A stretch of 64,000 bases of DNA from Geodermatophilus aquaeductus (GTDB taxonomy: Bacteria > Actinomycetota > Actinomycetes > Mycobacteriales > Geodermatophilaceae). The notes beneath the pieces were generated by a model, which was not told where the DNA came from, did no database searches, and saw only the letters and a list, made by a program, of their open reading frames with translations. The stretch is from positions 372,001 to 436,000 of the forward strand of contig NZ_FXTJ01000004.1 of assembly GCF_900182545.1 (NCBI RefSeq). Reading direction: 5' to 3'. Made by a program: the position numbers and the translations under genes. Below are positions 1 to 64,000 of the stretch, piece by piece (the first letter of the stretch is position 1; each line of letters begins with the position of its first letter).

Positions 1-42
1 CGGCGGCCGGACCTCCAGCGACGTCTCCGCGGCGGCACTCAC
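1..42 (-). CDS. partial N-terminus, possible divergent regulator
   Basis: Fourteen open codons run off the left edge, starting at GTG (42-40) with a GGGAG-type ribosome site about ten bases upstream. Too little protein is visible to assign a family. Lying head to head with the flavoprotein gene across a perfect palindrome is the usual place for a TetR-type repressor, but that identity is inference only. Confidence 0.3.
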   Translation of the reverse strand, partial: MSAAAETSLEVRPP

Positions 43-128
43 GGACCCATGCTCCCGCCCTCCCCGGCCGGCCGGCGGACGCGGTCCTTGACACGGCGGT
101 GAGCCGGACCACATCCTCTCCCACAGAG

Positions 129-144
129 CGTAGTGCTCACTACG
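129..144. promoter_or_regulatory. palindromic operator upstream of flavoprotein gene
   Basis: A perfect 16-bp palindrome, CGTAGTGCTCACTACG, lies 23 bp before the ATG at 168 and between two divergent starts. Its length and symmetry fit a TetR or similar dimeric repressor site. The cognate repressor would be the gene that begins at 42 and leaves the window. Confidence 0.6.
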
Positions 145-167
145 GTTCGGACACCAGGAGATCTGCG

Positions 168-1376
<1,209 letters not shown>

Positions 1377-1385
1377 GCGCGCCGG

Positions 1386-1799
1386 TCAGGCGCCCGCGGC
1401 CAGCCGCCGGCCCATCTGCTCGTGGACGGTCTGGATCGCCTGCAGGGGACGCACCATCACCCGGAACTCCACGATCCGCCCGGCCTCGTCGCAGCGGACG
1501 ATGTCGACGCCGTTGACGTACTTGCCCTCGACGCTCGTCTCGAACTCCAGGACCGCGGTGTCCCCGGCGAGGACCTCCTTCGTGTACCGGAACGCCCCGC
1601 CCGGGCCGTCGGCGGTGGCGTCGCCGGCCAGGGCGACGGCCGCGGCGGCGAGGTACCGCGCGGTGACCTCCCTGCCGCGCTGCGGGGTGAAGACGACCGG
1701 TGAGTAGAAGACGACGTCGTCGGCGAGCAGGTCGTCGAGGGCGGCCGGGTCCCCGCCCTCCATGTACCGGTGCCAGCGGGCGATGACGTCGTCGATCAC
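1386..1799 (-). CDS. SnoaL-like / NTF2-fold protein
   Basis: A 137-aa alpha+beta barrel protein of the nuclear transport factor 2 / SnoaL superfamily. It begins with the typical helix (IDDVIARWHRYMEGGD), then the LDDLLADDVVFYSP segment and a long strand-rich C-terminus. Members are isomerases, cyclases or ligand-binding proteins, and the catalytic role cannot be read from sequence. GTG start 1799-1797 has AGGAGG 5-6 bp upstream. It overlaps the MFS stop codon by 3 bp, so the two are translationally coupled. Confidence 0.85.
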   Translation of the reverse strand: MIDDVIARWHRYMEGGDPAALDDLLADDVVFYSPVVFTPQRGREVTARYLAAAAVALAGDATADGPGGAFRYTKEVLAGDTAVLEFETSVEGKYVNGVDIVRCDEAGRIVEFRVMVRPLQAIQTVHEQMGRRLAAGA

Positions 1800-3007
1800 G
1801 GGGTTCCTCCTCGTCGGCTGCGCAGGCCCCGATCGTGCACCCCCGCGGCCGTCGCGCGGAGGACGTCGACGCTGAGCGCGGCGCCGACCGCCGCGACGAG
1901 CCCGGCGAGGAGGAAGGGCACGAGGAACGAGCCCGACGTCTCGGCGAGCAGTCCGCCCAGCGGCGGCCCGCACAGCTGCGCCAGGCCGAAGGCCAGCGTG
2001 CAGCGCCCGAAGGCCCCGGCGAACTCGCGCGGGGTCAGGGAGTCCGAGAGGTGGGCGGCGATGACGGCCGGCAGGCCGGACATCATCAGGCCGAAGCCCA
2101 GCGCCGACACCGTCGCCAGGGGCTCGACGCCCAGCGGCACGAGCAGGATGGCCGCCGCCATGGCCAGGTAGCCGCCGACCAGCGTGGGCCCGCGCCCCCA
2201 CCGGTCCGACAGCGGCCCGAGCACGACCCCGCCCGCGACCAGGCCGATGCCGACCAGCGTGTAGACCGCCGAGGCGTGACCGGGCGAGAAGCCCGCGTCG
2301 TCCTCCAGCGCGGTCACCAGGTAGCTGGTGTAGACGGAGTAGGCCAGGCCGTAGGCGGCGTAGCCGCCGGTCAGGCCGATCCAGCCGGGCACCCGCCGCA
2401 GGGCGCCGGCGCGCACCGGGACGTCGTCGTCGCGGTGCCGCGCCGGCCGCAGCAGGACCACGCACAGCACGAGCACGAGGACGGCGGCTCCCGTCTCCAC
2501 GAGGTAGACCGTGCGCCAGGAGGCGTCGCCTCCCCAGGACCGCAGGGTCCAGGTCAGGGCGCTGGCGAGCACGATCCCCACGCCGATGCCCGACCCCGCG
2601 ACGCCGATCGCCGCGCCGCGGCGCGAGGGGCGCACGACGGAGCCGGCCAGCCCGGGCGCCGGCACCCAGATGAACGCGCCGCCCACGCCGGTCAGCGTCA
2701 GCCCGACGGCCAGGCCCGCGGCGCCCTGCGCGCGGGTGAGCAGCCCCAGGCCGACCGCGCTGCAGGCCAGGCCCGCCTGGATGAGCAGCGCCGGGCGGGC
2801 ACGGCGCGACAGCGCGCTGACCGCGACGGTCCCGGCGAGGTAGGCGAGCACGTTGGCCGTGGCGACCAGCCCCGCGACGGCGTAGGAGCCCAGCAGGTCG
2901 CGGTCGATCGCCGGCAGCAGCAGCGCGTAGGTGAAGCGGCCGAAGGCCTGGGCGACGGCGGAGGCGAGCGCCACCAGCAGGACCAGCACCCGCGGCCGCA
3001 CCTGCAC
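1796..3007 (-). CDS. MFS transporter, YbfB/YjiJ-like
   Basis: Inner-membrane major facilitator protein of about 403 aa with 12 predicted hydrophobic segments. The N-terminus (AQAFGRFTYALLLPAIDRDL) resembles the YbfB/YjiJ branch. An LSRRARPALL-type loop stands in for motif A, and a charged loop (LSDRWGRGP) follows the central half. GTG 3007-3005 is preceded by GGAGG at 8 bp; upstream codons in the same frame lack hydrophobic or family character and were excluded. The substrate is unknown. Its coupling to the SnoaL-like gene implies a shared small-molecule job, probably efflux. Confidence 0.88.
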   Translation of the reverse strand: MQVRPRVLVLLVALASAVAQAFGRFTYALLLPAIDRDLLGSYAVAGLVATANVLAYLAGTVAVSALSRRARPALLIQAGLACSAVGLGLLTRAQGAAGLAVGLTLTGVGGAFIWVPAPGLAGSVVRPSRRGAAIGVAGSGIGVGIVLASALTWTLRSWGGDASWRTVYLVETGAAVLVLVLCVVLLRPARHRDDDVPVRAGALRRVPGWIGLTGGYAAYGLAYSVYTSYLVTALEDDAGFSPGHASAVYTLVGIGLVAGGVVLGPLSDRWGRGPTLVGGYLAMAAAILLVPLGVEPLATVSALGFGLMMSGLPAVIAAHLSDSLTPREFAGAFGRCTLAFGLAQLCGPPLGGLLAETSGSFLVPFLLAGLVAAVGAALSVDVLRATAAGVHDRGLRSRRGGTP

Positions 3008-3350
3008 GATCCCAACCTCCGCCCGCGGGTGGCACCGCGCCGGAGCCGCCCGTCGCGCCGAGTCCACCACCTCGGCGTCCGCGGCGCCCCGTGTGCGACA
3101 CCGACGGGTCGTCCGGCCAGCGGTCCCACCAGGTGGGTGGTGCCCGCGTCCACGCACGAGAACCGCACCACCGAACTGGTGCCGGAGCAGCTGGCCGGCC
3201 AGGGCGTGAGTCGCTTGCACCGCGACCACCTTTCGGCACCTGTCCGCCGTCGCCGACGTACCCCGGCCGGCCCTCACCGCAGCGTGGACGCCACCACCGC
3301 GTGCTCAGCGGCAGACCGGGGTGCTCTGTCGACCTGCTCTCCGTGGGCGA
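3008..3350. other. intergenic stretch with T-box-like 13-mer
   Basis: No convincing gene in about 340 bp between two minus-strand genes. The plus strand carries GGGTGGCACCGCG at 3027-3039, identical to the conserved antiterminator box of T-box riboswitches. However, there is no Stem I context and no aminoacyl-tRNA synthetase or amino-acid gene follows on that strand. I treat it as an unexplained motif. Confidence 0.3.
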
Positions 3351-3812
3351 TCATGCCTGCTGGGCGGCCGCGCCGATCGCGGCGTGCAGGTCCCGTAGCG
3401 CCTGCTGCACGTCTCTGGCGGGCCGTGGGAGGGCGGCCTCGACAGTGGCCAGCGCGGACAGGAAGTCCCGGCCTGCCGTGGTGTGAGCGCGCCGGCCTGC
3501 GTCGGTGAGCGTGATGCGGTAGGACCGGCGGTCCTCCGGGTGTGGAACCTGCCGGACGTGCCCGCGCGCGACCAGCCGCTTGACGTGGCTGGAGACCGTG
3601 GTTGCCGGGGCGGACATCCACCGGGCGAGTTCGCCTGGGCTGATCTCGCCGGCCTGGCGCAGTACGGAGTAGACGGCGAAGTCCTCGGCGTCCAGATCGG
3701 TGCCTGCCAGCGCGCCGTCCAGCAGCGCGATGGCGGCGCGGGCCGTGAGCCAGGTGTCGAAGAGCACGTTCGACAGATCGTCGTCCTTGACAGAGCTGCT
3801 GCGACTTCGCAC
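3351..3812 (-). CDS. MarR-family transcriptional regulator
   Basis: A 153-aa winged-helix regulator. The recognition region (ISPGELARWMSAPATTVSSH), the wing (VPHPEDRRSYRITLTDAGR) and flanking dimerisation helices match MarR. GTG 3812-3810 with GGAGG 5 bp upstream is preferred over an upstream ATG that would add twelve unconserved residues. Only 44 bp separates it from the divergent membrane-protein gene, so it probably controls that gene and itself. The ligand is unknown. Confidence 0.9.
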   Translation of the reverse strand: MRSRSSSVKDDDLSNVLFDTWLTARAAIALLDGALAGTDLDAEDFAVYSVLRQAGEISPGELARWMSAPATTVSSHVKRLVARGHVRQVPHPEDRRSYRITLTDAGRRAHTTAGRDFLSALATVEAALPRPARDVQQALRDLHAAIGAAAQQA

Positions 3813-3856
3813 TATCTCCTCCAGAGAAGTATTGCGAGATCGTAGCATCGGAGGTC

Positions 3857-4435
3857 GTGGTGGAGGCGTGGCGCGCGATGGGTCGGGGCCGGGTGGTCCT
3901 GGCTGTCTGGGTCCTCTACGGGATCAGCGCACTGGCCATGTTCGGCTGGCCCGGCCTGACCGGCGCGGTCTCCCGGGCCTGCCACGGGCGGAGTGCCCTG
4001 GATGTACGCAGCCACTGGACCGCCGCGGATGCACGCGACCTGGTCGCCGCCTGCGGTACCGAGGGACGGGCGGCCTATCTCCGACTGGAACTGCTCGACC
4101 TCGTGTACCCGCTGCTCTGCGGCCTGGCCCTGCTGCTCGTGTCGTCCCTGGTGATCCGGCGCCTGCCGGGCCGGAGGTGGCGCCTCCTGCTGATCCCCGC
4201 GATCGCGATGACCGTGCTCGACTACGGCGAGAACGCGGTCGTCTGGAACATCCTGTCGACGTGGCCCGCCGTCGCGGACCTGCCCGCACACCTCGGAGGC
4301 GCCGCCACCGTGGCGAAGCGCGCCGCGGGTCTCGTGGCCTACCTCGCCGTTCCGCTCCTCCTCCTCGCCGTCGGCCTCGACCGGCTCCGGATCCCGGCCC
4401 GGACTCGGGCTGGGACTGCGGACTCCTCCCGGTGA
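3857..4435 (+). CDS. hypothetical four-helix membrane protein
   Basis: A 192-aa integral membrane protein with hydrophobic segments at roughly residues 12-32, 80-100, 107-126 and 155-176, and an extracytoplasmic loop containing two cysteines (residues about 42 and 66). GTG 3857 and GTG 3860 both follow GGAGG (2 or 5 bp), so 3860 may be the true start. I do not recognise a named family. Divergent pairing with MarR suggests a stress- or ligand-inducible membrane function. Confidence 0.7.
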   Translation: MVEAWRAMGRGRVVLAVWVLYGISALAMFGWPGLTGAVSRACHGRSALDVRSHWTAADARDLVAACGTEGRAAYLRLELLDLVYPLLCGLALLLVSSLVIRRLPGRRWRLLLIPAIAMTVLDYGENAVVWNILSTWPAVADLPAHLGGAATVAKRAAGLVAYLAVPLLLLAVGLDRLRIPARTRAGTADSSR

Positions 4436-4504
4436 GGGCTCCGACAGAGCCGATCGAGGTCTCGTCCGTCTCCGGCCGGTCGCGACGGGAGAGCAGACAC
4501 CCGG

Positions 4505-5971
4505 TCAGGCCGCTCCCGCGGCCGGCGGTGCCGGGAGGGGCGCGGCGACCGCGGCCGCCGGTGGGCTGCGCCGGGCCAGGACGGCGACGCAGACGACGCC
4601 GGCCGCGACGAAGAAGGCGATGGTCAGGGCGATGCCGTGCCGGAACACGGTGAGCGGATCGGGGCCGGGGACCGCCAGCGCCGCGACGAGCGCGGCCACG
4701 CCCAGCACCGTGCCGACCTGCCGGGCCGTGTTCAGGATCCCGCTGCCGGTGCCCAGGCTCGCCATCGGCAGGCCGGCGCTCCCGGCTCCCAACAGCGAGG
4801 GGATGGCCAGCCCCACCCCGGCCCCGCCGAGCAGCTGCGCCGGGAGCAGGTGCGTGGCGTAGGCCGGCTCGGTCTGGAGGAGCACCAGCCACAGCACCTG
4901 GGCGAGGGCCCCGACCCCGCAGCCCAGGGCGGCGACCCGCCCGACCCCGCCCAGCAGCGGGATCAGCCGGGGCGCGACGAGCCGCGCGAACGGCAGCACC
5001 ATCAGCGGCCCCGGCGCGATGGCCAGCCCCGCCTCCAGCGGCGTGAAGCGCCAGACCCCGGTGAGGAACTCGACGGTGTTGAGGAGGAAGGCGCCGAAGG
5101 CCGCGTAGTACAGCACCGACGCCGCGCCGGCCCCGGAGAACGCCCGCGACCGGAACAGGGCCGGCTCCAGGACCGGCGCCGGGTGACGGCGCGAGCGCAC
5201 CACGACCGCTGCCGCGCACAGGACCGACGCCAGCAGCAGGCCCAGGACCGCACCCGAGGCCCAGCCCCGGTCCGCCGCCTCGACCAGCGCCCCGGCCACC
5301 AGGCCGACGGCCAGCGCGAGGAACAGCGCGCCGAGCAGGTCGGGGCGGCTCCCCCGCGCCTCGTCGCGGCTCTCGGGCACCAGGCGCACGGTGAGCAGGA
5401 TCGCCACGACCCCCACCGGCAGGTTCACCCAGAAGACCCAGCGCCAGCCGATCTCGACCAGGGCACCGCCGATCACCGGCCCCAGGGCCGCACCCAGCGC
5501 GCCGAGCGCCGACCAGGACCCGAGCGCGCGGGCGCGCCGGTCCTGCGGGACCACGGCCAGCAGGAGCGACAGCGACGCGGGGACCATGACGCCGGCCCCG
5601 ACCGCCTGCACCGTCCTGGCCGCGACCAGCCAGCCCACCCCCGGCGCCAGGCCGCAGAGCAGCGACCCGGCCGTGAAGACGGCCAGCCCCGCGACGAGGG
5701 CGCGCCGGCGCCCGACCCGGTCGGCCCACCGGCCGGCGGGGACCAGCACCGCCGCGAAGACGATCGTGTACGCGTTGAGCACCCACGACAGCGAGCTCAG
5801 GTCCGCCTCGGGGTACTCCTCCCCGATCGAGGGGAACGCGAGGTTGACGATGAACAGGTCGAGGCTCGACATGAACACCGCGATGGCCAGGACCGCCACG
5901 ACGGCCGCCGTCCTCCCGCCCGGCTCGGGCCCGGTGACGGCGGACGCGGACGACCTCGTGCCTGGTGCCAT
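4505..5971 (-). CDS. DHA2/EmrB-type 14-TM MFS exporter
   Basis: A 488-aa proton-driven drug exporter of the 14-helix DHA2 group. Visible are the first helix signature (MSSLDLFIVNLAFPSIG), motif A (AGRWADRVGRRRAL) and motif C in helix 5 (GAALGPVIGGALVE), with a long hydrophobic C-terminal half. ATG 5971-5969 has GGAGG 7 bp upstream. It is divergent from the dioxygenase gene at 6245. The substrate is unknown. The proline/alanine-rich C-terminal tail is probably cytoplasmic and disordered. Confidence 0.92.
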   Translation of the reverse strand: MAPGTRSSASAVTGPEPGGRTAAVVAVLAIAVFMSSLDLFIVNLAFPSIGEEYPEADLSSLSWVLNAYTIVFAAVLVPAGRWADRVGRRRALVAGLAVFTAGSLLCGLAPGVGWLVAARTVQAVGAGVMVPASLSLLLAVVPQDRRARALGSWSALGALGAALGPVIGGALVEIGWRWVFWVNLPVGVVAILLTVRLVPESRDEARGSRPDLLGALFLALAVGLVAGALVEAADRGWASGAVLGLLLASVLCAAAVVVRSRRHPAPVLEPALFRSRAFSGAGAASVLYYAAFGAFLLNTVEFLTGVWRFTPLEAGLAIAPGPLMVLPFARLVAPRLIPLLGGVGRVAALGCGVGALAQVLWLVLLQTEPAYATHLLPAQLLGGAGVGLAIPSLLGAGSAGLPMASLGTGSGILNTARQVGTVLGVAALVAALAVPGPDPLTVFRHGIALTIAFFVAAGVVCVAVLARRSPPAAAVAAPLPAPPAAGAA

Positions 5972-6244
5972 GGACGGGCCTCCGCAGTCGGTTTGGAATC
6001 CGGACGCACAGTAGCCCGGCCGCGGTGGGTCCGTCCAGATGTCGAACTCACTGCCGCCGGCTCGCGGAGGCCAGGCGCGCCGGCGCTCCTCCCGGTGTCG
6101 ATCGGCTTCGCCCAGGTCGGCGTCCCGGGGCGGGACTGCTGTCCCTGGGACGGTGCCGGCGGCACGATGGCGGCGTCCCTGGCTCGTCGGACCCCGACGG
6201 CTGGAGGAGGAGCGACCCGCCACGACCGGGCGCCAGGAGGCGAC

Positions 6245-7123
6245 ATGACGCAGGCTCCGACCCCACCGGGTGACGTGATGCCGGCCGCGTTCTTCGGACA
6301 CGGCAACCCGATGAACGCCCTCGAGGTCAACCGCTACACCTCGGCGTGGCGGGCGTTCGGCCAGGCGGTGCCCCGGCCGCGCGCCATCCTCGTGATCAGC
6401 GCGCACTGGTACACCAACGCCACCGCCGTGACCGCGATGCCGCGGCCCCGGACCATCCACGACTTCTACGGCTTCCCCCGGCCCCTGTTCGACGTGCAGT
6501 ACCCCGCCCCCGGTCTGCCCGCGCTCGCCGACGAGGTCAGCGACGTGGTGCACCCGACCTGGGTCGGCGCCGACGTCGACAGCTGGGGGATCGACCACGG
6601 CACCTGGTCGGTGCTCGTGCACGCCTTCCCCGACGCCTCCATCCCCGTCGTGCAGCTGTCGATCAACGCCTTCAAGGACTTCGACCACCACCTGGAGCTG
6701 GGCCGCAGGCTGGCGCCGCTGCGCGAGCGCGGGGTGCTGATCGTGGCCAGCGGCAACGTCGTGCACAACCTGCGCGGGATGGACTGGGAGCTCACCGACC
6801 ACGGCTACGACTGGGCGCACCGTTTCGACCAGGACGCCAAGGAGCGGATGCTCACCGACCCCACCGAGTTCGCCACGCTCGACGCGCACGCCGACTACCG
6901 CAACGCCGTCCCCACCCCCGACCACTTCATCCCCGCCCTGTACCTGGCCGGTCTGGCCGGTGCCGCCGAGAACGACTCCACCGACGTGCTCGTCGACGGC
7001 TACGCCTACGGGTCGCTGTCGATGACGGCGTACACCCTCGGTCTCACGTGCCCGGTCGGCACCGCCGGCGGCGGCGCTCCGCAGCCACCGGCCGGCACCC
7101 CGCCGGACGGCTCGAACATCTGA
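6245..7123 (+). CDS. LigB-type class III extradiol dioxygenase (DODA/YgiD-like)
   Basis: A 292-aa non-heme iron or zinc enzyme of the 4,5-DOPA extradiol dioxygenase (YgiD) family, which cleaves catechol-type rings. Metal ligands are in the expected places: His19 in FFGHGNP, His54 in ISAHW, the HGTWSVL block that follows SWGIDHG, and the late GNVVHNL. The start at ATG 6245 uses AGGAGG 4 bp upstream; ATG 6278 is an alternative. It sits back to back with the DHA2 exporter over a 273-bp promoter region. The physiological substrate is not determined. Confidence 0.88.
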   Translation: MTQAPTPPGDVMPAAFFGHGNPMNALEVNRYTSAWRAFGQAVPRPRAILVISAHWYTNATAVTAMPRPRTIHDFYGFPRPLFDVQYPAPGLPALADEVSDVVHPTWVGADVDSWGIDHGTWSVLVHAFPDASIPVVQLSINAFKDFDHHLELGRRLAPLRERGVLIVASGNVVHNLRGMDWELTDHGYDWAHRFDQDAKERMLTDPTEFATLDAHADYRNAVPTPDHFIPALYLAGLAGAAENDSTDVLVDGYAYGSLSMTAYTLGLTCPVGTAGGGAPQPPAGTPPDGSNI

Positions 7124-7266
7124 CGGGTGCGGACGGTGGGCCGCGGACCCTCTCGGAGCTCGTTGCCGGCGGTCGGCAACTCCGGTGCGCCGCACTCGGC
7201 CGATCGGCCCCGTGGCGGGATGCCGCCGGCAAGCGGGATGGTCGAGGCGACCACAGGAGGTGCAGG

Positions 7267-7632
7267 GTGCGGAACGACCAGGAACAGCGGGTCTGGGACG
7301 ACGTCCAGCGGTTCTGGGCGGAGACCGCCGAGGAGACCGCCGCCGAGCGACGGGCCGCGGCCTACGTGCGGGCACGCGCCCGGCGTGCGCAGGGGGACGC
7401 GCCCGGCTGGGTGGCCGCGAGTGCCTGGATCGCGATCTTCCTGGTGCTGTTCGGCGCGACGGTCGCCGGGCTGGCCCTCGGCGCCGCCACCGTCCTCGGC
7501 TGGGCGCTGTGGCGCTACTGGCCGGAGCTCACCGGTCAGGCTCCCCCCGCCGAGCGCCCGTCGTCGACGGGGAGCGTGCAGTGGGCGACGTCCCGGCAGC
7601 GGAGCGTGCCGCTCCGGGACGGCGAGTGGTGA
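7267..7632 (+). CDS. small membrane-anchored protein
   Basis: A 121-aa protein. An acidic/arginine-rich amphipathic N-terminal part (residues 1-42, RVWDDVQRFWAETAEETAAE) is followed by one long hydrophobic hairpin or single helix at about 46-80 and a short polar tail. GTG 7267 follows AGGAGG at 6 bp, a strong start. No family recognised. The charged helix facing the cytoplasm suggests a protein-interaction or regulatory membrane protein. Confidence 0.75.
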   Translation: MRNDQEQRVWDDVQRFWAETAEETAAERRAAAYVRARARRAQGDAPGWVAASAWIAIFLVLFGATVAGLALGAATVLGWALWRYWPELTGQAPPAERPSSTGSVQWATSRQRSVPLRDGEW

Positions 7633-7642
7633 GCATCGGCCT

Positions 7643-7666
7643 CCGGTGCCCGTCCCCGGCAACCGG
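7643..7666. repeat. CCGGT...ACCGG dyad, seen again at 10762
   Basis: An intergenic dyad with CCGGTGCCCG and CGGCAACCGG halves lies just after the small membrane protein gene. A closely similar element is at 10762-10781, and a partial relative (CCGGTGCCCGTCCCCG) lies near 62454. It may be a short interspersed palindrome or simply a transcription terminator of the preceding gene. Confidence 0.3.
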
Positions 7667-7714
7667 GCGCTCCTGAGCCCTCCCGCACGGCGGCCCGACG
7701 GCGGCCGGCCGGGC

Positions 7715-8188
7715 TCAGCGGCACACCCGACGGGAGCGCCACGCCGGCGAGTGGCGCGTCCGCGTCCCCCGGCGCGCTCCGGTCCGCGGGCCGCGCGGCC
7801 GCGCCGGCTCGCCTCCGGCCGGATCGACGGCGACCCGGCCGGCCAGCCCCGTCAGCTGCAGCGGACGCAGCACGGCGCGGCGTCCACCGGTGCGGACGAC
7901 CAGCCGGGCGCCCCGTGTCCGGCAGCGGCGGTCGGCCTCGGCCAGCGCCGCGACGCCGGCGCCGGCGCCGCCGAGGAACGTCACCTGCCCGAGGAACACG
8001 ACGAGCTCTCGGACACCGGTCCGGCCCGCCTGCGACTGCAGGCAGGCGTCCAGCACCGGGGCGGTGCAGGCGTCCACCTCGCCGACGACCTCGACGACCA
8101 CGCGGCCGGGGCGGGGGTCGGGAACGGCGGTGACCGACAGCAGGTGCTCCGGCCCGGGATCGGACCGGAGACGGGAGGTGTGCGGCAC
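7715..8188 (-). CDS. degenerate STAS-domain protein
   Basis: A 157-aa protein with one STAS domain (about residues 25-125), the fold of anti-sigma-factor antagonists. The strand-helix order and the VVVEVVGEVDACTAPVLDAC start match. In classical antagonists the phosphorylated serine lies in a D-S-S/T-G loop; here that loop reads FLGGAGAG, so no phosphorylatable residue remains. GTG 8188-8186 has GGAG 6 bp upstream. The tail is arginine-rich. It probably no longer acts as a kinase-switched antagonist, or is constitutively active. Confidence 0.8.
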   Translation of the reverse strand: MPHTSRLRSDPGPEHLLSVTAVPDPRPGRVVVEVVGEVDACTAPVLDACLQSQAGRTGVRELVVFLGQVTFLGGAGAGVAALAEADRRCRTRGARLVVRTGGRRAVLRPLQLTGLAGRVAVDPAGGEPARPRGPRTGARRGTRTRHSPAWRSRRVCR

Positions 8189-8241
8189 GGGGAGCTCCAG
8201 GGGAGGGAGGAACCCGTCCGTCGACGGACGGGAGCACGGGT

Positions 8242-9525
8242 TCAGCGCAGCGGGTCGAAGGGGGCCAGCTCGGGCGGGACCTCCCGCTCGAGCACGGCCC
8301 GGGCGATCAGCTGCCCGCTGACCGGGCCGAGCGCGATGCCCCACATGCCGTGGCCGCCGGCGACGAACACCCGGGGGGAGGCGGTGGGCCCCAGCAGCGG
8401 CAGCCCGTCGGGGGTGCAGGGGCGGGAGCCGACCCACTCGTCGTGGCGGTCGTCGAGGTCCACCCCGTCCAGGAACGGCCGGACGGCCTCGACGATCGCG
8501 GTGACGCGGCGGGGGTCGAGCGGGTCGCCGGGGCGGCGGAACTCCATCATCCCGGCCACCCGCAGGCGCTCGCCCAGCGGCGTGAGCGCCACCCGCTGGG
8601 TGGGGAGGTAGAGCGGGCCCCGGGGCATGCGCCGCACCGGCACGCTGAAGCTGTAGCCGCGGCCGGCCTGCACCGGGCGTCGCACCCCGAACCGCTTCGC
8701 CAGCCGGCCGAGCTCGGCGCCGGTCGCCAGCACGGCGGCGTCGTGGTGCGACCGCTCGCCGTCGGCGGTCACGACGGTGACCCCGCCGGCGCGCAGCCGC
8801 AGGTCGACCACGTCGGCGGCCTGCGCGACCCGGCCGCCGCGGGCCTGCACCGCGGCGGCGAGGCCGGCGAGGAACGCCGGCGGGTGCAGGTACCTCTGGC
8901 CGGAGATGTGCACCGCGGCGCCCACCCGGTCGGTCACCGTCGGCTCCATCGCGCGCACCTGCTGACCGGTCAGCAGGTGGGAGCCCGCTGTCTGCCCGGC
9001 GTCGCGGACGTGCCCGAGCTCGGCGCACATCCGCTCGGCCTCGCGTGCGGTCCGGAAGCAGGCCAGGAACGGCTCCGCCCGCTGGGTGGGGACCGGCACC
9101 CCGCCGGCGGCGAGGGCGTCGAACGCCTCCAGCGCCCGCGCGTTGAGCGGCACGAGGGCGGCCATGCCGCGCCGCCACGCCCGCGCGGTGCTGTGCGCGA
9201 CGAACCCGGCGAGGAACCGGGCCAGCGTCGGATCGGCACGCAGGGGCAGGTACACCGGCGAGCGGGGGCTGAGCACCGCCCGCAGCCCGTAGCGCAGCAC
9301 CGCCGGCTCGGGCAGCGGCGCGGTCAGCGCCGGCGTCAGCCAGCCGGCGTTGCCCCACGAGGCACCCGCGGCCACGCCGTCGCGGTCGTAGACGGTGACC
9401 TGGACGCCGGCCTCCTGGAGGAACCAGGCGCACGACAGCCCGACCATGCCGGCGCCGACGACGGCCACCTGCCGCGGTGCACCGGCGACGGACGCCGGCC
9501 CGGATCCGGAGCCCTCGACGGCCAT
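8242..9525 (-). CDS. D-amino-acid dehydrogenase (DadA-like)
   Basis: A 427-aa FAD oxidoreductase of the DAO family. The Rossmann motif (VAVVGAGMVGLSCAWFLQ), the ASWGNAGWLTP segment typical of DadA, and the C-terminal FAD-binding GGHGMWGIALGPVSG are present. It is expected to deaminate D-amino acids with electrons passed to the respiratory chain at the inner face of the membrane. ATG 9525-9523 is preceded by a GGGGAGGAGG ribosome site. It ends 53 bp before the STAS gene on the same strand, so the two may be cotranscribed. Confidence 0.88.
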   Translation of the reverse strand: MAVEGSGSGPASVAGAPRQVAVVGAGMVGLSCAWFLQEAGVQVTVYDRDGVAAGASWGNAGWLTPALTAPLPEPAVLRYGLRAVLSPRSPVYLPLRADPTLARFLAGFVAHSTARAWRRGMAALVPLNARALEAFDALAAGGVPVPTQRAEPFLACFRTAREAERMCAELGHVRDAGQTAGSHLLTGQQVRAMEPTVTDRVGAAVHISGQRYLHPPAFLAGLAAAVQARGGRVAQAADVVDLRLRAGGVTVVTADGERSHHDAAVLATGAELGRLAKRFGVRRPVQAGRGYSFSVPVRRMPRGPLYLPTQRVALTPLGERLRVAGMMEFRRPGDPLDPRRVTAIVEAVRPFLDGVDLDDRHDEWVGSRPCTPDGLPLLGPTASPRVFVAGGHGMWGIALGPVSGQLIARAVLEREVPPELAPFDPLR

Positions 9526-9571
9526 GCCCCCTCCTCCCCCCACGGCCGCAGCCGCGGAACGGATCGGCCGC

Positions 9572-9907
9572 TCAGCGCGCCGACGCCTGACAGGTGACGC
9601 AGCCGGCCGCGAACGGCCGCAACTCCAGCCGCTCGGCGGGGATGTCGACGCCGCAGTGCACGCACACCCCGTAGGTGCCCTCGGCGATCCGGTCCAGCGC
9701 CGCGTCGATCTCGTCGACGACCAGGAGCAGGGCGGCCGCACGCCGCATCGCCACCGGGTCCGGCACCGACGTGGCCGCCTCGGCGAGGGCGAGCTCCCGC
9801 TGGCGGACGCAGTCGGCGCGCTGCTGCTCGAGCAGGGCCCGGAACGCGTCCCACGTCGTCGCGGGACCCGCAGGGGTCGCGGCCGGCGAGGGGATGGTGA
9901 CGGACAT
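9572..9907 (-). CDS. DksA/TraR-type zinc-finger protein
   Basis: A 111-aa protein with a predicted coiled helix (about 20-75) and a C-terminal C4 zinc finger (CVHCGVD ... CVTC), as in TraR/DksA proteins. The family modulates RNA polymerase through the secondary channel during stress. The acidic coiled-coil tip of true DksA is not obvious, so the target is uncertain. ATG 9907-9905 follows GGAGGAG at a good distance; an upstream in-frame ATG at 9943 is less likely. Confidence 0.85.
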   Translation of the reverse strand: MSVTIPSPAATPAGPATTWDAFRALLEQQRADCVRQRELALAEAATSVPDPVAMRRAAALLLVVDEIDAALDRIAEGTYGVCVHCGVDIPAERLELRPFAAGCVTCQASAR

Positions 9908-10205
9908 GGTGCACTCCTCCGGGAACGCAGGGACCCTGCTCACCGGTCGGTGAGACGTCCCCGCAGGTCGGTCGGCTCGGTCGTGGGTCAGCGCCTCCGC
10001 GGCAGCACCCCGCCGGTCATCGGCGAGGGCGCGGACGTGCCGCGACCGGCACGGGGAGGCGCATCCCGCTCACCGCCACCCTGTCCGTCCCGCCAGGGCC
10101 CGGACAGGTCGGCCACCGGCGAACCGGGACCGGGTTCCCCTGCCGACGACCGGCAAGAGCGGGGACGGGGGCCCGGGAGGGCGAGCGGCGTTCCCCCGTC
10201 AGTGC
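9908..10205. other. intergenic stretch with weak hairpin
   Basis: No gene supported. An 8-bp stem (10080-10087 with 10101-10108, 13-nt loop) lies downstream of the small cysteine protein gene and could terminate it. Confidence 0.3.
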
Positions 10206-10403
10206 TCACCCGGCGCGGCAGACGCAGCCCCGGTCGAGCGCCCCGGCCAGGGTGGCCCGGCAGAAGCGCAGCGCGATCGCGTCGTGGTCGTCGACTCGGT
10301 GCGGGCACACGCCGCACGCCGGGTCGTCCACGGACGGAGCGGTGGCCCCCGCCGGCCGTTCCGGTCGGCCGGGGCGGGCAGCGGTCGTCGTCGGGACGGG
10401 CAC
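10206..10403 (-). CDS. small cysteine/histidine-rich protein
   Basis: A 65-aa protein from GTG 10403 with GAGGAGG four bases upstream. The C-terminal half concentrates five cysteines plus histidines (CGVCPHRVDDHDAIALRFC, then RGCVCRAG), a likely small metal site or redox knuckle, after a proline/alanine-rich lead. No named family recognised. It sits on the same strand as the DksA-like gene, among stress-type small genes. Confidence 0.65.
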   Translation of the reverse strand: MPVPTTTAARPGRPERPAGATAPSVDDPACGVCPHRVDDHDAIALRFCRATLAGALDRGCVCRAG

Positions 10404-10466
10404 GGGCCCTCCTCGGGCTGGTCGGGGCAGGAGTCGCGGGTGGTCCGGACGGGTGGGGTGAGTGCG

Positions 10467-10649
10467 TCACCAGTTGGCCGGCGGATCGCTGGCGGGGAAG
10501 GACTGCAGCCCCCACTCCTCGACGACGTCGACCGACCGGCGGTCCGGTGCGGCCGCGCGGGGCGCGGGCCCGTCGCCGGGGACGGCCGGGAGGTCCACCA
10601 CCACGAGGGGCGGCGCCGGTACGGGTCTCTGGAGGAGCGTGATCTGCAC
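10467..10649 (-). CDS. 60-aa protein with SFPASDPP C-terminal motif
   Basis: A 60-aa protein from GTG 10649-10647, with AGGGAG upstream. It ends in LQSFPASDPPANW, a tail I know from many unrelated small actinobacterial and proteobacterial proteins of unknown function. The middle is proline/alanine-rich and probably disordered. It is divergent from the CBS gene at 10877. Function unknown; conservation of the tail suggests a docking peptide. Confidence 0.6.
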   Translation of the reverse strand: MQITLLQRPVPAPPLVVVDLPAVPGDGPAPRAAAPDRRSVDVVEEWGLQSFPASDPPANW

Positions 10650-10876
10650 GTCGGTCTCCCTCTCACTGGTCGGGCATCCACTCCGGATGCACCTCCCAGG
10701 GTGCTCGGGGTCGTCGACGCCGCCCACGGCTCCGCCCGGCCGATCCGGAGGCGTGGTGGCTGCCGGTGCCCGGCAACCGGCCGCCGCACGACTCGTCCTG
10801 CGGAGGGCGTCGAGAAGCCGGCGTCCCCGGCGCACCGTCAGGGCTCGAGGAACCCGACAGCGGAGAGGACGACGCG

Positions 10877-11428
10877 ATGACCACCCTGGCCCACCGTGCC
10901 CCGACGGCCATCCCCCGAGCAGGCGCAGCGCCCGGGGAGCGGGAGGCTGCACGCGGCGGCCCGGCTCCTGCCCGGGCACCCGAGCGCCGCGCCAGGACCG
11001 CCGCCGACCTGATGACCCGCTCCCCCGCGACGGTGCAGCAGAACGCCTCCCTGTGGACCGCCTGGGACCTGCTGCAGGCCACGGGCACCCGGCACCTGGT
11101 CGTGGTCGACGACCGCCGCCGCCCGGTCGGGGTGCTCGACGACCGCACGATCGCCCTCGAGTGGCCGCCGGGACCACTGGGCGCGCACCGCACGCCGGTG
11201 CACGCCCTGGTGCGCGGACGTACCCGGCCCCGGGTGCGCGGGGCCGACGACGCGGCGACGGTGGCCCGGACGATGCTCGGTGCGGGGGCCGACGCGGTGC
11301 CCGTGGTCGACCACGACGGGCGGCTGGCCGGCCTCGTCACCCTCTGGCACCTGGCGGGACTGGCCACGTCGGACGGGTGGGGAGGACCGCCGATGCGGTC
11401 CCCGGCCCGGTCGGGGGCCGAGCGGTGA
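10877..11428 (+). CDS. CBS-pair domain protein
   Basis: A 183-aa protein made of a disordered basic lead (1-40) and two CBS motifs (about 43-100 and 108-168), the second with the typical ADAVPVVDHDGRLAGLVTLW. CBS pairs bind adenosyl nucleotides and usually act as cytoplasmic energy sensors; stand-alone CBS proteins are common in hypoxia and stress regulons of actinobacteria. ATG 10877 has a GGAGAGG site. Its stop overlaps a possible GTG start at 11425. Confidence 0.85.
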   Translation: MTTLAHRAPTAIPRAGAAPGEREAARGGPAPARAPERRARTAADLMTRSPATVQQNASLWTAWDLLQATGTRHLVVVDDRRRPVGVLDDRTIALEWPPGPLGAHRTPVHALVRGRTRPRVRGADDAATVARTMLGAGADAVPVVDHDGRLAGLVTLWHLAGLATSDGWGGPPMRSPARSGAER

Positions 11429-11727
11429 GTGCGGTGGGCGCCACCGCGGTGGGCGTGGGCCTGGCCGCCCTGGTCGTCGGCGTGGCGCTGGGACTGGCCG
11501 TCCGGCGCCGTCCGGACCTCCGCGGACCCCGGCCCGCAGGACCCCGGCCCGCAGGACCCCGTCCCGTCCCGTCCCGGACTCCCCGGACCGCTCAGGGTTC
11601 GGGGGGCAGCGGCGTGGCGGGCCAGTCGAGCAGCCGGGCGCCCAGCACCGCCGCGTGCAGCGCGAATCGCTGGTCGGGCCGGGAGACGCGGTGTCCGGTC
11701 AGCTGGGCGACCCGTGCCAGGCGGTAG
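11425..11727 (+). CDS. possible small single-helix membrane protein
   Basis: A 100-aa frame that starts at a GTG inside the CBS stop codon (GTGA overlap). Residues 3-28 form a clean hydrophobic helix followed by RRR, as in tiny membrane proteins, then a PRPAG repeat. The last 45 codons lie antisense to the PucR gene, which is unusual, so this may be fortuitous. No family recognised. Confidence 0.35.
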   Translation: MSAVGATAVGVGLAALVVGVALGLAVRRRPDLRGPRPAGPRPAGPRPVPSRTPRTAQGSGGSGVAGQSSSRAPSTAACSANRWSGRETRCPVSWATRARR

Positions 11728-12818
11728 GTGACCGTGCGGACCGAGACGTGCAGCCCGCGGGCGGCCTCGGTGGCCACCTCCCCGGCGTCGAAGTACGCCT
11801 GCAGGGTCTCCAGCAGCACCTCCGCGCCGCCGCGCACCTGGTCCAGCGGCGTGAGCACGTCGCGCACCAGGTCGACGATGGCCGCCTGGTCACGGCCCAG
11901 CACCCGGTGGACGAGCAGGTCGCGGGAGTGGACGACGTCGGCGTCGAGGCCGAGCCGGTCGGCGACGGTGAGCGCCTCGAGGGCCTCCTCGTAGGAGCGG
12001 GCGACGCCGTAGGCGCCGGGGAAGGCGCGTCCGGCCGCCACACGCCAGCGGCCGGCGAGCCGGCGCCGCTCCAGTGCCTGCTGGAGCGCCGTGCCCACGT
12101 CGACGCCGTCGCGCGGGGCACCCGGGGCGGATCCGCCCGGGACGACGACGACCACGCGGCCGTCCTTGGTGGCCACCAGCACCTCCCGGTCGCCGAAGCG
12201 CTCGACCACCGCACGCTCCAGGGCGATCGCCACACGATCGACCGCGCCGCCGCCGTCGCGCGGTGCGACCAGCGCGACGTGGTGGGGCTTGCCCAGGTCG
12301 ACGCCGAACGGCTCGGCGCGCTCCACCAGCGACGCGACGTCGGCGTCACCGCGCAGCAGGTCGTCGACGAACTCGGCCCGCTGCGCCTCCTCGCGGCGGA
12401 TCATGTCCCGCCGCTCGGACTGGTGCCCGTCGACGAGCACGCCGACGGCGTCGTCGAGCACCCGCAGCACCGCCTCGGCGGCACGGCGGACCTTCTCCGG
12501 GTCCGAGGAGCGCGCCACCACCGGCAGCTGCCGCCACAGCCGCCAGGCCGCGGACAGGTAGAGGTCCACCGCCCGGCGGGCGCCGATCCCCTGCGCGGCC
12601 GCGCGGCGGCCCATCTCGTGGACGGCGTCGAGTTCCCAGGCGTCCGGGCGCCGACCGTTGATCGCGGCGTCGGCCAGCAGCGGCAGGTACTCGCCGAGCA
12701 GGTCCGCCGGCGCGTGGCAGGCCTTCGCCGCGGAGGCCGCGACCGGGGCCAGCCAGTCGTCGGAGGCCGACGGCGTCCCCGGCCGGCCGGGACGCGACCC
12801 GGGCCGGCTGGCGGTCAT
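11592..12818 (-). CDS. PucR/CdaR-type transcriptional regulator
   Basis: A 408-aa regulator with an N-terminal all-helical sensing region (about 20-150), a middle GGDEF-like alpha/beta domain (about 165-290), and a C-terminal PucR HTH (ARGLHVSVRTVTYRLARV, about 355-395). Family members respond to small metabolites and usually act locally. ATG 12818 has GGAGGGG 3-6 bp upstream. No adjacent catabolic operon makes its target clear. Confidence 0.88.
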   Translation of the reverse strand: MTASRPGSRPGRPGTPSASDDWLAPVAASAAKACHAPADLLGEYLPLLADAAINGRRPDAWELDAVHEMGRRAAAQGIGARRAVDLYLSAAWRLWRQLPVVARSSDPEKVRRAAEAVLRVLDDAVGVLVDGHQSERRDMIRREEAQRAEFVDDLLRGDADVASLVERAEPFGVDLGKPHHVALVAPRDGGGAVDRVAIALERAVVERFGDREVLVATKDGRVVVVVPGGSAPGAPRDGVDVGTALQQALERRRLAGRWRVAAGRAFPGAYGVARSYEEALEALTVADRLGLDADVVHSRDLLVHRVLGRDQAAIVDLVRDVLTPLDQVRGGAEVLLETLQAYFDAGEVATEAARGLHVSVRTVTYRLARVAQLTGHRVSRPDQRFALHAAVLGARLLDWPATPLPPEP

Positions 12819-12983
12819 GTCCCCTCCTCACGTCGTTGCCGACGATCGGCAGGCCCAGTCTGCCCCAGCCGGCCGCGGCAGCCGGTGCGCGCCGTCGCCC
12901 TCGACGACCCCGGTGCCCGATCCGGCGGAGAAGTCCTGCCGGCCCGATGAGGCGGCCGGCCGTGGACGACGCGCGGCCGGACG

Positions 12984-13409
12984 TCAGACCCGCCCCTCGC
13001 TCCTCGCCCTGATCCCCTCGGCCTCCGCCGTCAGGTAGCGGTCGGTGAGGCCGCGGTAGAACCGCCCCATCACCCGGCCCACGGGCCCGGCCTGCTCCAC
13101 CGCCAGCGTCACGCGCGTGCCGCCGGCGCCGAGCTCCTCGAGCAGGTGCCGGGCGGTGGTGCGGACGCCCGGGCCGGTGGCCACCCAGGTGAAGGAGCGG
13201 CCCGGCTCGAACTCGGTCACCACGTACTCGGTCGGGGGGATCCGGGGCTGCTCCACCCGGACCCGGGACCCGACGGCGAGCGGCCCGTCGTCGAGGCGGC
13301 GCACCGAGGTCACCGTCGGCGCCCACTCCGGCCACCGCTCGACCTCGCGCAGCACCTCCCAGACCCGCCCGACCGGGGCCGCGACGTCGATCCTCGTGCT
13401 CTGCTCCAC
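12984..13409 (-). CDS. SRPBCC (polyketide cyclase/dehydrase-like) protein
   Basis: A 141-aa START-like helix-grip protein. The opening strand (STRIDVAAPVGRVWEVLREV), the WPEWAPTV turn and the C-terminal long helix after GPVGRVMGRFYRGL match the SRPBCC fold. Such proteins bind hydrophobic ligands; catalysis cannot be inferred. It stands 33 bp from the next gene on the same strand and may be cotranscribed with the XRE regulator. Confidence 0.82.
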   Translation of the reverse strand: MEQSTRIDVAAPVGRVWEVLREVERWPEWAPTVTSVRRLDDGPLAVGSRVRVEQPRIPPTEYVVTEFEPGRSFTWVATGPGVRTTARHLLEELGAGGTRVTLAVEQAGPVGRVMGRFYRGLTDRYLTAEAEGIRARSEGRV

Positions 13410-13442
13410 CGGGTCATCCTGCTCCGGGCGGACCCGATGCGG

Positions 13443-14324
13443 TCAGCGCACGCCGTCGGGAGCGGGGGCCGAGCGGTCCCGGGTGTCCGCCCAGCTGGCG
13501 AGGAAGGTCAGCGCCTGCTCGGAGGCCGAGCCGGGCTCGGCGGTGTAGAGCAGCAGTGCCAGACCCGGGTCGGCGGGCAACTCCATCGTCTCGAACCGCA
13601 GGTCCAGGTCGCCGACGACGGGGTGGCGCAGCCGCTTGGTCCCGGTCAGGTGCAGGCGGACGTCGTGCCGCGCCCAGCGCGCCCGGAACGTCTCGCTGCG
13701 CGTGGACAGCTCGCCGATGAGGTCGGTGAGCACCTTGTCGAACGGGCTGCGGCCGACCTCGGTGCGCATGAGCGCGACGACGTCGTCGACCGCCCGGTCC
13801 CAGTCCGGGTAGAAGTCGGCGCCGCGCGGGTCCAGCAGCAGGAAGCGGGCGGCGTTGGTGCCGACCGGCGAGTCGAACAGCGGCGCGTACAGCGCGCGGC
13901 CGAGCCGGTTGGCCGCCAGGTAGTCCATGCGGGCGTTGCTGACCAGCGCGGGGGCGGTCATCGAGTCGAGGATGCGCTGCACCCCGGGGCGGATCTGCTG
14001 CGGCACCACCGGCCGACGGCCGCCGGCGCTCGCGTTGGCGGCCCGCGCCAGGTCGTAGAGGTGGGCGCGCTCGGCCTCGCTCAGCCGCAGCGCCCGTGCC
14101 AGCGACTCGAGCACGGCCTCGGACACCCCGCGCAGACCGCCCCGCTCGAGCCGGGAGTAGTACTCGACGCTGAGGCCGGCGAGCATCGCCAGCTCCTCGC
14201 GGCGCAGGCCGGGGACCCGCCGCAGCCCGCCGTGGACGGGCAGGCCCGCCTCGGCCGGCGTGATCCGGCCGCGGCGCGTGACGAGGAAGTCGCGCACCTC
14301 GGCGCGCAGCTGGTCGGCGTCCAC
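13443..14324 (-). CDS. XRE-type regulator with MmyB-like ligand domain
   Basis: A 293-aa regulator. The N-terminal helix-turn-helix (about 30-90, VPGLRREELAMLAGLSVEYY) is followed by the MmyB-like domain with LVSNARMDYLAANRLGRALY and FLLLDPRGADFYPDW. Family members repress or activate a divergent dehydrogenase gene. GTG 14324-14322 is chosen because it gives the usual family N-terminus (VDADQLRAEVRDFL). The divergent neighbour is an SDR gene 132 bp away. Confidence 0.88.
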   Translation of the reverse strand: MDADQLRAEVRDFLVTRRGRITPAEAGLPVHGGLRRVPGLRREELAMLAGLSVEYYSRLERGGLRGVSEAVLESLARALRLSEAERAHLYDLARAANASAGGRRPVVPQQIRPGVQRILDSMTAPALVSNARMDYLAANRLGRALYAPLFDSPVGTNAARFLLLDPRGADFYPDWDRAVDDVVALMRTEVGRSPFDKVLTDLIGELSTRSETFRARWARHDVRLHLTGTKRLRHPVVGDLDLRFETMELPADPGLALLLYTAEPGSASEQALTFLASWADTRDRSAPAPDGVR

Positions 14325-14363
14325 GGATCCGACGGTAGGCCGGGCGCGACCCGGGTGGGGTGC

Positions 14364-14387
14364 CCTGTCAGTACACCCGACGACAGG
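14364..14387. promoter_or_regulatory. inverted repeat operator between XRE gene and SDR gene
   Basis: CCTGTC and GACAGG arms are separated by 12 bp, located between the divergent starts at 14324 and 14457. It is a plausible site for the XRE regulator controlling the SDR/aldo-keto reductase pair. Confidence 0.45.
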
Positions 14388-14456
14388 TCCTGCCACGCCC
14401 GCGGGCGCAGGGGTTGTCTCGACGTCGTCCGCCTCCCCGCACACGACGGAGACCCC

Positions 14457-15290
14457 ATGAACACCGCCGTCCAGGTCGTCATCGGCGCCGGCAGCATCGG
14501 GCAGGCCATCGCCCGCCGCACCGGCGCCGGCAAGCACGTGCTGCTCGCCGACTCCAACGAGACCAACCTGCAGAACGCCAAGACCGCGCTGGAGGACGCC
14601 GGCCACACCGTGACCACCCAGGTGGTCGACGTGTCCGACGCCGCGTCGGTGCGGGCCCTGGCGCGGACCGCCGCCGGTCTCGGCGACGTCGTCCAGGTGA
14701 TCAGTACCGCCGGCGTCTCCCCGGTGCAGGCCCCGGCCGAGGCGGTGCTGGCCGTCGACCTCTACGGCACCGCCGTCGTCCTGGAGGAGTTCGGCGAGGT
14801 CATCGCCCCCGGCGGCGCCGGCGTGCACGTCTCCAGCATGGCCGGCCACATGCCCCCGCCGCTGGACCCCGAGACCGCGCACGCCCTCGCCTCCACCCCG
14901 GTCGAGGAGCTGCTCGCGCTGCCGGTCCTCGCACCCGACGCGGTGCCGGACTCCGGCGCCGCCTACGCCATCTCCAAGCAGGCGAACCACCTGCGCGTGC
15001 AGGCCGCCGCCGTGACCTGGGGCGACCGCGGCGCCCGGGTCAACTGCCTCAGCCCCGGGATCATCCTCACCCCGCTCGCCCGCGACGAGATGTCCGGCCC
15101 GGGCGCCGAGGGCTACCGCAGGATGATCGAGGTATCCGCCGCCGGCCGGGTGGGCACCGCCGACGAGGTCGCCACCGCCGCCGCGTTCCTGCTGAGCCCC
15201 GACGCCGGGTTCATCACCGGCACCGACCTGCTCATCGACGGCGGCGTCATCGCCGCCCTGCGCGCCGGCCGCTGGCAGTTCGGCGTCTGA
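14457..15290 (+). CDS. SDR-family oxidoreductase
   Basis: A 277-aa short-chain dehydrogenase. The cofactor loop ([13 protein letters not shown]) is shifted to the extreme N-terminus, followed by an ADSN dinucleotide site. The active-site segment is [14 protein letters not shown] (Tyr and Lys of YxxxK) with a Ser in VHVSSMAG. Strand 6-7 ([11 protein letters not shown]) and the C-terminal [10 protein letters not shown] are canonical. ATG 14457 has GGAG 5-6 bp upstream. The adjacent aldo-keto reductase and divergent XRE regulator suggest a carbonyl detoxification unit. Confidence 0.9.
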
Positions 15291-15348
15291 TCCCCGGCCG
15301 ACCCTGCCCACCCCCCCGCCGCCGCCACTCCAGGAGAAGGCTCCGCCC

Positions 15349-16206
15349 ATGTCCCCGCAGATCCCCCAGGTCACCCTGGACAACGGCGTGCCGATGCCGA
15401 TCATCGGCTTCGGCGTCTACCAGATCCCGCCCGAGCAGACCGAGCAGGCCGTCACCGACGCCCTCGCCGCCGGCTACCGCCACATCGACACCGCCGCCGC
15501 CTACGGCAACGAGGAGGCCGTCGGCCGCGCCCTCGCCGCCGGCGGCATCCCGCGCGACGAACTGTTCGTCACCACCAAGCTGTGGGTCTCCGACGCAGGC
15601 GAGAACGCCGCCCGCCGCGCGTTCGAGACGTCGCTGCAGCGCCTCGGCCTCGACCACCTCGACCTCTACCTGATCCACCAGCCGTTCGGCGACTACTACG
15701 GCTCCTGGCGCGCGATGGAGCGGCTCCAGCGCGAGGGCCTCGTCCGGGCCATCGGGGTGTCGAACTTCCACCCCGACCGGCTGGTGGACCTCATCGACCA
15801 CAACGAGGTTCCCCCGGCCGTCAACCAGATCGAGACCCATCCCTTCTTCCAGCGCGCGGACTACCAGGAGCTCATGCGCGAACGGGGCGTGCAGATCGAG
15901 TCCTGGGGCCCCTTCGCCGAGGGCCGCAACGGCCTGTTCACCGACCCGACGCTCAGCGGGATCGGCGCCGCACACGGCCGGTCCGTCGCCCAGGTCGTCC
16001 TGCGCTGGCTGGTCCAGCGCGGCGTCGTCGTCATCCCCAAGTCCGTCCGGCCCGAGCGGATGCGCGAGAACATCGACGTCTTCGACTTCGCGCTGACCGA
16101 CGACGAGATGGCCCGCATCGCGACCCTGGACACCGGCGCCTCGCTGTTCTTCGACCACCGCGACCCCGCCGTCGTCAGCCGGCTCGGCACCCACCGGCTC
16201 GGCTGA
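15349..16206 (+). CDS. aldo/keto reductase
   Basis: A 285-aa (beta/alpha)8 NADPH-dependent reductase with the full catalytic tetrad: Asp47, Tyr52, Lys77 and His110 (LYLIHQPF). The IGVSNF motif and the NADPH-binding [13 protein letters not shown] region are present. Overall it resembles 2,5-diketo-D-gluconate reductases (AKR5-type). It begins 58 bp after the SDR gene with an AGGAGA ribosome site, probably in one transcript. Confidence 0.92.
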
Positions 16207-16341
16207 CCGGCGCGGGGAAGGGCACGCTCGTCCCAGGACCGTCGACAACCCGACGGCGGCCGCCGGGGTGGCCGGGAAGCGGAGTCGGCCGTCTCCGCGT
16301 GACCCCGGCCGGGCGCCGGCCGGGAGCCTACGATCGGCGCG

Positions 16342-16773
16342 ATGCCTCACCGCTCGCACGCCCAGGCCGCTCTCGGCCAGCAGCTGTACGCCGTGCTCGA
16401 GCAGTGCCGGAAGCCCGAGGTGCTGTGGGCCAAGCTCGCCACGGGCCACTACGACTGGCTCGGCGTGCGGCGCAACGGCAAGTACGTGCTGGGCCGGCCG
16501 CGGCTGTCCGCCGTCGTCCCGGAGGAGCCCGCTTCCCCACCGGACGACGCCCGGCAGCCGCATCGCATCGAGGCCCTGGGGCCGCTGCAGCGGGTCCCGC
16601 GGTGGGAGGCCTACGCCACGGCCGAGGAGGCCCGGGACACCTTCCGCCGTCTCGCGCAGGGGGATCCGATCACCCCGCTGCGGACCTCCGGTGTCTGGCG
16701 GGCGCGCCTGGTCCTCGACGGCCGGCCGGTCGAGGAGCGGCTGGTCGTCCGGCCGCTCCCCCGGCTGCTCTGA
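16342..16773 (+). CDS. hypothetical protein
   Basis: A 143-aa soluble basic protein, with ATG at 16342 but a weak ribosome site. The N-terminus is helical (QAALGQQLYAVLEQC) and the rest mixed, including LWAKLATGHYDWLGVRRNGKYV. No family recognised. GC-rich third positions argue it is coding. It ends just before a strong shared terminator hairpin. Confidence 0.65.
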   Translation: MPHRSHAQAALGQQLYAVLEQCRKPEVLWAKLATGHYDWLGVRRNGKYVLGRPRLSAVVPEEPASPPDDARQPHRIEALGPLQRVPRWEAYATAEEARDTFRRLAQGDPITPLRTSGVWRARLVLDGRPVEERLVVRPLPRLL

Positions 16774-16781
16774 GCCGGCCG

Positions 16782-16828
16782 ACGACGGTGCCCGCCACCC
16801 CGGCGGACAGGGTGGCGGGCACCGTCGT
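16782..16828. terminator. bidirectional terminator hairpin
   Basis: A perfect 19-bp stem (16782-16800 with 16810-16828) and 9-nt loop lies between two convergent genes, the hypothetical gene ending at 16773 and the sugar porter ending at 16853. Confidence 0.85.
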
Positions 16829-16852
16829 TGCTGAGGCCGTTGCTGAGGCGGT

Positions 16853-18310
16853 TCAGCCGCCGCGGACGCTGACGGGGGCCTCCCGGGCGACCTCGGTCAG
16901 GTCGTGCGTCCGGAAGTCGTCCTCGAGCTCCTCGAGCGAACGACCCCGGGTCTCCGGCGCGAACCTCGTGACGAAGACCAGGGAGCCGACGTTGATCAGG
17001 GCGAAGAGCCCGAAGGTCAGGCTGGCACCCAGCGCGGCCACCAGCGGCGGGAACGCGAAGGAGATGGCCGCGTTCACCGTCCACAGCACGAAGACCGCGA
17101 TGCCCATGGCGAACCCGCGGATCGTCATCGGGAAGATCTCCGACAGCAGCAGCCAGACCAGCGTGCCGATGAAGGTCTGCACGAAGAAGACGACGAGCAG
17201 CATCGCGGCCAGGATCAGGTAGCTCCGGAACGACGACTCCGGGAGCAGGAAGGACAGGCCGAGCACGGCGTGCCCGGCCGCGACCCCGGTGAACCCGGTG
17301 ATCAGGAGCGGCCGGCGGTTGTGCCGGCCGATGAGGACGATCCCCAGGATCGTGCCGATGATGGCGACGACGCCGACGGTGATCGTGAGGATGAGCGACG
17401 CGCTCGCCCCCAGGCCGGTCGACTCGAGGATGGTCGGTGCGTAGTAGTTGACCGTGTTGATGCCGGTCGCCTGCTGCACCGTCGCCAGCCCGCACCCCAG
17501 CCACAGGATCCGCCGCATCCAGGGGAAGGCCCGCAGGTCGCGCAGGGCCGCTCCCTTGTCCTCGGAGGTGTCCCGCTTGGCGTGCTCGGCGATGACGTTG
17601 TACTCCTCGGCCGCCTCGGCCGGGTCCCTGCTCAGGTTGAGCACGCGCCGGGTCTCCTCGTACCGCCCGCGCACGGCGTACCAGCGCGGCGAGTCCGGCA
17701 GGAAGAACATCCCGACGAACAGGGCGATCGCGGGGATCGTGGCGATGCCCAGCATCCACCGCCAGACGTTGGCGTCCTCGATGACGGCGTCCAGCGCCGC
17801 GTTCATCGCGAAGGCGAGGAACTGGCCGGTCACGATCATCAGCTCGTTGATGGTGACCATGCGGCCGCGGCGGTCGGCCGGTGCCATCTCGGCGAGGTAG
17901 AGCGGGCACGTCACCGCCGCGGCACCGACGCCGAAGCCCAGCAGGATCCGCCCCGTGGTCATGACCGCCACGTTCGGCGCCAGCGCGCAGATGAGGGCGC
18001 CGAAGAGGAACAGGCCGGCGCAGACGAGCAGGCTGCCCTTGCGGCCGAGCTTGTCGGCCAGCTTGCCGCCGAGCAGGGCGCCGAACGCCGCGCCGGGGAA
18101 CAGCAGCGAGCTGACGACCACGGCCTCGGTGAAGGTGGTGAGGGCGAGGTCGTCCTTCATGTACAGCAGCGCACCGGAGATGACCCCGGTGTCGTACCCG
18201 AACAGCAGACCTCCGAGCGTGGAGATCACCGTCAGCTTGACCAGGAACCGGTTGTGGGCGGGTGATCGCTGCACCGTGCTGGGCGTCCCGGAGGACGAGT
18301 GGATCGACAT
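16853..18310 (-). CDS. sugar porter MFS (probable inositol/sugar:H+ symporter)
   Basis: A 485-aa, 12-helix sugar porter. Diagnostic motifs are GGLLFGYDTGVISGAL in helix 1, DKLGRK in loop 2-3, PDSPRWY after helix 6, QQATGINTVNYY in helix 7 and PETRGRSLEELE at the C-terminus. These match the IolT/GalP group, and the nearby inositol operon makes myo-inositol a reasonable substrate, but no copy of the iol operator was found upstream. ATG 18310-18308 was chosen, with a GAAAGAG site. Confidence 0.9.
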   Translation of the reverse strand: MSIHSSSGTPSTVQRSPAHNRFLVKLTVISTLGGLLFGYDTGVISGALLYMKDDLALTTFTEAVVVSSLLFPGAAFGALLGGKLADKLGRKGSLLVCAGLFLFGALICALAPNVAVMTTGRILLGFGVGAAAVTCPLYLAEMAPADRRGRMVTINELMIVTGQFLAFAMNAALDAVIEDANVWRWMLGIATIPAIALFVGMFFLPDSPRWYAVRGRYEETRRVLNLSRDPAEAAEEYNVIAEHAKRDTSEDKGAALRDLRAFPWMRRILWLGCGLATVQQATGINTVNYYAPTILESTGLGASASLILTITVGVVAIIGTILGIVLIGRHNRRPLLITGFTGVAAGHAVLGLSFLLPESSFRSYLILAAMLLVVFFVQTFIGTLVWLLLSEIFPMTIRGFAMGIAVFVLWTVNAAISFAFPPLVAALGASLTFGLFALINVGSLVFVTRFAPETRGRSLEELEDDFRTHDLTEVAREAPVSVRGG

Positions 18311-18633
18311 GTGCCGCTCTTTCGGGGAGGAGGCCGTCAGGGCCCCGGGTGGAGGTGGCATGTGGGTGGTCGCGGCTCCCCCTCGGGACGGGGGTGCCGG
18401 TCCTGCGGACGCCGGGTCCGCGCGCACGGGTCGGGAGGTCGGGGCGGCACGGGAGCGGGATCCCGGCCGCGCGGCCGACCGCACGGGGCGCGTCGGCGGA
18501 CCTGGGTCCACGGCCGGGAGGCCGGGGCACCGGCGGGTGCGGAGCGGACCCGTGGGACGCGCGGGGTCAGGGCGCGGGGCGGTGGTCGGCGAGCCGGACG
18601 ACGCCCTGGGCCGGCGTCCCGGAGGATCGGTAC
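18311..18633. other. intergenic promoter region
   Basis: About 320 bp between the divergent sugar porter and FUSC-like genes. It presumably holds both promoters. No palindrome, operator copy or coding frame could be supported. Confidence 0.4.
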
Positions 18634-19869
18634 GTGGCTGCCTGGCGCCGGAGCGGACCGACGTCCGTCCGCGGACTCGTGGCGGGTTCGGTGCGCCTGG
18701 TCCGCCGGCGCGGCCGCACCGCGGCGTTCCGCGCGCTGCGGATGACCGGGGCGACCGTGGCCGCCTTCCTCGTCGCACAGCTGGCCGGGCTCCACGAGCC
18801 CCCGCCGCTGATCGCGGCGCTCACCGCTCTGCTGGTCGTGCAGGCGACGCTCACCAGCACCCTGGTCAACGGTGTCCAGCGGGTGCTCAGCGTGGTGGCG
18901 GGTGTGGCCCTGGCGGTGGCCTTCGTCGCCGTCGTCGGCCTCACCTGGTGGAGCCTGGGGGCGCTGGTCGCCGCCGCCATCCTCGTGGGCCAGGTCCTCC
19001 GGCTGGGGCCGCACCTGGTGGAGGTGCCGATCAGCGCCATGCTGGTGCTCGGGGTGGGCGCCGTGGGCGCGGGGTCCGTCGGCGGCGACCGGGTCCTCGA
19101 GACGCTCATCGGCGCGGCCGTCGGGATGCTCGTCAACGTGCTGTTCCCGCCGGCCGTGCAGACCCGGCACGCGGTCCGGTCGGTCGAGCGGTTCGCCGGC
19201 GAGATCGCCGCGCTGCTCGACGACGCCGCGGCCACCCTCGTGGCCGGGCCGGTCACCCCGGAGCAGTCCACACGGTGGCTGCAGGACGCGCGGCGACTCA
19301 ACCGGCACGTCCCGCGGCTGGACCGGGCGCTCGCCCACGCCGAGGAGAGCCGCCGCCTCAACGTCCGGGCGCTGCGGTCCCCCTGGGGCACCGCCGGGGT
19401 GCGCACCGGCCTCGACGCCCTGGAGTACACGTCGGTGTCCGTGCGCACGCTGTTCCGCGCGATCGACGACGCCACCCGTGAGCGGACCGGGGTCCAGGAG
19501 GACGCCGACTACGCCGACACCGTCCGGCGCACCACGGCCAGCCTGCTCGCGCGGATGGGGAGCGTGGTCCGAGAGTTCGGCGGGGTCCTGACTGCCGAGC
19601 CCGGAGAGGCCCGGCGCACCGGGCAGGCGCGGCTGGCCGCGTCGCTCACGGCCATGGCCAGCGGTAGGGCGCTCGTGGCGGACCTCCTCATCGGCGACCC
19701 GCGCAGCAGGACGGGGCTGTGGGAGCTGAACTCCGCACTGCTCACCACCGTCGACCGCATGGTCGACGAGCTCGGTCCCGGGCCGTCGGTGGAGGCCCCG
19801 GCAGTCCTCGTCGAGGACCGGGCGCCGAGGTCGGCGCACCGGATGCGCCTGGGCCGCCGTCCGTCCTGA
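18634..19869 (+). CDS. FUSC/aromatic-acid-exporter-like membrane protein
   Basis: A 411-aa protein. Residues about 35-180 hold five to six hydrophobic segments (starting ATVAAFLVAQLAGLHEPPPL), followed by a long cytoplasmic helical domain, as in FUSC/ArAE_1 half-size exporters. GTG 18634 has GGAGG at 8 bp. Its role is probably export of small organic acids. It stands alone between the sugar porter and the convergent tautomerase gene. Confidence 0.82.
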   Translation: MAAWRRSGPTSVRGLVAGSVRLVRRRGRTAAFRALRMTGATVAAFLVAQLAGLHEPPPLIAALTALLVVQATLTSTLVNGVQRVLSVVAGVALAVAFVAVVGLTWWSLGALVAAAILVGQVLRLGPHLVEVPISAMLVLGVGAVGAGSVGGDRVLETLIGAAVGMLVNVLFPPAVQTRHAVRSVERFAGEIAALLDDAAATLVAGPVTPEQSTRWLQDARRLNRHVPRLDRALAHAEESRRLNVRALRSPWGTAGVRTGLDALEYTSVSVRTLFRAIDDATRERTGVQEDADYADTVRRTTASLLARMGSVVREFGGVLTAEPGEARRTGQARLAASLTAMASGRALVADLLIGDPRSRTGLWELNSALLTTVDRMVDELGPGPSVEAPAVLVEDRAPRSAHRMRLGRRPS

Positions 19870-19963
19870 CGCCGCGGGGTCGCGGTCGGCGAGGACCGGG
19901 GTCCGTGGGTGCACGTCTTCCCTCCTATCGGACGCGAGCGGTACGGGTCCCGGGGGACCCGGG

Positions 19964-20356
19964 TCAGAGGTCGCCGTCGAGGAACTGGGCCCGGCCGAGT
20001 CCGAAGGACCAGTCCGCCCGGGTGTTGCCGACGACGGAGACGACGAGGTCGCCGGGCGCCAGGGCCGTGACCTCGCCCAGCCGCCGGCACAGTCCCGCGT
20101 AGAGGGCGCGCTTCTGCTCGTCGGAGCGCCCCTGCTGGACGACCTGGAGCACGACCAGGTCGTCGCTGCGCTCGATGCCCAGCCCGGTGTCCTCGCAGAT
20201 CAGGTGCCCGGGCCGGTGCTCGGTGATCACCTGGTAGCGGTCCCGGGGTGGAGCGGCGAAGACGTCGAGCAGGACCTCCTGGACCGTGTCGGCCAGCAGT
20301 CGGAGCTCCTCGGGACTGCGCCGTCCCTCGACGACGTCGATGCGGACCAAAGGCAC
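19964..20356 (-). CDS. tautomerase-superfamily protein
   Basis: A 130-aa protein of the Tautomerase_2 type. After Met removal the expected catalytic Pro1 begins PLVRIDVVEGRR, and the C-terminal half repeats the beta-alpha-beta unit (LVVLQVVQQGRSDEQKRAL). Members carry out enol-keto tautomerisation or dehalogenation. A copy of the inositol-operon operator sits 54 bp before its ATG, so it is probably induced together with inositol catabolism, for example to handle a keto intermediate. Confidence 0.85.
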   Translation of the reverse strand: MPLVRIDVVEGRRSPEELRLLADTVQEVLLDVFAAPPRDRYQVITEHRPGHLICEDTGLGIERSDDLVVLQVVQQGRSDEQKRALYAGLCRRLGEVTALAPGDLVVSVVGNTRADWSFGLGRAQFLDGDL

Positions 20357-20409
20357 GGGGGCCTCCCTCGGCGTGGTGTCGCCGGCGTGACGCCGACCAC
20401 ATGGCCGAG

Positions 20410-20431
20410 GACTATGTCAGGACATTAGGAC
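20410..20431 (-). promoter_or_regulatory. GntR (IolR-like) operator before tautomerase gene
   Basis: Read on the minus strand, this 22-bp site matches the site at 21409-21430 in 20 of 22 positions, with the shared palindromic core TGTCCTGACA. It lies 54 bp upstream of the tautomerase start. The core fits the C. glutamicum IolR consensus KGWCHTRACA as I recall it. Confidence 0.75.
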
Positions 20432-20547
20432 TTTGTGAAGAGCCGTGACGGAACGCCCAGGCAGCAGCGGTCCCGGCCACCCGGGCGCCCCGGACAGGGG
20501 GGTTGGCGGGCCTGGAGGGGCAGGACGGCGACGAGGGGCTCGGCGCG

Positions 20548-21285
20548 TCAGCGACCGACGAGCGTCGTCTCGAAGTCGTAGCGGGAGGCGCGGTAGACGT
20601 GCCGGCCGTGCTCCACGGGGGCGCCCTTGTCGTCGAACGCCGTGCGCTGCATCGTCAGGAGCGCCGAGCGCGGGCTCTCGTCGAGCAGGCGCGCCTCGTC
20701 GGCGCGGGCCAGCCGCGCCCCGATCCGCTGGTGCGCCACACGCAGGTGGACGCCCTGGCTGCGCAGGTACTGGTAGAGCCCGCGCTCGGTGAGCTGGTCG
20801 AGCGTCGGCTCGAACCGCCCGGGCAGGTAGTTGGTCAGGATGGCCAGCGGCTCGCCCCGGGTGCGGCGCAGTCGCCGGAGGGCGACGACCTCCTCCCCCG
20901 CGGGGACGTCCAGCTCCAGCGCGACGTCGGCGGCCGCCGGGATCCGCTCGAGGGAGAGGACCTCCGTCGACGGCGCCTCGCCGCCGCGCGCGAGGTCGTC
21001 GTAGAGGCTGGTCAGCTCGACCGACCGTCGGACGTGGGGCTGGATGACCTGGGTCCCCACACCGCGCTTGCGCACGAGCAGGCCCTTGTCGACGAGCTCC
21101 TGGACGGCGCGGCGGACCGTGGGGCGGGACAGACCGTAGTGCTGGGCGAGGAGCAGCTCGTTCTCGAGCTTCGACCCGGCGGGCAGGGTGCCGTCGGCGA
21201 TGGCCCGCTCCATGGCCTGCGAGAGCTGGAAGTACAGCGGGGTCGGGCTGGAGCGGTCGATGTCGAAGGCCGGCGTGACGGCCAC
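20548..21285 (-). CDS. GntR/HutC-family regulator of inositol genes (IolR-like)
   Basis: A 245-aa regulator. The winged helix (about 10-75, LLLAQHYGLSRPTVRRAVQE) is followed by a UTRA effector domain (about 90-240, EVVALRRLRRTRGEPLAILT). GTG 21285-21283 with AGGAGG 5 bp upstream is preferred to an ATG 57 bp earlier. It is divergent from iolC, with an operator between them and a second operator upstream of the tautomerase gene. It most likely represses the iol operon until an inositol intermediate binds. Confidence 0.9.
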   Translation of the reverse strand: MAVTPAFDIDRSSPTPLYFQLSQAMERAIADGTLPAGSKLENELLLAQHYGLSRPTVRRAVQELVDKGLLVRKRGVGTQVIQPHVRRSVELTSLYDDLARGGEAPSTEVLSLERIPAAADVALELDVPAGEEVVALRRLRRTRGEPLAILTNYLPGRFEPTLDQLTERGLYQYLRSQGVHLRVAHQRIGARLARADEARLLDESPRSALLTMQRTAFDDKGAPVEHGRHVYRASRYDFETTLVGR

Positions 21286-21408
21286 CTGGTCCTCCTCGTC
21301 CGGGCCCGGCGCGACGCCGCCCAGCGGCGGCGCCACCGGCATCCTCGCACCCGGCGGCCCGGTCCGGCCTCACCACGTCGGGGCATCAACACGTCCCGAC
21401 GTGCTGCT

Positions 21409-21430
21409 GTCCTTATGTCCTGACAAAGTC
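21409..21430 (+). promoter_or_regulatory. GntR (IolR-like) operator before iolC
   Basis: This is the second copy of the 22-bp site, core TGTCCTGACA, 72 bp before the iolC start and 124 bp before the gntR start. An additional small dyad, ACGTCCCGACGT, lies at 21391-21402. Confidence 0.75.
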
Positions 21431-21501
21431 TTGACGCCGCCGTGTGCCGTGGCGCACAGTCTGCAGGCACCGCAGGACGACGCACAGGGACGGAGCGCAC
21501 C

Positions 21502-22476
21502 GTGCAGAACGCACCTGACGTGGTGGCCATGGGCCGCAGCGGGGTCGACCTCTACCCGCTGCAGGTCGGCGTCGGTCTCGAGGACGTCACCACCTTCGGC
21601 AAGTTCCTCGGTGGCAGCGCGGCCAACGTCGCCGTGGCCGCCGCGCGGATGGGCCACTCCCCCGCCCTGGTCACCGGGGTGGGCGACGACCCCTTCGGCC
21701 GCTTCGTCCGCCGGGCGCTGCGCGACCTGGGGGTCGACGACCGCTTCGTCGTCGTGGACCGCGAGCACCTGACGCCGGTGACGTTCTGCGAGATCTTCCC
21801 GCCCGACGACTTCCCCATCTGGTTCTACCGCCGGCCCAGCGCGCCGGACCTGCAGGTCCGGCCCGAGGACCTCGACCTCGACGCCATCCGCGGCGCGCAG
21901 CTGTTCTGGGCCACGGTCACCGGGCTGTCCGAGGAGCCCAGCCGCTCGGCGCACCACGCCGCCTGGCAGGCACGCGGCCGGCGCCGGCACACGGTGCTCG
22001 ACCTCGACTACCGGCCGGTGTTCTGGTCCTCGCCGCAGGAGGCCTCGGCCCAGGTCCGGGCCGCCCTCCCGCACGTCACGGTCGCCGTCGGCAACCGGGA
22101 GGAGTGCGAGATCGCCGTCGGGGAGACCGAACCCGACCGGGCCGCCGACGCCCTGCTCGAGGCCGGCGTGGAGCTGGCCGTCGTCAAGCAGGGCCCGCGG
22201 GGCGTCCTGGGCAAGACACGCAGCGAACGCGTCGTCGTCCCCCCGACGCCGGTCGACGTGGTCAACGGCCTGGGCGCCGGCGACGCGTTCGGCGGCTCGC
22301 TGGTCCACGGCCTGCTCACCGGCCTGCCGCTGGAGCAGGTGCTCCGCAACGCCAACGCGGCCGGGGCGATCGTCGCCTCCCGTCTCGAGTGCTCCACCGC
22401 GATGCCGACGGCCGACGAGGTCGAGGCCCACGTCGCCGTCCACCCCGCCCCTCGCCTGGAGGACACCCGTGTCTGA
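21502..22476 (+). CDS. iolC: 5-dehydro-2-deoxygluconokinase
   Basis: A 324-aa PfkB-family kinase that phosphorylates 5-dehydro-2-deoxy-D-gluconate in inositol breakdown. The N-terminal PfkB signature (FGKFLGGSAANVAVAA) and the C-terminal anion-hole and catalytic Asp motif (NGLGAGDAFGGS, about 254-265) are intact. GTG 21502 with GGAG upstream was chosen, because the 20 preceding in-frame codons have no family similarity. It is the first gene of the operon and its end overlaps the aldolase start by 8 bp. Confidence 0.92.
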   Translation: MQNAPDVVAMGRSGVDLYPLQVGVGLEDVTTFGKFLGGSAANVAVAAARMGHSPALVTGVGDDPFGRFVRRALRDLGVDDRFVVVDREHLTPVTFCEIFPPDDFPIWFYRRPSAPDLQVRPEDLDLDAIRGAQLFWATVTGLSEEPSRSAHHAAWQARGRRRHTVLDLDYRPVFWSSPQEASAQVRAALPHVTVAVGNREECEIAVGETEPDRAADALLEAGVELAVVKQGPRGVLGKTRSERVVVPPTPVDVVNGLGAGDAFGGSLVHGLLTGLPLEQVLRNANAAGAIVASRLECSTAMPTADEVEAHVAVHPAPRLEDTRV

Positions 22477-23392
22477 CACCGCTCTCGACCTGCCCGACAT
22501 CGCGACGGGCACGCCGGTGTGCGCCACCTACGCCGAGGTCACCGAGCTGCGCAGCCGGCACCCCGAGGCCATCGCGCAGGCACTGGCCACCCGGCGGCGA
22601 CGTCCGTCGTTCCTCCCCGAGGACGGCCGCCTGATGCTGGTCGCCGCCGACCACCCGGCGCGCGGCGCGCTGGCCGCGCAGGGCCGGGCGACGGCGATGA
22701 ACAGTCGCACCGACATGCTCGACCGGCTGCGCACCGCGCTGGCCCGGCCCGGGGTCGACGGCCTGCTGGCCACCGCCGACATCGCCGAGGACCTGCTGCT
22801 GCTCGGCGCGCTGGAGGACAAGGTCGTCGTCGCCTCGATGAACCGCGGCGGCCTGGCCGGCTCGGTCTTCGAGATGGACGACCGGATGACCGCCTACGAC
22901 GTGCAGGGCGTCGTGGAGGCCCGCTTCGACGCCGCCAAGATGCTCAACCGCTTCGACCTCGACGATCCCGGCACCGTGGTGTCGATGGAGGCGGCCGGCC
23001 GGGCCGTGACGGACCTCGCCCGCGCCGGGGTGATCGCCATGCTCGAGCCCTTCCTGTCCCGCCGCGCGGACGGCCGGGTGGTCAACGACCTGTCCCCCGA
23101 CGCGGTCGTCAAGAGCGTGCACATCGCCCAGGGCCTGGGCGCCACCTCGGCCTACACCTGGCTCAAGCTCCCGGTGGTCGACGAGATGGAGCGCGTCATG
23201 GACGCGACCACGCTGCCCACCCTGCTGCTCGGCGGCGACCCGTCGCGGCGGCCGGAGGAGACCTACGCGCAGTGGCGCGACGCCCTGACGCTGCCGTCCG
23301 TGCGCGGCCTGGTGGTCGGCCGGACGCTGCTCTACCCCCCCGACGACGACGTCACCGCCGCGGTGGACACCGCGGTCTCCCTCGTCCACTAG
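22469..23392 (+). CDS. TIM-barrel aldolase (Cgl0159-type)
   Basis: A 307-aa (beta/alpha)8 protein of the actinobacterial Cgl0159 family, often annotated as a deoxyribose-phosphate aldolase relative. Conserved blocks include LMLVAADHPARGALA, VVASMNRGGLAGSVFEMDDR and YTWLKLPVV (a lysine in the Schiff-base position). In actinobacterial iol clusters this gene occupies the place of iolJ, so it probably splits 6-phospho-5-dehydro-2-deoxygluconate into DHAP and malonic semialdehyde. GTG start with GGAGG 6 bp upstream. Confidence 0.85.
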   Translation: MSDTALDLPDIATGTPVCATYAEVTELRSRHPEAIAQALATRRRRPSFLPEDGRLMLVAADHPARGALAAQGRATAMNSRTDMLDRLRTALARPGVDGLLATADIAEDLLLLGALEDKVVVASMNRGGLAGSVFEMDDRMTAYDVQGVVEARFDAAKMLNRFDLDDPGTVVSMEAAGRAVTDLARAGVIAMLEPFLSRRADGRVVNDLSPDAVVKSVHIAQGLGATSAYTWLKLPVVDEMERVMDATTLPTLLLGGDPSRRPEETYAQWRDALTLPSVRGLVVGRTLLYPPDDDVTAAVDTAVSLVH

Positions 23393-23417
23393 AGGACCGA
23401 CCTGCCCGGGAGCAGTC

Positions 23418-24329
23418 ATGACCGCGACCACCCACGCGCTGCACCTGCCCGCCGGCAGCGCCGCCACCGGGGACTACGCCCTCGAGGTCACCCCCGAGTC
23501 GGCCGGCTGGGGCTCCTCCGGCCTGCGCGTCCTCGACCTGGCTCCCGGCGGCACGCACGTCCTCGGCACCGGGGAGGACGAGGTCGTCGTCGTCCCGCTG
23601 TCCGGCGCCCTGTCGGTCGCCTGCGACGGGGAGGTCCTCGAGCTCACCGGCAGGCCGCACGTCTTCGCGGGCCCCACCGACTTCGCCTACCTGCCGCGGG
23701 AGGCCACCGCGGAGCTCTCCAGCGACGCCGGCGGCCGGTTCGCCCTCTGCAGCGCCCGGGCCGGCCGGCGGCTGCCGGTCCGGTACGGCCCCGCAGCCGA
23801 CGTGCCCGTCGAGCTGCGCGGGACCGGCTCCTGCAGCCGGCAGGTCAACAACTTCGCCACCGCCGGCGTCTTCGAGGCCGACTCGATCATCGCCTGCGAG
23901 GTGATCACCCCCGGTGGCAACTGGTCGAGCTATCCGCCGCACAAGCACGACGCGACCTCCGAGGTGGAGAGCGAGCTCGAGGAGATCTACTACTTCGAGG
24001 TCGCGCCGGGCCCGCAGGGCCAGCCCGGCCTGGCCTACCACCGGGTCTACGGCACCCCCGAGCGGCCGATCGACGTGCTCGCCGAGGTGCGCGACCGCGA
24101 CGTCGTCCTGGTCCCCCACGGCTGGCACGGCCCGTCGATCGCCACCCCCGGGCACGACCTCTACTACCTCAACGTCATGGCCGGCCCCGGCCCGGAGCGC
24201 GCCTGGCGCATCGTCGACGACCCTGCGCACGCCTGGGTCCGCGACTCCTGGGCGCACGAGGACGTCGACCCGCGCCTGCCCCTGCACGCCCCCGCCCGAC
24301 TCCCCCAGAACGGAGCGACCCGACCGTGA
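23418..24329 (+). CDS. iolB: 5-deoxy-glucuronate isomerase
   Basis: A 303-aa bicupin isomerase converting 5-deoxy-glucuronate to 5-dehydro-2-deoxygluconate. The metal-site region (SYPPHKHD ... EEIYYFE) and a later conserved His (VLVPHGWHGP) are clear, as is YYLNVMAGP near the end. Length is normal for the family. It starts 25 bp after the aldolase gene and overlaps iolD by 4 bp. Confidence 0.93.
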   Translation: MTATTHALHLPAGSAATGDYALEVTPESAGWGSSGLRVLDLAPGGTHVLGTGEDEVVVVPLSGALSVACDGEVLELTGRPHVFAGPTDFAYLPREATAELSSDAGGRFALCSARAGRRLPVRYGPAADVPVELRGTGSCSRQVNNFATAGVFEADSIIACEVITPGGNWSSYPPHKHDATSEVESELEEIYYFEVAPGPQGQPGLAYHRVYGTPERPIDVLAEVRDRDVVLVPHGWHGPSIATPGHDLYYLNVMAGPGPERAWRIVDDPAHAWVRDSWAHEDVDPRLPLHAPARLPQNGATRP

Positions 24330-26275
24330 GCGCGCCGACCCACCCCCCGGTCCGGACCGACACCGTCCGGCTGACCGTCTCCCAGGCCGTCGTCCGCTTC
24401 CTGGCCCGGCAGCACACCGAGCGCGACGGCGTCCGGCAGCGGCTGTTCGCCGGCTGCCTGGGCATCTTCGGTCACGGCAACGTGGCCGGCCTCGGCCAGG
24501 CACTGCTGCAGGCCGAGATCGACGAGCCCGGCGCACTGCCCTACGTGCTCGGCCGCAACGAGCAGGCCATGGTGCACACCGCCGTGGCCTACGCCCGGGC
24601 GAAGGACCGGCTGCAGACCTGGGCGCTGTCCACCAGCGTCGGGCCCGGCTCGACCAACATGCTGACCGGTGCCGCGCTCGCGACGATCAACCGGCTGCCG
24701 GTGCTGCTGCTGCCGGCGGACACCTTCGCCACCCGGGCGGCCGGGTCGCTGCTGCAGGAGCTGGAACTGCCCGCGTCCGGCGACGTGACCGTCAACGACG
24801 CCTTCCGCCCGGTGTCGCGGTACTTCGACCGCATCTGGCGGCCTGAGCAGCTGCCCGGTGCCCTGCTGTCCGCGATGCGGGTGCTCACCGACCCGGCCGA
24901 GACCGGCGCGGTCACGCTGTGCTTCCCGCAGGACGTGCAGGCCGAGGCCTTCGACTGGCCGGTCGAGCTGTTCGCCGAGCGCACCTGGCACGTGGGCCGC
25001 CCGCTGCCCGAACCGGCCGCGCTGGCCCGCGCGGTGGAGGTCATCCGCTCGGCCCGCCGGCCGCTCGTCGTCGCCGGCGGGGGCGTCATCTACGCGCACG
25101 CCACCGAGGCCCTCGACGCGTTCGCCACCGCCACCGGCATCCCGGTCGCGCAGACCCAGGCCGGCAAGGGCGCGCTGCCCTTCGACCACCCGCGGTCGGT
25201 GGGCGCCATCGGCTCCACCGGGACGACGGCGGCCAACGCCCTGGCCCGCGACGCCGACGTCGTCATCGGCATCGGCACCCGCTACCAGGACTTCACCACC
25301 GCCTCCCGCACCGCGTTCAGCGACCCGGCCGTGCGCTTCGTCAACGTCAACGTGGCCTCGCCCGACGTGGTGAAGCACGCCGGCGTCGCGGTGCAGGCCG
25401 ACGCCCGCGAGGCGCTCACCGCGCTCACCGCGGCGCTGGCCGGCTGGTCGGCCGACGACGCACACCTGTCGCGCACCGCCGAGCTCGCCGCGGCGTGGGA
25501 GGCGACCGTCGAGGCCGCCTACCACCCGGAGGTGCCCAGCGCGGGCGAGGGCGGCCGGCTCACCCAGAACGAGGTCATCGGCCTGGTCAACGAGGTCTCG
25601 GCACCCCGGGACGTCGTCGTCTGCGCGGCCGGGTCGATGCCCGGGGACCTGCACAAGATGTGGCGGGTCCGCGATCCGAAGGGCTACCACGTCGAGTACG
25701 GCTACTCGTGCATGGGCTACGAGATCCCCGGCGGCCTGGGCATCGCGATGGCCGATCCCGACCGCGACGTCTTCGTCATGATCGGCGACGGCTCCTACCT
25801 GATGATGCCGACCGAGCTGGTCACCGCCGTCCAGGAGAACGTCAAGATCATCGTCGTCCTGGTGCAGAACCACGGCTTCGCCTCGATCGGTGCGCTGTCG
25901 GAGCAGCTGGGCTCCCAGCGGTTCGGCACCCGCTACCGGTCCCGCGCGGGCAACGGCCGCCTCGAGGGGGACGTGCTCCCGGTCGACCTCGCCGCCAACG
26001 CCGCCAGCCTCGGCGTCGACGTCCTCACCGCCCAGGACGGCCCGGGCCTGGAGGCGGCGCTGCGCAAGGCCAAGGCCAGTGACCGCACCACCGTCGTCCA
26101 CGTCGAGACCGATCCGCTCGTCGACGCCCCCTCCAGCGAGTCCTGGTGGGACGTGCCGGTCAGCGAGGTGTCCACCCTCCCGAGCACCCAGGACGCCCGC
26201 GTGGTCTACGAGCAGTGGAAGGCGCGCCAGCACCCCTACCTGACCCCGTCCGAGCGCGGCAGCGCGCGGTCCTGA
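24326..26275 (+). CDS. iolD: 3D-(3,5/4)-trihydroxycyclohexane-1,2-dione hydrolase
   Basis: A 649-aa thiamine diphosphate enzyme that opens the ring of the inosose dehydration product. The N-terminal catalytic Glu (LGRNEQAMVHTAVAYA), the central domain (IGIGTRYQDFTTASRTAF) and the C-terminal ThDP/Mg site (IGDGSYLMMPTEL ... QNHGFASIG) are in the right order. GTG 24326 lies in the iolB stop region, giving translational coupling. Confidence 0.94.
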   Translation: MSAPTHPPVRTDTVRLTVSQAVVRFLARQHTERDGVRQRLFAGCLGIFGHGNVAGLGQALLQAEIDEPGALPYVLGRNEQAMVHTAVAYARAKDRLQTWALSTSVGPGSTNMLTGAALATINRLPVLLLPADTFATRAAGSLLQELELPASGDVTVNDAFRPVSRYFDRIWRPEQLPGALLSAMRVLTDPAETGAVTLCFPQDVQAEAFDWPVELFAERTWHVGRPLPEPAALARAVEVIRSARRPLVVAGGGVIYAHATEALDAFATATGIPVAQTQAGKGALPFDHPRSVGAIGSTGTTAANALARDADVVIGIGTRYQDFTTASRTAFSDPAVRFVNVNVASPDVVKHAGVAVQADAREALTALTAALAGWSADDAHLSRTAELAAAWEATVEAAYHPEVPSAGEGGRLTQNEVIGLVNEVSAPRDVVVCAAGSMPGDLHKMWRVRDPKGYHVEYGYSCMGYEIPGGLGIAMADPDRDVFVMIGDGSYLMMPTELVTAVQENVKIIVVLVQNHGFASIGALSEQLGSQRFGTRYRSRAGNGRLEGDVLPVDLAANAASLGVDVLTAQDGPGLEAALRKAKASDRTTVVHVETDPLVDAPSSESWWDVPVSEVSTLPSTQDARVVYEQWKARQHPYLTPSERGSARS

Positions 26276-26300
26276 GCACCGTCCCCGAGGAGAGGAAGAC

Positions 26301-27278
26301 ATGAGCGTGCAGCAGTCGACCGGCCCGCAGTCGACCGGTACGGCCCGCATCCGGGTCGGGTCGGCCCCCGACTCGTGGGGCGTGTGGTTCCCCGACGACC
26401 CCGAGCAGGTCCCCTGGCAGCGCTTCCTCGACGAGGTCAGCGCCGCCGGCTACGAGTGGATCGAGCTGGGTCCCCACGGCTACCTGCCCACCGACCCCGC
26501 CCGGCTGGGCGACGAGCTGGCCGCCCGCGGGCTGCGCGTCTCGGCGGGGACGGTGTTCGAGCACCTGCACCGCCCCGACTCGTGGGACGACGTGTGGCGG
26601 CAGGTCGGGGACGTCGCCACGCTCACCGCCGCGATGGGCGGCACCCACGTGGTGGTCATCCCCGACGTCTGGCGCGACCACAAGACCGGCGAGGCCATCG
26701 AGCCCCGCGACCTGCCGGAGGAGGGGTGGACGCGCCTGGCCTCCGGGATGGACCGGCTCGGCCGGGCCGTGCAGGAGGAGTACGGCCTCGACATCGCCTT
26801 CCACCCGCACGCCGACAGCCACGTCGGCCGCCAGCACGAGATCGAGCGCTTCCTCGCCGAGACCGACCCGCGCTACGTCCCGCTGTGCCTCGACACCGGG
26901 CACGTCAGCTACTACGGCGGCGACAACCTCGACCTCATCCGCCGCTTCCCCGAGCGGATCGGCTACCTGCACCTCAAGCAGGTCGACCCGGCCGTGATCG
27001 AGCGGGTGCACGCCGAGGACATCCCCTTCCCGCAGGCCGTGCAGCTCGGCGCCATGATCGAGCCGCCCGCCGGCGTGCCGGACCTGCCGCCGCTGCTGGC
27101 GGAGGTCGAGCGGCTCGGACTCGACGTGTTCGCCATCGTCGAGCACGACCTCTACCCCTGCCCGCCCGACGTGCCCCTCCCCATCGCCCAGCGCACCCAC
27201 CGGCTCATCGGCTCCTGCGGGCTGCGCTCCCTCGAGATCGGCCGTCCCCGCACGACCGTCGCGGAGGGACGGGCATGA
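26301..27278 (+). CDS. iolE: myo-inosose-2 dehydratase
   Basis: A 325-aa xylose-isomerase-like TIM barrel that dehydrates 2-keto-myo-inositol. Markers are the opening [17 protein letters not shown], the metal-binding region ([12 protein letters not shown] ... [12 protein letters not shown]) and [12 protein letters not shown] 26301 follows GAGGAGAGG. It ends in an ATGA overlap with iolG. Confidence 0.93.
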
Positions 27279-28342
27279 CCGCCACCGATGCACCGCCCCT
27301 CGTCCCGGCGGCCGAGCCGGGCACCGCGGACCTGCGCGTCGCCGTCCTCGGCGTCGGGCTGATGGGCGCCGACCACGTCGCCCGGCTGCACCGCCGGGTC
27401 TCCGGCGCCCGCGTGGCCGCCGTCAGCGACGCGGCCACCGACCGGGCCGACCAGGTCGCCGCCGAGGTCCCCGGGTGCCGCGTGGTCCCCGACCCGCTGG
27501 CCGCCGTCGCCGACCCCGAGATCGACGCGGTCGTCGTCGCCAGCCCGGGCCGGTTCCACGAGGAGCAGGTGCTCGCCTGCATCGATCGCGGCATCCCGGT
27601 GCTCTGCGAGAAGCCGCTGACCCTGGAGGCCGCGAGCTCGCTGGCCGTCGTCCGCGCCGAGGACGCGTATGCCGCCCGTACCGGGGGGCGGCTGGTCCAG
27701 GTGGGGTTCATGCGCCGCTTCGACCCCGAGTACGCCCAGCTGCGGGAGTTGATCGCCTCCGGCGGGATCGGCGAGCCGCTGGTCGTGCACTGCGCGCACC
27801 GCAACCCCGCGGTGCCGCCGGGCGTCACGACCGAGTCGGTGGTCAACGACTCCGTGGTCCACGAGGTCGACGTCGCGCGGTTCCTCCTCGGCGAGGAGAT
27901 CGCGGCGGTCACCGTCCTGCGGCCCCGGTCGACGCGCCACGCGGCCGAGGAGCTGTCGGACCCGCTGCTGGTCCTCCTCGAGACGACCGGCGGCCGGGTG
28001 GTCGACGTCGAGGTCTTCGTGAGCACCGGCCTGGCCTACGAGGTGCGCACCGAGGTCGTCGGCGAGGACGGCAGCGCGATGATCGGGATCCCCCAGGGGC
28101 TGGTCCGGCAGTCCGCCGGCCCGGGCGGCGCCGTCCGCGGCACCACCGTTCCCGCGGGCTTCCGCGAGCGCTTCGCCACGGCCTACGACCTGGAGCTGCA
28201 GCGCTGGGTGGACGCGGCCCGCCGCGGCACCGTCGACGGCCCCGGCGCCTGGGACGGCTACGCCGCCCAGGCCGTGTGCGCCGCCGGCGTGGAGGCCCTG
28301 CTGTGCGGCCGTCGCACCGAGGTCCGGATGGAGCAGCGGTGA
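27275..28342 (+). CDS. iolG: inositol 2-dehydrogenase
   Basis: A 355-aa Gfo/Idh/MocA oxidoreductase, the NAD-dependent first enzyme of inositol catabolism. The Rossmann motif ([18 protein letters not shown]), the EKPLTLEA motif and the catalytic Asp/His segment ([16 protein letters not shown]) are present. A leader of about 20 residues precedes the fold. It overlaps iolE upstream and the isomerase gene downstream by 4 bp each. Confidence 0.92.
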
Positions 28343-29214
28343 GGATCGCCCTGGACCCGCAGATGCTGCGGACGACCCCGCTGCTGGAACTGCCCGACGT
28401 CGTCGCCGCGATGGGCTACGAGTGGATCGAGCTCTCCCCGCGGGAGGACTTCATCCCCTTCTTCAAGCACCCCCGGGTCGACACCGCCACCGTCCGCGCG
28501 TTCAAGTCCCGGCTGGCCGACGCCGGCGTCGGGGTCACCTCGCTGCTGCCCGTCATGCGCTGGTCGGGGCCCGGCGAGGTGGAGCGGCAGGCGGCGGTCC
28601 GGTACTGGCGGCGCGCCATCGAGATCTGCGCCGAACTGGGCGTGGACACGATGAACAGCGAGTTCAACGGCCGCCCGGAGGCACCCGAGCTGGCCGAGGC
28701 CATGTTCTGGCGGTCCATGGACGAGCTGCTGCCGGTCTTCGAGCGCGAGGGCATCAGGCTGGCCCTCGAGCCGCACCCGGACGACTTCATCGAGCTCGGC
28801 TCCCCCGCGGTCGACATGGTCCGCGGCATCGACTCCCCGAACGTGTCGTTCCTGTACTGCCTGCCGCACACGTTCCACCAGGGCGACGACGCGCCGGGCA
28901 TCATCGCCCACGCCGGCGACCTGCTCACCCACGTGCACGTCGCCGACTCGATGGACCACACCGCCTCCGACGGCCTGCGCTACATCACCAACCCGCCCGG
29001 CAACCCCGTCCGCGTCCACCAGCACGCGGAGATCGGCCGCGGGGACGTCGACTTCGACGAGGCGTTCACCGCCCTGGCCGGGATCGGCTTCGACGGCGTC
29101 CTGACCACCTGCGTCTTCGGCTGGGACGACGAGGCCCGCGAGTCGGGCACCCGGATGCTCGCCGCCATCCGCGAGCTGGTCACCAAGCACTTCCCCCACG
29201 GCACCCCGACCTGA
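28339..29214 (+). CDS. sugar phosphate isomerase/epimerase-like TIM barrel
   Basis: A 291-aa protein of the xylose-isomerase-like barrel superfamily, with [28 protein letters not shown] and VHVADSMDH as likely metal-ligand segments. In other iol clusters this slot holds iolH or the inosose isomerase iolI; which activity applies here is not clear. GTG start in the iolG stop (GTGA overlap), and it ends 12 bp before iolA. Confidence 0.85.
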
Positions 29215-29226
29215 GAGGCACCTCCC

Positions 29227-30720
29227 ATGGCCCAGCACATCCCGCACTGGATCGACGGCGACCGCCGCGACGGCACCAGCGGCCGCACCGCCGAGGTCAC
29301 CGACTCCGCGACCGGGGAGGTCGTCGGCGAGGTCGCACTCGCGTCGGTCGAGGAGGTCGACGCCGCCGTCGCCGCCGCCACCGCCGCCTTCCCGCGCTGG
29401 CGGGACACCTCGCTGGCCAAGCGCACCGCCGTGCTGTTCCGCTTCCGCGAGCTGCTCAACGCCCGCAAGCCCGAGCTCGCCGCGATCATCACCGCCGAGC
29501 ACGGCAAGGTCCTCGACGACGCGCTCGGCGAGGTGTCCCGCGGCCAGGAGGTCGTCGAGTACGCGTGCGGCGTGCCCTCGCTGGTCCGCGGCGGGTTCAC
29601 CGAGAACGCCTCGACCAACGTCGACGTGTTCTCCATCCGCCAGCCGCTGGGCCCGGTGGCCGTGATCAGCCCGTTCAACTTCCCGGCCATGGTCCCGATG
29701 TGGTTCTTCCCCATCGCGATCGCCACCGGCAACACCGTCGTCCTCAAGCCCAGCGAGCAGGACCCCTCCGCCGCGCTCTGGATGGCCGAGCTGTGGAAGG
29801 AGGCCGGTCTGCCCGACGGCGTCTTCAACGTCGCCCAGGGCGACAAGGTCGCCGTCGACCGGCTGCTCGAGCACCCCGACGTCAAGGCCGTCTCCTTCGT
29901 GGGGTCCACGGCCATCGCCCGCTACGTCTACGAGACCGGCACCCGCCACGGTAAGCGCGTGCAGGCCCTCGGCGGCGCCAAGAACCACATGGTCGTGCTC
30001 CCCGACGCCGACCTCGACCTCGCCGCGGACCAGGCGGTCAACTCCGGCTTCGGCTCGGCCGGCGAGCGGTGCATGGCCATCAGCGCGGTGCTCGCGGTGG
30101 GCGGCGTCGGCGACGACCTGGTCGCCCGCATCGCCGAGCGCACCCGGACGCTGCGCACCGGCGACGGCCGCAAGGGCTGCGACATGGGCCCGCTCATCAG
30201 CCGGAAGCACCGCGACCGGGTCGAGTCCTACGTCGAGGCCGGCGAGCAGGAGGGCGCGAAGGTCGTCGTCGACGGCCGGCAGGTGCAGCCCGACGGCGCC
30301 GAGGACGGCTTCTGGCTCGGCCCGACGCTCGTCGACCACGTCGAGCCGCACATGAGCGTCTACACCGACGAGATCTTCGGTCCGGTCCTGTCGGTGCTCC
30401 GGGTGGACACCTACGACGACGCCGTCGGGCTGATCAACCGCAACGAGTACGGCAACGGGACCGCCATCTTCACCAACGACGGCGGCGCCGCGCGGCGCTT
30501 CCAGCACGAGGTGGAGGTCGGGATGATCGGCATCAACGTGCCGATCCCGGTCCCGATGGCCTACTACTCCTTCGGCGGCTGGAAGAACAGCCTCTTCGGC
30601 GACTCCCACGCCCACGGCGCCGAGGGCGTGCACTTCTACACCCGCGGCAAGGTGGTCACCTCCCGCTGGCTGGACCCCAGCCACGGCGGCCTGAACCTCG
30701 GCTTCCCGCAGAACGCCTGA
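29227..30720 (+). CDS. iolA: methylmalonate/malonate-semialdehyde dehydrogenase (CoA-acylating)
   Basis: A 497-aa aldehyde dehydrogenase that turns malonic semialdehyde into acetyl-CoA. The family markers are NFPAMVPMWFFPIA, LKPSEQDPSAA, LGGAKNHMVVLPDAD in place of the usual Glu motif, and the catalytic Cys in GSAGERCMAIS. Length is normal. It is the last gene of the operon and is followed within 5 bp by a strong hairpin. Confidence 0.94.
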   Translation: MAQHIPHWIDGDRRDGTSGRTAEVTDSATGEVVGEVALASVEEVDAAVAAATAAFPRWRDTSLAKRTAVLFRFRELLNARKPELAAIITAEHGKVLDDALGEVSRGQEVVEYACGVPSLVRGGFTENASTNVDVFSIRQPLGPVAVISPFNFPAMVPMWFFPIAIATGNTVVLKPSEQDPSAALWMAELWKEAGLPDGVFNVAQGDKVAVDRLLEHPDVKAVSFVGSTAIARYVYETGTRHGKRVQALGGAKNHMVVLPDADLDLAADQAVNSGFGSAGERCMAISAVLAVGGVGDDLVARIAERTRTLRTGDGRKGCDMGPLISRKHRDRVESYVEAGEQEGAKVVVDGRQVQPDGAEDGFWLGPTLVDHVEPHMSVYTDEIFGPVLSVLRVDTYDDAVGLINRNEYGNGTAIFTNDGGAARRFQHEVEVGMIGINVPIPVPMAYYSFGGWKNSLFGDSHAHGAEGVHFYTRGKVVTSRWLDPSHGGLNLGFPQNA

Positions 30721-30724
30721 CACC

Positions 30725-30763
30725 GACCGGCGCCGGCGGGACCCGTCTCCGCCGGCGCCGGTC
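30725..30763 (+). terminator. iol operon terminator
   Basis: A perfect 15-bp GC stem (30725-30739 with 30749-30763) with a 9-nt loop, immediately after the iolA stop codon. Confidence 0.85.
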
Positions 30764-30808
30764 GTCCTCCCGCACTCCGACTCGCACACCAGGGACAGGG
30801 ACACGGAC

Positions 30809-31663
30809 ATGACCGGACCGTCGTTCGACCCCAGCCGCTTCGCGGGCAGGGTCGCCTTCATCAGCGGGGTCGCCCGCGGGCAGGGCCGGCAGTTCGCCGT
30901 CGACCTGGCCAAGGAGGGCGCCGACGTCATCGGCTTCGACATCTGCGAGGACATCCCGGGCGCCAGCACGGCGATGGCCACCGAGGCCGACCTCGAGGAG
31001 ACCCGGGCCCTGGTCGAGGCCACCGGACGGCGGATGGTGGCCGAACGGGCCGACGTGCGGGACTACGCCGCGGTCGAGGCCGTGCTGGCCAAGGGTCTGG
31101 CGGAGTTCGGCCGGGTCGACGTCGTGGTGGCCAACGCCGGCATCTGCTGCGGCGCCGGGCCGTTCTGGGAGATCAGCCTCCAGCAGTGGAAGGACACCGT
31201 CGAGACCGACCTCACCGGGGTGTGGCACACGGTCCGCGCGGCCACCCCGGCCCTGATCGAGGGTGGTCGCGGCGGGGCGATCATCATGATCACCTCGGCG
31301 GGTGCCACGAAGGGCTTCCAGAACATCACCCACTACGTGGCGGCCAAGACCGCGCTGGTCGGCATGCTCAAGCCGATGGCCGCCGAGCTCGGCCCGCACT
31401 TCATCCGCGTCAACGCCTTGTCCCCGACCAACGTCAACACGGCGATCTACATGACCGAGACCAACAAGCGGCTGTTCCTGCCGGACAACCCCGCCCCGAC
31501 CGACGAGGAGTACGAGATGGCCTCCCGGCCGCAGCACGTGATCCCCATCGGCTGGATGGAGACGAGGGACACGTCGGCCGCGCTGCGCTTCCTCGCCTCG
31601 GACGACGCGCGCTACGTCACCGGTCTGGAGATGCGCGTCGACGCCGGCGTCGTGCTGCGCTGA
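30809..31663 (+). CDS. mycofactocin-coupled SDR-family oxidoreductase
   Basis: A 284-aa short-chain dehydrogenase. The cofactor loop reads SGVARGQGRQFAVDLAKEG, and the RGQGR element together with the insertion after the second strand mark the mycofactocin-coupled SDR group, which keeps its NAD bound and passes electrons to mycofactocin. Active-site Tyr/Lys lie in ITHYVAAKTALVG. It follows the iol terminator by 45 bp and has its own ribosome site, so it may be read through or separately transcribed. The substrate is unknown. Confidence 0.88.
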   Translation: MTGPSFDPSRFAGRVAFISGVARGQGRQFAVDLAKEGADVIGFDICEDIPGASTAMATEADLEETRALVEATGRRMVAERADVRDYAAVEAVLAKGLAEFGRVDVVVANAGICCGAGPFWEISLQQWKDTVETDLTGVWHTVRAATPALIEGGRGGAIIMITSAGATKGFQNITHYVAAKTALVGMLKPMAAELGPHFIRVNALSPTNVNTAIYMTETNKRLFLPDNPAPTDEEYEMASRPQHVIPIGWMETRDTSAALRFLASDDARYVTGLEMRVDAGVVLR

Positions 31664-31857
31664 CGACCTGGTCGGGACAGACCTCGACGTGGACGTGCGG
31701 CCACCGGCCGCAGTAGCAGGTGGGGATGGCTCCGACCCTGAGCCGCGGCTCCCCGCGTCGCGGCCGGAGGCCCGTCACGTCCACTCGCATCCGGGGAGTT
31801 GCAGGACGACGTCGGGATCCCCGGGCCAGCCACGGCGACGCACTCGCCGAGGGCCGG

Positions 31858-32037
31858 TCAGACGATGCGCAGATCGACGTGCACGTCCTCGCGGGCGGCG
31901 TGGGTCATGGCGACGACCAGCTCGATGGTCATCTCTTCGATGTCCTCGACGCTGCCGGCCGCAGTCGCACCGACACCCGGCACGTCGATCACCCAGTGGT
32001 CACCCTCGCTGATGGCGGTCGCGGTGAAGTCGGCCAT
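31858..32037 (-). CDS. HicB-like small protein (orphan antitoxin?)
   Basis: A 59-aa protein from ATG 32037-32035 with GGGAGG four bases upstream. Its sequence (FTATAISEGDHWVIDVPGVG, then a helix EDIEEMTIELVVAMTH) matches the partial RNase H fold of HicB-type antitoxins. No HicA toxin frame was found on either side, so it is orphan or acts differently. It lies between the inositol block and the tRNA fragment. Confidence 0.65.
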   Translation of the reverse strand: MADFTATAISEGDHWVIDVPGVGATAAGSVEDIEEMTIELVVAMTHAAREDVHVDLRIV

Positions 32038-32225
32038 CCGTCCTCCCGGTCACCGTCAGCGGCGGGTGCTGCCGAGCTGTCGTGTCAGCCGACTGTCGAC
32101 CCCCCACGTCCGTCTTGGCAAGCAGGCACCACACTGCGGGCGAGCGGGCCCACCCCGGCGGCACAGTCGTCAGGCCCGGGTGCGGGCCGCCGATGGTGGT
32201 CACAGCGGTGGTCGGGAAACAGTCA

Positions 32226-32257
32226 GGGGCCGTTCCGGATCTCTCCGGAACGGCCCC
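32226..32257 (-). terminator. terminator behind the tRNA-Pro fragment
   Basis: A perfect 14-bp stem (32226-32239 with 32244-32257) with a TCTC loop, followed on the minus strand by a short T-rich run (TGTTTCCC). It is positioned as the terminator of the tRNA-Pro transcript whose 3' part lies just upstream. Confidence 0.8.
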
Positions 32258-32268
32258 TTCCGTGCTCT

Positions 32269-32314
32269 GTCGGGCTGACAGGATGTGAACCTGCGACCCC
32301 TTGACCCCCAGTCA
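32269..32314 (-). pseudogene. 3' fragment of tRNA-Pro(GGG), probable attachment-site scar
   Basis: On the minus strand, 46 bp reproduce the 3' half of a tRNA-Pro(GGG): the anticodon loop CTGGGGG with its TCAAG stem strand, the T arm (GCAGGTTCACATCCTGTC) and the acceptor strand CAGCCCG. The 5' half, D arm and 5' acceptor strand are absent. The T loop has C where invariant A58 is expected. This pattern is what a tRNA-targeting integrase leaves at one end of its element. Confidence 0.75.
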
Positions 32315-32726
32315 CGTTCGAGGGGTTCGGTGTGGTTCGCCCGCATCCCGTTCGTGCAGGTGAGCGCGCTGCACTAGTCGTCCGCGTCCGCCCTGGTTCG
32401 CCACGGCTCGGCCCGCGTTGCTGTACCGGTCGCTGTAAAGCTCTCCCGCGCTCGGGCGCGTCACATGGTCGCCAGGTCGTGCACTCGGAGGCTCGGAACA
32501 AGTGGGCTCCACCAGGGACAGCGACGATCCCGAGCCCTCGCCGTCCCCCGATCCCCCCACAAGAACCACATGCACACGACAGGCACCTCCCATCCGCGGG
32601 GCGGAGAGACGGTCACCTGATCCGATGGCACCGGCCACCCCGTCACGTGGGTCGCCACCTGCTGCGGTGCCCTACCGGCCGTCGTGGTGACACGGCGCCC
32701 GTCGAGATCCGGACGGTCGCTGCCGC
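32315..32726. other. gene-free stretch next to the tRNA fragment
   Basis: About 410 bp without a supportable gene. Frames on both strands have mixed third positions and no family resemblance. It probably holds decayed remnants of an integrated element; no integrase could be recognised. Confidence 0.4.
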
Positions 32727-32993
32727 TCAGCCGCTCCCCTCCCCCGGCACCCCAGGTGCGACGTCGATGGTGGCCCGGTAGCCGAACCACGCCCGTCCCC
32801 GGCCGTCGGCCACCGGATGTGGCCCAGTCACCTGCAGGGTCGACCAGGCCGGCAGCACCGCCGGCCCCTCGGCCGCGAGCACCTCCTGGCGCAACTGTGC
32901 GCGCAGCCCGGCGGTGGCCCGCATGAGGTGCTCGAAGGGCAGCGCGCTCGACGCCGAGTGCAGGGCCACGCCCCATGCTGGCCTGCTGACCAC
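32727..32993 (-). CDS. hypothetical protein or gene fragment
   Basis: An 88-aa frame with coding-like GC-rich third positions. Its C-terminal part (WSTLQVTGPHPVADGRGRAW, then FGYRATIDVAP) resembles a small actinobacterial protein type of unknown function. The GTG start has only a weak AGAGG site and the first ten residues look non-native, so the true N-terminus may be lost. It abuts a headless fragment on the other strand at 32990. Confidence 0.45.
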   Translation of the reverse strand: MVSRPAWGVALHSASSALPFEHLMRATAGLRAQLRQEVLAAEGPAVLPAWSTLQVTGPHPVADGRGRAWFGYRATIDVAPGVPGEGSG

Positions 32994-33319
32994 GCCTCTG
33001 GCACGGGCCGGTCACGTCTCGCCACTCCGGCGGGTCGTCGGCGTGGCGGTGCGGGTCGGTCGGTTACACCGACGCCGCGACCGTCTCCATCCGCCTGCTC
33101 GACGAACGCCGCTTCGACCCCCTGCGCAGCGTCCTCGTCGAGAACGACGGACGGTGGTGGCCCGGTGAGCAGAGCGCTTGGCGGCTGTGCGACGACGGCT
33201 TCGGCTGGCGGGCCGCGGTGACGTGGCGGCAGTTGCACGACTACGGCTGGGGCCGGCACCTCACCAGCGTCCCGCCGGGGAAGGTCCGCCTCCCGGGCGA
33301 GTCACTCCGCCGGGACTGA
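32990..33319 (+). pseudogene. 5'-truncated hypothetical gene
   Basis: A 110-codon open frame follows a TGA at 32987-32989 and contains no ATG or GTG near its start. The C-terminal 85 codons are convincing protein (RRFDPLRSVLVENDGRWWPG, AWRLCDDGFGW, VPPGKVRLPGES). I read this as the tail of a gene whose 5' part was removed by the rearrangement at about 32.99 kb. Function unknown. Confidence 0.5.
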
Positions 33320-33504
33320 GCCGCAGCGATTGCGCCGCACGCGCCTCCCGAGCCGCCGGTGACTGCTGGTGTCCTGCCCACCTGCCGCGGTCGCCCAGGC
33401 GTCCGTGACCGTGCCGACTCAGGACACCGCCCCCCGACCCGTCGTTCGACGGCGCGGCGGAGGTGTCGACGGTGTCCGGCTCCGTTCTCGGCGATTGCCG
33501 GGGC

Positions 33505-34908
33505 TCAGGGACGGACCACCGACTGGGTGTCCGCAGCCTTGCTGCGCTCGGCTCGGGTGAGCCGCTTGGCCCTCGCCGCGACCGCGGGTGCAGCCAAGCT
33601 GATCGCTCCCCGGATGGCGCGCGGCAGCCGCGGGATCCGGTCGTAGTCGATGCCGCCCCAGGGCGGTTGCGGGTCGTAGTCGATGGCCCGTTGCACCCGG
33701 CGGGCGGTGGCCTCGTCGGTCAGCCGGGCGGCGAGGTGCAGGGCCATGTCGATGCCGGCGGAGACTCCGGCGGACATGAGCAGGTTGCCGTCCTCGACCC
33801 ATCGGCGTTGGTGGTACGTGGCCCCCAGGTCCTCGAGGATCCCGGAGTAGAACCAGTTGGTCGTCGCGTCCCGCCCCTCCAAGAGGCCAACGGCGCCGAG
33901 GATCAGCGAACCGGTGCACACCGACGTGACCAAGTCCGCGGACGCAGCTGTGGCCCGCACGTAGTCGCGGACCCGCGGGTCGCTCATCGCTCGGATGGTG
34001 GGCAACGCACCACCGGGCACGAGCACGATCGCCGGGTGCGGGACCTCCTCGAACGTCCGGTCCGGGACCACCGCCACGCCGACGTCGGTGGGCACCGGCT
34101 CGCGGCGGGCCCACACGGTCACGCAGCGGTAGCCCGGCGCGAACCGCTGCAGCATGGTCAGCACCTGCAGTGGGCCGACCACGTCCAGCACGGTCAGCCC
34201 CGGGTAGAGCACGAGGGCGATGAGCCGCTCGTCGCTTGCCGCAGGAGCGGCGATTGGCGCGCTGCCGGGATCCCGCAGCGTGCGGGCGAGGGCGGCGTCG
34301 GCGGGGTCCGGGTCCACCCGGCCGAACGGCGGCTGAGGGTCGTACTCCGCGGACAGCTGCCCGAACCGGGCGATGGCCTTGCTGCGTAGCCGGGCCAGCA
34401 GGGGCAGCGCCATGTCGATGCCGGCCGTGCCACCGGCGGCGGTGTGCAGCCGGCCGTCGGCTCGCCACCGCTGGTCGGCGGGAATCACGCCGAGCTCCTC
34501 CAGCGGCTCGCGGAAGGCCCAGTGGATCGCCGACCGCTGGCCCCGCAGCAGGTCGGCGGCGGCCAGTACCAGCGCTCCATTGCCGGTGGCGCCGACGACC
34601 TGCGCCTCGGCGGTGGCCGAGCGGACGTAGGACAGCAGCGCTCCGTCCTCCGCCGCGGCCAGGGTGGCCGCGCCGCCGCCGGGCACGATCACCGCCCACG
34701 GGTTCGGCATCTCGGCGAATGTGGCGGCCGGCTGCAGCCCGAGCGGCGTGTCGGTGGCCAACGGCTCGGCGCGCTCGCCGACCACGACGGTGCGGTACCG
34801 CGTGCCCCCGATGCCGGGGGTCTTCAGCACGGTGAGCGGGCCGATCAGGTCCAGCGGGGTCACGCCGGGGTAGACCGGGAAGGCGAGGACCTTCTCGCTG
34901 GCGGGCAT
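33505..34908 (-). CDS. tandem DJ-1/PfpI-domain protein
   Basis: A 467-aa fusion of two DJ-1/PfpI (class I glutamine amidotransferase-like) domains of the isonitrile-hydratase/AraC-sensor type, at about 5-210 and 228-430. Each ends with the YDPQPPxG hallmark. The C-terminal copy keeps the nucleophile elbow (TSVCTGSLILGAVGLL, Cys331). The N-terminal copy has Asn110 instead (GATGNGALVLAAADLL) and should be inactive. ATG 34908-34906 follows AAGGAG. It is the last gene of the minus-strand set that includes the multicopper oxidase. Confidence 0.88.
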   Translation of the reverse strand: MPASEKVLAFPVYPGVTPLDLIGPLTVLKTPGIGGTRYRTVVVGERAEPLATDTPLGLQPAATFAEMPNPWAVIVPGGGAATLAAAEDGALLSYVRSATAEAQVVGATGNGALVLAAADLLRGQRSAIHWAFREPLEELGVIPADQRWRADGRLHTAAGGTAGIDMALPLLARLRSKAIARFGQLSAEYDPQPPFGRVDPDPADAALARTLRDPGSAPIAAPAASDERLIALVLYPGLTVLDVVGPLQVLTMLQRFAPGYRCVTVWARREPVPTDVGVAVVPDRTFEEVPHPAIVLVPGGALPTIRAMSDPRVRDYVRATAASADLVTSVCTGSLILGAVGLLEGRDATTNWFYSGILEDLGATYHQRRWVEDGNLLMSAGVSAGIDMALHLAARLTDEATARRVQRAIDYDPQPPWGGIDYDRIPRLPRAIRGAISLAAPAVAARAKRLTRAERSKAADTQSVVRP

Positions 34909-34934
34909 GGCGGTCTCCTTCCGGTGCTGCGTGG

Positions 34935-36062
34935 TCACTTCCGGACCTGGTGCGGGGCCACCTGCGCGTCGGGCGCACCGCGCGGCCCGGGCACTCGGCC
35001 GCTGTTGATCACGGCGGCCGTTCGGCCCACCTGCGCAGCGACGTGGGCGGCGTCGTCGGCGACGAAGCCCAGCAGCGCCGAGCCGCGGGTGTGCTGCCAC
35101 GGCAGGCCGAGGAAGTACAGCCCCGGGACGTCGCTGATCCCGCGGGCGTGGACGACACGGCCGTCGCGCAGCACACCGGGGACGTCGATCCAGGAGTGGT
35201 CGGGCCGGTAGCCGGTCGCCCAGACCACGACGCCCACCTCGCGGCTGGTGCCGTCGGCGAACCGCACGGTGCGGCCGGCGGCCTCGACCAGCCGCGGCCG
35301 GAACCGGACGCCGGTCCGCTGCAGGCCGCGGCGGCTGCTGCCGATGAGAGTCTCCTGGCTCCGCATCCGGCGGCCGAGCCGGGAGTTCGCGGTGACCCGC
35401 ATCAGGCCCAGCCGGGTCAGCCACCAGAACAGGTCGCGGCCGAGCAGCCGCTGCGGCAGCGCCGGGTAGGCCGCACCGACCGACAGCTCCACCGGCCGGG
35501 CCGCGGCCAGCTCCGCGGCGATCTGGAAGCCGGAGTTGCCGCCGCCGACGACCAGCGCAGGCCCCGCGGGCAGGGCATCGGGGCTGCGGTAGGCGGCGCT
35601 GTGCAGCTGGGTGACCGAGTCGTCCAGCCCGGCGGCCAGCGGCGGCACGAACGGCGTCTGGAACGGCCCGGTGGCCACGATGACCTGCCGGGCGGTGTAC
35701 GTCCGGTCGGCGGTGCTGAGCCGGAACCCGCCGTCGGTGCGCTGCAGCCCGGTGACCCGTGCGCCCAGCTCCACCGGCAGATCGAGGGCGGCGGCGTAGC
35801 CGCGCAGGTACTCAGCGACCGCCTCCTTGCCCGGGTAGGTGCCGGCCGGGGCCGGGAACGGCAGGCCGGGCAGCGCGTCGTGCTCGGCCGGGGTGAACAG
35901 CCGCAACGACTCCCACCGCGTGCGCCAGGTGTGCCCGAGTTCTGCTGCCGCCTCCAGGACCAGGAACCGCAGCCCCTGCCGGCGCAGGTGCCAGGCGGCG
36001 GCCAGGCCGGCCTGCCCGCCGCCCACCACGACGACGTCGAACGGCTCGACCGGGGCGCTCAC
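34935..36062 (-). CDS. flavin-containing monooxygenase-like NAD(P)/FAD oxidoreductase
   Basis: A 375-aa two-dinucleotide flavoprotein. FAD site [16 protein letters not shown] (residues about 12-27), the WESLRLFTP substrate-side motif, NADPH site [17 protein letters not shown] and the late [10 protein letters not shown] are all present. It resembles the CzcO/YhcS-type 'flavoprotein involved in K+ transport' group, which oxidises small molecules. GTG 36062-36060 overlaps the multicopper oxidase stop (GTGA), so it is translated in coupling with it. Confidence 0.88.
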
Positions 36063-37908
36063 GACGTCGCCGCCCGGTCCACGGTGAAGCTGAACATCAT
36101 CCCGGAGTGCATGTGCTCGGCGATGTGACAGTGCGCCATCCACAGGCCCGGGTTCGTGACGTCGAGCAGGATGTCGACGGTTTGCCCGGTCCGGATGAGC
36201 ACGGTGTCCTTCCACACCAAGTTGGGCTCGGGCATCCCGTCGCGGGCCAGCACAAGGAAGCGGCCGGCGCCGTGGATGTGGAACGGGTGGTGCATCGGGT
36301 GGTCGGAGTCCATCTCGTTGACCAGCCGGATCTTGACGCGCTGCCCGACGGTGAACCGCCAGTCGACGGGCAGCCCGTCGCGGCCGGTGGTGCGGTCGAG
36401 CAGCTTCCACCGCATCGTCTCGGTGGTCGTGGTCCGGTTCATCTCGGCCATCTCGTCCTCCCACTCGATCCCGTCGGCGGTGGCGGGACCGTGGTGGTGG
36501 GCGTGCCCGTGCGCGGCGTCGCGGTCGCTCGCTGACACCTCCTGGGCGGCGGAACCGTGGCCCATGTCGTGGCTCATGTCGTGGCCCATGCCGGGGTCCA
36601 TGCCGTCGCCGTCGTGGGCCATGTCGTGGCCCATGCCGTGGCCGTCGTGGGTCATGTCATGGTTGGCGGCGCCGGCCGGGCCGGTGGCCATCAGCTTCAT
36701 GCCGCACGTCGGGCAGCGCCCGGGCTGATCACTGACCACCTCCGGGTGCATCGGGCAGGCGTACGTCACCGCAGGTGCTGTGGCCATGAGCTTCATGCCG
36801 CACGTCGGGCAGCGCCCGGGCTGATCACTGACCACCTCCGGGTGCATCGGGCAGGCGTAGGTCACCGGTCCGGCCGCCGCGGTCGCGTTCGGGTCGTCCA
36901 TCTCCGCGACGATGCCGAGGACCTTGTCCGGCGGCGCGGCCAGCCACGTCTCCATCTGTTCCCGCTCGGCGGCCAGCTCCGGTGCGGTGCGCAGCGTCTC
37001 GAACTGCTCGGCGAGCGGCGGCTCTGCAACGTCTGCGGTGACGGTGATCGCCGCCAACCGGTAGGTCCGGTTCGGGGTGCGGTGCTCGAGGGCGTACTCA
37101 CCCGCCCGGTCGAACAGCACGTCGACGACCGCCCGCTCCGACGGGGCCTGCACCACGTCGTCGACGAACTGCTCGTGCTCCACCCGGCCGCTGTCCCCGC
37201 CGATGAGCTTCATCCGGGCGCCGGGCACGCTAGCCCGGAAGACGCGGCTGTTGGCGGTGTTGGTCAGCCACAGCCGGACGACCTCGCCGGTCCTCGCGGT
37301 GAACGCCGGGTCGGTCTCGCCGCCGGTGAGCATCAGGTTGCCGTAGCGGCCCATCGCCGCGTAGTTGGTCTCGGTGCGGCTGAACGGGGCGATGACGCCG
37401 TCCTCGAGAGCAGGTCGTCGAGGGTCAGCACCAGGTCGCGGTGCGCCGGTGGCCAGTAGTCCGGCTCGGCCGGCTCGACCAGGATGCTGCCGTAGAGGCC
37501 CAGCTCCTGGGTGACGTCCTCGCGGATGTGCGGGTGGTACCAGTACAGGCCCGGGTCTGGGAACTGGATGCGGTAGGTGAACTCCCCGCCCGGCGGGATC
37601 GGCGCCTGGGTCTCGTGCGGCACCCCGTCGTAGCGGTTCTCCAGGCGCAGCCCGTGCCAGTGCACGGTGGTGTCCAGGTCGGTGTCGTTGCTGACGTGCA
37701 CGACGACCTCCGAGCCCTGCCGCACCTTCAGCGTGGGGCCGGGGATGGAGCCGTTGTAGCCGAGCATCCGCACCGTGGTGTCGCCCAGCCGCTTGGCGAC
37801 CGGGCCGGGCTCCACGTGCAGCTCCTCGCCGTCGGCGAGCTCGAGCACCTCGGGCCTGGTGGCCTCGGGCAGGTCAGTGATGTCGTTGGAGAAGAACGTG
37901 GTGTCCAC
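36059..37908 (-). pseudogene. multicopper oxidase with metal-binding repeats, frameshifted
   Basis: A laccase-like copper oxidase of about 616 codons, broken by one frame change at about 37405-37411. Before it lie the first cupredoxin ligands ([17 protein letters not shown]). After it, in the other frame, come the rest of the fold and the C-terminal ligands ([27 protein letters not shown]), so all copper sites exist. Between the cupredoxin domains sits an insert: two heavy-metal-binding repeats ([19 protein letters not shown]) and a Met/His/Asp-rich linker. GTG 37908-37906 has AGGAGG at 5 bp. One extra or missing base would restore a normal protein; the break is either real decay or a sequencing error. 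The frames are 37333-37908 and 36059-37354. Confidence 0.8.
36685..36867 (-). repeat. 96-bp tandem duplication encoding two metal-binding repeats
   Basis: Units 36685-36771 and 36781-36867 differ at only two or three of 87 positions, at a 96-bp (32-codon) period. Each encodes one heavy-metal-binding finger (CPMHPEV ... CPTCGM) in the oxidase insert. The near identity shows the duplication is recent. Confidence 0.85.
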
Positions 37909-38055
37909 GGTGACCTCCTGGTCAGGTTGCTGAGACAGCTGTCGGTCCTGTGGGGGCGTCGTCCATCCGCAGTCGACTCCCTCCCCCGCCACCGGGCGGT
38001 TTGGATCTCGCGTGGGCGTGGCCGCGTTGCTCGACCCGGTGGTCTCACCGGGTGC

Positions 38056-38502
38056 TCACGACAGGAACGGGACGCCGGCCACGATCGCGACGGCGATGAG
38101 CGCGGCGGCGACGAAGTCGACGGCGGCACAGAACGGCGGCCACCAGCGGGTGCCGGACACGAAGCCGGTGCGGTGCTGCCACATGTCCTTGACGCCGTGG
38201 CCGGCCAGGCCGGCGACGATCAGCCACGCCGGACCGCTGACCGCGGCCGCGGCGACGACCACGAAGGTCGCCGCGACGACCATCTCCACGGCGAGGACGT
38301 GCCGGCGCCCATCGGCGACGGCGAAGCCGATGTAGACCGCGGCGATCACGGCGAGCCCGAGGGCGTAGACGGTCGCGGAGTCCACCCAGAAGAAGGCCAA
38401 CGGCGAGGCGGCCTGCAACACGCCGACGACGACGCCCCACGCCACCGGTGAGCGCAGGCTGCCGCGCTCGGAACTGGCCGGGACGGCGGTGGTGCTGATC
38501 AT
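38056..38502 (-). CDS. hypothetical four-helix membrane protein
   Basis: A 148-aa integral membrane protein with hydrophobic segments at about 18-38, 44-62, 70-95 and 125-146. The loop before the last helix carries GHGVKDMWQHRTGF and RWWPPFCAAVD, with two His and one Cys that could bind a metal. ATG 38502-38500 has GGAGG 5 bp upstream and overlaps the stop of the HMA-like gene. A decayed copy of the same gene lies at 46173-46400. Next to a copper oxidase, a role in copper handling is plausible but unproven. Confidence 0.78.
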   Translation of the reverse strand: MISTTAVPASSERGSLRSPVAWGVVVGVLQAASPLAFFWVDSATVYALGLAVIAAVYIGFAVADGRRHVLAVEMVVAATFVVVAAAAVSGPAWLIVAGLAGHGVKDMWQHRTGFVSGTRWWPPFCAAVDFVAAALIAVAIVAGVPFLS

Positions 38503-38858
38503 CAGGACCTCCGGCTGGGGCGGTAGTGGGTCTCGGGGCTGTGGCCGAGGGTCGGGGTGGACCGGACCTCCTCGGACCGGTGATGTCGCCGGGTTTGCGC
38601 ACCAGATGGCCCTGTTCGGGTGGTGCCGGGAGGCGGGGGGAAGTCGGTGGCCGGGGCGGCGGTGTAGTCGGCGGCGGTGTAGCCGGCGGCGGTGATGGCC
38701 GTGGTGATCGCGCCGGGATCGGCTGAGCCGGTCACCTGCACGGTGCCGGTGGCCAGGTCGGCCCGGAGGGTCTCCACGCCCGGGACGTCGCTGATGACGG
38801 CGCTGATCGCCCGGACGTCCGCCCGCGCGGTCATCGCGGGCACCTGGACCGTGATCAT
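38502..38858 (-). CDS. HMA-fold protein lacking the CxxC metal motif
   Basis: A 118-aa protein. Residues 1-70 follow the heavy-metal-associated fold (ITVQVPAMTARADVRAIS, VPGVETLRADLATGTVQV, then AITTAITAAGY). The canonical GMTCxxC is AMTARAD, so it has no cysteines there. The tail is disordered and basic. ATG 38858-38856 follows GGGAG. It is the first gene of the minus-strand set, directly downstream of triple-repeat site A, and overlaps the membrane protein gene. Confidence 0.75.
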   Translation of the reverse strand: MITVQVPAMTARADVRAISAVISDVPGVETLRADLATGTVQVTGSADPGAITTAITAAGYTAADYTAAPATDFPPPPGTTRTGPSGAQTRRHHRSEEVRSTPTLGHSPETHYRPSRRS

Positions 38859-38902
38859 GGCGTCTCCCTCGGCGGGTGGGCTGCCCTCACCGTGGCCGGG
38901 GG

Positions 38903-38931
38903 CGCTGTCCGGGCGCTGTCGATCCGCTGAC
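38903..38931 (-). promoter_or_regulatory. triple heptamer activator site A (BTAD/SARP type)
   Basis: On the minus strand GTCAGCG, GACAGCG, GACAGCG recur at exact 11-bp spacing (plus-strand copies start at 38903, 38914, 38925). Eight bases after the last repeat is the -10-like CACGGT, and the HMA-like ATG is 44 bp from the site. It also lies 101 bp upstream of the divergent BTAD regulator. Confidence 0.75.
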
Positions 38932-39032
38932 CGGGAGGTCGATCCGCAGGCCTGGGCTCGTTGTGTGCGTGCCCGGTGCGGTCGACAATCGGCGCCGCGA
39001 CCAGACGGACTCGTTCCGGGGAGGGACGCCGC

Positions 39033-42000
39033 ATGGAGATCCGCGTCCTCGGGCCGGTCGGGCTGGCCGTCGACGGTCGGGTCCGATCCATGCCCGGCGG
39101 TGGCGAGCGGGAGCTGCTCGCGCTGCTGGCGCTGTCGGCCGGTCGGGTGGTCCCCGTCACCACTCTGGTCGACGCGCTGTGGGGCGAGGCGCTGCCGGCG
39201 AATCCGGGCAACGCACTGCAGGTGCGTGTCTCCAAGCTGCGCCGCGCGCTGACCACGGCCGGCGCGCCGAGCGAGCTCGTGGTGACCCGCCCGCCCGGCT
39301 ACCTGCTCGACGTCGACCGCGACCGCGTCGACGCGCTGCGGTTCACCGACCTGGTGACCGCCGCCCGCGCAGAGGCCGCCGCCGACCCCGGGGTCGCGGC
39401 CCGGCGATACCGGGAGGCACTGGCGGCCTGGCGCGGCCCGGCGCTCGCCGAGTTCGCCGGCGCGACGTGGGCTGGGCCGGAGGCCGTCCGGTTGAGCGAG
39501 CTGCAGTTGGCCGCCCGGGAAGAGCTGATCGACCTGGAGCTGGCCGCCGGCCGGCACACCGAGGTGCTCGGCGAGCTCGAGCAACTCACCGCCGCGCACC
39601 CGCTGCGCGAGCGGCTGCACGGCCGGCTGATGCTCGCCCTCTACCGGGCCGGCCGGCAGGCCGACGCGCTTGCGGCCTACCAGCGTGCCCGCGCCGTGCT
39701 CGACGCCGAACTCGGCCTGGAACCGAGCGCGGAGCTGCGTGGCCTGCAGGAGGCGATCCTGCAGCAGCGGCCGGACCTCGCGGCGCCCGCGCGGGCCGCG
39801 ATCGCGCCCGCCCCGGACGCGAGCGCGGCGCCGGCCCGGCCCCGGCTGCCGGCGCGGCTGACCTCGTTCCTCGGCCGCGGGGCCGACCTGCAGCGGGTGG
39901 ACGAGCTGCTGCGGACCGCCCGGCTGGTCACCGTCACCGGACCCGGTGGCGTGGGCAAGACCAGTCTCGCCCTGGAGGCCGCCCGGGCCGCCACCGCGCG
40001 CTTCGGCGACGGTGTCGCCTTCGTCCGGCTGGCCGGCGTCACCGACCCGGCACAGGTGTCCTCGGCCGTGCTGGCTGGGCTGGGGATCCGGGACGTGGCC
40101 ACGGCGACTGCGGAGGACCAGCTGCTCGGCCACCTGCGGGCCCGCAGCGTGCTGCTGGTGCTGGACAACTGCGAGCACCTGGCCGACGTCTGCGCGCTGC
40201 TCGCCGAGACCCTGCTGGAGTGCTGCCCCGACGTGCGGCTGCTGGCCACCAGCCGCGAGCCGCTGGCCGCCCGCGGCGAGGTGCAGTACGCCATCGACCC
40301 GCTGCCCGTGCCGCCGGAGGCCGCCGACGCGGCCGCGCTGGCCGGCAGCGCCGCCGCCGCACTCTTCCTCGACCGGGCCCGCGCCGCCCGGCCCGACTTC
40401 GCCGTGCGCGACCAGGCGGACGCCGCGGCCGTCACCGACGTCTGCCGTCATCTGGACGGGATGCCCCTGGCCCTCGAGCTGGCCGCCGCCCGGGTGGCGG
40501 CGCTGCCGGTGGGCGAGCTCGCCGCCCGGATGGGTGACCGCTTCACGCTGCTCACCACCGGTCCCCGTACCGCGGAGGCCCGGCAGCGCACGCTGCGGGC
40601 CACCGTCGACTGGAGCTTTCAGCTGCTCACCGACTCAGAACGCGTCCTGCTGCGGCGGCTGTCGGTGTTCCGCGGCAGCTGGACCCTGCAGGCGATGCAG
40701 GCCGTCGCCGCGGAGGAGCCGCTGGACCCGCCGGCGGCCGTGGACCTGCTCGGCCGGCTGGTCGACCGGTCGCTGGTCGTGCTCGACCGCGCCCGGGATG
40801 ACCGGGCCGGTGGGCCGCGCTACCAGCTGCTGGAGACGATCCGGCAGTACGCCGCCGAGCGGCTGGCCGAGGCCGGCGAGACCGACGCGGTCGCCCGGGC
40901 GCACGTCGGCTACCTCACCGCCCTGGCCGAGCGGGCAGAGGTGGAGCTGCGCGGCGACGGGCAAGCACGCTGGCTGCCGCGGCTGGCCGCCGAGCGCGAC
41001 GACATCGACGCCGCACTCGCCTGGTGCACCGCGCACACGGACACCGAACCGGACGCCGGGCTGCGACTGGTCGCGCCGTTGGGCTGGTACTGGTACTTCG
41101 CGACCCATCCCGACGGCGGCCGGCGGGTCGCCGCCGTGCTCGACGCCGCGCTCGGCGGCTCACCGGAGGCGCGGGCGCGGGCGCTGCAGGCGCTGGCCGT
41201 CGCCGCCCGCCCCGGCGCGTGCATCGTGCACCCCGACCCCGCGTGCGCCGCCGCCGCCAGGCAGAGCCGGGTCCTGTTCGCCGAGCTCGGCGACGCGTCT
41301 CGCGCCGCGCTGTCGGACACCCTGCTCGCCGTCGAGGCCATCGGCAGCGACGACCCGGCCGCGGCCTTCACCGTCCTGGCCGCGGCCGAGCGGGAGTTCA
41401 CCCGGGACGGCGACGCCTGGTGCGCGGCGCTGGCCGACTTCGTCCGGCTGGAGCTGCACGCCGGCACCGGTGACCTGGACGCGGCCACCGCGGTCGGTCA
41501 CCGGGCGCTGCTGGCTTTCCGGGCGCTGGGCGACCAGTGGGGCGTGTCGGCCATCCAGTTCCACCTCGGCATGGCGCTGCACCGCGCCGGCCGGCTGGCG
41601 GAGGCCCTGGAGATGTACGAGGGGGCGCTGGCCAGCGTGCGCGGCGTCGGCCCGGCGAACACCGTCCAGTACGCCCTGGCCGGCGCCGGGCACGTCACCC
41701 TGCTGCTCGGCGACGCCGAGCGGGCCGCCGCACTGTTCGCCGAGTCCCACGCGGTCGCCCGCCAACTCGGCGCCCACGGCAACCCGCGGGCCGCGGTCGG
41801 CGAGGGACTGCTGGCCCGCGAGCGCGGCGACCCTGCCGCTGCCCGGGAGCGCCTCGCCTTCGCGCAGCTGCTGCTGACCGGCCTGACCGAACCGGAGTGG
41901 ACCGCCACGGCCCTGGTCGCCCTCGCTCACGTCGCCGAGGCCGACGGCGACCTGGACAGCGCCGAGTTCTCCCACCGCCGGGCGTGGCAGACCGCGCCCG

Positions 42001-42269
42001 GGCACGCCGCCGCGCTGGAGGGGCTGGCCTGCGTGGCCGCCGCGCGCGACGACGCCGAGGCCGGGGCCCGGCTGCTCGGCGCGGCCGCGGCCTGGCGGCG
42101 GCGTCGGCACCGGCCCGCCGGTCGGCTCGAGCGGGCCGATGCCGGCCGGGCCGAGCAGAGGGCCCGCGCGGCCCTGGGCGACGAGGGGTTCGACGCGGCG
42201 TACCGGGCGGGCCACGCCGAGCCCGATGCCGTCCTCGACGACGCCGACCGCGTGCCCGCGCGGCGCTGA
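39033..42269 (+). CDS. AfsR/SARP-type regulator (BTAD, NB-ARC, TPR)
   Basis: A 1,078-aa transcriptional activator. An OmpR-type winged helix (1-95, MEIRVLGPVGLAVDG, NALQVRVSKLRRAL) is followed by the BTAD domain (about 95-245), and an NB-ARC ATPase with P-loop GPGGVGKTSLA (about 303-313) and VLDNCEHL. Helical TPR-like repeats run to the end. ATG 39033 has GGGGAGGG upstream. Family members bind direct heptamer repeats 11 bp apart. Three such sites occur within 7 kb, one just upstream of this gene, so it is the likely controller of the HMA/oxidase set and the CPBP and HD genes. Confidence 0.92.
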   Translation: MEIRVLGPVGLAVDGRVRSMPGGGERELLALLALSAGRVVPVTTLVDALWGEALPANPGNALQVRVSKLRRALTTAGAPSELVVTRPPGYLLDVDRDRVDALRFTDLVTAARAEAAADPGVAARRYREALAAWRGPALAEFAGATWAGPEAVRLSELQLAAREELIDLELAAGRHTEVLGELEQLTAAHPLRERLHGRLMLALYRAGRQADALAAYQRARAVLDAELGLEPSAELRGLQEAILQQRPDLAAPARAAIAPAPDASAAPARPRLPARLTSFLGRGADLQRVDELLRTARLVTVTGPGGVGKTSLALEAARAATARFGDGVAFVRLAGVTDPAQVSSAVLAGLGIRDVATATAEDQLLGHLRARSVLLVLDNCEHLADVCALLAETLLECCPDVRLLATSREPLAARGEVQYAIDPLPVPPEAADAAALAGSAAAALFLDRARAARPDFAVRDQADAAAVTDVCRHLDGMPLALELAAARVAALPVGELAARMGDRFTLLTTGPRTAEARQRTLRATVDWSFQLLTDSERVLLRRLSVFRGSWTLQAMQAVAAEEPLDPPAAVDLLGRLVDRSLVVLDRARDDRAGGPRYQLLETIRQYAAERLAEAGETDAVARAHVGYLTALAERAEVELRGDGQARWLPRLAAERDDIDAALAWCTAHTDTEPDAGLRLVAPLGWYWYFATHPDGGRRVAAVLDAALGGSPEARARALQALAVAARPGACIVHPDPACAAAARQSRVLFAELGDASRAALSDTLLAVEAIGSDDPAAAFTVLAAAEREFTRDGDAWCAALADFVRLELHAGTGDLDAATAVGHRALLAFRALGDQWGVSAIQFHLGMALHRAGRLAEALEMYEGALASVRGVGPANTVQYALAGAGHVTLLLGDAERAAALFAESHAVARQLGAHGNPRAAVGEGLLARERGDPAAARERLAFAQLLLTGLTEPEWTATALVALAHVAEADGDLDSAEFSHRRAWQTAPGHAAALEGLACVAAARDDAEAGARLLGAAAAWRRRRHRPAGRLERADAGRAEQRARAALGDEGFDAAYRAGHAEPDAVLDDADRVPARR

Positions 42270-42347
42270 CCAGCGCTCCGACGACGGGCGGTGAACAGGC
42301 CCGGGTCGCAGATCTCGATCACCACTGCTCCAGGACGTCGGGTGCGG

Positions 42348-43283
42348 TCAGGCCGCGGAGCCGGGCATCGAGACGGTGGCCTGCGTGGGCCGGCGGTGGG
42401 ACGCACCGAGCCGGGCGCGGGTTCCCGTGATGGCGACCAGGCCGATCACGGCGAGGGCCAGCAGGTGCATGAGCGAAGCGAACGGCTGGTCGGGGTAGAG
42501 CCGGGCGAAGAACCCGGCGCCGAAGCCGCTGCCCCCGGCGACGCCGTTGCCGGCCGCGTGCAGCAGGCCGACGAGGAGCAGGCTGCCGGTGCGGTTGTAG
42601 GCGAACCCCATCAGCGCCCGGATCGGGATGTTGACCACGATCAGGAACGCCATCAACGCCACCGCCATCGGCAGGGGGCTGCCGACCACCAGGGCCACGT
42701 GCTGCAGCGCGAACAGCGGGGCGGTCAGCGCCGCGGCGCGCATCGGGGTGGTGCGGACCTGCAGCCGGGCCTGGACGAAGCCCATCCAGGCCACCTCCTC
42801 GGCCCAGTTGTTCGGCACCAGGGACACCACCGTCTGCATCAGCAGCCCGAACACCAGCGCCGACACCAGCGCCCCGGTGCTCAGGGCTGCGGTCGGTGCG
42901 CCGAAGAACGCGAGCGCCAGACCGGTGGCCAGGGCGGGCATCCCGGCCAGGGCGAGGGCGTACCAGCGCGCCGAGACCCACACCTCGACCGCCCGGCGCC
43001 ACAACTGACGCAACCCGGCCGGCCCGTCGACGACCCGGGTGATCACGACGGCCGGCAGCAGCAGCCCGATCAGGGTGCTGGCGACGACGAACACCTGCGC
43101 CGGCAGCTCGACGCCGTGGCCGCGCGCGACGAGCGGGGCGAACACCAGCGCCTGACCGACGGTGAAGAACCACACCAGGAACGCGGTCAGCGGCCGGCGG
43201 CGGACGAAGCGGGCCACGGCGTTGCCACCAAGCCCGGCCGGCGCCGGACTCGGGTGGGACCGGTCGTACGTGGTCGTGTTCAT
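42348..43283 (-). CDS. CPBP-family intramembrane protease-like protein
   Basis: A 311-aa polytopic membrane protein (about eight helices) of the CAAX protease/bacteriocin-processing family. The first motif reads NNWAEEVAWMGFVQARLQ (EE kept, the usual Arg of EExxxR replaced), then FALQHVAL and LLHAAGNGV supply the two His motifs. Its N-terminus, TTYDRSHP, is shared with the unrelated HD protein because the promoter region was duplicated. ATG 43283-43281 follows AAGGAG. Triple-repeat site B lies 81 bp upstream. Confidence 0.85.
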   Translation of the reverse strand: MNTTTYDRSHPSPAPAGLGGNAVARFVRRRPLTAFLVWFFTVGQALVFAPLVARGHGVELPAQVFVVASTLIGLLLPAVVITRVVDGPAGLRQLWRRAVEVWVSARWYALALAGMPALATGLALAFFGAPTAALSTGALVSALVFGLLMQTVVSLVPNNWAEEVAWMGFVQARLQVRTTPMRAAALTAPLFALQHVALVVGSPLPMAVALMAFLIVVNIPIRALMGFAYNRTGSLLLVGLLHAAGNGVAGGSGFGAGFFARLYPDQPFASLMHLLALAVIGLVAITGTRARLGASHRRPTQATVSMPGSAA

Positions 43284-43364
43284 GACGGCTCCTTCACGGC
43301 GAGGACTCCGGCTCCCGACGCTGTCCGGAACCGGTGGTGCGGCGCCGGGAACGCTGCTGGAGCC

Positions 43365-43393
43365 CGCTGTCGCGGCGCTGTCGATGCGCTGAC
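43365..43393 (-). promoter_or_regulatory. triple heptamer activator site B
   Basis: GTCAGCG, GACAGCG, GACAGCG on the minus strand with plus-strand starts at 43365, 43376 and 43387 (11-bp period). Eight bases further is the -10-like CAGCGT. Upstream of the CPBP gene. Confidence 0.75.
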
Positions 43394-43407
43394 CACGGCA
43401 GACAGCC

Positions 43408-43449
43408 GTGGCCGGTAGCCGTGGAAGGGATTCCACGGCTACCGGCCAC
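43408..43449 (-). terminator. terminator of the alpha/beta hydrolase gene
   Basis: A perfect 19-bp stem (43408-43426 with 43431-43449) and GGGA loop, 36 bp after the hydrolase stop and just upstream of site B, separating the two transcripts. Confidence 0.85.
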
Positions 43450-43484
43450 CCACGGGGCGACCTCGGCCGGCGACTGCGGCCCCG

Positions 43485-44864
43485 TCAGTCCGGCGGGAGG
43501 TCCGTGCCCGTGCGCACGGCCCGGACGACGTCGTCGACGGCGTGCGCCGACTGCTGCGCGCCGGAGGCCTCGTCGAGCAGGCCGACATGGGTGGCGGCCG
43601 CCTGGCGGTGGCTGCTGTTCGTGGACAGCGCGGCCATCCGGTTCTGTGCCTCCGCCCAGGCGGCATCGGCGTGCGGCCCGGCGGCGGTGAGGACCACCAG
43701 CGGCATGCCGCCGAGGGTGGACAGCTCCTGCGCCTGGCTGAGCAGCGCCGGCATGGTGGCGGTCTCGTCCACGGTGTTGCGCCAGCCGCGGGGGCTGGCG
43801 GCGAACGCCTCGTACTGGCTCGCCGCCGGCTCGGGCAGGGCCGACCAGAAGGACGTCGGGAGCAGGCGCCCGACGCCGAGGCGGGCGAGGCTGGGCACCA
43901 GGGCGACCGGGCCGGGCGGGCCCGCGTGGGACGTGCCGGCGGCGGTCCGGTAGGGGCTGGTGGTGTCGAGCAGGACCATCCCGGCGACCTGCTCCGGATA
44001 GCGGTCGGCGTAGACCATCGCGTGGTCGCCTCCGATGGAGTGCCCGACCAGCACGTACGGACCCCGCTCGCCGGCGGCGTCCAGCAGGGCGTGCAGATCG
44101 GTGGCGGCAGCCACCCCGTCCTGCGGGCCGGGCGCGTCCTCGCTCCAGCCCTGCCCGGCGCGGTCGTAGGCACAGACGCGGGCGGTATCGGCGACGGCCG
44201 GGGCAATCCGCGCCCAACTGGCGGAGAAACCACCCAATCCGCTCAACAACACGACGGTCGGGCCGCCGGAGCCGGTGCAGTCCAGGTGCAGCCGGTGGCC
44301 GCCGACGTCGTAGAGCCGGCCGGGCATCGCGGAGCTGTGCTGATCGGAGGCCAGGCCGATGGTCTCGACCGCACCGCCGACGGCCGCGGCGGCCGTCACC
44401 GCCACGACGGGGTACAGCAGCCAGCGGCCGCGGCCGGCGGCCAGGCAGCGGCGCACCCGGATCCCCATCCACACGGCGAGCGCCAGCAGCAGCGGCGGCC
44501 ACACCCAACCCGCGGCGGTCAGAGCTGGGTCGTCCGGAGCCGTCACCAGCAGCCCCACACCGGTGACTCCCAGCGCGGCGGCCGGAACCCAGGCCCACCG
44601 CTGCGGCTGCGTGGTCATCCGGGTCGACAGGAGAGCCAGCATCGCCCAGCCGGCCGCGAAACCGACCAGCGCCGACCCGGTGATCACGGCCTCGGATCCG
44701 CTGCCGAACACCAGCAGAGGAAGGACGACGGCGAGCACCGTCCCGATGAGCAGCGATCCGACGATGACCCGGCGGATGGGGCCGGTGCGTGGCCGCGGGT
44801 CGGTGGCGGACGGCCCGCCAGCGGCGGTCGGGGGTCGGGGGGTGGGATGCGTGGCGGTGGCCAT
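43485..44864 (-). CDS. membrane-anchored alpha/beta hydrolase
   Basis: A 459-aa protein. Residues about 30-165 form four to five transmembrane helices; the rest is an alpha/beta hydrolase fold, with oxyanion region LLSGLGGFSASW, nucleophile elbow VGHSIGGDHAM, acidic VLLDTTSPYR region and a late His (ATHVGLLD). It is probably an exported or membrane-bound esterase or lipase; the substrate is unknown. It lies 160 bp after the HD gene on the same strand with no terminator between, so it may share the site C promoter. Confidence 0.87.
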   Translation of the reverse strand: MATATHPTPRPPTAAGGPSATDPRPRTGPIRRVIVGSLLIGTVLAVVLPLLVFGSGSEAVITGSALVGFAAGWAMLALLSTRMTTQPQRWAWVPAAALGVTGVGLLVTAPDDPALTAAGWVWPPLLLALAVWMGIRVRRCLAAGRGRWLLYPVVAVTAAAAVGGAVETIGLASDQHSSAMPGRLYDVGGHRLHLDCTGSGGPTVVLLSGLGGFSASWARIAPAVADTARVCAYDRAGQGWSEDAPGPQDGVAAATDLHALLDAAGERGPYVLVGHSIGGDHAMVYADRYPEQVAGMVLLDTTSPYRTAAGTSHAGPPGPVALVPSLARLGVGRLLPTSFWSALPEPAASQYEAFAASPRGWRNTVDETATMPALLSQAQELSTLGGMPLVVLTAAGPHADAAWAEAQNRMAALSTNSSHRQAAATHVGLLDEASGAQQSAHAVDDVVRAVRTGTDLPPD

Positions 44865-45024
44865 GACGGTGCCTCTTCCGGGAGGAGTGTGGTGGGAGCA
44901 GGTGTTCAGCCTGTTGGCGACGCCGGGTCATCACCCCGGTGGACCCACCGGGATCGCACGCTCGGTGGGATCGACGGCAGTCCTCGGCCGCGCGCGGCCG
45001 GCGCAATCGCGGCGCAGCGGCGGG

Positions 45025-45846
45025 TCAGCCGCGGAACGGTGCGAGCCTGATGGCGAGATCGAAGGCGCCGTAGCGGCGCAGGAACCGCACTCGCCCGCGG
45101 GGCACACGGGCGGCCTCGGTGCGGCAGGCGGCGCTGAACTCGCCCTTGAACCCCAGCCGGGGATGCTGTTCCACCACCGCGGCGAGCAGGTCCGGGGGCA
45201 GCCGCCAGGAGCGCACGCCGACGACGTCGACACCCGCGCCGGCGGCCAGCAGGTAGGCCACGGGGCCACGCGCCAGCGGGACGTTCGGGCTGATGTGCAG
45301 CGTGATCGCGGTGCGCATCGTCTCGGTGGCGACCGAGGACAGGCCGACGTCCTCGGCGACATCCCGCGCGATGCGTGCACTGCTGCGGGTGAAGTCGACG
45401 TCCTGATCGCTGGTGGGCAGGCCGGTGTCGTGCAGCAGCGCCGCAGCGAACAGCAGCCCCGCGTCGACGGTGAGCCCCTCCAGCGCGCCGAGGGCGGCAC
45501 CGAAGGCGTAGGTCCGGTAAGAGTGGTTGAGCAGCGCGGGACTGAGTCGGCGCTCCGCCTGCTCGACGGCGGCCCGGGTCAGCGCCGACGTCGGCGGAAC
45601 CAGCATTGAGGGTGCGACCCGGGCGCGGCGGCCGGAGTTCAGCCCGACCAGCATCGACAGGCGACCGGCCGCGTTGACCGCGTGGGTCCGGGCCACGGGA
45701 CCCAGCAGCGAACGGCGTTCGGCACCCGACAGCTGACCACCGGTGCGGTCTACCCAGCCGCGGGTCCCGAGGTCTGCGACAGCGGGGTCGCCGCGCCGGG
45801 CCGGCGTCGGACCCGGGTGGGACCGGTCGTACGTGGTGGCGTCCAT
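45025..45846 (-). CDS. HD-domain protein
   Basis: A 273-aa metal-dependent phosphohydrolase-like protein. His ligands are visible in LLNHSYRTYAF and the HD pair in ALLHDTGL, with TLHISPNV further on. The layout resembles the HD cyanamide-hydratase/phosphohydrolase group; the substrate is unknown. Its N-terminus (TTYDRSHP) duplicates that of the CPBP protein. ATG 45846-45844 has CGGAG upstream, and site C lies 80 bp upstream. Confidence 0.85.
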   Translation of the reverse strand: MDATTYDRSHPGPTPARRGDPAVADLGTRGWVDRTGGQLSGAERRSLLGPVARTHAVNAAGRLSMLVGLNSGRRARVAPSMLVPPTSALTRAAVEQAERRLSPALLNHSYRTYAFGAALGALEGLTVDAGLLFAAALLHDTGLPTSDQDVDFTRSSARIARDVAEDVGLSSVATETMRTAITLHISPNVPLARGPVAYLLAAGAGVDVVGVRSWRLPPDLLAAVVEQHPRLGFKGEFSAACRTEAARVPRGRVRFLRRYGAFDLAIRLAPFRG

Positions 45847-45926
45847 GACGGCTCCGTCGCGGCGAGGGCCCCGGCTCAGACGGCTGTCGGACCCGGTGGT
45901 GCGGCACCGGGAACGCTGCTGCACTC

Positions 45927-45955
45927 CGCTGTCGCGGCGCTGTCGAAGCGCTGAC
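45927..45955 (-). promoter_or_regulatory. triple heptamer activator site C
   Basis: GTCAGCG, GACAGCG, GACAGCG on the minus strand, plus-strand starts at 45927, 45938 and 45949. Eight bases after the last repeat is CAGCGT, as at site B. Upstream of the HD gene and possibly the hydrolase gene. Confidence 0.75.
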
Positions 45956-45971
45956 CAGGGCAGCACGCGCC

Positions 45972-46009
45972 GGCCGGTAGCCGCGAGACGGATCTCGCCG
46001 TCACCGGCC
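45972..46009 (-). terminator. imperfect terminator hairpin
   Basis: GGCCGGT/ACCGGCC and GCGAGA/TCTCGC arms with a CGGA loop and a mismatched middle. It lies downstream of the decayed membrane-protein copy and matches the position of the perfect hairpin at 43408-43449. Confidence 0.5.
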
Positions 46010-46172
46010 ACCGCAGGGCGATCTCGGCAGGGGCCGGGGCGGCACCAGTGGCCGGCGGTGGACACGGCCGTTGCGGCACTTGATGCGGTGGTGACCATCG
46101 TGCGGCTCTCCTGGTCGGGTGAGGTGGACGTGTGCGGATGAGCGTCGGCGGCCGCCGAGCGGCTCGACCCGG

Positions 46173-46400
46173 TCATCTCGCCAGGTCTGCTCGGAGCGAG
46201 AAGGGCGAGCCAGCCATGATCGCGACGGCGAGGAGGCCGACGGCGCCGCAGAACGGCGGCCACCGGCGGGTGCCGGTCACGAGATCGGTGCGGTGCTGCC
46301 CCAGGTCCTTGATGCCGTGGCCGGCCAGCCCGGCGACGATCAGCCCGTGGAGACGGCCGTCGCGGCCGCCTTGGTGGTCGTCGCCGGGGCCGCGGTGGTC
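46173..46400 (-). pseudogene. decayed, partly inverted copy of the four-helix membrane protein gene
   Basis: Minus-strand bases 46173-46340 encode LIVAGLAGHGIKDLGQHRT, then TGTRRWPPFCGAVG and a stop, closely matching the C-terminal half of the gene at 38056-38502. The preceding part (VETAVAAALVVVAGAAVV versus VEMVVAATFVVVAAAAV) is found on the plus strand at about 46341-46400, so this piece has been inverted. No start codon remains. Together with the HMA-like gene at 46554 it is a broken duplicate of the HMA/membrane pair at 38 kb. Confidence 0.65.
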
Positions 46401-46553
46401 GTGGCACTCCTGAGGGGCAGTGGAGCTCGGCTGAGCACGGATCAGAGGTCGCCGCGCAGGCCTCGGACCGATGGCCGTCGCCGGGTTCTGGCAGCCCCGT
46501 AGCGGCCGCTGAGCGCTGCGGCCGCGCCCTCGACGGCGCAGGTTGCAGCGGGC

Positions 46554-46787
46554 TCAGGGGCGGAGGGTGAAGCCGGCCTTCTCGACGGCAGCGGCGATGT
46601 CCGCGCGGTCGACCGGCCGGGAAGCGGTGACCGTGACGGTGCCGCTGGCCGGGTCGACGGTGATCGACGCGACGCCGGCGAGGTCGGCGATCGCCGCTGT
46701 GAGCGCGCGCCGGCGCTGAGCACCGGTCATACCGGGGACGGAGAAGGTGGTCGAGCCGATGAAGGTGCGCGGCGTGCCGGAGAACAT
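46554..46787 (-). CDS. second HMA-fold protein lacking CxxC
   Basis: A 77-aa protein from ATG 46787-46785 with GGGAG 5 bp upstream. It has the HMA order (TTFSVPGMTGAQRRRALT, VASITVDPASGTVTVTA, ADIAAAVEKAGF) but GMTGAQRR replaces GMTCxxC, so it has no cysteine. It is related to the protein at 38502-38858 and likewise precedes a copy, here dead, of the membrane-protein gene. It probably retains protein-protein rather than metal-binding function, if any. Confidence 0.7.
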   Translation of the reverse strand: MFSGTPRTFIGSTTFSVPGMTGAQRRRALTAAIADLAGVASITVDPASGTVTVTASRPVDRADIAAAVEKAGFTLRP

Positions 46788-46943
46788 GAGCACTCCCGGG
46801 ACAGCTGGGTGGTGCACCCGTCGATGAGCAGACTCGTCACACCGGGAACCGCTCCCACCACGCGAACCGCCGGGTTCACCGCCAGGTTCGCCGCGGGATC
46901 GAATCCCCGGAGCCTCGCCCGCGAGATCGGTACCGTCCGCGTC

Positions 46944-49670
46944 GTGCTGGTCGGGCGGGACGCCGAGCGCGCCGAGATCGCCGCGCTGCTCGATGCCGCC
47001 CGCGCGGGAACCGGGGGCGCCCTCCTGGTGCGCGGCGTGGCCGGGTCGGGCAAGTCGGCCCTGCTCGCCGACGCCGTCGTCGCGGCGGCGGGGTCCGCAC
47101 AGTCAGGGTTTCGGGTGCTGCGGACGTCCGGCGTCGAGTCGGAGTCGCCGCTGGCCTTTGCCGCGCTGCAGCGGCTGCTGTGGCCGCTGCGTGGCAAGAT
47201 CGGCGCCCTGCCGGTGCCGCAACGGGCGGCGCTGCGGGCGGCGCTCGGTGAGGCCGAGGGCGATGGCGACCGGTTCCTGACCTTCCTCGGCACGCTGAGC
47301 CTGTTCGCCGACGCCGCCGAGGAGGCTCCCGTGCTCGCCGTCGTCGACGACGCGCACTGGCTCGACGACGCCTCCGCAGCGGCGCTGCTGTTCTGCGCCC
47401 GCCGGCTGCAGGCCGAACGGGTGGTCCTGCTGTTCGCCGCTCGCGACGGCGAGGCGCACGCCTTCGACGCGCCCGACCTGCCCGGCCTCGTCCTCACCGG
47501 CGTGACCGGGGAGGCGGCCGCCGCGCTGCTGGCCGCCCGCGCTGGCCGCGCGGTCGACCCGGCGGTCCGCGACCAGCTGGTCGCCGCCACCGCAGGCAAT
47601 CCGCTCGCGCTCGGCGAGCTCGCCGACGCCCTCACCGGCGACCAGCTGGTCGGCCGGCTGCCGCTGCCGGCGCAGCTGCCCCTTACCGGCGGGGTCGAGC
47701 GCGGGTTCCTCGACCGTTACCGGCGACTCGGCGGGCCGGCGCAGCGGCTGCTGCTGCTCGCCGCGGCCGACGACACCGGCAGGTTGACCGTCGTCCGAGA
47801 CGCCGCCGACCGCCTCGAGGCTGGCGACGACGCGCTGGACGAGGTCGAGCGGGCCGGGCTGCTCCGAGCCGACGGGGACGCGGTCACCCTGTTCCACCCG
47901 TTGGTGCGCTCCGCGGTCTACCAGGCGGCGAGCAGCACGCAACGGCGGGCCGTGCACCGCGCGCTGGCCGACGCGCTGGCCACCGACCCGGACCGCCGAG
48001 CGTGGCACCTGGCCGCGGCCGCCGACCGCCCCGACGAGCAGGTCGTGGCCGCGCTCGACGACGTCGCCGCGCGCGCCTCGGGTCGCGGTGGCCACGAGGC
48101 CGCCGGCGCCGCCTGGGCCCGCGCCGCGGAACTGACCGCCGCCGGGCCGGCCCGCGCCCGCCGGCTGTACCTGGCCGCAGCCTCGGCCTGGCAGGGCGCA
48201 CACCCGTCCCGAGCGGCGGCGCTCGCGGCCGCCGCCGCGGCCGAGGCGACCGAGCCGCTGCTGCGCGCCCAGCTGCTGGCACTGCAGGGCCAGATCGCCT
48301 GGAACACCGGGTCGCTGAACGACGGCTACGACCTCGTCGTACAGGCCGCGCAGGCCGCCGGCGACATCGACCCGGCGCTGACGCAGCAGCTCGCGGTGAT
48401 CGCCGCGGCCCTGGCCGTGTACGGCGCCCGCTCACCCCACGCGGTGGACCCGGCCGAGCTGGTGGCCGCCCCCGCACCGGACGCCCCGCCCCGGGTGCGG
48501 GCCGCGGCGGCCCTGCTGCGCGGATTCACGGCCGCGGCCCGCCGGGACTGGGCATCCGCGGCGGACTCCTTCCGCGACGCGTTCGCGCTGACCGACACCG
48601 ACGTCCGGGATGACCACGTGCAGCGCAACCTCGTCATCGCCGCCCTGGTCATCGGCGACGACGAGCGCGGGCTGCGGCTGCAGGAGCAGCTGCTGACCGC
48701 CGCCCGCCGCGCCGGAGCGCTCGCCACCGTCGAGTACGCACTGACCCGCGGCGTGCAGATCCTGATCGCCGTCGGTGCCTGGGCGCACGCGGCCGGCGCG
48801 GCGACCGAGGCGGTGCCGCTGGCGGCCAGCACCGGCCACCCCGGGATGGTCGCGCTCCCGACCGCGCAGCTCGCCCTGCTGGCGGCCCGGCGCGGCGACG
48901 ACGATGCCGAGCGTCTCATCGACGAGGCAGCCGGCATCCGGGCAGGGCACGCCGGCGGGGTCACCGACGTCGTCGTGGTCGACCTGCTGCACTGGGCGCG
49001 GGGCCTGCGCGCTGCCCGCCAGCCGGCGACGGCCCTGCACTACCTGACGCAGATCACCGAGTCCGGGGTGAGCCGGCTGGCGGCGATCGACCGTCTGGAG
49101 ACGGCCGTCCAGGTCGGCCGGGACGACCTCGCCCGCGCGTGGCTGGCGGAGCTGGCGGAGTTCGCCTCCGGCACCGGCGCTCCCGCCGAAGTGGCCGTCG
49201 TCGAGCACGGCCGCGCCCTGCTGGCCGACGGTCCCGCGACCGGGGAGCACTTCCGGCGTGCCCTCGCCGCACACGTCGACTCGCCGCGCCGGCCCGATCG
49301 GGCGCGCACCGAGCTGGCCTACGGCCAGTACCTGCGCCGCGCTCGCCGCCGCGTCGACGCCCGCGAGCACCTGCGCGCGGCCCTGGCGTTGTTCGAGGAG
49401 CTCGGCGCCACGACGTGGGCCGACCGCGCCGCCGCCGAGCTGCGCGCCTCCGGAGAGACCGCCCGCCGCCGCGACGTGTCCACCGCCACCGATCTGACCC
49501 CACAGGAACGCCAGGTCGCCACCCTGGTCCGGCAGGGGCTGTCGAACCGGGACGTCGCCGCGCAGCTGTTCATCAGCCCCCGCACCGTCGACTTCCACCT
49601 GCGCGGCTGCTTCGCAAAGCTCGGCATCACCTCTCGGGTCGAACTCGCCGCTCATCCGATCGACACCTAG
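46944..49670 (+). CDS. LuxR-family regulator with AAA ATPase (LAL type)
   Basis: About 908 aa. An N-terminal AAA/MalT-like ATPase has Walker A GVAGSGKSALL (about residues 30-40) and Walker B VLAVVDDAHW (about 130-139). Long helical TPR-like repeats follow, and a C-terminal LuxR HTH (LTPQERQVATLVRQGLSNRD, about 848-905). I chose GTG 46944 (VLVGRDAER) because the earlier codons, open back to 46809, are GC-poor at third positions; ATG 46824 remains possible. It is divergent from the second HMA-like gene. The target is unknown. Confidence 0.88.
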   Translation: MLVGRDAERAEIAALLDAARAGTGGALLVRGVAGSGKSALLADAVVAAAGSAQSGFRVLRTSGVESESPLAFAALQRLLWPLRGKIGALPVPQRAALRAALGEAEGDGDRFLTFLGTLSLFADAAEEAPVLAVVDDAHWLDDASAAALLFCARRLQAERVVLLFAARDGEAHAFDAPDLPGLVLTGVTGEAAAALLAARAGRAVDPAVRDQLVAATAGNPLALGELADALTGDQLVGRLPLPAQLPLTGGVERGFLDRYRRLGGPAQRLLLLAAADDTGRLTVVRDAADRLEAGDDALDEVERAGLLRADGDAVTLFHPLVRSAVYQAASSTQRRAVHRALADALATDPDRRAWHLAAAADRPDEQVVAALDDVAARASGRGGHEAAGAAWARAAELTAAGPARARRLYLAAASAWQGAHPSRAAALAAAAAAEATEPLLRAQLLALQGQIAWNTGSLNDGYDLVVQAAQAAGDIDPALTQQLAVIAAALAVYGARSPHAVDPAELVAAPAPDAPPRVRAAAALLRGFTAAARRDWASAADSFRDAFALTDTDVRDDHVQRNLVIAALVIGDDERGLRLQEQLLTAARRAGALATVEYALTRGVQILIAVGAWAHAAGAATEAVPLAASTGHPGMVALPTAQLALLAARRGDDDAERLIDEAAGIRAGHAGGVTDVVVVDLLHWARGLRAARQPATALHYLTQITESGVSRLAAIDRLETAVQVGRDDLARAWLAELAEFASGTGAPAEVAVVEHGRALLADGPATGEHFRRALAAHVDSPRRPDRARTELAYGQYLRRARRRVDAREHLRAALALFEELGATTWADRAAAELRASGETARRRDVSTATDLTPQERQVATLVRQGLSNRDVAAQLFISPRTVDFHLRGCFAKLGITSRVELAAHPIDT

Positions 49671-50329
49671 CCAAGCGGTCCCGGCGATGCGGTGGTCCGC
49701 CTGCAGGTGATGGCTCCCCGTTGCACCGTGGCCCACCAGCACGGCACCGGATCGGTACCCGCTCATCGGCGTAGGACCTCCGCCGTCCAAGGCCCTGGAG
49801 CACCCCGCCGTCGAGCGGGCCACGCAGGGCGCTCACATGTTGCTCGAGGACGCCGCGTTCGACCCGTCTCTCCGGCAGGTTTGACGGAGCCCCATGCCGT
49901 CGTGGGCGGCCTGGAGGGAGTCCCGTCCGGCAAGCGGCCCCGGCGACCCGCTGCACAGCACAAGTAGTGGCCGCACCTGCCGACGAAGGAGATGCGCAAG
50001 ATCAAGAGGGACACGCACCTGTGAAAGGGTGACGTTGAAGGAGCGCGTCGGGGCGTCGGGGCGTCGCCCGGGATTCGCGCTGGTCAGGTGGGTAAAGCAC
50101 GCGGCCCTAGCGATGGAGTGCCTGTAGCAGAACCGCTGACGAGTTCAGGCGAAGGACGCATTACCGCCATCTCGGTCGACAGCTGACGATGAGGTCGAAA
50201 GGGCTCGGATCTCGGCGTGGTTTCCGAAAGGGCCTCTGCCGAGGAACGGACCCACGCGCTCACAGCAGCAACCAAGTGGCACCCGAAGACCCCCAGTCAC
50301 ACGAGGCGTGTTCGAGTGAGTACACCGAA
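49671..50329. other. long gene-free stretch of lower GC
   Basis: About 660 bp with no supportable gene. Between about 49.96 and 50.35 kb the base composition is visibly less GC-rich than the rest of the window, which suggests acquired or decayed DNA. No transposase, repeat end or RNA gene could be recognised. Confidence 0.45.
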
Positions 50330-50640
50330 GTTCGTCATCGCAGCTTTGACGGCATATTCATCTGCGCCGCCTGGGGCCGCAGACCGACTGGTACCGCAAC
50401 CTGCTGGCAAGCCCCCGCGACGAGGGTGCAGCTGGGCGGGACGACGTTCACGCCACAGCAACGGTTCCCACCCACAAGGAGGCGATCGACGTCGCACCCG
50501 GCTTCCGGCGTGACCACCCGCACCGGCTCCGCCCGTTCAGCCGCGTCCTCCACCGGGGCGACCTGCGCGACGACGGCACAGTGCGCGAGTTCGTCCGCAC
50601 CCATCCCTTCGTCGCTTCCGGCCAGCGGAGCGGGCGGCGG
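50330..50640 (+). pseudogene. remnant of a deazaflavin (F420)-dependent nitroreductase-family gene
   Basis: TDWYRNLLASP (from 50383), VQLGGTTFTPQQRFPPT in the next frame, and back in the first frame APGFRRDHPHRLRPFSRVL with HPFVAS follow the order of DDN-type nitroreductase-family proteins. The switch between frames means at least two compensating frameshifts, and no start or N-terminal domain is present. Intact relatives of the fold occur at 52753 and 58821 as fusion proteins. Confidence 0.55.
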
Positions 50641-50707
50641 CCCCACAGGCGGGGGACGCGTCACAGCAGCAGCGAGGTCGGTGACGGCCGGCCTCCGACG
50701 CACGGCA

Positions 50708-51484
50708 CTAATCGTGACCCGGTGTGTCCCCAGTGCCGGTGGGCCCCGGCGGCCCGGTATCGGCACGCAAGGCCGACACGACCTGTTCGATCCGGGTGTG
50801 GGTGACCCGCCAGCGGCGCTCGTTGTCGTGCACCAGTTGCGCGGACTCGCAGCAGAGATCGGCCGCCCGGGAGACGACCTCCGCGGCGGAGTACAGCCGC
50901 TGTGGCGCCACACGCGCGCCGCCCAGGTCGGCACGCAGCCCAGCCGGAGTGAAGTCGACCCGGTCGAGCATGTCGGCGGCGCGACCCAGGACGGTCGCGA
51001 TCAGCGACTGGAGGTGAGCGGCGAGCCAGTCGTTGGCGATGATCCGGTGCCGCTCCCCCATCACGTCGGCCAGACCGTCGACCTCCAGCAGCGTGGCGGC
51101 CACGTTCCACGACGCCTGCATCGCCGTCGCCAGCCAGTCGCCACCGCCGGCGAAGCCCTCGGCATCGGCCTTCAGCTCAGCGATCATCGCGGTGAGCTCG
51201 ATCGGGCGCCCCTCACCCTCGAGGAAGAGCACGCCATCGAGCGCCGTCGCCGCCTCGCTGTTGAGGTCCTCGGCACCGGCGTAGGGGCTCGGCGCGGGGT
51301 GCATGGACGGCTCGGCGGTGGGACACCGGTCGGCCAGTGCGAGCAGGGCGCGGGCGTGCCGTTGGAGCCGCACCGCCGTCTCCAGCGGAGACGCGGCGTA
51401 GAACCGCTCGTGCTCCCTGTGGAACCGGGACAGGTTCAGGGCCGCTTCCAGCAGCGCGTCCGGTCCCGCCGGGCCGGCACTCAC
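50708..51484 (-). CDS. hypothetical helical protein
   Basis: A 258-aa, mostly helical soluble protein (HREHERFYAASPLETAVRLQ, LHSTRR-like arginine stretches absent, acidic mid-part). The C-terminal region has CCESAQLVHDNERRWRVTH. No family recognised. GTG 51484-51482 overlaps the stop of the membrane-protein gene and has AGGAGG 6 bp upstream, so the two form an operon and may interact. Confidence 0.7.
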   Translation of the reverse strand: MSAGPAGPDALLEAALNLSRFHREHERFYAASPLETAVRLQRHARALLALADRCPTAEPSMHPAPSPYAGAEDLNSEAATALDGVLFLEGEGRPIELTAMIAELKADAEGFAGGGDWLATAMQASWNVAATLLEVDGLADVMGERHRIIANDWLAAHLQSLIATVLGRAADMLDRVDFTPAGLRADLGGARVAPQRLYSAAEVVSRAADLCCESAQLVHDNERRWRVTHTRIEQVVSALRADTGPPGPTGTGDTPGHD

Positions 51485-52584
51485 CGGCGTCCTCCTGTCG
51501 GCGTACGGGCCGGTCGGTGCGCCGGCCCGCCCCTGACCGCCGGCCCCCGCCGCAGCCCGGCCAACAGCACGGCGGCGGCCCCGGTGATCACGGCGGCGAT
51601 GTAGGGCTCCTGCGGATCGAACGCCGTCGCACCGGGGATGCGGGCCGCCGACTGGAAGGCGAGAGCCAGCACGTAGTCCACCTGGACGACGGCGCTGGCG
51701 ACGAGCAGCACGGCCCCGAGCACGTACCCCCACGGCCGCCGCCGCCAGAGCAGCACGGATGCGGTGGCGTAGCCCGGCACGAGCGTGCTCAGGTCCATGG
51801 CGTAGCCCAGGTGACCGATCGGGGCGGGCTGGAGCAGCAGCCCCTCCTCCGGTGCGGCACCGGTGACCGCGAACCGCAGCGAGAACCAGGTCCACATCCC
51901 GCCCAGTGACGCGGCGAGCAGCCCCAGGACGGCGCTCACCGCGCGCACCGGCGTCCGCGGCCGGATCCGCTCGGCGATGGACGCCACGTCGAGGGACCGC
52001 AGCAGCAGCGCCAGCGCCACGGCCGCCAGCACGAACAGCGCCACGTGGGCGAGGAACAGCGCGTTGAACGCCGCACCGAAGACGTAGTACGCATACATGT
52101 AGACGACGTAGGCGAGCATCCCCGCCCACAGCAGCTCGGCCCGGAGCGACCCCTGCCGGGCGCGCACCAGCGCGCCGGCCAACAGGGGCGTGGCGACTGT
52201 CAGGGATCCCAGGTCGTAGGCGCGGAAGGTCGCCGCGTTGGCGGGTGCATCGCGGTACAGCCCCCGCCAGGCCAGCCCGACCGCCGAGGCTGCCGGCATC
52301 AGCCCGGCGACCGCGACGGAGAGGCGCCGCGCGGCCACCTGCGTCGTCCCCGTGCCGAGCGTCGTCGTCCTGCCACCGTCCGTCAGGTCCGGGTGCGGTC
52401 CGGTCCCCGCGACGGGGTCGTCCGGGCGGCGGCGGATCCGTCGGACTGCGTCGGCCACGCGGGCCACGGAGGTGCGCACCGCACGACGCATCGACGCGGC
52501 GCCTTCCACCGCCGCGGACCGCAGTCGTGCGAGCCGGACGCTCGGCAGGAAACGTGGCCGGAAGGAGACCGTCGACGAGGTCAT
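51481..52584 (-). CDS. hypothetical polytopic membrane protein
   Basis: A 367-aa protein. A basic cytoplasmic lead (1-90) is followed by about seven or eight hydrophobic helices, with a notable aromatic run (MLAYVVYMYAYYVFGAAFN). No named family recognised. Translational coupling to the downstream helical protein suggests a shared function. ATG 52584-52582 has only a weak ribosome site. Confidence 0.75.
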   Translation of the reverse strand: MTSSTVSFRPRFLPSVRLARLRSAAVEGAASMRRAVRTSVARVADAVRRIRRRPDDPVAGTGPHPDLTDGGRTTTLGTGTTQVAARRLSVAVAGLMPAASAVGLAWRGLYRDAPANAATFRAYDLGSLTVATPLLAGALVRARQGSLRAELLWAGMLAYVVYMYAYYVFGAAFNALFLAHVALFVLAAVALALLLRSLDVASIAERIRPRTPVRAVSAVLGLLAASLGGMWTWFSLRFAVTGAAPEEGLLLQPAPIGHLGYAMDLSTLVPGYATASVLLWRRRPWGYVLGAVLLVASAVVQVDYVLALAFQSAARIPGATAFDPQEPYIAAVITGAAAVLLAGLRRGPAVRGGPAHRPARTPTGGRR

Positions 52585-52752
52585 GGGAACACCGCCTCTC
52601 CCCGAGCAGCCTGGAGTGCGGGGCCGGGGCGGCCCAGGGCTGGTGGTCATCCGCGGCAGGGTCGGACGACTCCTCGTCCGGGACCCACGGCCCTGCAGCG
52701 CGACCAGTGGCTCGATCGAGGCTGAAGGCGACGGCGGCCGACAGGAGGCGAC

Positions 52753-54063
52753 ATGAGGGTGCCCGTTGCGCGGGAGATCGCCCCGGGCGTCCACCTGCTG
52801 CGCATGGGCCGGGGCGCCCTCGCCTCGAATGCCTACCTGGTCCGCTCCGAACCGGGCTGGGTGCTGATCGACTGCGCATGGGCCGGCAGCGCCACGGCGA
52901 TCAGGAGCGCTGCGGAGTCGCTGTTCGGGCCGGACACCCGCCCGGCGGCGATCCTGCTCACCCACATTCACCCCGACCACTCGGGCTCGGCCGGCGACCT
53001 CGGCCGCTCGTGGCAGGTGCCGGTGTACGTGCACGCCGCCGAGCTGCCGATGGCGCGGGGCGAGTACCTGCCCGGGTACGGCATGCCGCTGGACCGGTGG
53101 CTCGTCGTCCCGCTCATGCGCCTGCTCCCCCGGTCGACGCGACGGCGGATCACCGCAGCCGGCGACATCACCGACGTCGCCCGCGCCCTGGACCCGACGG
53201 CCGGCGTGCCGGGACTGCCGGGTTGGCAGGTCGTGCCCATGCCCGGGCACACCCCCGGCTCGGTCGCGTACCTGCGCGCCGACGACGGCGTCCTCGTCTC
53301 CGGAGACGCCGTCCTGACCGTGGACCTCAACTCGCTCTCGGGCGTGCTGCTCGGCCGGCAGGGACTCGCCGGCCCGCCGTGGTACACCACCTGGAACCGG
53401 CAGGCGGCCCAGCGCTCCATCTCCGCCCTGGCCGAGCTGGAAACCCGGGTCATCGCCCCCGGGCACGGCGATCCGCTCGCCCACGGGACAGCCGAGGCAC
53501 TGCACGCCCTCGCGCGCGCCGGCACTGGCCGCGGCGGACGGCGGACTGTCGACCGTCTCCTGGTGCCCCTGGGCGACCCCGGCGCCGCCCGGTACAGGCC
53601 GCCGCCCCGGCTGTACGCACGTCTGCAGTGGCTGGGGTTCGCCCTCACGCGACTGGGGCTCAGCCCTCGCTACGTGGTCACTCTCGAGGTGCCGGGACGC
53701 CGAAGCGGTGTGATCAGGCGGACCAGCGTCGTGCTGGCCGAACACGACGGCGCCGGCTACCTGGTCTCCCTCACCGGGGAGTCCGAGTGGGTCCGCAACG
53801 TACGAGCCGCCGGAGGCCGGGTCGTGCTGGGCCGCCGTGGGCAGCGACGGGCGGCCACGCTGGTCGAGGTGGCGCCCCAGGACCGGGCACCGGTGATCCG
53901 GTCCTGGCTGCTGCGGGCGCGGCGGCGCCCCGGCACCGCCGCCGTCAGTCGTGAGGCACGAGCGAACTTCGGCGTCGGCTCGGACCTCGACCTCGCCGAG
54001 ATCGCCGCGACGGCTGACCGGTTCCCCGTCTTCCGCGTCGTGCCGGCAGGGACGCCGAGCTGA
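52753..54063 (+). CDS. metallo-beta-lactamase-fold hydrolase fused to a nitroreductase (DDN) domain
   Basis: A 436-aa fusion. Residues about 5-245 are an MBL-fold hydrolase with the complete dinuclear site (His71, His73, Asp75, His76 in THIHPDH; PGHTPGS; SGDAV; APGHGD). Residues about 290-430 are a deazaflavin/F420-type nitroreductase-family domain ([39 protein letters not shown]). The second domain is homologous to the N-terminal half of the protein at 58821. GGAGGCGAC precedes ATG 52753. The combination suggests hydrolysis coupled to reduction of a common substrate or cofactor. Confidence 0.87.
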   Translation: MRVPVAREIAPGVHLLRMGRGALASNAYLVRSEPGWVLIDCAWAGSATAIRSAAESLFGPDTRPAAILLTHIHPDHSGSAGDLGRSWQVPVYVHAAELPMARGEYLPGYGMPLDRWLVVPLMRLLPRSTRRRITAAGDITDVARALDPTAGVPGLPGWQVVPMPGHTPGSVAYLRADDGVLVSGDAVLTVDLNSLSGVLLGRQGLAGPPWYTTWNRQAAQRSISALAELETRVIAPGHGDPLAHGTAEALHALARAGTGRGGRRTVDRLLVPLGDPGAARYRPPPRLYARLQWLGFALTRLGLSPRYVVTLEVPGRRSGVIRRTSVVLAEHDGAGYLVSLTGESEWVRNVRAAGGRVVLGRRGQRRAATLVEVAPQDRAPVIRSWLLRARRRPGTAAVSREARANFGVGSDLDLAEIAATADRFPVFRVVPAGTPS

Positions 54064-54296
54064 CCAGCCGGCCTCCCCGTGCAGTTCCCGCGCGTACGCT
54101 CGGCCGCCAAGAACACCGCCACTCCGCATGGGACCGCGATCCTGCGGTAGCCGCCCGGCCGTCTGCGCCGGCGACGCTGGTTCGGGCGGTCCCTGACCTT
54201 CGCCCCCTCTGTGCGGGTACTTCGCCGGTGGGGTCCCGCGCCACGGCTCCGTAGCGTCGCCGGTGTCAGAGCCCCTGCATGCGAGGTGGTGAGCTC

Positions 54297-54833
54297 GTGA
54301 TCCGCGCCCTGGTCGTCTACGAGTCCGTGTTCGGCGACGGCCGCGCGATCGCTCACGCGATCGCCGAGGGACTGTCGTCCTCGATCTCCGCTGACGTCGT
54401 CGCCGCGGCCGAGGCCCCGTCCGAGATCGGTCCGGACGTGGGGTTGCTCGTGGTCGGCGGCCCCAACCACGCGTTCGGCATGCCCCGGCCGTCCACCCGT
54501 GAAGGCGCGGCGAAGCAGTACGGCGCCGACATCCCCGACACCGGCGCCGGACTGCACGAGTGGCTGGGGACCGTGCGGATGCCGGCCGACGGGCTCGTGG
54601 CGGCCGCGTTCGACACCCGCGGCAGTGGCCACAGAATGCTGGCCAAGATGGACCACGCCTCCCGGACCGAGGAGAAGCTCCTCACCCGTCTCGGGGCACG
54701 CGTCGTCGCGCCGGCCGAGCACTTCTTCGTCGTCGACACGAAGGGTCCGCTCGTCGACGGCGAGGAGGACCGGGCGCGCGCCTGGGGTCGGACCCTCGCC
54801 GAGCTCGTCGCCTCCCGACCGCTGACACCCTGA
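54297..54833 (+). CDS. flavodoxin-domain protein
   Basis: A 178-aa flavodoxin-like protein. The FMN phosphate loop (VVYESVFGDGRAIAHAIAEG) and the second loop (VGGPNHAFGMPRPSTR) are visible, and the late MDHASRTEEKLLTRLGA block is shared almost exactly with the protein at 61850. It probably carries FMN as an electron shuttle or quinone reductase. GTG 54297 is preferred over ATG 54279, because it gives the same N-terminus as the paralogue. Confidence 0.85.
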   Translation: MIRALVVYESVFGDGRAIAHAIAEGLSSSISADVVAAAEAPSEIGPDVGLLVVGGPNHAFGMPRPSTREGAAKQYGADIPDTGAGLHEWLGTVRMPADGLVAAAFDTRGSGHRMLAKMDHASRTEEKLLTRLGARVVAPAEHFFVVDTKGPLVDGEEDRARAWGRTLAELVASRPLTP

Positions 54834-54928
54834 GCGAGAACGCCCATCGGTGGCCTCCACACCCGCAAGGTGCCCGACCACCGAGAGCTCGCTGAGGGCC
54901 CCGTGACCGCGAGCCCGGACGATCCCCG

Positions 54929-55458
54929 ATGAGGTCCTCCGCCGCGCGACGACGGGCAACGCTCGCCGCGCCGGCTGCCGTTCCGCTGACCATGACGGCG
55001 GTCTTCGCGCGGCTGGGCCGACGGCTGTCACCGCGGGTCGCCTACGCAGCCGGCTTCGCCGTCTACTGGGCCTGCTGGTGCGCCGCCTTCCCGCTGTGGG
55101 TGCTCGGACCGCAGGGGGTGCGCCGGGCACTCCGCAGCGGCCGCCTGCCGGGTCCGGTCGACGTCGCGCTGTTGGCGTTCCCGGTGGCCGGCGCGGTCGG
55201 CGCGGAGCTGCTGCCGCACCGCCGCCTGGTCGACCTACGAGTCGCTGCGGTCATGCTCGGCACCGCCGCGGTCAACGCCGTCGGCGAGGAACTGCTGTGG
55301 CGCGGCACCTTCCTCGACCAGTTCCGCGGCGACCTGCTCCGTGGGGCGCTGTGGCCGCTGACCGGCTTCACCGTCTGGCACCTGGCCCCGCAGCTCGTCC
55401 TGCCGTCTTCCCGCGGGCGCGCCGGGTTCCTGCTCGGCGCGGCCGTCGTGGGGGGAGC
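54929..55458 (+). pseudogene. C-terminally truncated CPBP-family membrane protein
   Basis: About 176 codons of a CPBP intramembrane protease, with the intact first motif VGEELLWRG (EExxxR) and the second VWHLAPQLVL, stop matching the family after LLGAAVVGGA. From 55459 the frame enters the antisense of an HhH-GPD gene fragment and runs to a stop at 55696. The last two helices and third catalytic motif are missing, so it is probably non-functional. Confidence 0.65.
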
Positions 55459-55591
55459 CAGCCGCGGGCCGGCGAAGGCCCGCTCCATCGGGAACTGCTG
55501 GTCGAACAGCATGCCCAGCAGCAGTGCGAGCGGGTCGCGGCCGAGCAGCTCGTCAGCCGCCGGGCTCCTGGACGATGCGGAGCTGCGGCAT
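55459..55591 (-). pseudogene. N-terminal fragment of an HhH-GPD-type DNA repair protein (copy 1)
   Basis: From ATG 55591-55589 the sequence reads MPQLRIVQEP, then after a one-base shift ADELLGRDPLALLLGMLFDQ and ERAFAGPRL. This is the start of the HhH-GPD-type base-excision protein family known in actinobacteria. It carries a frameshift and stops at the junction with the truncated CPBP gene; no glycosylase core follows. Confidence 0.6.
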
Positions 55592-55782
55592 CCGGGCAGT
55601 GTGCCCGCACGTGGGCGGCCTGGGTGTGATCCGAAGGCCGCCGGTCGCGAGGCCATCCAGACCCGTGTTCTGCTGGTCAGCAGCGGTCATGCCTGAATGC
55701 GGGCGCGTCGCGGATCGACGTGACCCCCTCCGCGGCGGCCATGTCGCCGTCGACGGGATCGTCAGGCCGGAGATCGTCGGGT

Positions 55783-56517
55783 TCAGGCCGAGTCCGTGTG
55801 CTGAACCTCGTCGACGAGGTCCCCGGCGATCTCGCGCAGCTTCCGGTTGGTGTCCTGGGACTGCGCGGACAGCATGTCGAAGGCGGCGTCGGCCGTGATC
55901 CGGTGCCGGCCCATCAGGATGCCCTTCGCCTGGTCGATGACGGCCCGGGACTGCAGCGCGCGCTGCAGGTTGGCCGCCAGGGTGGCGGTGCTGGCGTAGA
56001 CGCCGGCGTTCGCGACGGCGACCGCCGCGTAGCTGGCGAAGGCCGTGGCGAGTTCCTGCGTCGCGGCGTCGAAAGAGCCGTCGGCGGTGCCGTAGATGTT
56101 CAGCGCGCCGATCGTCTGGCGGGCCACCGGCAGCCCGATCGACATGGTGTGGGTGATCCCGCGCCGGGCGGCGACCCGGCTGAAATCGGGATAGGTCGGA
56201 TCCGCGGCGGTGTCCTCGATGGTGACGGTGGCGCCGGAGAGCGCGGCGTCCATGCACGGGCCGAACCCGGCCTCGTACTGGCGCTCGTCCAGCTGAGCGG
56301 ACAGTGCCCCTGTGAAGGCCACGCTGGTGACGTGCCCGTCGTCCATCAGGGTGACCGAGACATCGGCGGCGCCGGTGATCGTCTGTTTGGCCAGCTCGGC
56401 CACCCGGCCGAGGGTCTCGGACAGCTGCTGCTCACTGAGCATGATCTTGCTCAGCTCGGCGAAGGCGACCCGTGGGTCCAGCGGTGGATCGGATCCGCCG
56501 GTGTGGGCGGTGGACAT
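55783..56517 (-). CDS. GAF-ANTAR regulator
   Basis: A 244-aa protein. A GAF sensor domain (about 20-160, including QYEAGFGPCMDAALSG and GALNIYGT) is followed by an ANTAR RNA-binding domain (about 175-235, VIDQAKGILMGRHRITADAA). ANTAR proteins act as antiterminators on two-hexaloop RNA. The GAF ligand is unknown. ATG 56517-56515 has GGGAG 6 bp upstream. No target RNA was recognised nearby. Confidence 0.9.
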   Translation of the reverse strand: MSTAHTGGSDPPLDPRVAFAELSKIMLSEQQLSETLGRVAELAKQTITGAADVSVTLMDDGHVTSVAFTGALSAQLDERQYEAGFGPCMDAALSGATVTIEDTAADPTYPDFSRVAARRGITHTMSIGLPVARQTIGALNIYGTADGSFDAATQELATAFASYAAVAVANAGVYASTATLAANLQRALQSRAVIDQAKGILMGRHRITADAAFDMLSAQSQDTNRKLREIAGDLVDEVQHTDSA

Positions 56518-56974
56518 GGTGGGCTCCCGCTGCGGGGAGGGCTGCGGGGTCCGACCTCGCGACAGTCCTGGAAGACGGCGCCGTCGGCCGATCACGAGCG
56601 AAGGGCCGCGACGAGAACCGGGAAGGGGCTGCTGCGCCCGCCCGGAGCCGGTCGTCGGGAACGGCGCCAACTCACCGAATGCGTGGGACCGACTGGTCGG
56701 CTTCGACGCTACTCGCCGATGCGGTGCCCGGGGCGGACCGCGACGTCCACGCCCGCCGCCCGCAGCAGCCGGTCGAGGGCGGCCGCAGCCCCGATGCGGC
56801 CGCGGGCCGCCAGGACGGGGATAGTGGACTCTGCCGCTTCGCCTCTGGCAGCGGAGGCGCGGTCGAGGGCCGGGGCCGAGCAGAAGCCAGGGACGGCCCT
56901 CCCGCCGGCGGGCTCAGTGCCGGATGGACCGCACCGACAGCCCTCGACGCAGGCACCGTTCCGAAGGAGCCACG
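56518..56974. other. gene-poor stretch with a possible C-terminal remnant
   Basis: No complete gene. On the minus strand about 56709-56850 encodes ESTIPVLAARGRIGAA and LDRLLRAAGVDVAVRPGHR before a stop, which looks like the tail of a lost gene of unknown family. The rest appears non-coding. Confidence 0.35.
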
Positions 56975-57259
56975 GTGCCCGCCTCAGCCGCACCCGCCTG
57001 CGGGCTCACCCTCGTGGCCTGGCGGATGGCGGACCTGACATCACCCGAGCTGTGGTGGCGATACATCGGTCTGGGCGGGAACCTCGTCCCCGACGCGCTC
57101 GCCGACTACCTGGCCGGGACCGCACGATGGCCGGCCGTCGAGCACAACGTCCTCGCTCAGGTGCTCAACGAGCGCCTGTGGGACCTGGGATGTCCCACCC
57201 TCGTTCCGTACCGCCCTCCGAAGAGCCGCATGCACGGAACCCGCCGGGCGCCAGGCTGA
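56975..57259 (+). CDS. hypothetical 94-aa protein
   Basis: A 94-aa soluble protein, with GTG 56975 preceded by AAGGAG at 5 bp. The core SPELWWRYIGLGGNLVPDAL, then WPAVEHNVLAQVLNERLWDL, is strongly helical and looks like a small conserved actinobacterial protein, but I cannot name a family or role. Confidence 0.65.
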   Translation: MPASAAPACGLTLVAWRMADLTSPELWWRYIGLGGNLVPDALADYLAGTARWPAVEHNVLAQVLNERLWDLGCPTLVPYRPPKSRMHGTRRAPG

Positions 57260-57404
57260 TACATCGGCCAGGACCGTCAGACTCGCGATCCAGACGTGCG
57301 GACGCCTGGCGCCGACGGCGACCGAACCGGTCGAGTGCGACGACCGATCACGCACACGCAGGTGACGTGACAGTCCCCTCCGCGACGTTCCCCACTGCTT
57401 CGGT

Positions 57405-57506
57405 GACCCATGTGCTGATCCAGCAGCATCCCGAGCAGTAGGCGAGCGGGTGGCGGCCGAGCATCTCGTCGGTGGCGGCATCCTGGCTGAGGGTCAGGAT
57501 CGGCAC
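57405..57506 (-). pseudogene. N-terminal fragment of an HhH-GPD-type DNA repair protein (copy 2)
   Basis: PILTLSQDAATDEMLGRHPL is followed, after a frame shift, by LLGMLLDQHMG. This corresponds to copy 1 at 55459-55591 (ADELLGRDPL ... LLGMLFDQ). It is again cut off just after the conserved LLGMLxDQ helix and lacks the catalytic core. Confidence 0.55.
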
Positions 57507-57600
57507 ACCGGAGATGCTGCCGTCCAGCACGTCCTTGGCGCTCGCCGGGCCGCGGCACCCAGCGGCCGCTGCGTCGGTCGATCTGCCCGCCACCACCTGT

Positions 57601-57628
57601 TGCACAGTCGTCAAGCAGTTGTATAGCG
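57601..57628 (+). promoter_or_regulatory. promoter of a leaderless toxin-antitoxin transcript
   Basis: TTGCAC (57601-57606), a 16-bp spacer and TATAGC (57623-57628) resemble a vegetative promoter. The expected start site, 7 bp after the -10 element, coincides with GTG 57636, so the antitoxin mRNA is probably leaderless. There is no usable ribosome site. Confidence 0.55.
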
Positions 57629-57635
57629 TCGGAGC

Positions 57636-57836
57636 GTGACCAGGACCATCGGGTTCCGTCCGACCGATGAGGACGAGCGGATCATCCGCGAGGCGATGCG
57701 GGACGACGAGCGAACGGCCGACGTCATCCGCCGCGCGCTCCGCCTCCTGGACCGTGAGGCGTGGCTGGCGCGAGCGCGGGCCGACGCCGAGCGGCTGGCG
57801 GACGAAGACTTGTCCGGCGAGGCCGACGCCTGGTGA
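57636..57836 (+). CDS. antitoxin, ribbon-helix-helix type
   Basis: A 66-aa acidic protein whose N-terminus ([20 protein letters not shown], then [15 protein letters not shown]) fits a ribbon-helix-helix antitoxin, with a charged C-terminal helix that would bind the toxin. It overlaps the toxin start by 4 bp. It would autoregulate the promoter at 57601-57628. Confidence 0.82.
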
Positions 57837-58150
57837 TCCGCGGGGCCGTCTACCGGGTCGACCTCGGCGAGGCACGTCGTGGGTCCGAACAACGCGGCCG
57901 GCGCTACGGCCTGGTCCTGAGCCCGACCGAGATGGCCTGGAGCGTCGCCACCATCGTTCCGACGTCGACGCAGGCACAGCCGACGGTCTTCCGGCCCGAG
58001 ATCGAGTTGGGCGGAGTGCCCACCCGGTTTCTCGTCGATCAGCTACGCAGCATCGACGTGCGGTTCATCCACGGAGAGCCCGCCTACTTCCTCCATCGCG
58101 ACGAACTGGAGGAGGTAGAGCTCACTGTCACCCGGTACCTCGGCCTCTGA
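57833..58150 (+). CDS. MazF/PemK-type endoribonuclease toxin
   Basis: A 105-aa PemK/MazF-like toxin. The opening [20 protein letters not shown], then [11 protein letters not shown], the central [20 protein letters not shown] and the C-terminal [13 protein letters not shown] match the family's SH3-like barrel. GTG 57833 lies in the antitoxin stop (GTGA). Cleavage specificity is unknown. Confidence 0.88.
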
Positions 58151-58459
58151 TCCCCGCGGCTGCACCCCCGGGGACAGGGAGAGCCTGCTACGCGTCGGGC
58201 TGCTCCTCGATCGCCGCGAGCCGGGCCGTCAGCCGCTCGGGCCGGTCCTGTCACAACCGCTCGGTCTCCGGCGCGTCGCCGGCTCGCCGTCGAGAGCAAG
58301 CCCGCGGCGGCCGCCCCGCTGGACCGGCGCAGCGGTTCGGGCGCCCCGTGACGTCGCCACTGCCGGCACTCCCGACGGTCCATGCGGTGCTGCACGTTGC
58401 GCAGGGAGGGGTCCGTCCACGCGCCGGTCCTCCTCCGGCCCGCAGCCCGGGGACGCACC
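58151..58459. other. gene-free stretch
   Basis: About 310 bp downstream of the toxin gene. No gene, RNA or strong hairpin could be supported. Confidence 0.35.
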
Positions 58460-58666
58460 TCAGCGGACGAGGTCTCTGCGGAGGTCGTCGGCCCAGGCGC
58501 GGTAGATCCCGAGCATCGTCGCGAGTACGTGGTCACAGAGATCGTCGAGCCGGTCTGGGGCGCGCGCGAGCTCCATGCACAGCCGCTGGAGGCTTCCGTC
58601 GAGAGTGGTACCGCGTCGTTCGACGAGGCCGTCCCTCGACGCGGCGGTCAACTGGCTGCACGCCAT
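58460..58666 (-). CDS. possible small protein or gene remnant
   Basis: A 68-codon frame from ATG 58666-58664 with coding-like third positions (LVERRGTTLDGSLQRLCMEL, then a helix LCDHVLATMLGIYRAWADDL). No ribosome site precedes the ATG and the frame is open further upstream without family resemblance, so the N-terminus may be lost. No family recognised. Confidence 0.35.
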   Translation of the reverse strand: MACSQLTAASRDGLVERRGTTLDGSLQRLCMELARAPDRLDDLCDHVLATMLGIYRAWADDLRRDLVR

Positions 58667-58820
58667 CAGTGCCGCGGTCGGCCTGGCCGTTGCCCTCGGC
58701 CCCGTCCGGGCCGGCGTCGGCCACCGGACGACACGGGTCTGACCCCCACGCCGGCCGTCACCGGTCCCGCCCTCGGGACCGGTGACCGCCGGCGCCCCCG
58801 GGACCTGCTCCCCATCGGGC

Positions 58821-59741
58821 TCAGCCACCCGGCGTCCCGTCCGCGACCTCGCCGAGCGCGCTCGCGAGCCGGTCCCGCGCCTCGGCGGCGACGGGACGCA
58901 GCGCGGCCTGCCGGGTCAGCGTGACCATCACGTCGGGATCCATCGCGGAGATCCGGGTGACGCCGTCCGCGTCGACCCGGACGACGACGTTGCAGGGCAG
59001 CAGCAGGCCGATGTCGGGCTCGGCCTGCAGCGCCCGGTGCGCCAGCGGCGGGTTGCAGGCGCCCAGGATGACCTGCGGGGGCACCTCCACCCCGATCTTC
59101 GCCCGTAGGGTGGCCGCGACGTCGATCTCGGTCAGCACGCCGAAGCCCTGCGCCGCCAACGCGGCACGGGTCCGCGTCAGCGCCTCCTCGAAGGGGAGGC
59201 CGACCTCCACCGACATCCCGTACGAACGTCCGTCCCCGCCCGCGGCCGTGGCATCCGGCGGCCGGCGCGCGCCGATCCGGAAGACGGGGTAGGACGCCGC
59301 GATCCGCTCGAACTCCACGAGCGGGGCCCGCCGGTCGACCGGGAGGTGCGCCCGGGCGCCCGGGGCGAGCTCGAGGTAGCGGCGCAGGACCGGCGCCCGG
59401 TGGGCCGGCTCGACCTCCTCGAGGACGACCTCCTCCCGACCCCGGTGCCGGAGCGCGGCCCGGCCCCCGGCGGCCCGGACGTTGCGCACCCAGTTGGTGT
59501 CCTCCCCGAGCATCGAGACCAGGTAGCGCTCGCCGTCGAGGTCGGCGACCACCACGGGGAGGGTCACCGTGCGGCCGGTCCGCCGGCCGGCGACCTCCAG
59601 GACGACGACCCGAGACGGGCCGATGCCGCGTGCGGCCAGGGCCGCCTGCGCGCGGTTGAGTGCCCTGGCCGTCCCGTGCGGCCGTCTCCCCTCGTACAGC
59701 CGGCGCCGCCAGTGCCCACCCGTGCTCCGTGTGTCGGTCAT
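58821..59741 (-). CDS. nitroreductase (DDN)-domain protein fused to DUF302
   Basis: A 306-aa fusion. Residues about 25-155 are a deazaflavin/F420-type nitroreductase-family domain ([42 protein letters not shown]), homologous to the C-terminal part of the MBL fusion at 52753. Residues about 175-300 are a DUF302 domain ([42 protein letters not shown]) with its conserved Cys. ATG 59741 lies 64 bp after the alcohol dehydrogenase stop, so they may be cotranscribed. Confidence 0.87.
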
Positions 59742-59805
59742 GTCCGCTCCTCCCTCGTCCGGCCGTGCGGGACCCGTCCGGACGAGCGGGTCCCGCGCGG
59801 GGTTG

Positions 59806-60840
59806 TCAGCGCAGGACGGCGACCTTGAGCGCGCCGGAGGCCACCGGGTCCGCGAACAGGTCGTAGGCCGCGGGCACCTCGTCGAAGCCGAACCGGTGGG
59901 TGACGATCCGGCCGGCGTCGAGCTTCCCGGCCTGCAGCATCCGCAGCAGCATCGGCGTGGTCCACGTGTCGACCAGGCCGGTGGTGATGGTGAGGTCGCG
60001 GATCCACAGGTCCTCGAGGTGCAGCGTCGTCGGCTTGCCGTGCACGCCGATGTTGGCCACCCGGCCGCCCGGCCGGACCACGTCCACGGCGAGGTCGAAC
60101 GTCGCCGGGATGCCGACCGCCTCGATGCCGACGTCGGCCCCCAGTCCGTCGGTCAGCTGCCGCACGGTGCCGACGACGTCGTCGTCGGACGACAGCACGA
60201 GGTCGGCACCCAGCGCGGTCGCCGCGGCCCGCCGCGCCTCCACCGGGTCGACGACGACGATCCGCTCCGGGGTGTAGAGGCCGGCGGTCATCACCGCGGC
60301 CAGACCGATCGGGCCCGCGCCGACGATCACCACGGTGTCGCCCGGCCGCACCCCGCCGTTGAGCGCGCCGACCTCGTAGGAGGTGGGCAGGATGTCGGCG
60401 AGCATCAGCGCCGCCTCGTCGGACACGCCCTCCGGCAGGCGGTGGACCGAGCCGTCGGCGAACGGCACGCGCACCGCCTCGGCCTGCACGCCGTGCGTGG
60501 TGTGCCCGAGGATCCAGCCGGCAGCCTGGCACTGCCCGTACCGGGCCTCTCGGCAGTACCGGCAGCGGCCGCACGCGGTGATGCACGAGATCAGCACCCG
60601 GTCGCCGGGTCGGACGGTCCGTACGCCGGGACCCACCTCCGTCACGGTGCCGACAGCCTCGTGCCCGAGGACCGTGCCCGGGGACACCTCCGGCACGTCC
60701 CCCTTGAGGATGTGCAGATCGGTGCCGCAGATGGTGAAGCCGTCGACCCGCACGACGGCGTCCTCGGGGTCCTCGATGCGCGGATCAGGGACGACCTCCC
60801 ACGACCGCTTGCCGGGACCGTGGTAGACGAGCGCCTCCAT
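59806..60840 (-). CDS. zinc-dependent alcohol dehydrogenase
   Basis: A 344-aa medium-chain dehydrogenase. The catalytic zinc ligands are Cys38 (TICGTDLH), His60/Glu61 (GHEAVG) and a later Asp/Glu. The four-Cys structural zinc lobe lies in [19 protein letters not shown], and the NAD(P) site in [18 protein letters not shown] 60840-60838 follows GGGAGGAGAGG. It resembles broad-substrate alcohol and formaldehyde-type dehydrogenases of stress clusters. Confidence 0.92.
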
Positions 60841-61099
60841 GACCTCTCCTCCCGCTGTCGGAGGACCCAGTCCAACGGTGGGCACGCGAACGGCCGGAGT
60901 GCCGAACGTCCCGCGCGGCAGGGACCGCCGCCCCGGTCCGCCTGCGCACGTGCCCGCACGGGCCCTCCGGCACCAACGTGTCGGGGTCCCCGGTCCCCGT
61001 CCGCAGAGGTCTCCCGCCCCCTCCCACGAACAACGGACCGGACGACGCTCGACGGCACCGAGCCGCACGAGCCCGGGTCCAGGCGCTGAGGAGCTCGCC

Positions 61100-61474
61100 A
61101 TGTCGTCCACGGTCCGCAACGCGATCGCCACCGTCCTGGTCGCGGCGATCGTCGTCCCCTACATCGGCTACCTGATCTGGGGCGAGATGCCCTTCCTTAA
61201 GGATCCCCGGGGGATGGGTGCCACCGGCTTGATCCTGGGGCTGGCAGCGGCGGCCGTCGTCGGCCGCGCGGCCTTCGACTCAGGTCCGGCCCACCGGGCG
61301 GCTCTCACCTCCGGCGTCGCCGCCCTGGCCCTCGGGATCGCGACCGTCTGGGTGGAGACGAGCGAGACCCTGCTCGCCGTCTTCATCGCGGCCATCGCCT
61401 TGACCTGGGTGCTCGGCGAGATCGCGGCCACCCGCACCGCCGAGCACGCCGGCCGGCCGCTGGCCATGCGCTGA
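61100..61474 (+). CDS. hypothetical four-helix membrane protein
   Basis: A 124-aa protein with four hydrophobic segments (about 8-28, 40-56, 66-82, 88-108). ATG 61100 is preceded by GAGGAG at 6 bp. No family recognised. Its stop overlaps the next start (TGATG), giving a two-gene membrane operon. Confidence 0.72.
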   Translation: MSSTVRNAIATVLVAAIVVPYIGYLIWGEMPFLKDPRGMGATGLILGLAAAAVVGRAAFDSGPAHRAALTSGVAALALGIATVWVETSETLLAVFIAAIALTWVLGEIAATRTAEHAGRPLAMR

Positions 61475-61731
61475 TGCCGACCCTCTGGCGGTCCCCCGGC
61501 GACCTCCCGCCCCGCGGGAGGCTGCTCCGGTGGGCGGACCTGAGCCGTCGGCAGCGGAGACTGCTGACGGTGCTCGGGGCGGCCCAACTGTCGCTGGCGG
61601 TCGCCGCCTGGACCGACCTGGCGCGGCGTCGCCCCGACCAGATGCGGGGGCGCAGGGCGGTCTGGGCTGCAGTCATCGCCGTGAACTGGGTCGGTCCCCT
61701 GGCCTGGTTCCGGTGGGGCCGGCGCCCCTGA
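61474..61731 (+). CDS. small PLDc_N-like membrane protein
   Basis: An 85-aa protein with two hydrophobic segments (about 28-48 and 62-80), ending NWVGPLAWFRWGRRP, which is the typical tail of phospholipase-D-nuclease N-terminal-like small membrane proteins. It is translationally coupled to the preceding gene. Function unknown. Confidence 0.65.
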   Translation: MPTLWRSPGDLPPRGRLLRWADLSRRQRRLLTVLGAAQLSLAVAAWTDLARRRPDQMRGRRAVWAAVIAVNWVGPLAWFRWGRRP

Positions 61732-61849
61732 TCCGCCCCGCCCGCATCGACCTCCGCCCTCCCCGCGGGGGTCCTCCGCCCGTGATCTCGAGTCCTCGGC
61801 GGCTCCCATGGTGGACACGTCGAGCACCCGAAACCGGAGAGGAAGCCTG

Positions 61850-62386
61850 ATGACCCGTGCACTGGTGGTCTACGAGTCCCTGTTCGGCGACGCCGCGGCC
61901 ATCGCCCACGCGATCGCCGCCGGCCTGTCCGAGATCGTCCCGGCAGACGTCGTGGCCGCGTCCGACGCCCCTGCCGAGATCGGTCCCGAGATCGCACTGC
62001 TCGTGGCCGGCGGTCCCAACCACGCCTTCGGCATGCCTCGCCCGACGACACGCGGCAGTGCGGTGGAGGACCACGGCGCGGACGTCCCCGACCTCCGTGC
62101 CGGTCTCCGCGAGTGGCTGAGGTCGGTGCGGGCCGCCTCTCCGGGCCTCCGCGCCGCCGCGTTCGACACCCGCGACACCCGGCACCCGACGCTCACGCGG
62201 ATGGACCACGCCTCCCGTACCGAGGAGAAGCTCCTGGGCCGCCTGGGCGCCGAGATCGTCGCGCCCGCCGAGCACTTCGCCGTCACCGGCACGAGAGGGC
62301 CCCTGGCCGCGGGCGAGGAGGAGCGCGCCCGGGCCTGGGGCCGCGCCCTCGGTGAGCGGCTCTTCTCCGGCGCCGTCAGGCGCTAG
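61850..62386 (+). CDS. flavodoxin-domain protein (paralogue of 54297)
   Basis: A 178-aa flavodoxin-like protein with FMN loops VVYESLFGDAAAIAHAIAAG and AGGPNHAFGMPRPTTR, and the shared MDHASRTEEKLLGRLGAEIV block. It has the same length as the copy at 54297, so a duplication 7.5 kb apart is likely. ATG 61850 follows GAGAGGAAG. It probably carries FMN in a stress redox pathway. Confidence 0.86.
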   Translation: MTRALVVYESLFGDAAAIAHAIAAGLSEIVPADVVAASDAPAEIGPEIALLVAGGPNHAFGMPRPTTRGSAVEDHGADVPDLRAGLREWLRSVRAASPGLRAAAFDTRDTRHPTLTRMDHASRTEEKLLGRLGAEIVAPAEHFAVTGTRGPLAAGEEERARAWGRALGERLFSGAVRR

Positions 62387-62518
62387 GCGACTCGCTGCGC
62401 CCGCCCGGCCCTCCGGGCGAGCGCAGCCCTGAACGGGGGCCTCGATGCCCCTCCCGGTGCCCGTCCCCGACACCGTCCGGCGGCCACGCCCGGGGACCAG
62501 CCGCGGCTGACGTCGCTC

Positions 62519-63115
62519 ATGACCGCGCTCGAGGACGCGGCGACCAGCGTCGTCCGCTGCCGATCGGGCCGGCCGGGACCGTCCGCGAGCGTCGTCCTGC
62601 ACCCCGATCGGCTGGAGGTCCACCTGCCCTGCGGCGAGGCCGCGCCCGCGTCCCTGCTGGCCGCCGGTGGGCTCGTGCTCGACCTCGGAGCTGCGCTGGC
62701 GCGTGCAGGCTGGCGGTCGGTCGTCGAGCGGCCCGTCGAGTCCGGCGGCCCCCTGGCGGTCCTGCGACCCGTGCCCGGCCTCCCCGACCTGTTCCTGGCC
62801 GCGCTCCCACCCGCCCTGCCCGACGAGGGAGCGGACGACCGCACCCTTGATGTCTCCGCCGACGACGTCCGGCAGCTCGCCGTCACGGCCGCCGGGGACG
62901 GGATCCAGACGACATGCACCGCCGGACGCCCCACGTCCCTCGTCCTGTCCGCCGACAAGGACGACCCCCACGCCTGGGTGCGGATCGGTGAGGCCCTGCA
63001 ACGCCTGACGCGCACCGCAGCGGGCCGCGGCACCACCGTGCACCCCTCGCTCCCACGCGAGGGCCGCCCGCCCATTCGCCTGCCGGTGCGGCTCTGCCGC
63101 CGGGTCTGCCACTGA
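62519..63115 (+). CDS. Acg-like (nitroreductase-related) shortened protein
   Basis: A 198-aa protein. The LLAAGGLVLDLGAALARAGW and PHAWVRIGEALQRLTRTAAG segments resemble the Acg/Rv2032 family of nitroreductase-like proteins found in dormancy regulons, but the chain is about 130 residues shorter than usual and I see no complete FMN site. ATG 62519 lacks a clear ribosome site. It ends before a shared terminator. Confidence 0.6.
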   Translation: MTALEDAATSVVRCRSGRPGPSASVVLHPDRLEVHLPCGEAAPASLLAAGGLVLDLGAALARAGWRSVVERPVESGGPLAVLRPVPGLPDLFLAALPPALPDEGADDRTLDVSADDVRQLAVTAAGDGIQTTCTAGRPTSLVLSADKDDPHAWVRIGEALQRLTRTAAGRGTTVHPSLPREGRPPIRLPVRLCRRVCH

Positions 63116-63142
63116 CCACACCCACGACTGACCCCACCCCGT

Positions 63143-63180
63143 GACGACGCCCCCGCCGGGGTCCCAGCGGGGGCGTCGTC
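63143..63180. terminator. bidirectional terminator hairpin
   Basis: A perfect 14-bp stem (63143-63156 with 63167-63180) and 10-nt loop between convergent genes ending at 63115 and 63190. Confidence 0.82.
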
Positions 63181-63189
63181 GTGAGCGGG

Positions 63190-64000
63190 TCAGGTCCGCG
63201 GACCCGTGGAGGGCGCCAGCTCCGGCTCCGCGCTGCGCGGGCCCGGCGGGACCGGAGGGAGAGTCGCCGGCAGCGGGCCGGACGGCGGCTGTCCTTGCGC
63301 ACGGCGCGCTCCGAGCGCCACCAGGAGCACGCCGACAGTCAGCAGCACCACGCCGGCCGCGAGGAGCGCGACGGAGAACCAGGTCAGGCCGGGGAGCGTG
63401 GCGCCGACCCGGACGTCACTCTCGATGCCGGCGCCGCCGTCGACTCGCATGAGCACGACCGTCCAGTCGCCCTCGTCCGGTCGCCAGTCCAGCGTGACGG
63501 TGCCCCGGCCGGTCGCAGACGCCGCCCAGATGTCGGCCTCCTCCGGCACCACCGGTGGCCGCCCCCCAGCCTCGGATTCCACGATCCACGACCACTCCTC
63601 CGTGGACCACCAGGTCGGCTCCGCCGGCTCGACCTCGGCGCGTGCGACACCGCGCAGGTACCGGTCGGCGTCGGCGGTGCGGGCCACGCCGACGAACAGG
63701 TCGTCGTCGGGGCCGGTCGCGGTGACCTCCACCCGCGCGGTCCCCAGCAGCTCGTCGACCACCCAGTCGACACCCTCGCCCTCGAGCAGGACCCCCTGTC
63801 CGACGACGGCGTGGCCCGCGGCGTCGACCGCACGCGACGGCGAGGTCACGAAGCCCTCGTCGCGCTGGGTGGCGTCGGCCCACAGCAGGCTGCCACCCCC
63901 CGTCAGCAGACCGGTGGCAGCGAACACGAGCAGCGCGCCCACCACCACGGCCGTGACGGGACCGGCCGTCCAGCGGCTGGTCCCCCACGTGCCGGCGCGG
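63190..64000 (-). CDS. hypothetical two-helix membrane protein (5' end outside window)
   Basis: At least 270 aa, open to the right edge. A membrane helix (VVVGALLVFAATGLLTGGGS) is followed by an extracytoplasmic beta-rich domain (about 180 residues, including DDDLFVGVARTADADRYL), a second helix (WFSVALLAAGVVLLTVGVLL) and a proline-rich cytoplasmic tail. Internal GTG codons at about 63948 could be mistaken for the start, but the frame continues upstream with coding character. Function unknown. Confidence 0.75.
   Translation of the reverse strand, partial: RAGTWGTSRWTAGPVTAVVVGALLVFAATGLLTGGGSLLWADATQRDEGFVTSPSRAVDAAGHAVVGQGVLLEGEGVDWVVDELLGTARVEVTATGPDDDLFVGVARTADADRYLRGVARAEVEPAEPTWWSTEEWSWIVESEAGGRPPVVPEEADIWAASATGRGTVTLDWRPDEGDWTVVLMRVDGGAGIESDVRVGATLPGLTWFSVALLAAGVVLLTVGVLLVALGARRAQGQPPSGPLPATLPPVPPGPRSAEPELAPSTGPRT

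Follow-up and report, generated by a model that had tools for sequence, protein, structure and literature searches.

The 64,000-nucleotide stretch of Geodermatophilus aquaeductus DNA analysed here (the window) probably contains a copper-defence regulon controlled by a large AfsR-type SARP. The gene content of this regulon varies between loci, and the regulon appears to be shared by a clade of such SARPs in several families and classes of bacteria, presumably actinobacteria throughout; we put the probability of this reading at roughly 0.8. Four things can be read from the DNA sequence itself: the repeat sites, their geometry, the copper genes nearby, and the way the sites go with the SARP clade and not with its target genes.

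The triple heptamer repeat GTCAGCG-N4-GACAGCG-N4-GACAGCG, with an 11-bp period, is found as an exact match on the minus strand at 38903–38931 (site 1), 43365–43393 (site 2) and 45927–45955 (site 3). As a preliminary description of this DNA had reported, the minus-strand genes behind these sites encode an HMA-domain protein, a CPBP/Rce1-like protein and an HD-domain protein, respectively, and the Pfam matches agree. The hexamers that it had noted do begin 8 bp past the last repeat; on position and geometry, we predict that CACGGT (38889–38894), CAGCGT (43351–43356) and CAGCGT (45913–45918), all on the minus strand, are the −10 elements of sites 1, 2 and 3. The chance expectation for the triple repeat in shuffles is 0.03 at up to three mismatches. 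A scan of the genome, which the preliminary description had called for, found the repeat to be rare: at up to two mismatches the whole 5.43-Mb genome holds the window's three sites only, and on this ground we reject coincidence within coding sequence as their source. Allowing three mismatches adds one match on a different contig of the same genome, and a control pattern, read backward, gave 0 matches in the whole genome.

All three promoters do carry the common repeat, but they do not amount to three separate cases. Sites 2 and 3 are not independent because both lie within one duplication, a 240-bp repeat of 82.5% identity that takes in the promoter as well as the opening ~15 codons of each gene (copy 1, 43232–43470; copy 2, 45795–46031; both minus strand), so that the HD gene begins with a copy of the first ~15 codons of the CPBP gene. 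This duplication could mean that a spreading repeat or a duplication carried the three sites along and that they have no regulatory role, which we consider extremely improbable: site 1 resembles sites 2 and 3 over just 30 bp, the spacers differ, and 50 of 56 distinct sites, from three families, conserve both the repeats and their distance to the −10 element. These 56 sites were chosen blind to the −10 element, and NANNNT stands at offset 8 in the 50, with at most one site at each of the other offsets from 0 to 24. The geometry that had been likened to SARP promoters (11-bp direct repeats, the 3′ repeat 8 bp from the −10 element) is to this extent conserved.

The candidate regulator is encoded beside site 1 on the plus strand (39033–42269). 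It is a large AfsR-type SARP of 1,078 amino acids, and the BTAD/STAND/TPR protein previously proposed at this position is borne out. An N-terminal OmpR-type winged helix (PF00486, 40.3 bits; cut-off 26.2) is followed by a BTAD domain (PF03704, 149.6 bits; cut-off 22.1), a STAND ATPase and TPRs; AAA_22 and TPR_12 score over their cut-offs and NB-ARC falls under its own. In a profile built from 16 relatives, positions 2–945 align to AfsR (8K60), and a 260-residue part of the protein gives an all-helical structure model (pLDDT 92). The protein misses the AfsR equivalog cut-off (NCBIfam NF053617).

Downstream of site 1, the HMA-domain protein (38502–38858, minus; 118 aa; PF00403, E 2.5e-10) lacks CxxC metal ligands in the alignment. 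The neighbouring multicopper oxidase (MCO) is encoded as an N-terminal half (37333–37920, minus; Cu-oxidase_3) and a C-terminal half with HMBD heavy-metal-binding repeats (36059–37354, minus; Pfam), the frame being broken near 37408–37438 in the window. The missing ligands and the broken frame both count against the copper-defence reading. In several relatives HMA and MCO form one open frame (Pfam-checked in L030, L031 and L037). Two recurring partners complete this set: an FAD-dependent oxidoreductase (34935–36086, minus; Pfam), which also adjoins the SARP in L030, L032, L036, L040 and L224–L226, and a double DJ-1/PfpI-like protein (33505–34923, minus), which we take to belong to that family and which has similar genes in L031, L032, L037, L040 and L224–L226. 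The CPBP/Rce1-like membrane protease (42348–43283, minus; PF02517, E 6e-11) lies downstream of site 2 and the HD-domain protein (45025–45846, minus; PF01966) downstream of site 3. An alpha/beta hydrolase is encoded at 43485–44864 (minus; Abhydrolase_1), and its ortholog in G053 is preceded by a site of its own (L037, 7867). Across loci, the recurring partners of the SARP are MCO, CopA, CopZ, HMA, MFS and FAD oxidoreductase genes. The proposal of a regulon joining a copper oxidase set, a protease and an HD protein can be retained for its core, which is copper defence (MCO, CopA, CopZ, HMA), while the CPBP, HD and hydrolase genes are additions present in some loci of clade A (an identity-based label) only.

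We searched 112 genomes of the family for the exact pattern GACAGCG-N4-GACAGCG-N8-NANNNT and found 22 matches; for 21 of them, an AfsR-like SARP of one particular kind is encoded no more than 8.5 kb away. Exact sites are present in 13 of 16 genomes with such a SARP versus 1 of 96 without it, counts that ignore the kinship of these related genomes and for which the Fisher value is therefore an overstatement; scattered matches with one mismatch occur in 26 of the 96 genomes without the SARP. Nine MCO loci that are not next to the SARP lack any site with a −10 element when one mismatch is allowed, and the seven of these that were examined at two mismatches also lack one. Next to orthologous clusters, a comparison also proposed earlier, eight of nine other close-ortholog loci carry the motif before the HMA or HMA-MCO gene (in a weaker form in G024); at the ninth, in G040, the motif stands before a gene that we read from its sequence as DUF1330-like, just ahead of the MCO gene. 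Sister SARPs of 44–45% identity have the same sites before CopA, CopZ, HMA and MFS genes. The preliminary view of a local BTAD/SARP regulon was thus right as to the SARP, but the regulon extends beyond this lineage. Similar repeats also accompany other SARPs: in Actinopolymorpha alba (L191) they precede a gene without a copper link, single sites lie near other SARPs in G086, G063 and G111, and L120 has an exact repeat pair without a −10 element.

The recognition helix separates the copper-linked SARPs from the rest. R65 and K68 occur together in 27 of 27 copper-linked SARPs and in 0 of 96 others (three sequences among the 99 others had to be dropped, leaving 123 of 126), the distant loci having been assigned to their groups after inspection. 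K68 aligns with R92 of AfsR, a residue that contacts bases according to the available text of PMC10936776. A tree was built from the complete set of 27 copper-linked SARPs together with 48 of the 96 others, taken alternately. In it the copper-linked SARPs make up one clade (support 97/89), and L038, which carries the clade A label by identity, groups with clade B (94/69). The repeats could instead be bound by a different regulator such as the LuxR-type LAL at 46809, whose gene starts 0.85 kb from site 3. This is very unlikely, since a strong relative of the LAL is found in one of nine other clade A loci (L032, within the stretches examined) and the SARP in all of them, and since 11-bp direct repeats with the 3′ repeat 8 bp from the −10 element are the pattern of SARP-bound promoters in the available part of PMC10936776.

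In 27 of 27 loci the SARP has a copper or HMA-domain gene as a neighbour, versus 3 of 98 other SARP loci, with queries that came from the positive loci and with L253 counted on an HMA protein alone. This association bears on whether the sites serve this SARP in response to general envelope or oxidative stress, the copper enzymes being part of a mixed set. The genes behind sites do include MFS pumps, DUF3159, CPBP, hydrolase, HD and possibly an ABC ATPase, and FAD oxidoreductase and DJ-1-like partners would also suit such a set. We nevertheless think a general stress signal unlikely, given the copper association and a copper-type ATPase that follows a clade B site (L102 passes TIGR01511, 576.8 against 397).

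The same combination recurs in other families and classes, the sites becoming weaker with greater distance. A search with the C-terminal region of the regulator gave 17 usable loci outside the family, with G446 and a G805 fragment (L257) left out of the counts. R65 and K68 are present in ten of the 17 (G164, G215, G199, G235, G255, G515, G590 twice, G731 and G805), the group labels having been assigned after the loci were viewed. All ten have a copper or HMA gene nearby, nine have a site with a −10 element at up to two mismatches and six at up to one; the other seven loci have neither a site nor a copper/HMA gene. Among the five most distant loci, two have a one-mismatch site, two a site at two mismatches only, and one (L255) none. 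Contigs under 6 kb (G633 and G784, the latter with its N-terminal part unmatched) were left out of the copper-neighbour and site counts. L257 is a 4.5-kb contig holding a C-terminal piece of the SARP with an internal stop, a CxVHP motif and an adjoining MCO gene, and no site; the G805 SARP in L258 gave several separate partial matches and is possibly broken. Pseudonocardia lacus (L198) was considered as a further case and rejected: its SARP has CopA and CopZ nearby, but the helix (HVRVSQLRR) is without K68 and there is no site. A CsoR-like gene, assigned by reading the sequence, precedes CopZ in this locus, which is counted among the negatives.

We infer that the SARP binds and activates these promoters, with copper as the signal. 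N-terminal winged-helix/BTAD units of the 39033 protein would bind next to one another on heptamers spaced 11 bp apart. These heptamers would take the −35 position, 8 bp before a weak −10 element of the form CANNGT. Bound in this way, the SARP would recruit RNA polymerase at three promoters: that of the operon with the HMA and multicopper oxidase genes, that of CPBP, and that of HD, which may also serve the hydrolase. Until freed by a stress signal, for which excess copper is the likeliest candidate, the SARP would be held in check by its STAND/TPR part. The SARP may itself sense copper, through a Cys-x2-His loop between two TPR-like helices that would bind Cu(I) and release the STAND switch; we offer this sensing site tentatively. 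CxVHP is present in 16 of 16 SARPs of alignment A1 and in G164, G215, G515, G590, G731 and G805. It is missing from three f16 SARPs, although both sites and copper genes accompany them, which disproves the idea that Cys-His-Cys strictly marks this clade. The second Cys of the candidate loop usually lies four residues after the start of the His-Pro, and is missing in L038, G590 and G731.

In the literature, SARPs figure as activators of genes for antibiotics and secondary metabolites. The loci compared here suggest that copper handling has drawn on a type of regulator known for turning on antibiotic genes, and an AfsR-type clade tied to copper defence in several families would widen the role of the SARP family. 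The word copper appears nowhere in the main text, as available, of a 2024 review of the family (PMC10972967). Inducer binding by the sensor domain of AfsR remains elusive in the accessible portion of PMC10936776; the gene context here predicts an inducer and so offers a handle on that question. If the SARP senses copper, it would be a metal-sensing STAND activator, and a large SARP would have a chemically defined inducer.

The closest known system is AfsR of Streptomyces coelicolor, with its afs box at afsS. The window SARP shares its domain order and a near-full-length profile match, and the sites share direct repeats with an 11-bp period, the 3′ one 8 bp from the −10 element, that of afsS (CACTGT in the available text of PMC10936776) resembling CANNGT here. 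Unlike AfsR, the window SARP scores far under the equivalog cut-off (211 versus 1430 bits), has different recognition-helix residues, and is flanked by copper genes rather than afsS. We dropped an equation of the heptamer core with the AfsR box, of which two papers, in the parts available, give differing forms (PMC10936776, PMC10972967). The triple heptamers with spacers of about 4 nt recall PimR and other SARP-LAL regulators, whose sites, as far as the available text of PMC5930380 describes them, have heptamers in threes with ~4-nt spacers and need at least two for binding. Those regulators differ in having another C-terminal half and antibiotic gene targets. CsoR and CueR are small direct metal sensors unrelated to SARPs. 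They serve the same purpose, turning copper export on, whereas the SARP proposed for it here is a 1,078-aa STAND activator.

The preliminary description had read three promoters of the window as sharing a triple heptamer repeat, GTCAGCG-N4-GACAGCG-N4-GACAGCG, and as a probable regulon of the large SARP encoded at 39033..42269 (+). Three exact matches are present, all on the minus strand, at 38903-38931 (site 1, HMA gene), 43365-43393 (site 2, CPBP) and 45927-45955 (site 3, HD), with the hexamers CACGGT, CAGCGT and CAGCGT, respectively, 8 bp downstream of the repeats. In shuffled sequence the repeat is expected 0.03 times at up to 3 mismatches; the window has a G+C content of 74.7%, which together with the size of the genome and the relatives found suggests an actinomycete, possibly of the Geodermatophilaceae. 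Nor is the motif frequent genome-wide: the three are the sole matches at up to 2 mismatches in the organism's genome (5.43 Mb, 28 contigs), and one further match appears at 3 mismatches. Of the three, sites 2 and 3 lie inside a 240-bp duplicated stretch, 82.5% identical and spanning the promoter and first ~15 codons of the CPBP and HD genes, and since they are copies the window contains two independent sites rather than three; the similarity of site 1 to them is restricted to 30 bp. With this correction, the SARP reading of the repeats is upheld. Additionally, a 42-bp inverted repeat (90%, 43408-43449), possibly a terminator, lies between the end of the hydrolase gene and site 2, and another stretch occurs in two partly inverted copies (38093-38291 and 46213-46396, 87-88%). 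A LuxR-type LAL regulator gene (46809-49670) adjoins site 3; one of nine other stretches with close SARP orthologues (clade A), L032, encodes a strong relative.

We scanned 112 genomes of the family using the first 270 residues of the 39033 protein. Ten encode a SARP at least 60% identical to that of the window (the next best match over these residues is 54%), and in all ten the triple motif is present together with a -10 element when up to 2 mismatches are allowed. Triple matches at 1-2 mismatches occur in nine further family genomes, of which only G111 has a correctly spaced A---T hexamer. Loci of the SARPs at 51-54% identity (G009, G101, G041, G042, G049, G084 and a second copy in G086) likewise carry several GACAGCG-N4-GACAGCG sites each. 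When 1 mismatch is allowed, GACAGCG-N4-GACAGCG-N8-NANNNT has 77 matches in the 112 genomes, 45 of them at SARP loci; 43 of these lie within 8.5 kb of the SARP and the other two at the end of a G027 contig, together with the remaining genes of the set. Each of the 16 SARP-bearing genomes has at least one such site, and scattered matches occur in 26 of the 96 without the SARP. Exact matches are at SARP loci in 21 of 22 cases and are found in 13 of the 16 genomes having the SARP versus 1 of the 96 without it (Fisher 2e-13, a value that ignores the relatedness of the genomes). With 1 mismatch allowed, no site plus -10 is present at the loci of 13 other family SARPs; raising the limit to 2 mismatches adds one at two of these loci, and one of the two, L120, also has an exact repeat pair without a -10. 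In Actinopolymorpha alba (L191, ~8020-8070), GACAGCG-N4-GACAGAG-N4-GACAGCG-N8-CACAGT adjoins another SARP, with helix GALQTKVSRLRR, and faces what reads as a dehydrogenase-like gene; heptamers like these may serve other SARPs too.

The sites might instead track the target genes, and an HMA-MCO query matched 18 of the 112 family genomes at E up to 1e-40. Nine MCO loci do not adjoin such a SARP (G054, G037, G092, G042, G041, G040 contig 15, G000 contig 16, G086 contig 158 and G084 contig 146). All nine lack a site plus -10 when 1 mismatch is allowed, and the seven whose stretches were read lack one at 2 mismatches as well. In G054, one of the nine, identity to the window's proteins nonetheless reaches 90% for the MCO and 73% for the hydrolase. 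On these sequence comparisons, the predicted sites follow the SARP and not the target genes.

Searching other families of the order (397 genomes) with only a 260-residue C-terminal part of the regulator matched 19 genomes, 13 from the window's family and six others. G215 and three f16 genomes have sites with 0-1 mismatches before CopA, CopZ or HMA genes, and in G164 the site before CopZ has 2 mismatches; at the G314 locus both site and copper genes are missing, and its SARP has a different recognition helix. A second, phylum-wide search matched 12 of 396 genomes, 11 besides the window's. Copper or HMA genes are present in G515, G590 (two copies), G731 and G805, and four of these five loci have a 1-2-mismatch site plus -10; such a site and copper genes are both absent from the loci of G474, G461, G536 and G774, and G633 and G784 have the SARP on short contigs where nothing else is visible. 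The counts omit G446 and a second G805 fragment, L257 (CxVHP, MCO, no site).

Residues R65 and K68 of the recognition helix occur together in 27/27 copper-linked SARPs versus 0/96 others, and in a tree comprising the 27 and 48 of the 96 others, the copper-linked SARPs fall together on one side of a branch supported at 97/89. In a gap-free alignment K68 corresponds to R92 of AfsR, which contacts bases, as does T88 (PMC10936776). A copper or HMA gene adjoins 27/27 SARPs of this kind versus 3/98 others, a comparison that leans towards the positives because the copper queries were taken from positive loci. A site plus -10 is found for 26/27 versus 7/98 at up to 2 mismatches, and for 23/27 versus 1/98 at up to 1 mismatch; 80 of the 98 negatives are AfsR-like loci of named actinobacteria, among the matches listed in a separate search. 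The cis-trans pairing of predicted sites with the SARP is strongly supported by sequence comparison.

Clade A sites precede an HMA or HMA-MCO gene, often followed by FAD oxidoreductase and DJ-1-like genes, or genes for CPBP, hydrolase, DUF3159, an MFS pump and possibly an ABC ATPase. In clade B, the sister SARPs at 44-45% identity, the sites lie before the SARP gene itself and before genes for CopA ATPase, CopZ, an MFS pump and two small proteins, an HMA protein of 75 aa and another protein of 114 aa; the one CopA tested, that of L102, scores above the cut-off of the copper-ATPase model TIGR01511 (576.8 vs 397). Copper handling is the common denominator of these genes. The window's MCO (36059-37920) is in two frames with a break near 37408-37438, and its relatives in L030 and L031 are single open frames starting with an HMA domain; in the window, HMA and MCO are parted by ~600 bp that appear to encode a small membrane-type protein. 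An 88-bp near-tandem duplication (97.7%, 36684-36867) falls in the heavy-metal-binding repeat part of the MCO C-terminal half. The HMA-like domains at 38502-38858 and 46560-46748 lack CxxC ligands, the second being known from similarity (E 1e-6) and translation only. The nearest family of the HD protein (45025-45846) is cyanamide hydratase TIGR03401, below cut-off (43.6 vs 109.85).

Promoter geometry was assessed at 22 loci (clades A and B, G215 and f16), using sites within 1 mismatch of two repeats chosen without a -10 condition in the 3'-most register (60 sites, 56 distinct). NANNNT starts 8 bp past the last repeat in 50 of the 56 distinct sites, and every other offset from 0 to 24 accounts for at most one site; all 56 hexamers end in T. 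The six sites without the hexamer A (TTTCCT, TTCGCT, TCTCCT) all belong to the SARP's own promoter, in clade B and G215 (L102, L103, L105-L107 and L223), which suggests autoregulation via a weaker promoter.

We hypothesise a metal site at ACxVHPxPxC of the SARP. Its residues C730, H733 and C738 are conserved in 16, 16 and 15 of 16 SARPs, in an alignment that includes proteins sharing just 44-45% identity with the window's SARP. Among 14 family paralogues, whose alignment is poor in that region, the respective numbers are 0, 0 and 1. A structure model (pLDDT 92) places the motif between two helices of a TPR-like stack, and CxVHP recurs in the distant SARPs of G164, G215, G515, G590, G731 and G805. 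A general role is disfavoured, because CxVHP is absent from the three f16 SARPs and the second Cys is missing in those of G590, G731 and L038.

The larger result is a predicted SARP-linked copper-defence regulon, kept in gene context and promoter geometry. Searches of open-access PubMed Central papers listed none with a title or abstract opening on a copper-controlling SARP, which is weak evidence of absence, and a term search finds no "copper" in the main text of the SARP review PMC10972967. SARP repeats are 11 or 22 bp apart with the 3' repeat 8 bp from the -10, which is CACTGT in the AfsR target afsS (PMC10936776), and PimR needs a minimum of two heptamers for binding, three being optimal (PMC5930380). 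The 39033 protein combines an OmpR-type winged helix and a BTAD domain with a STAND-type ATPase and TPRs; by sequence, EmbR and AfsR are its relatives of solved structure. A profile of 16 of its relatives aligns with AfsR over positions 2-945. The protein falls below the NCBIfam AfsR orthologue cut-off (211 bits vs 1430).
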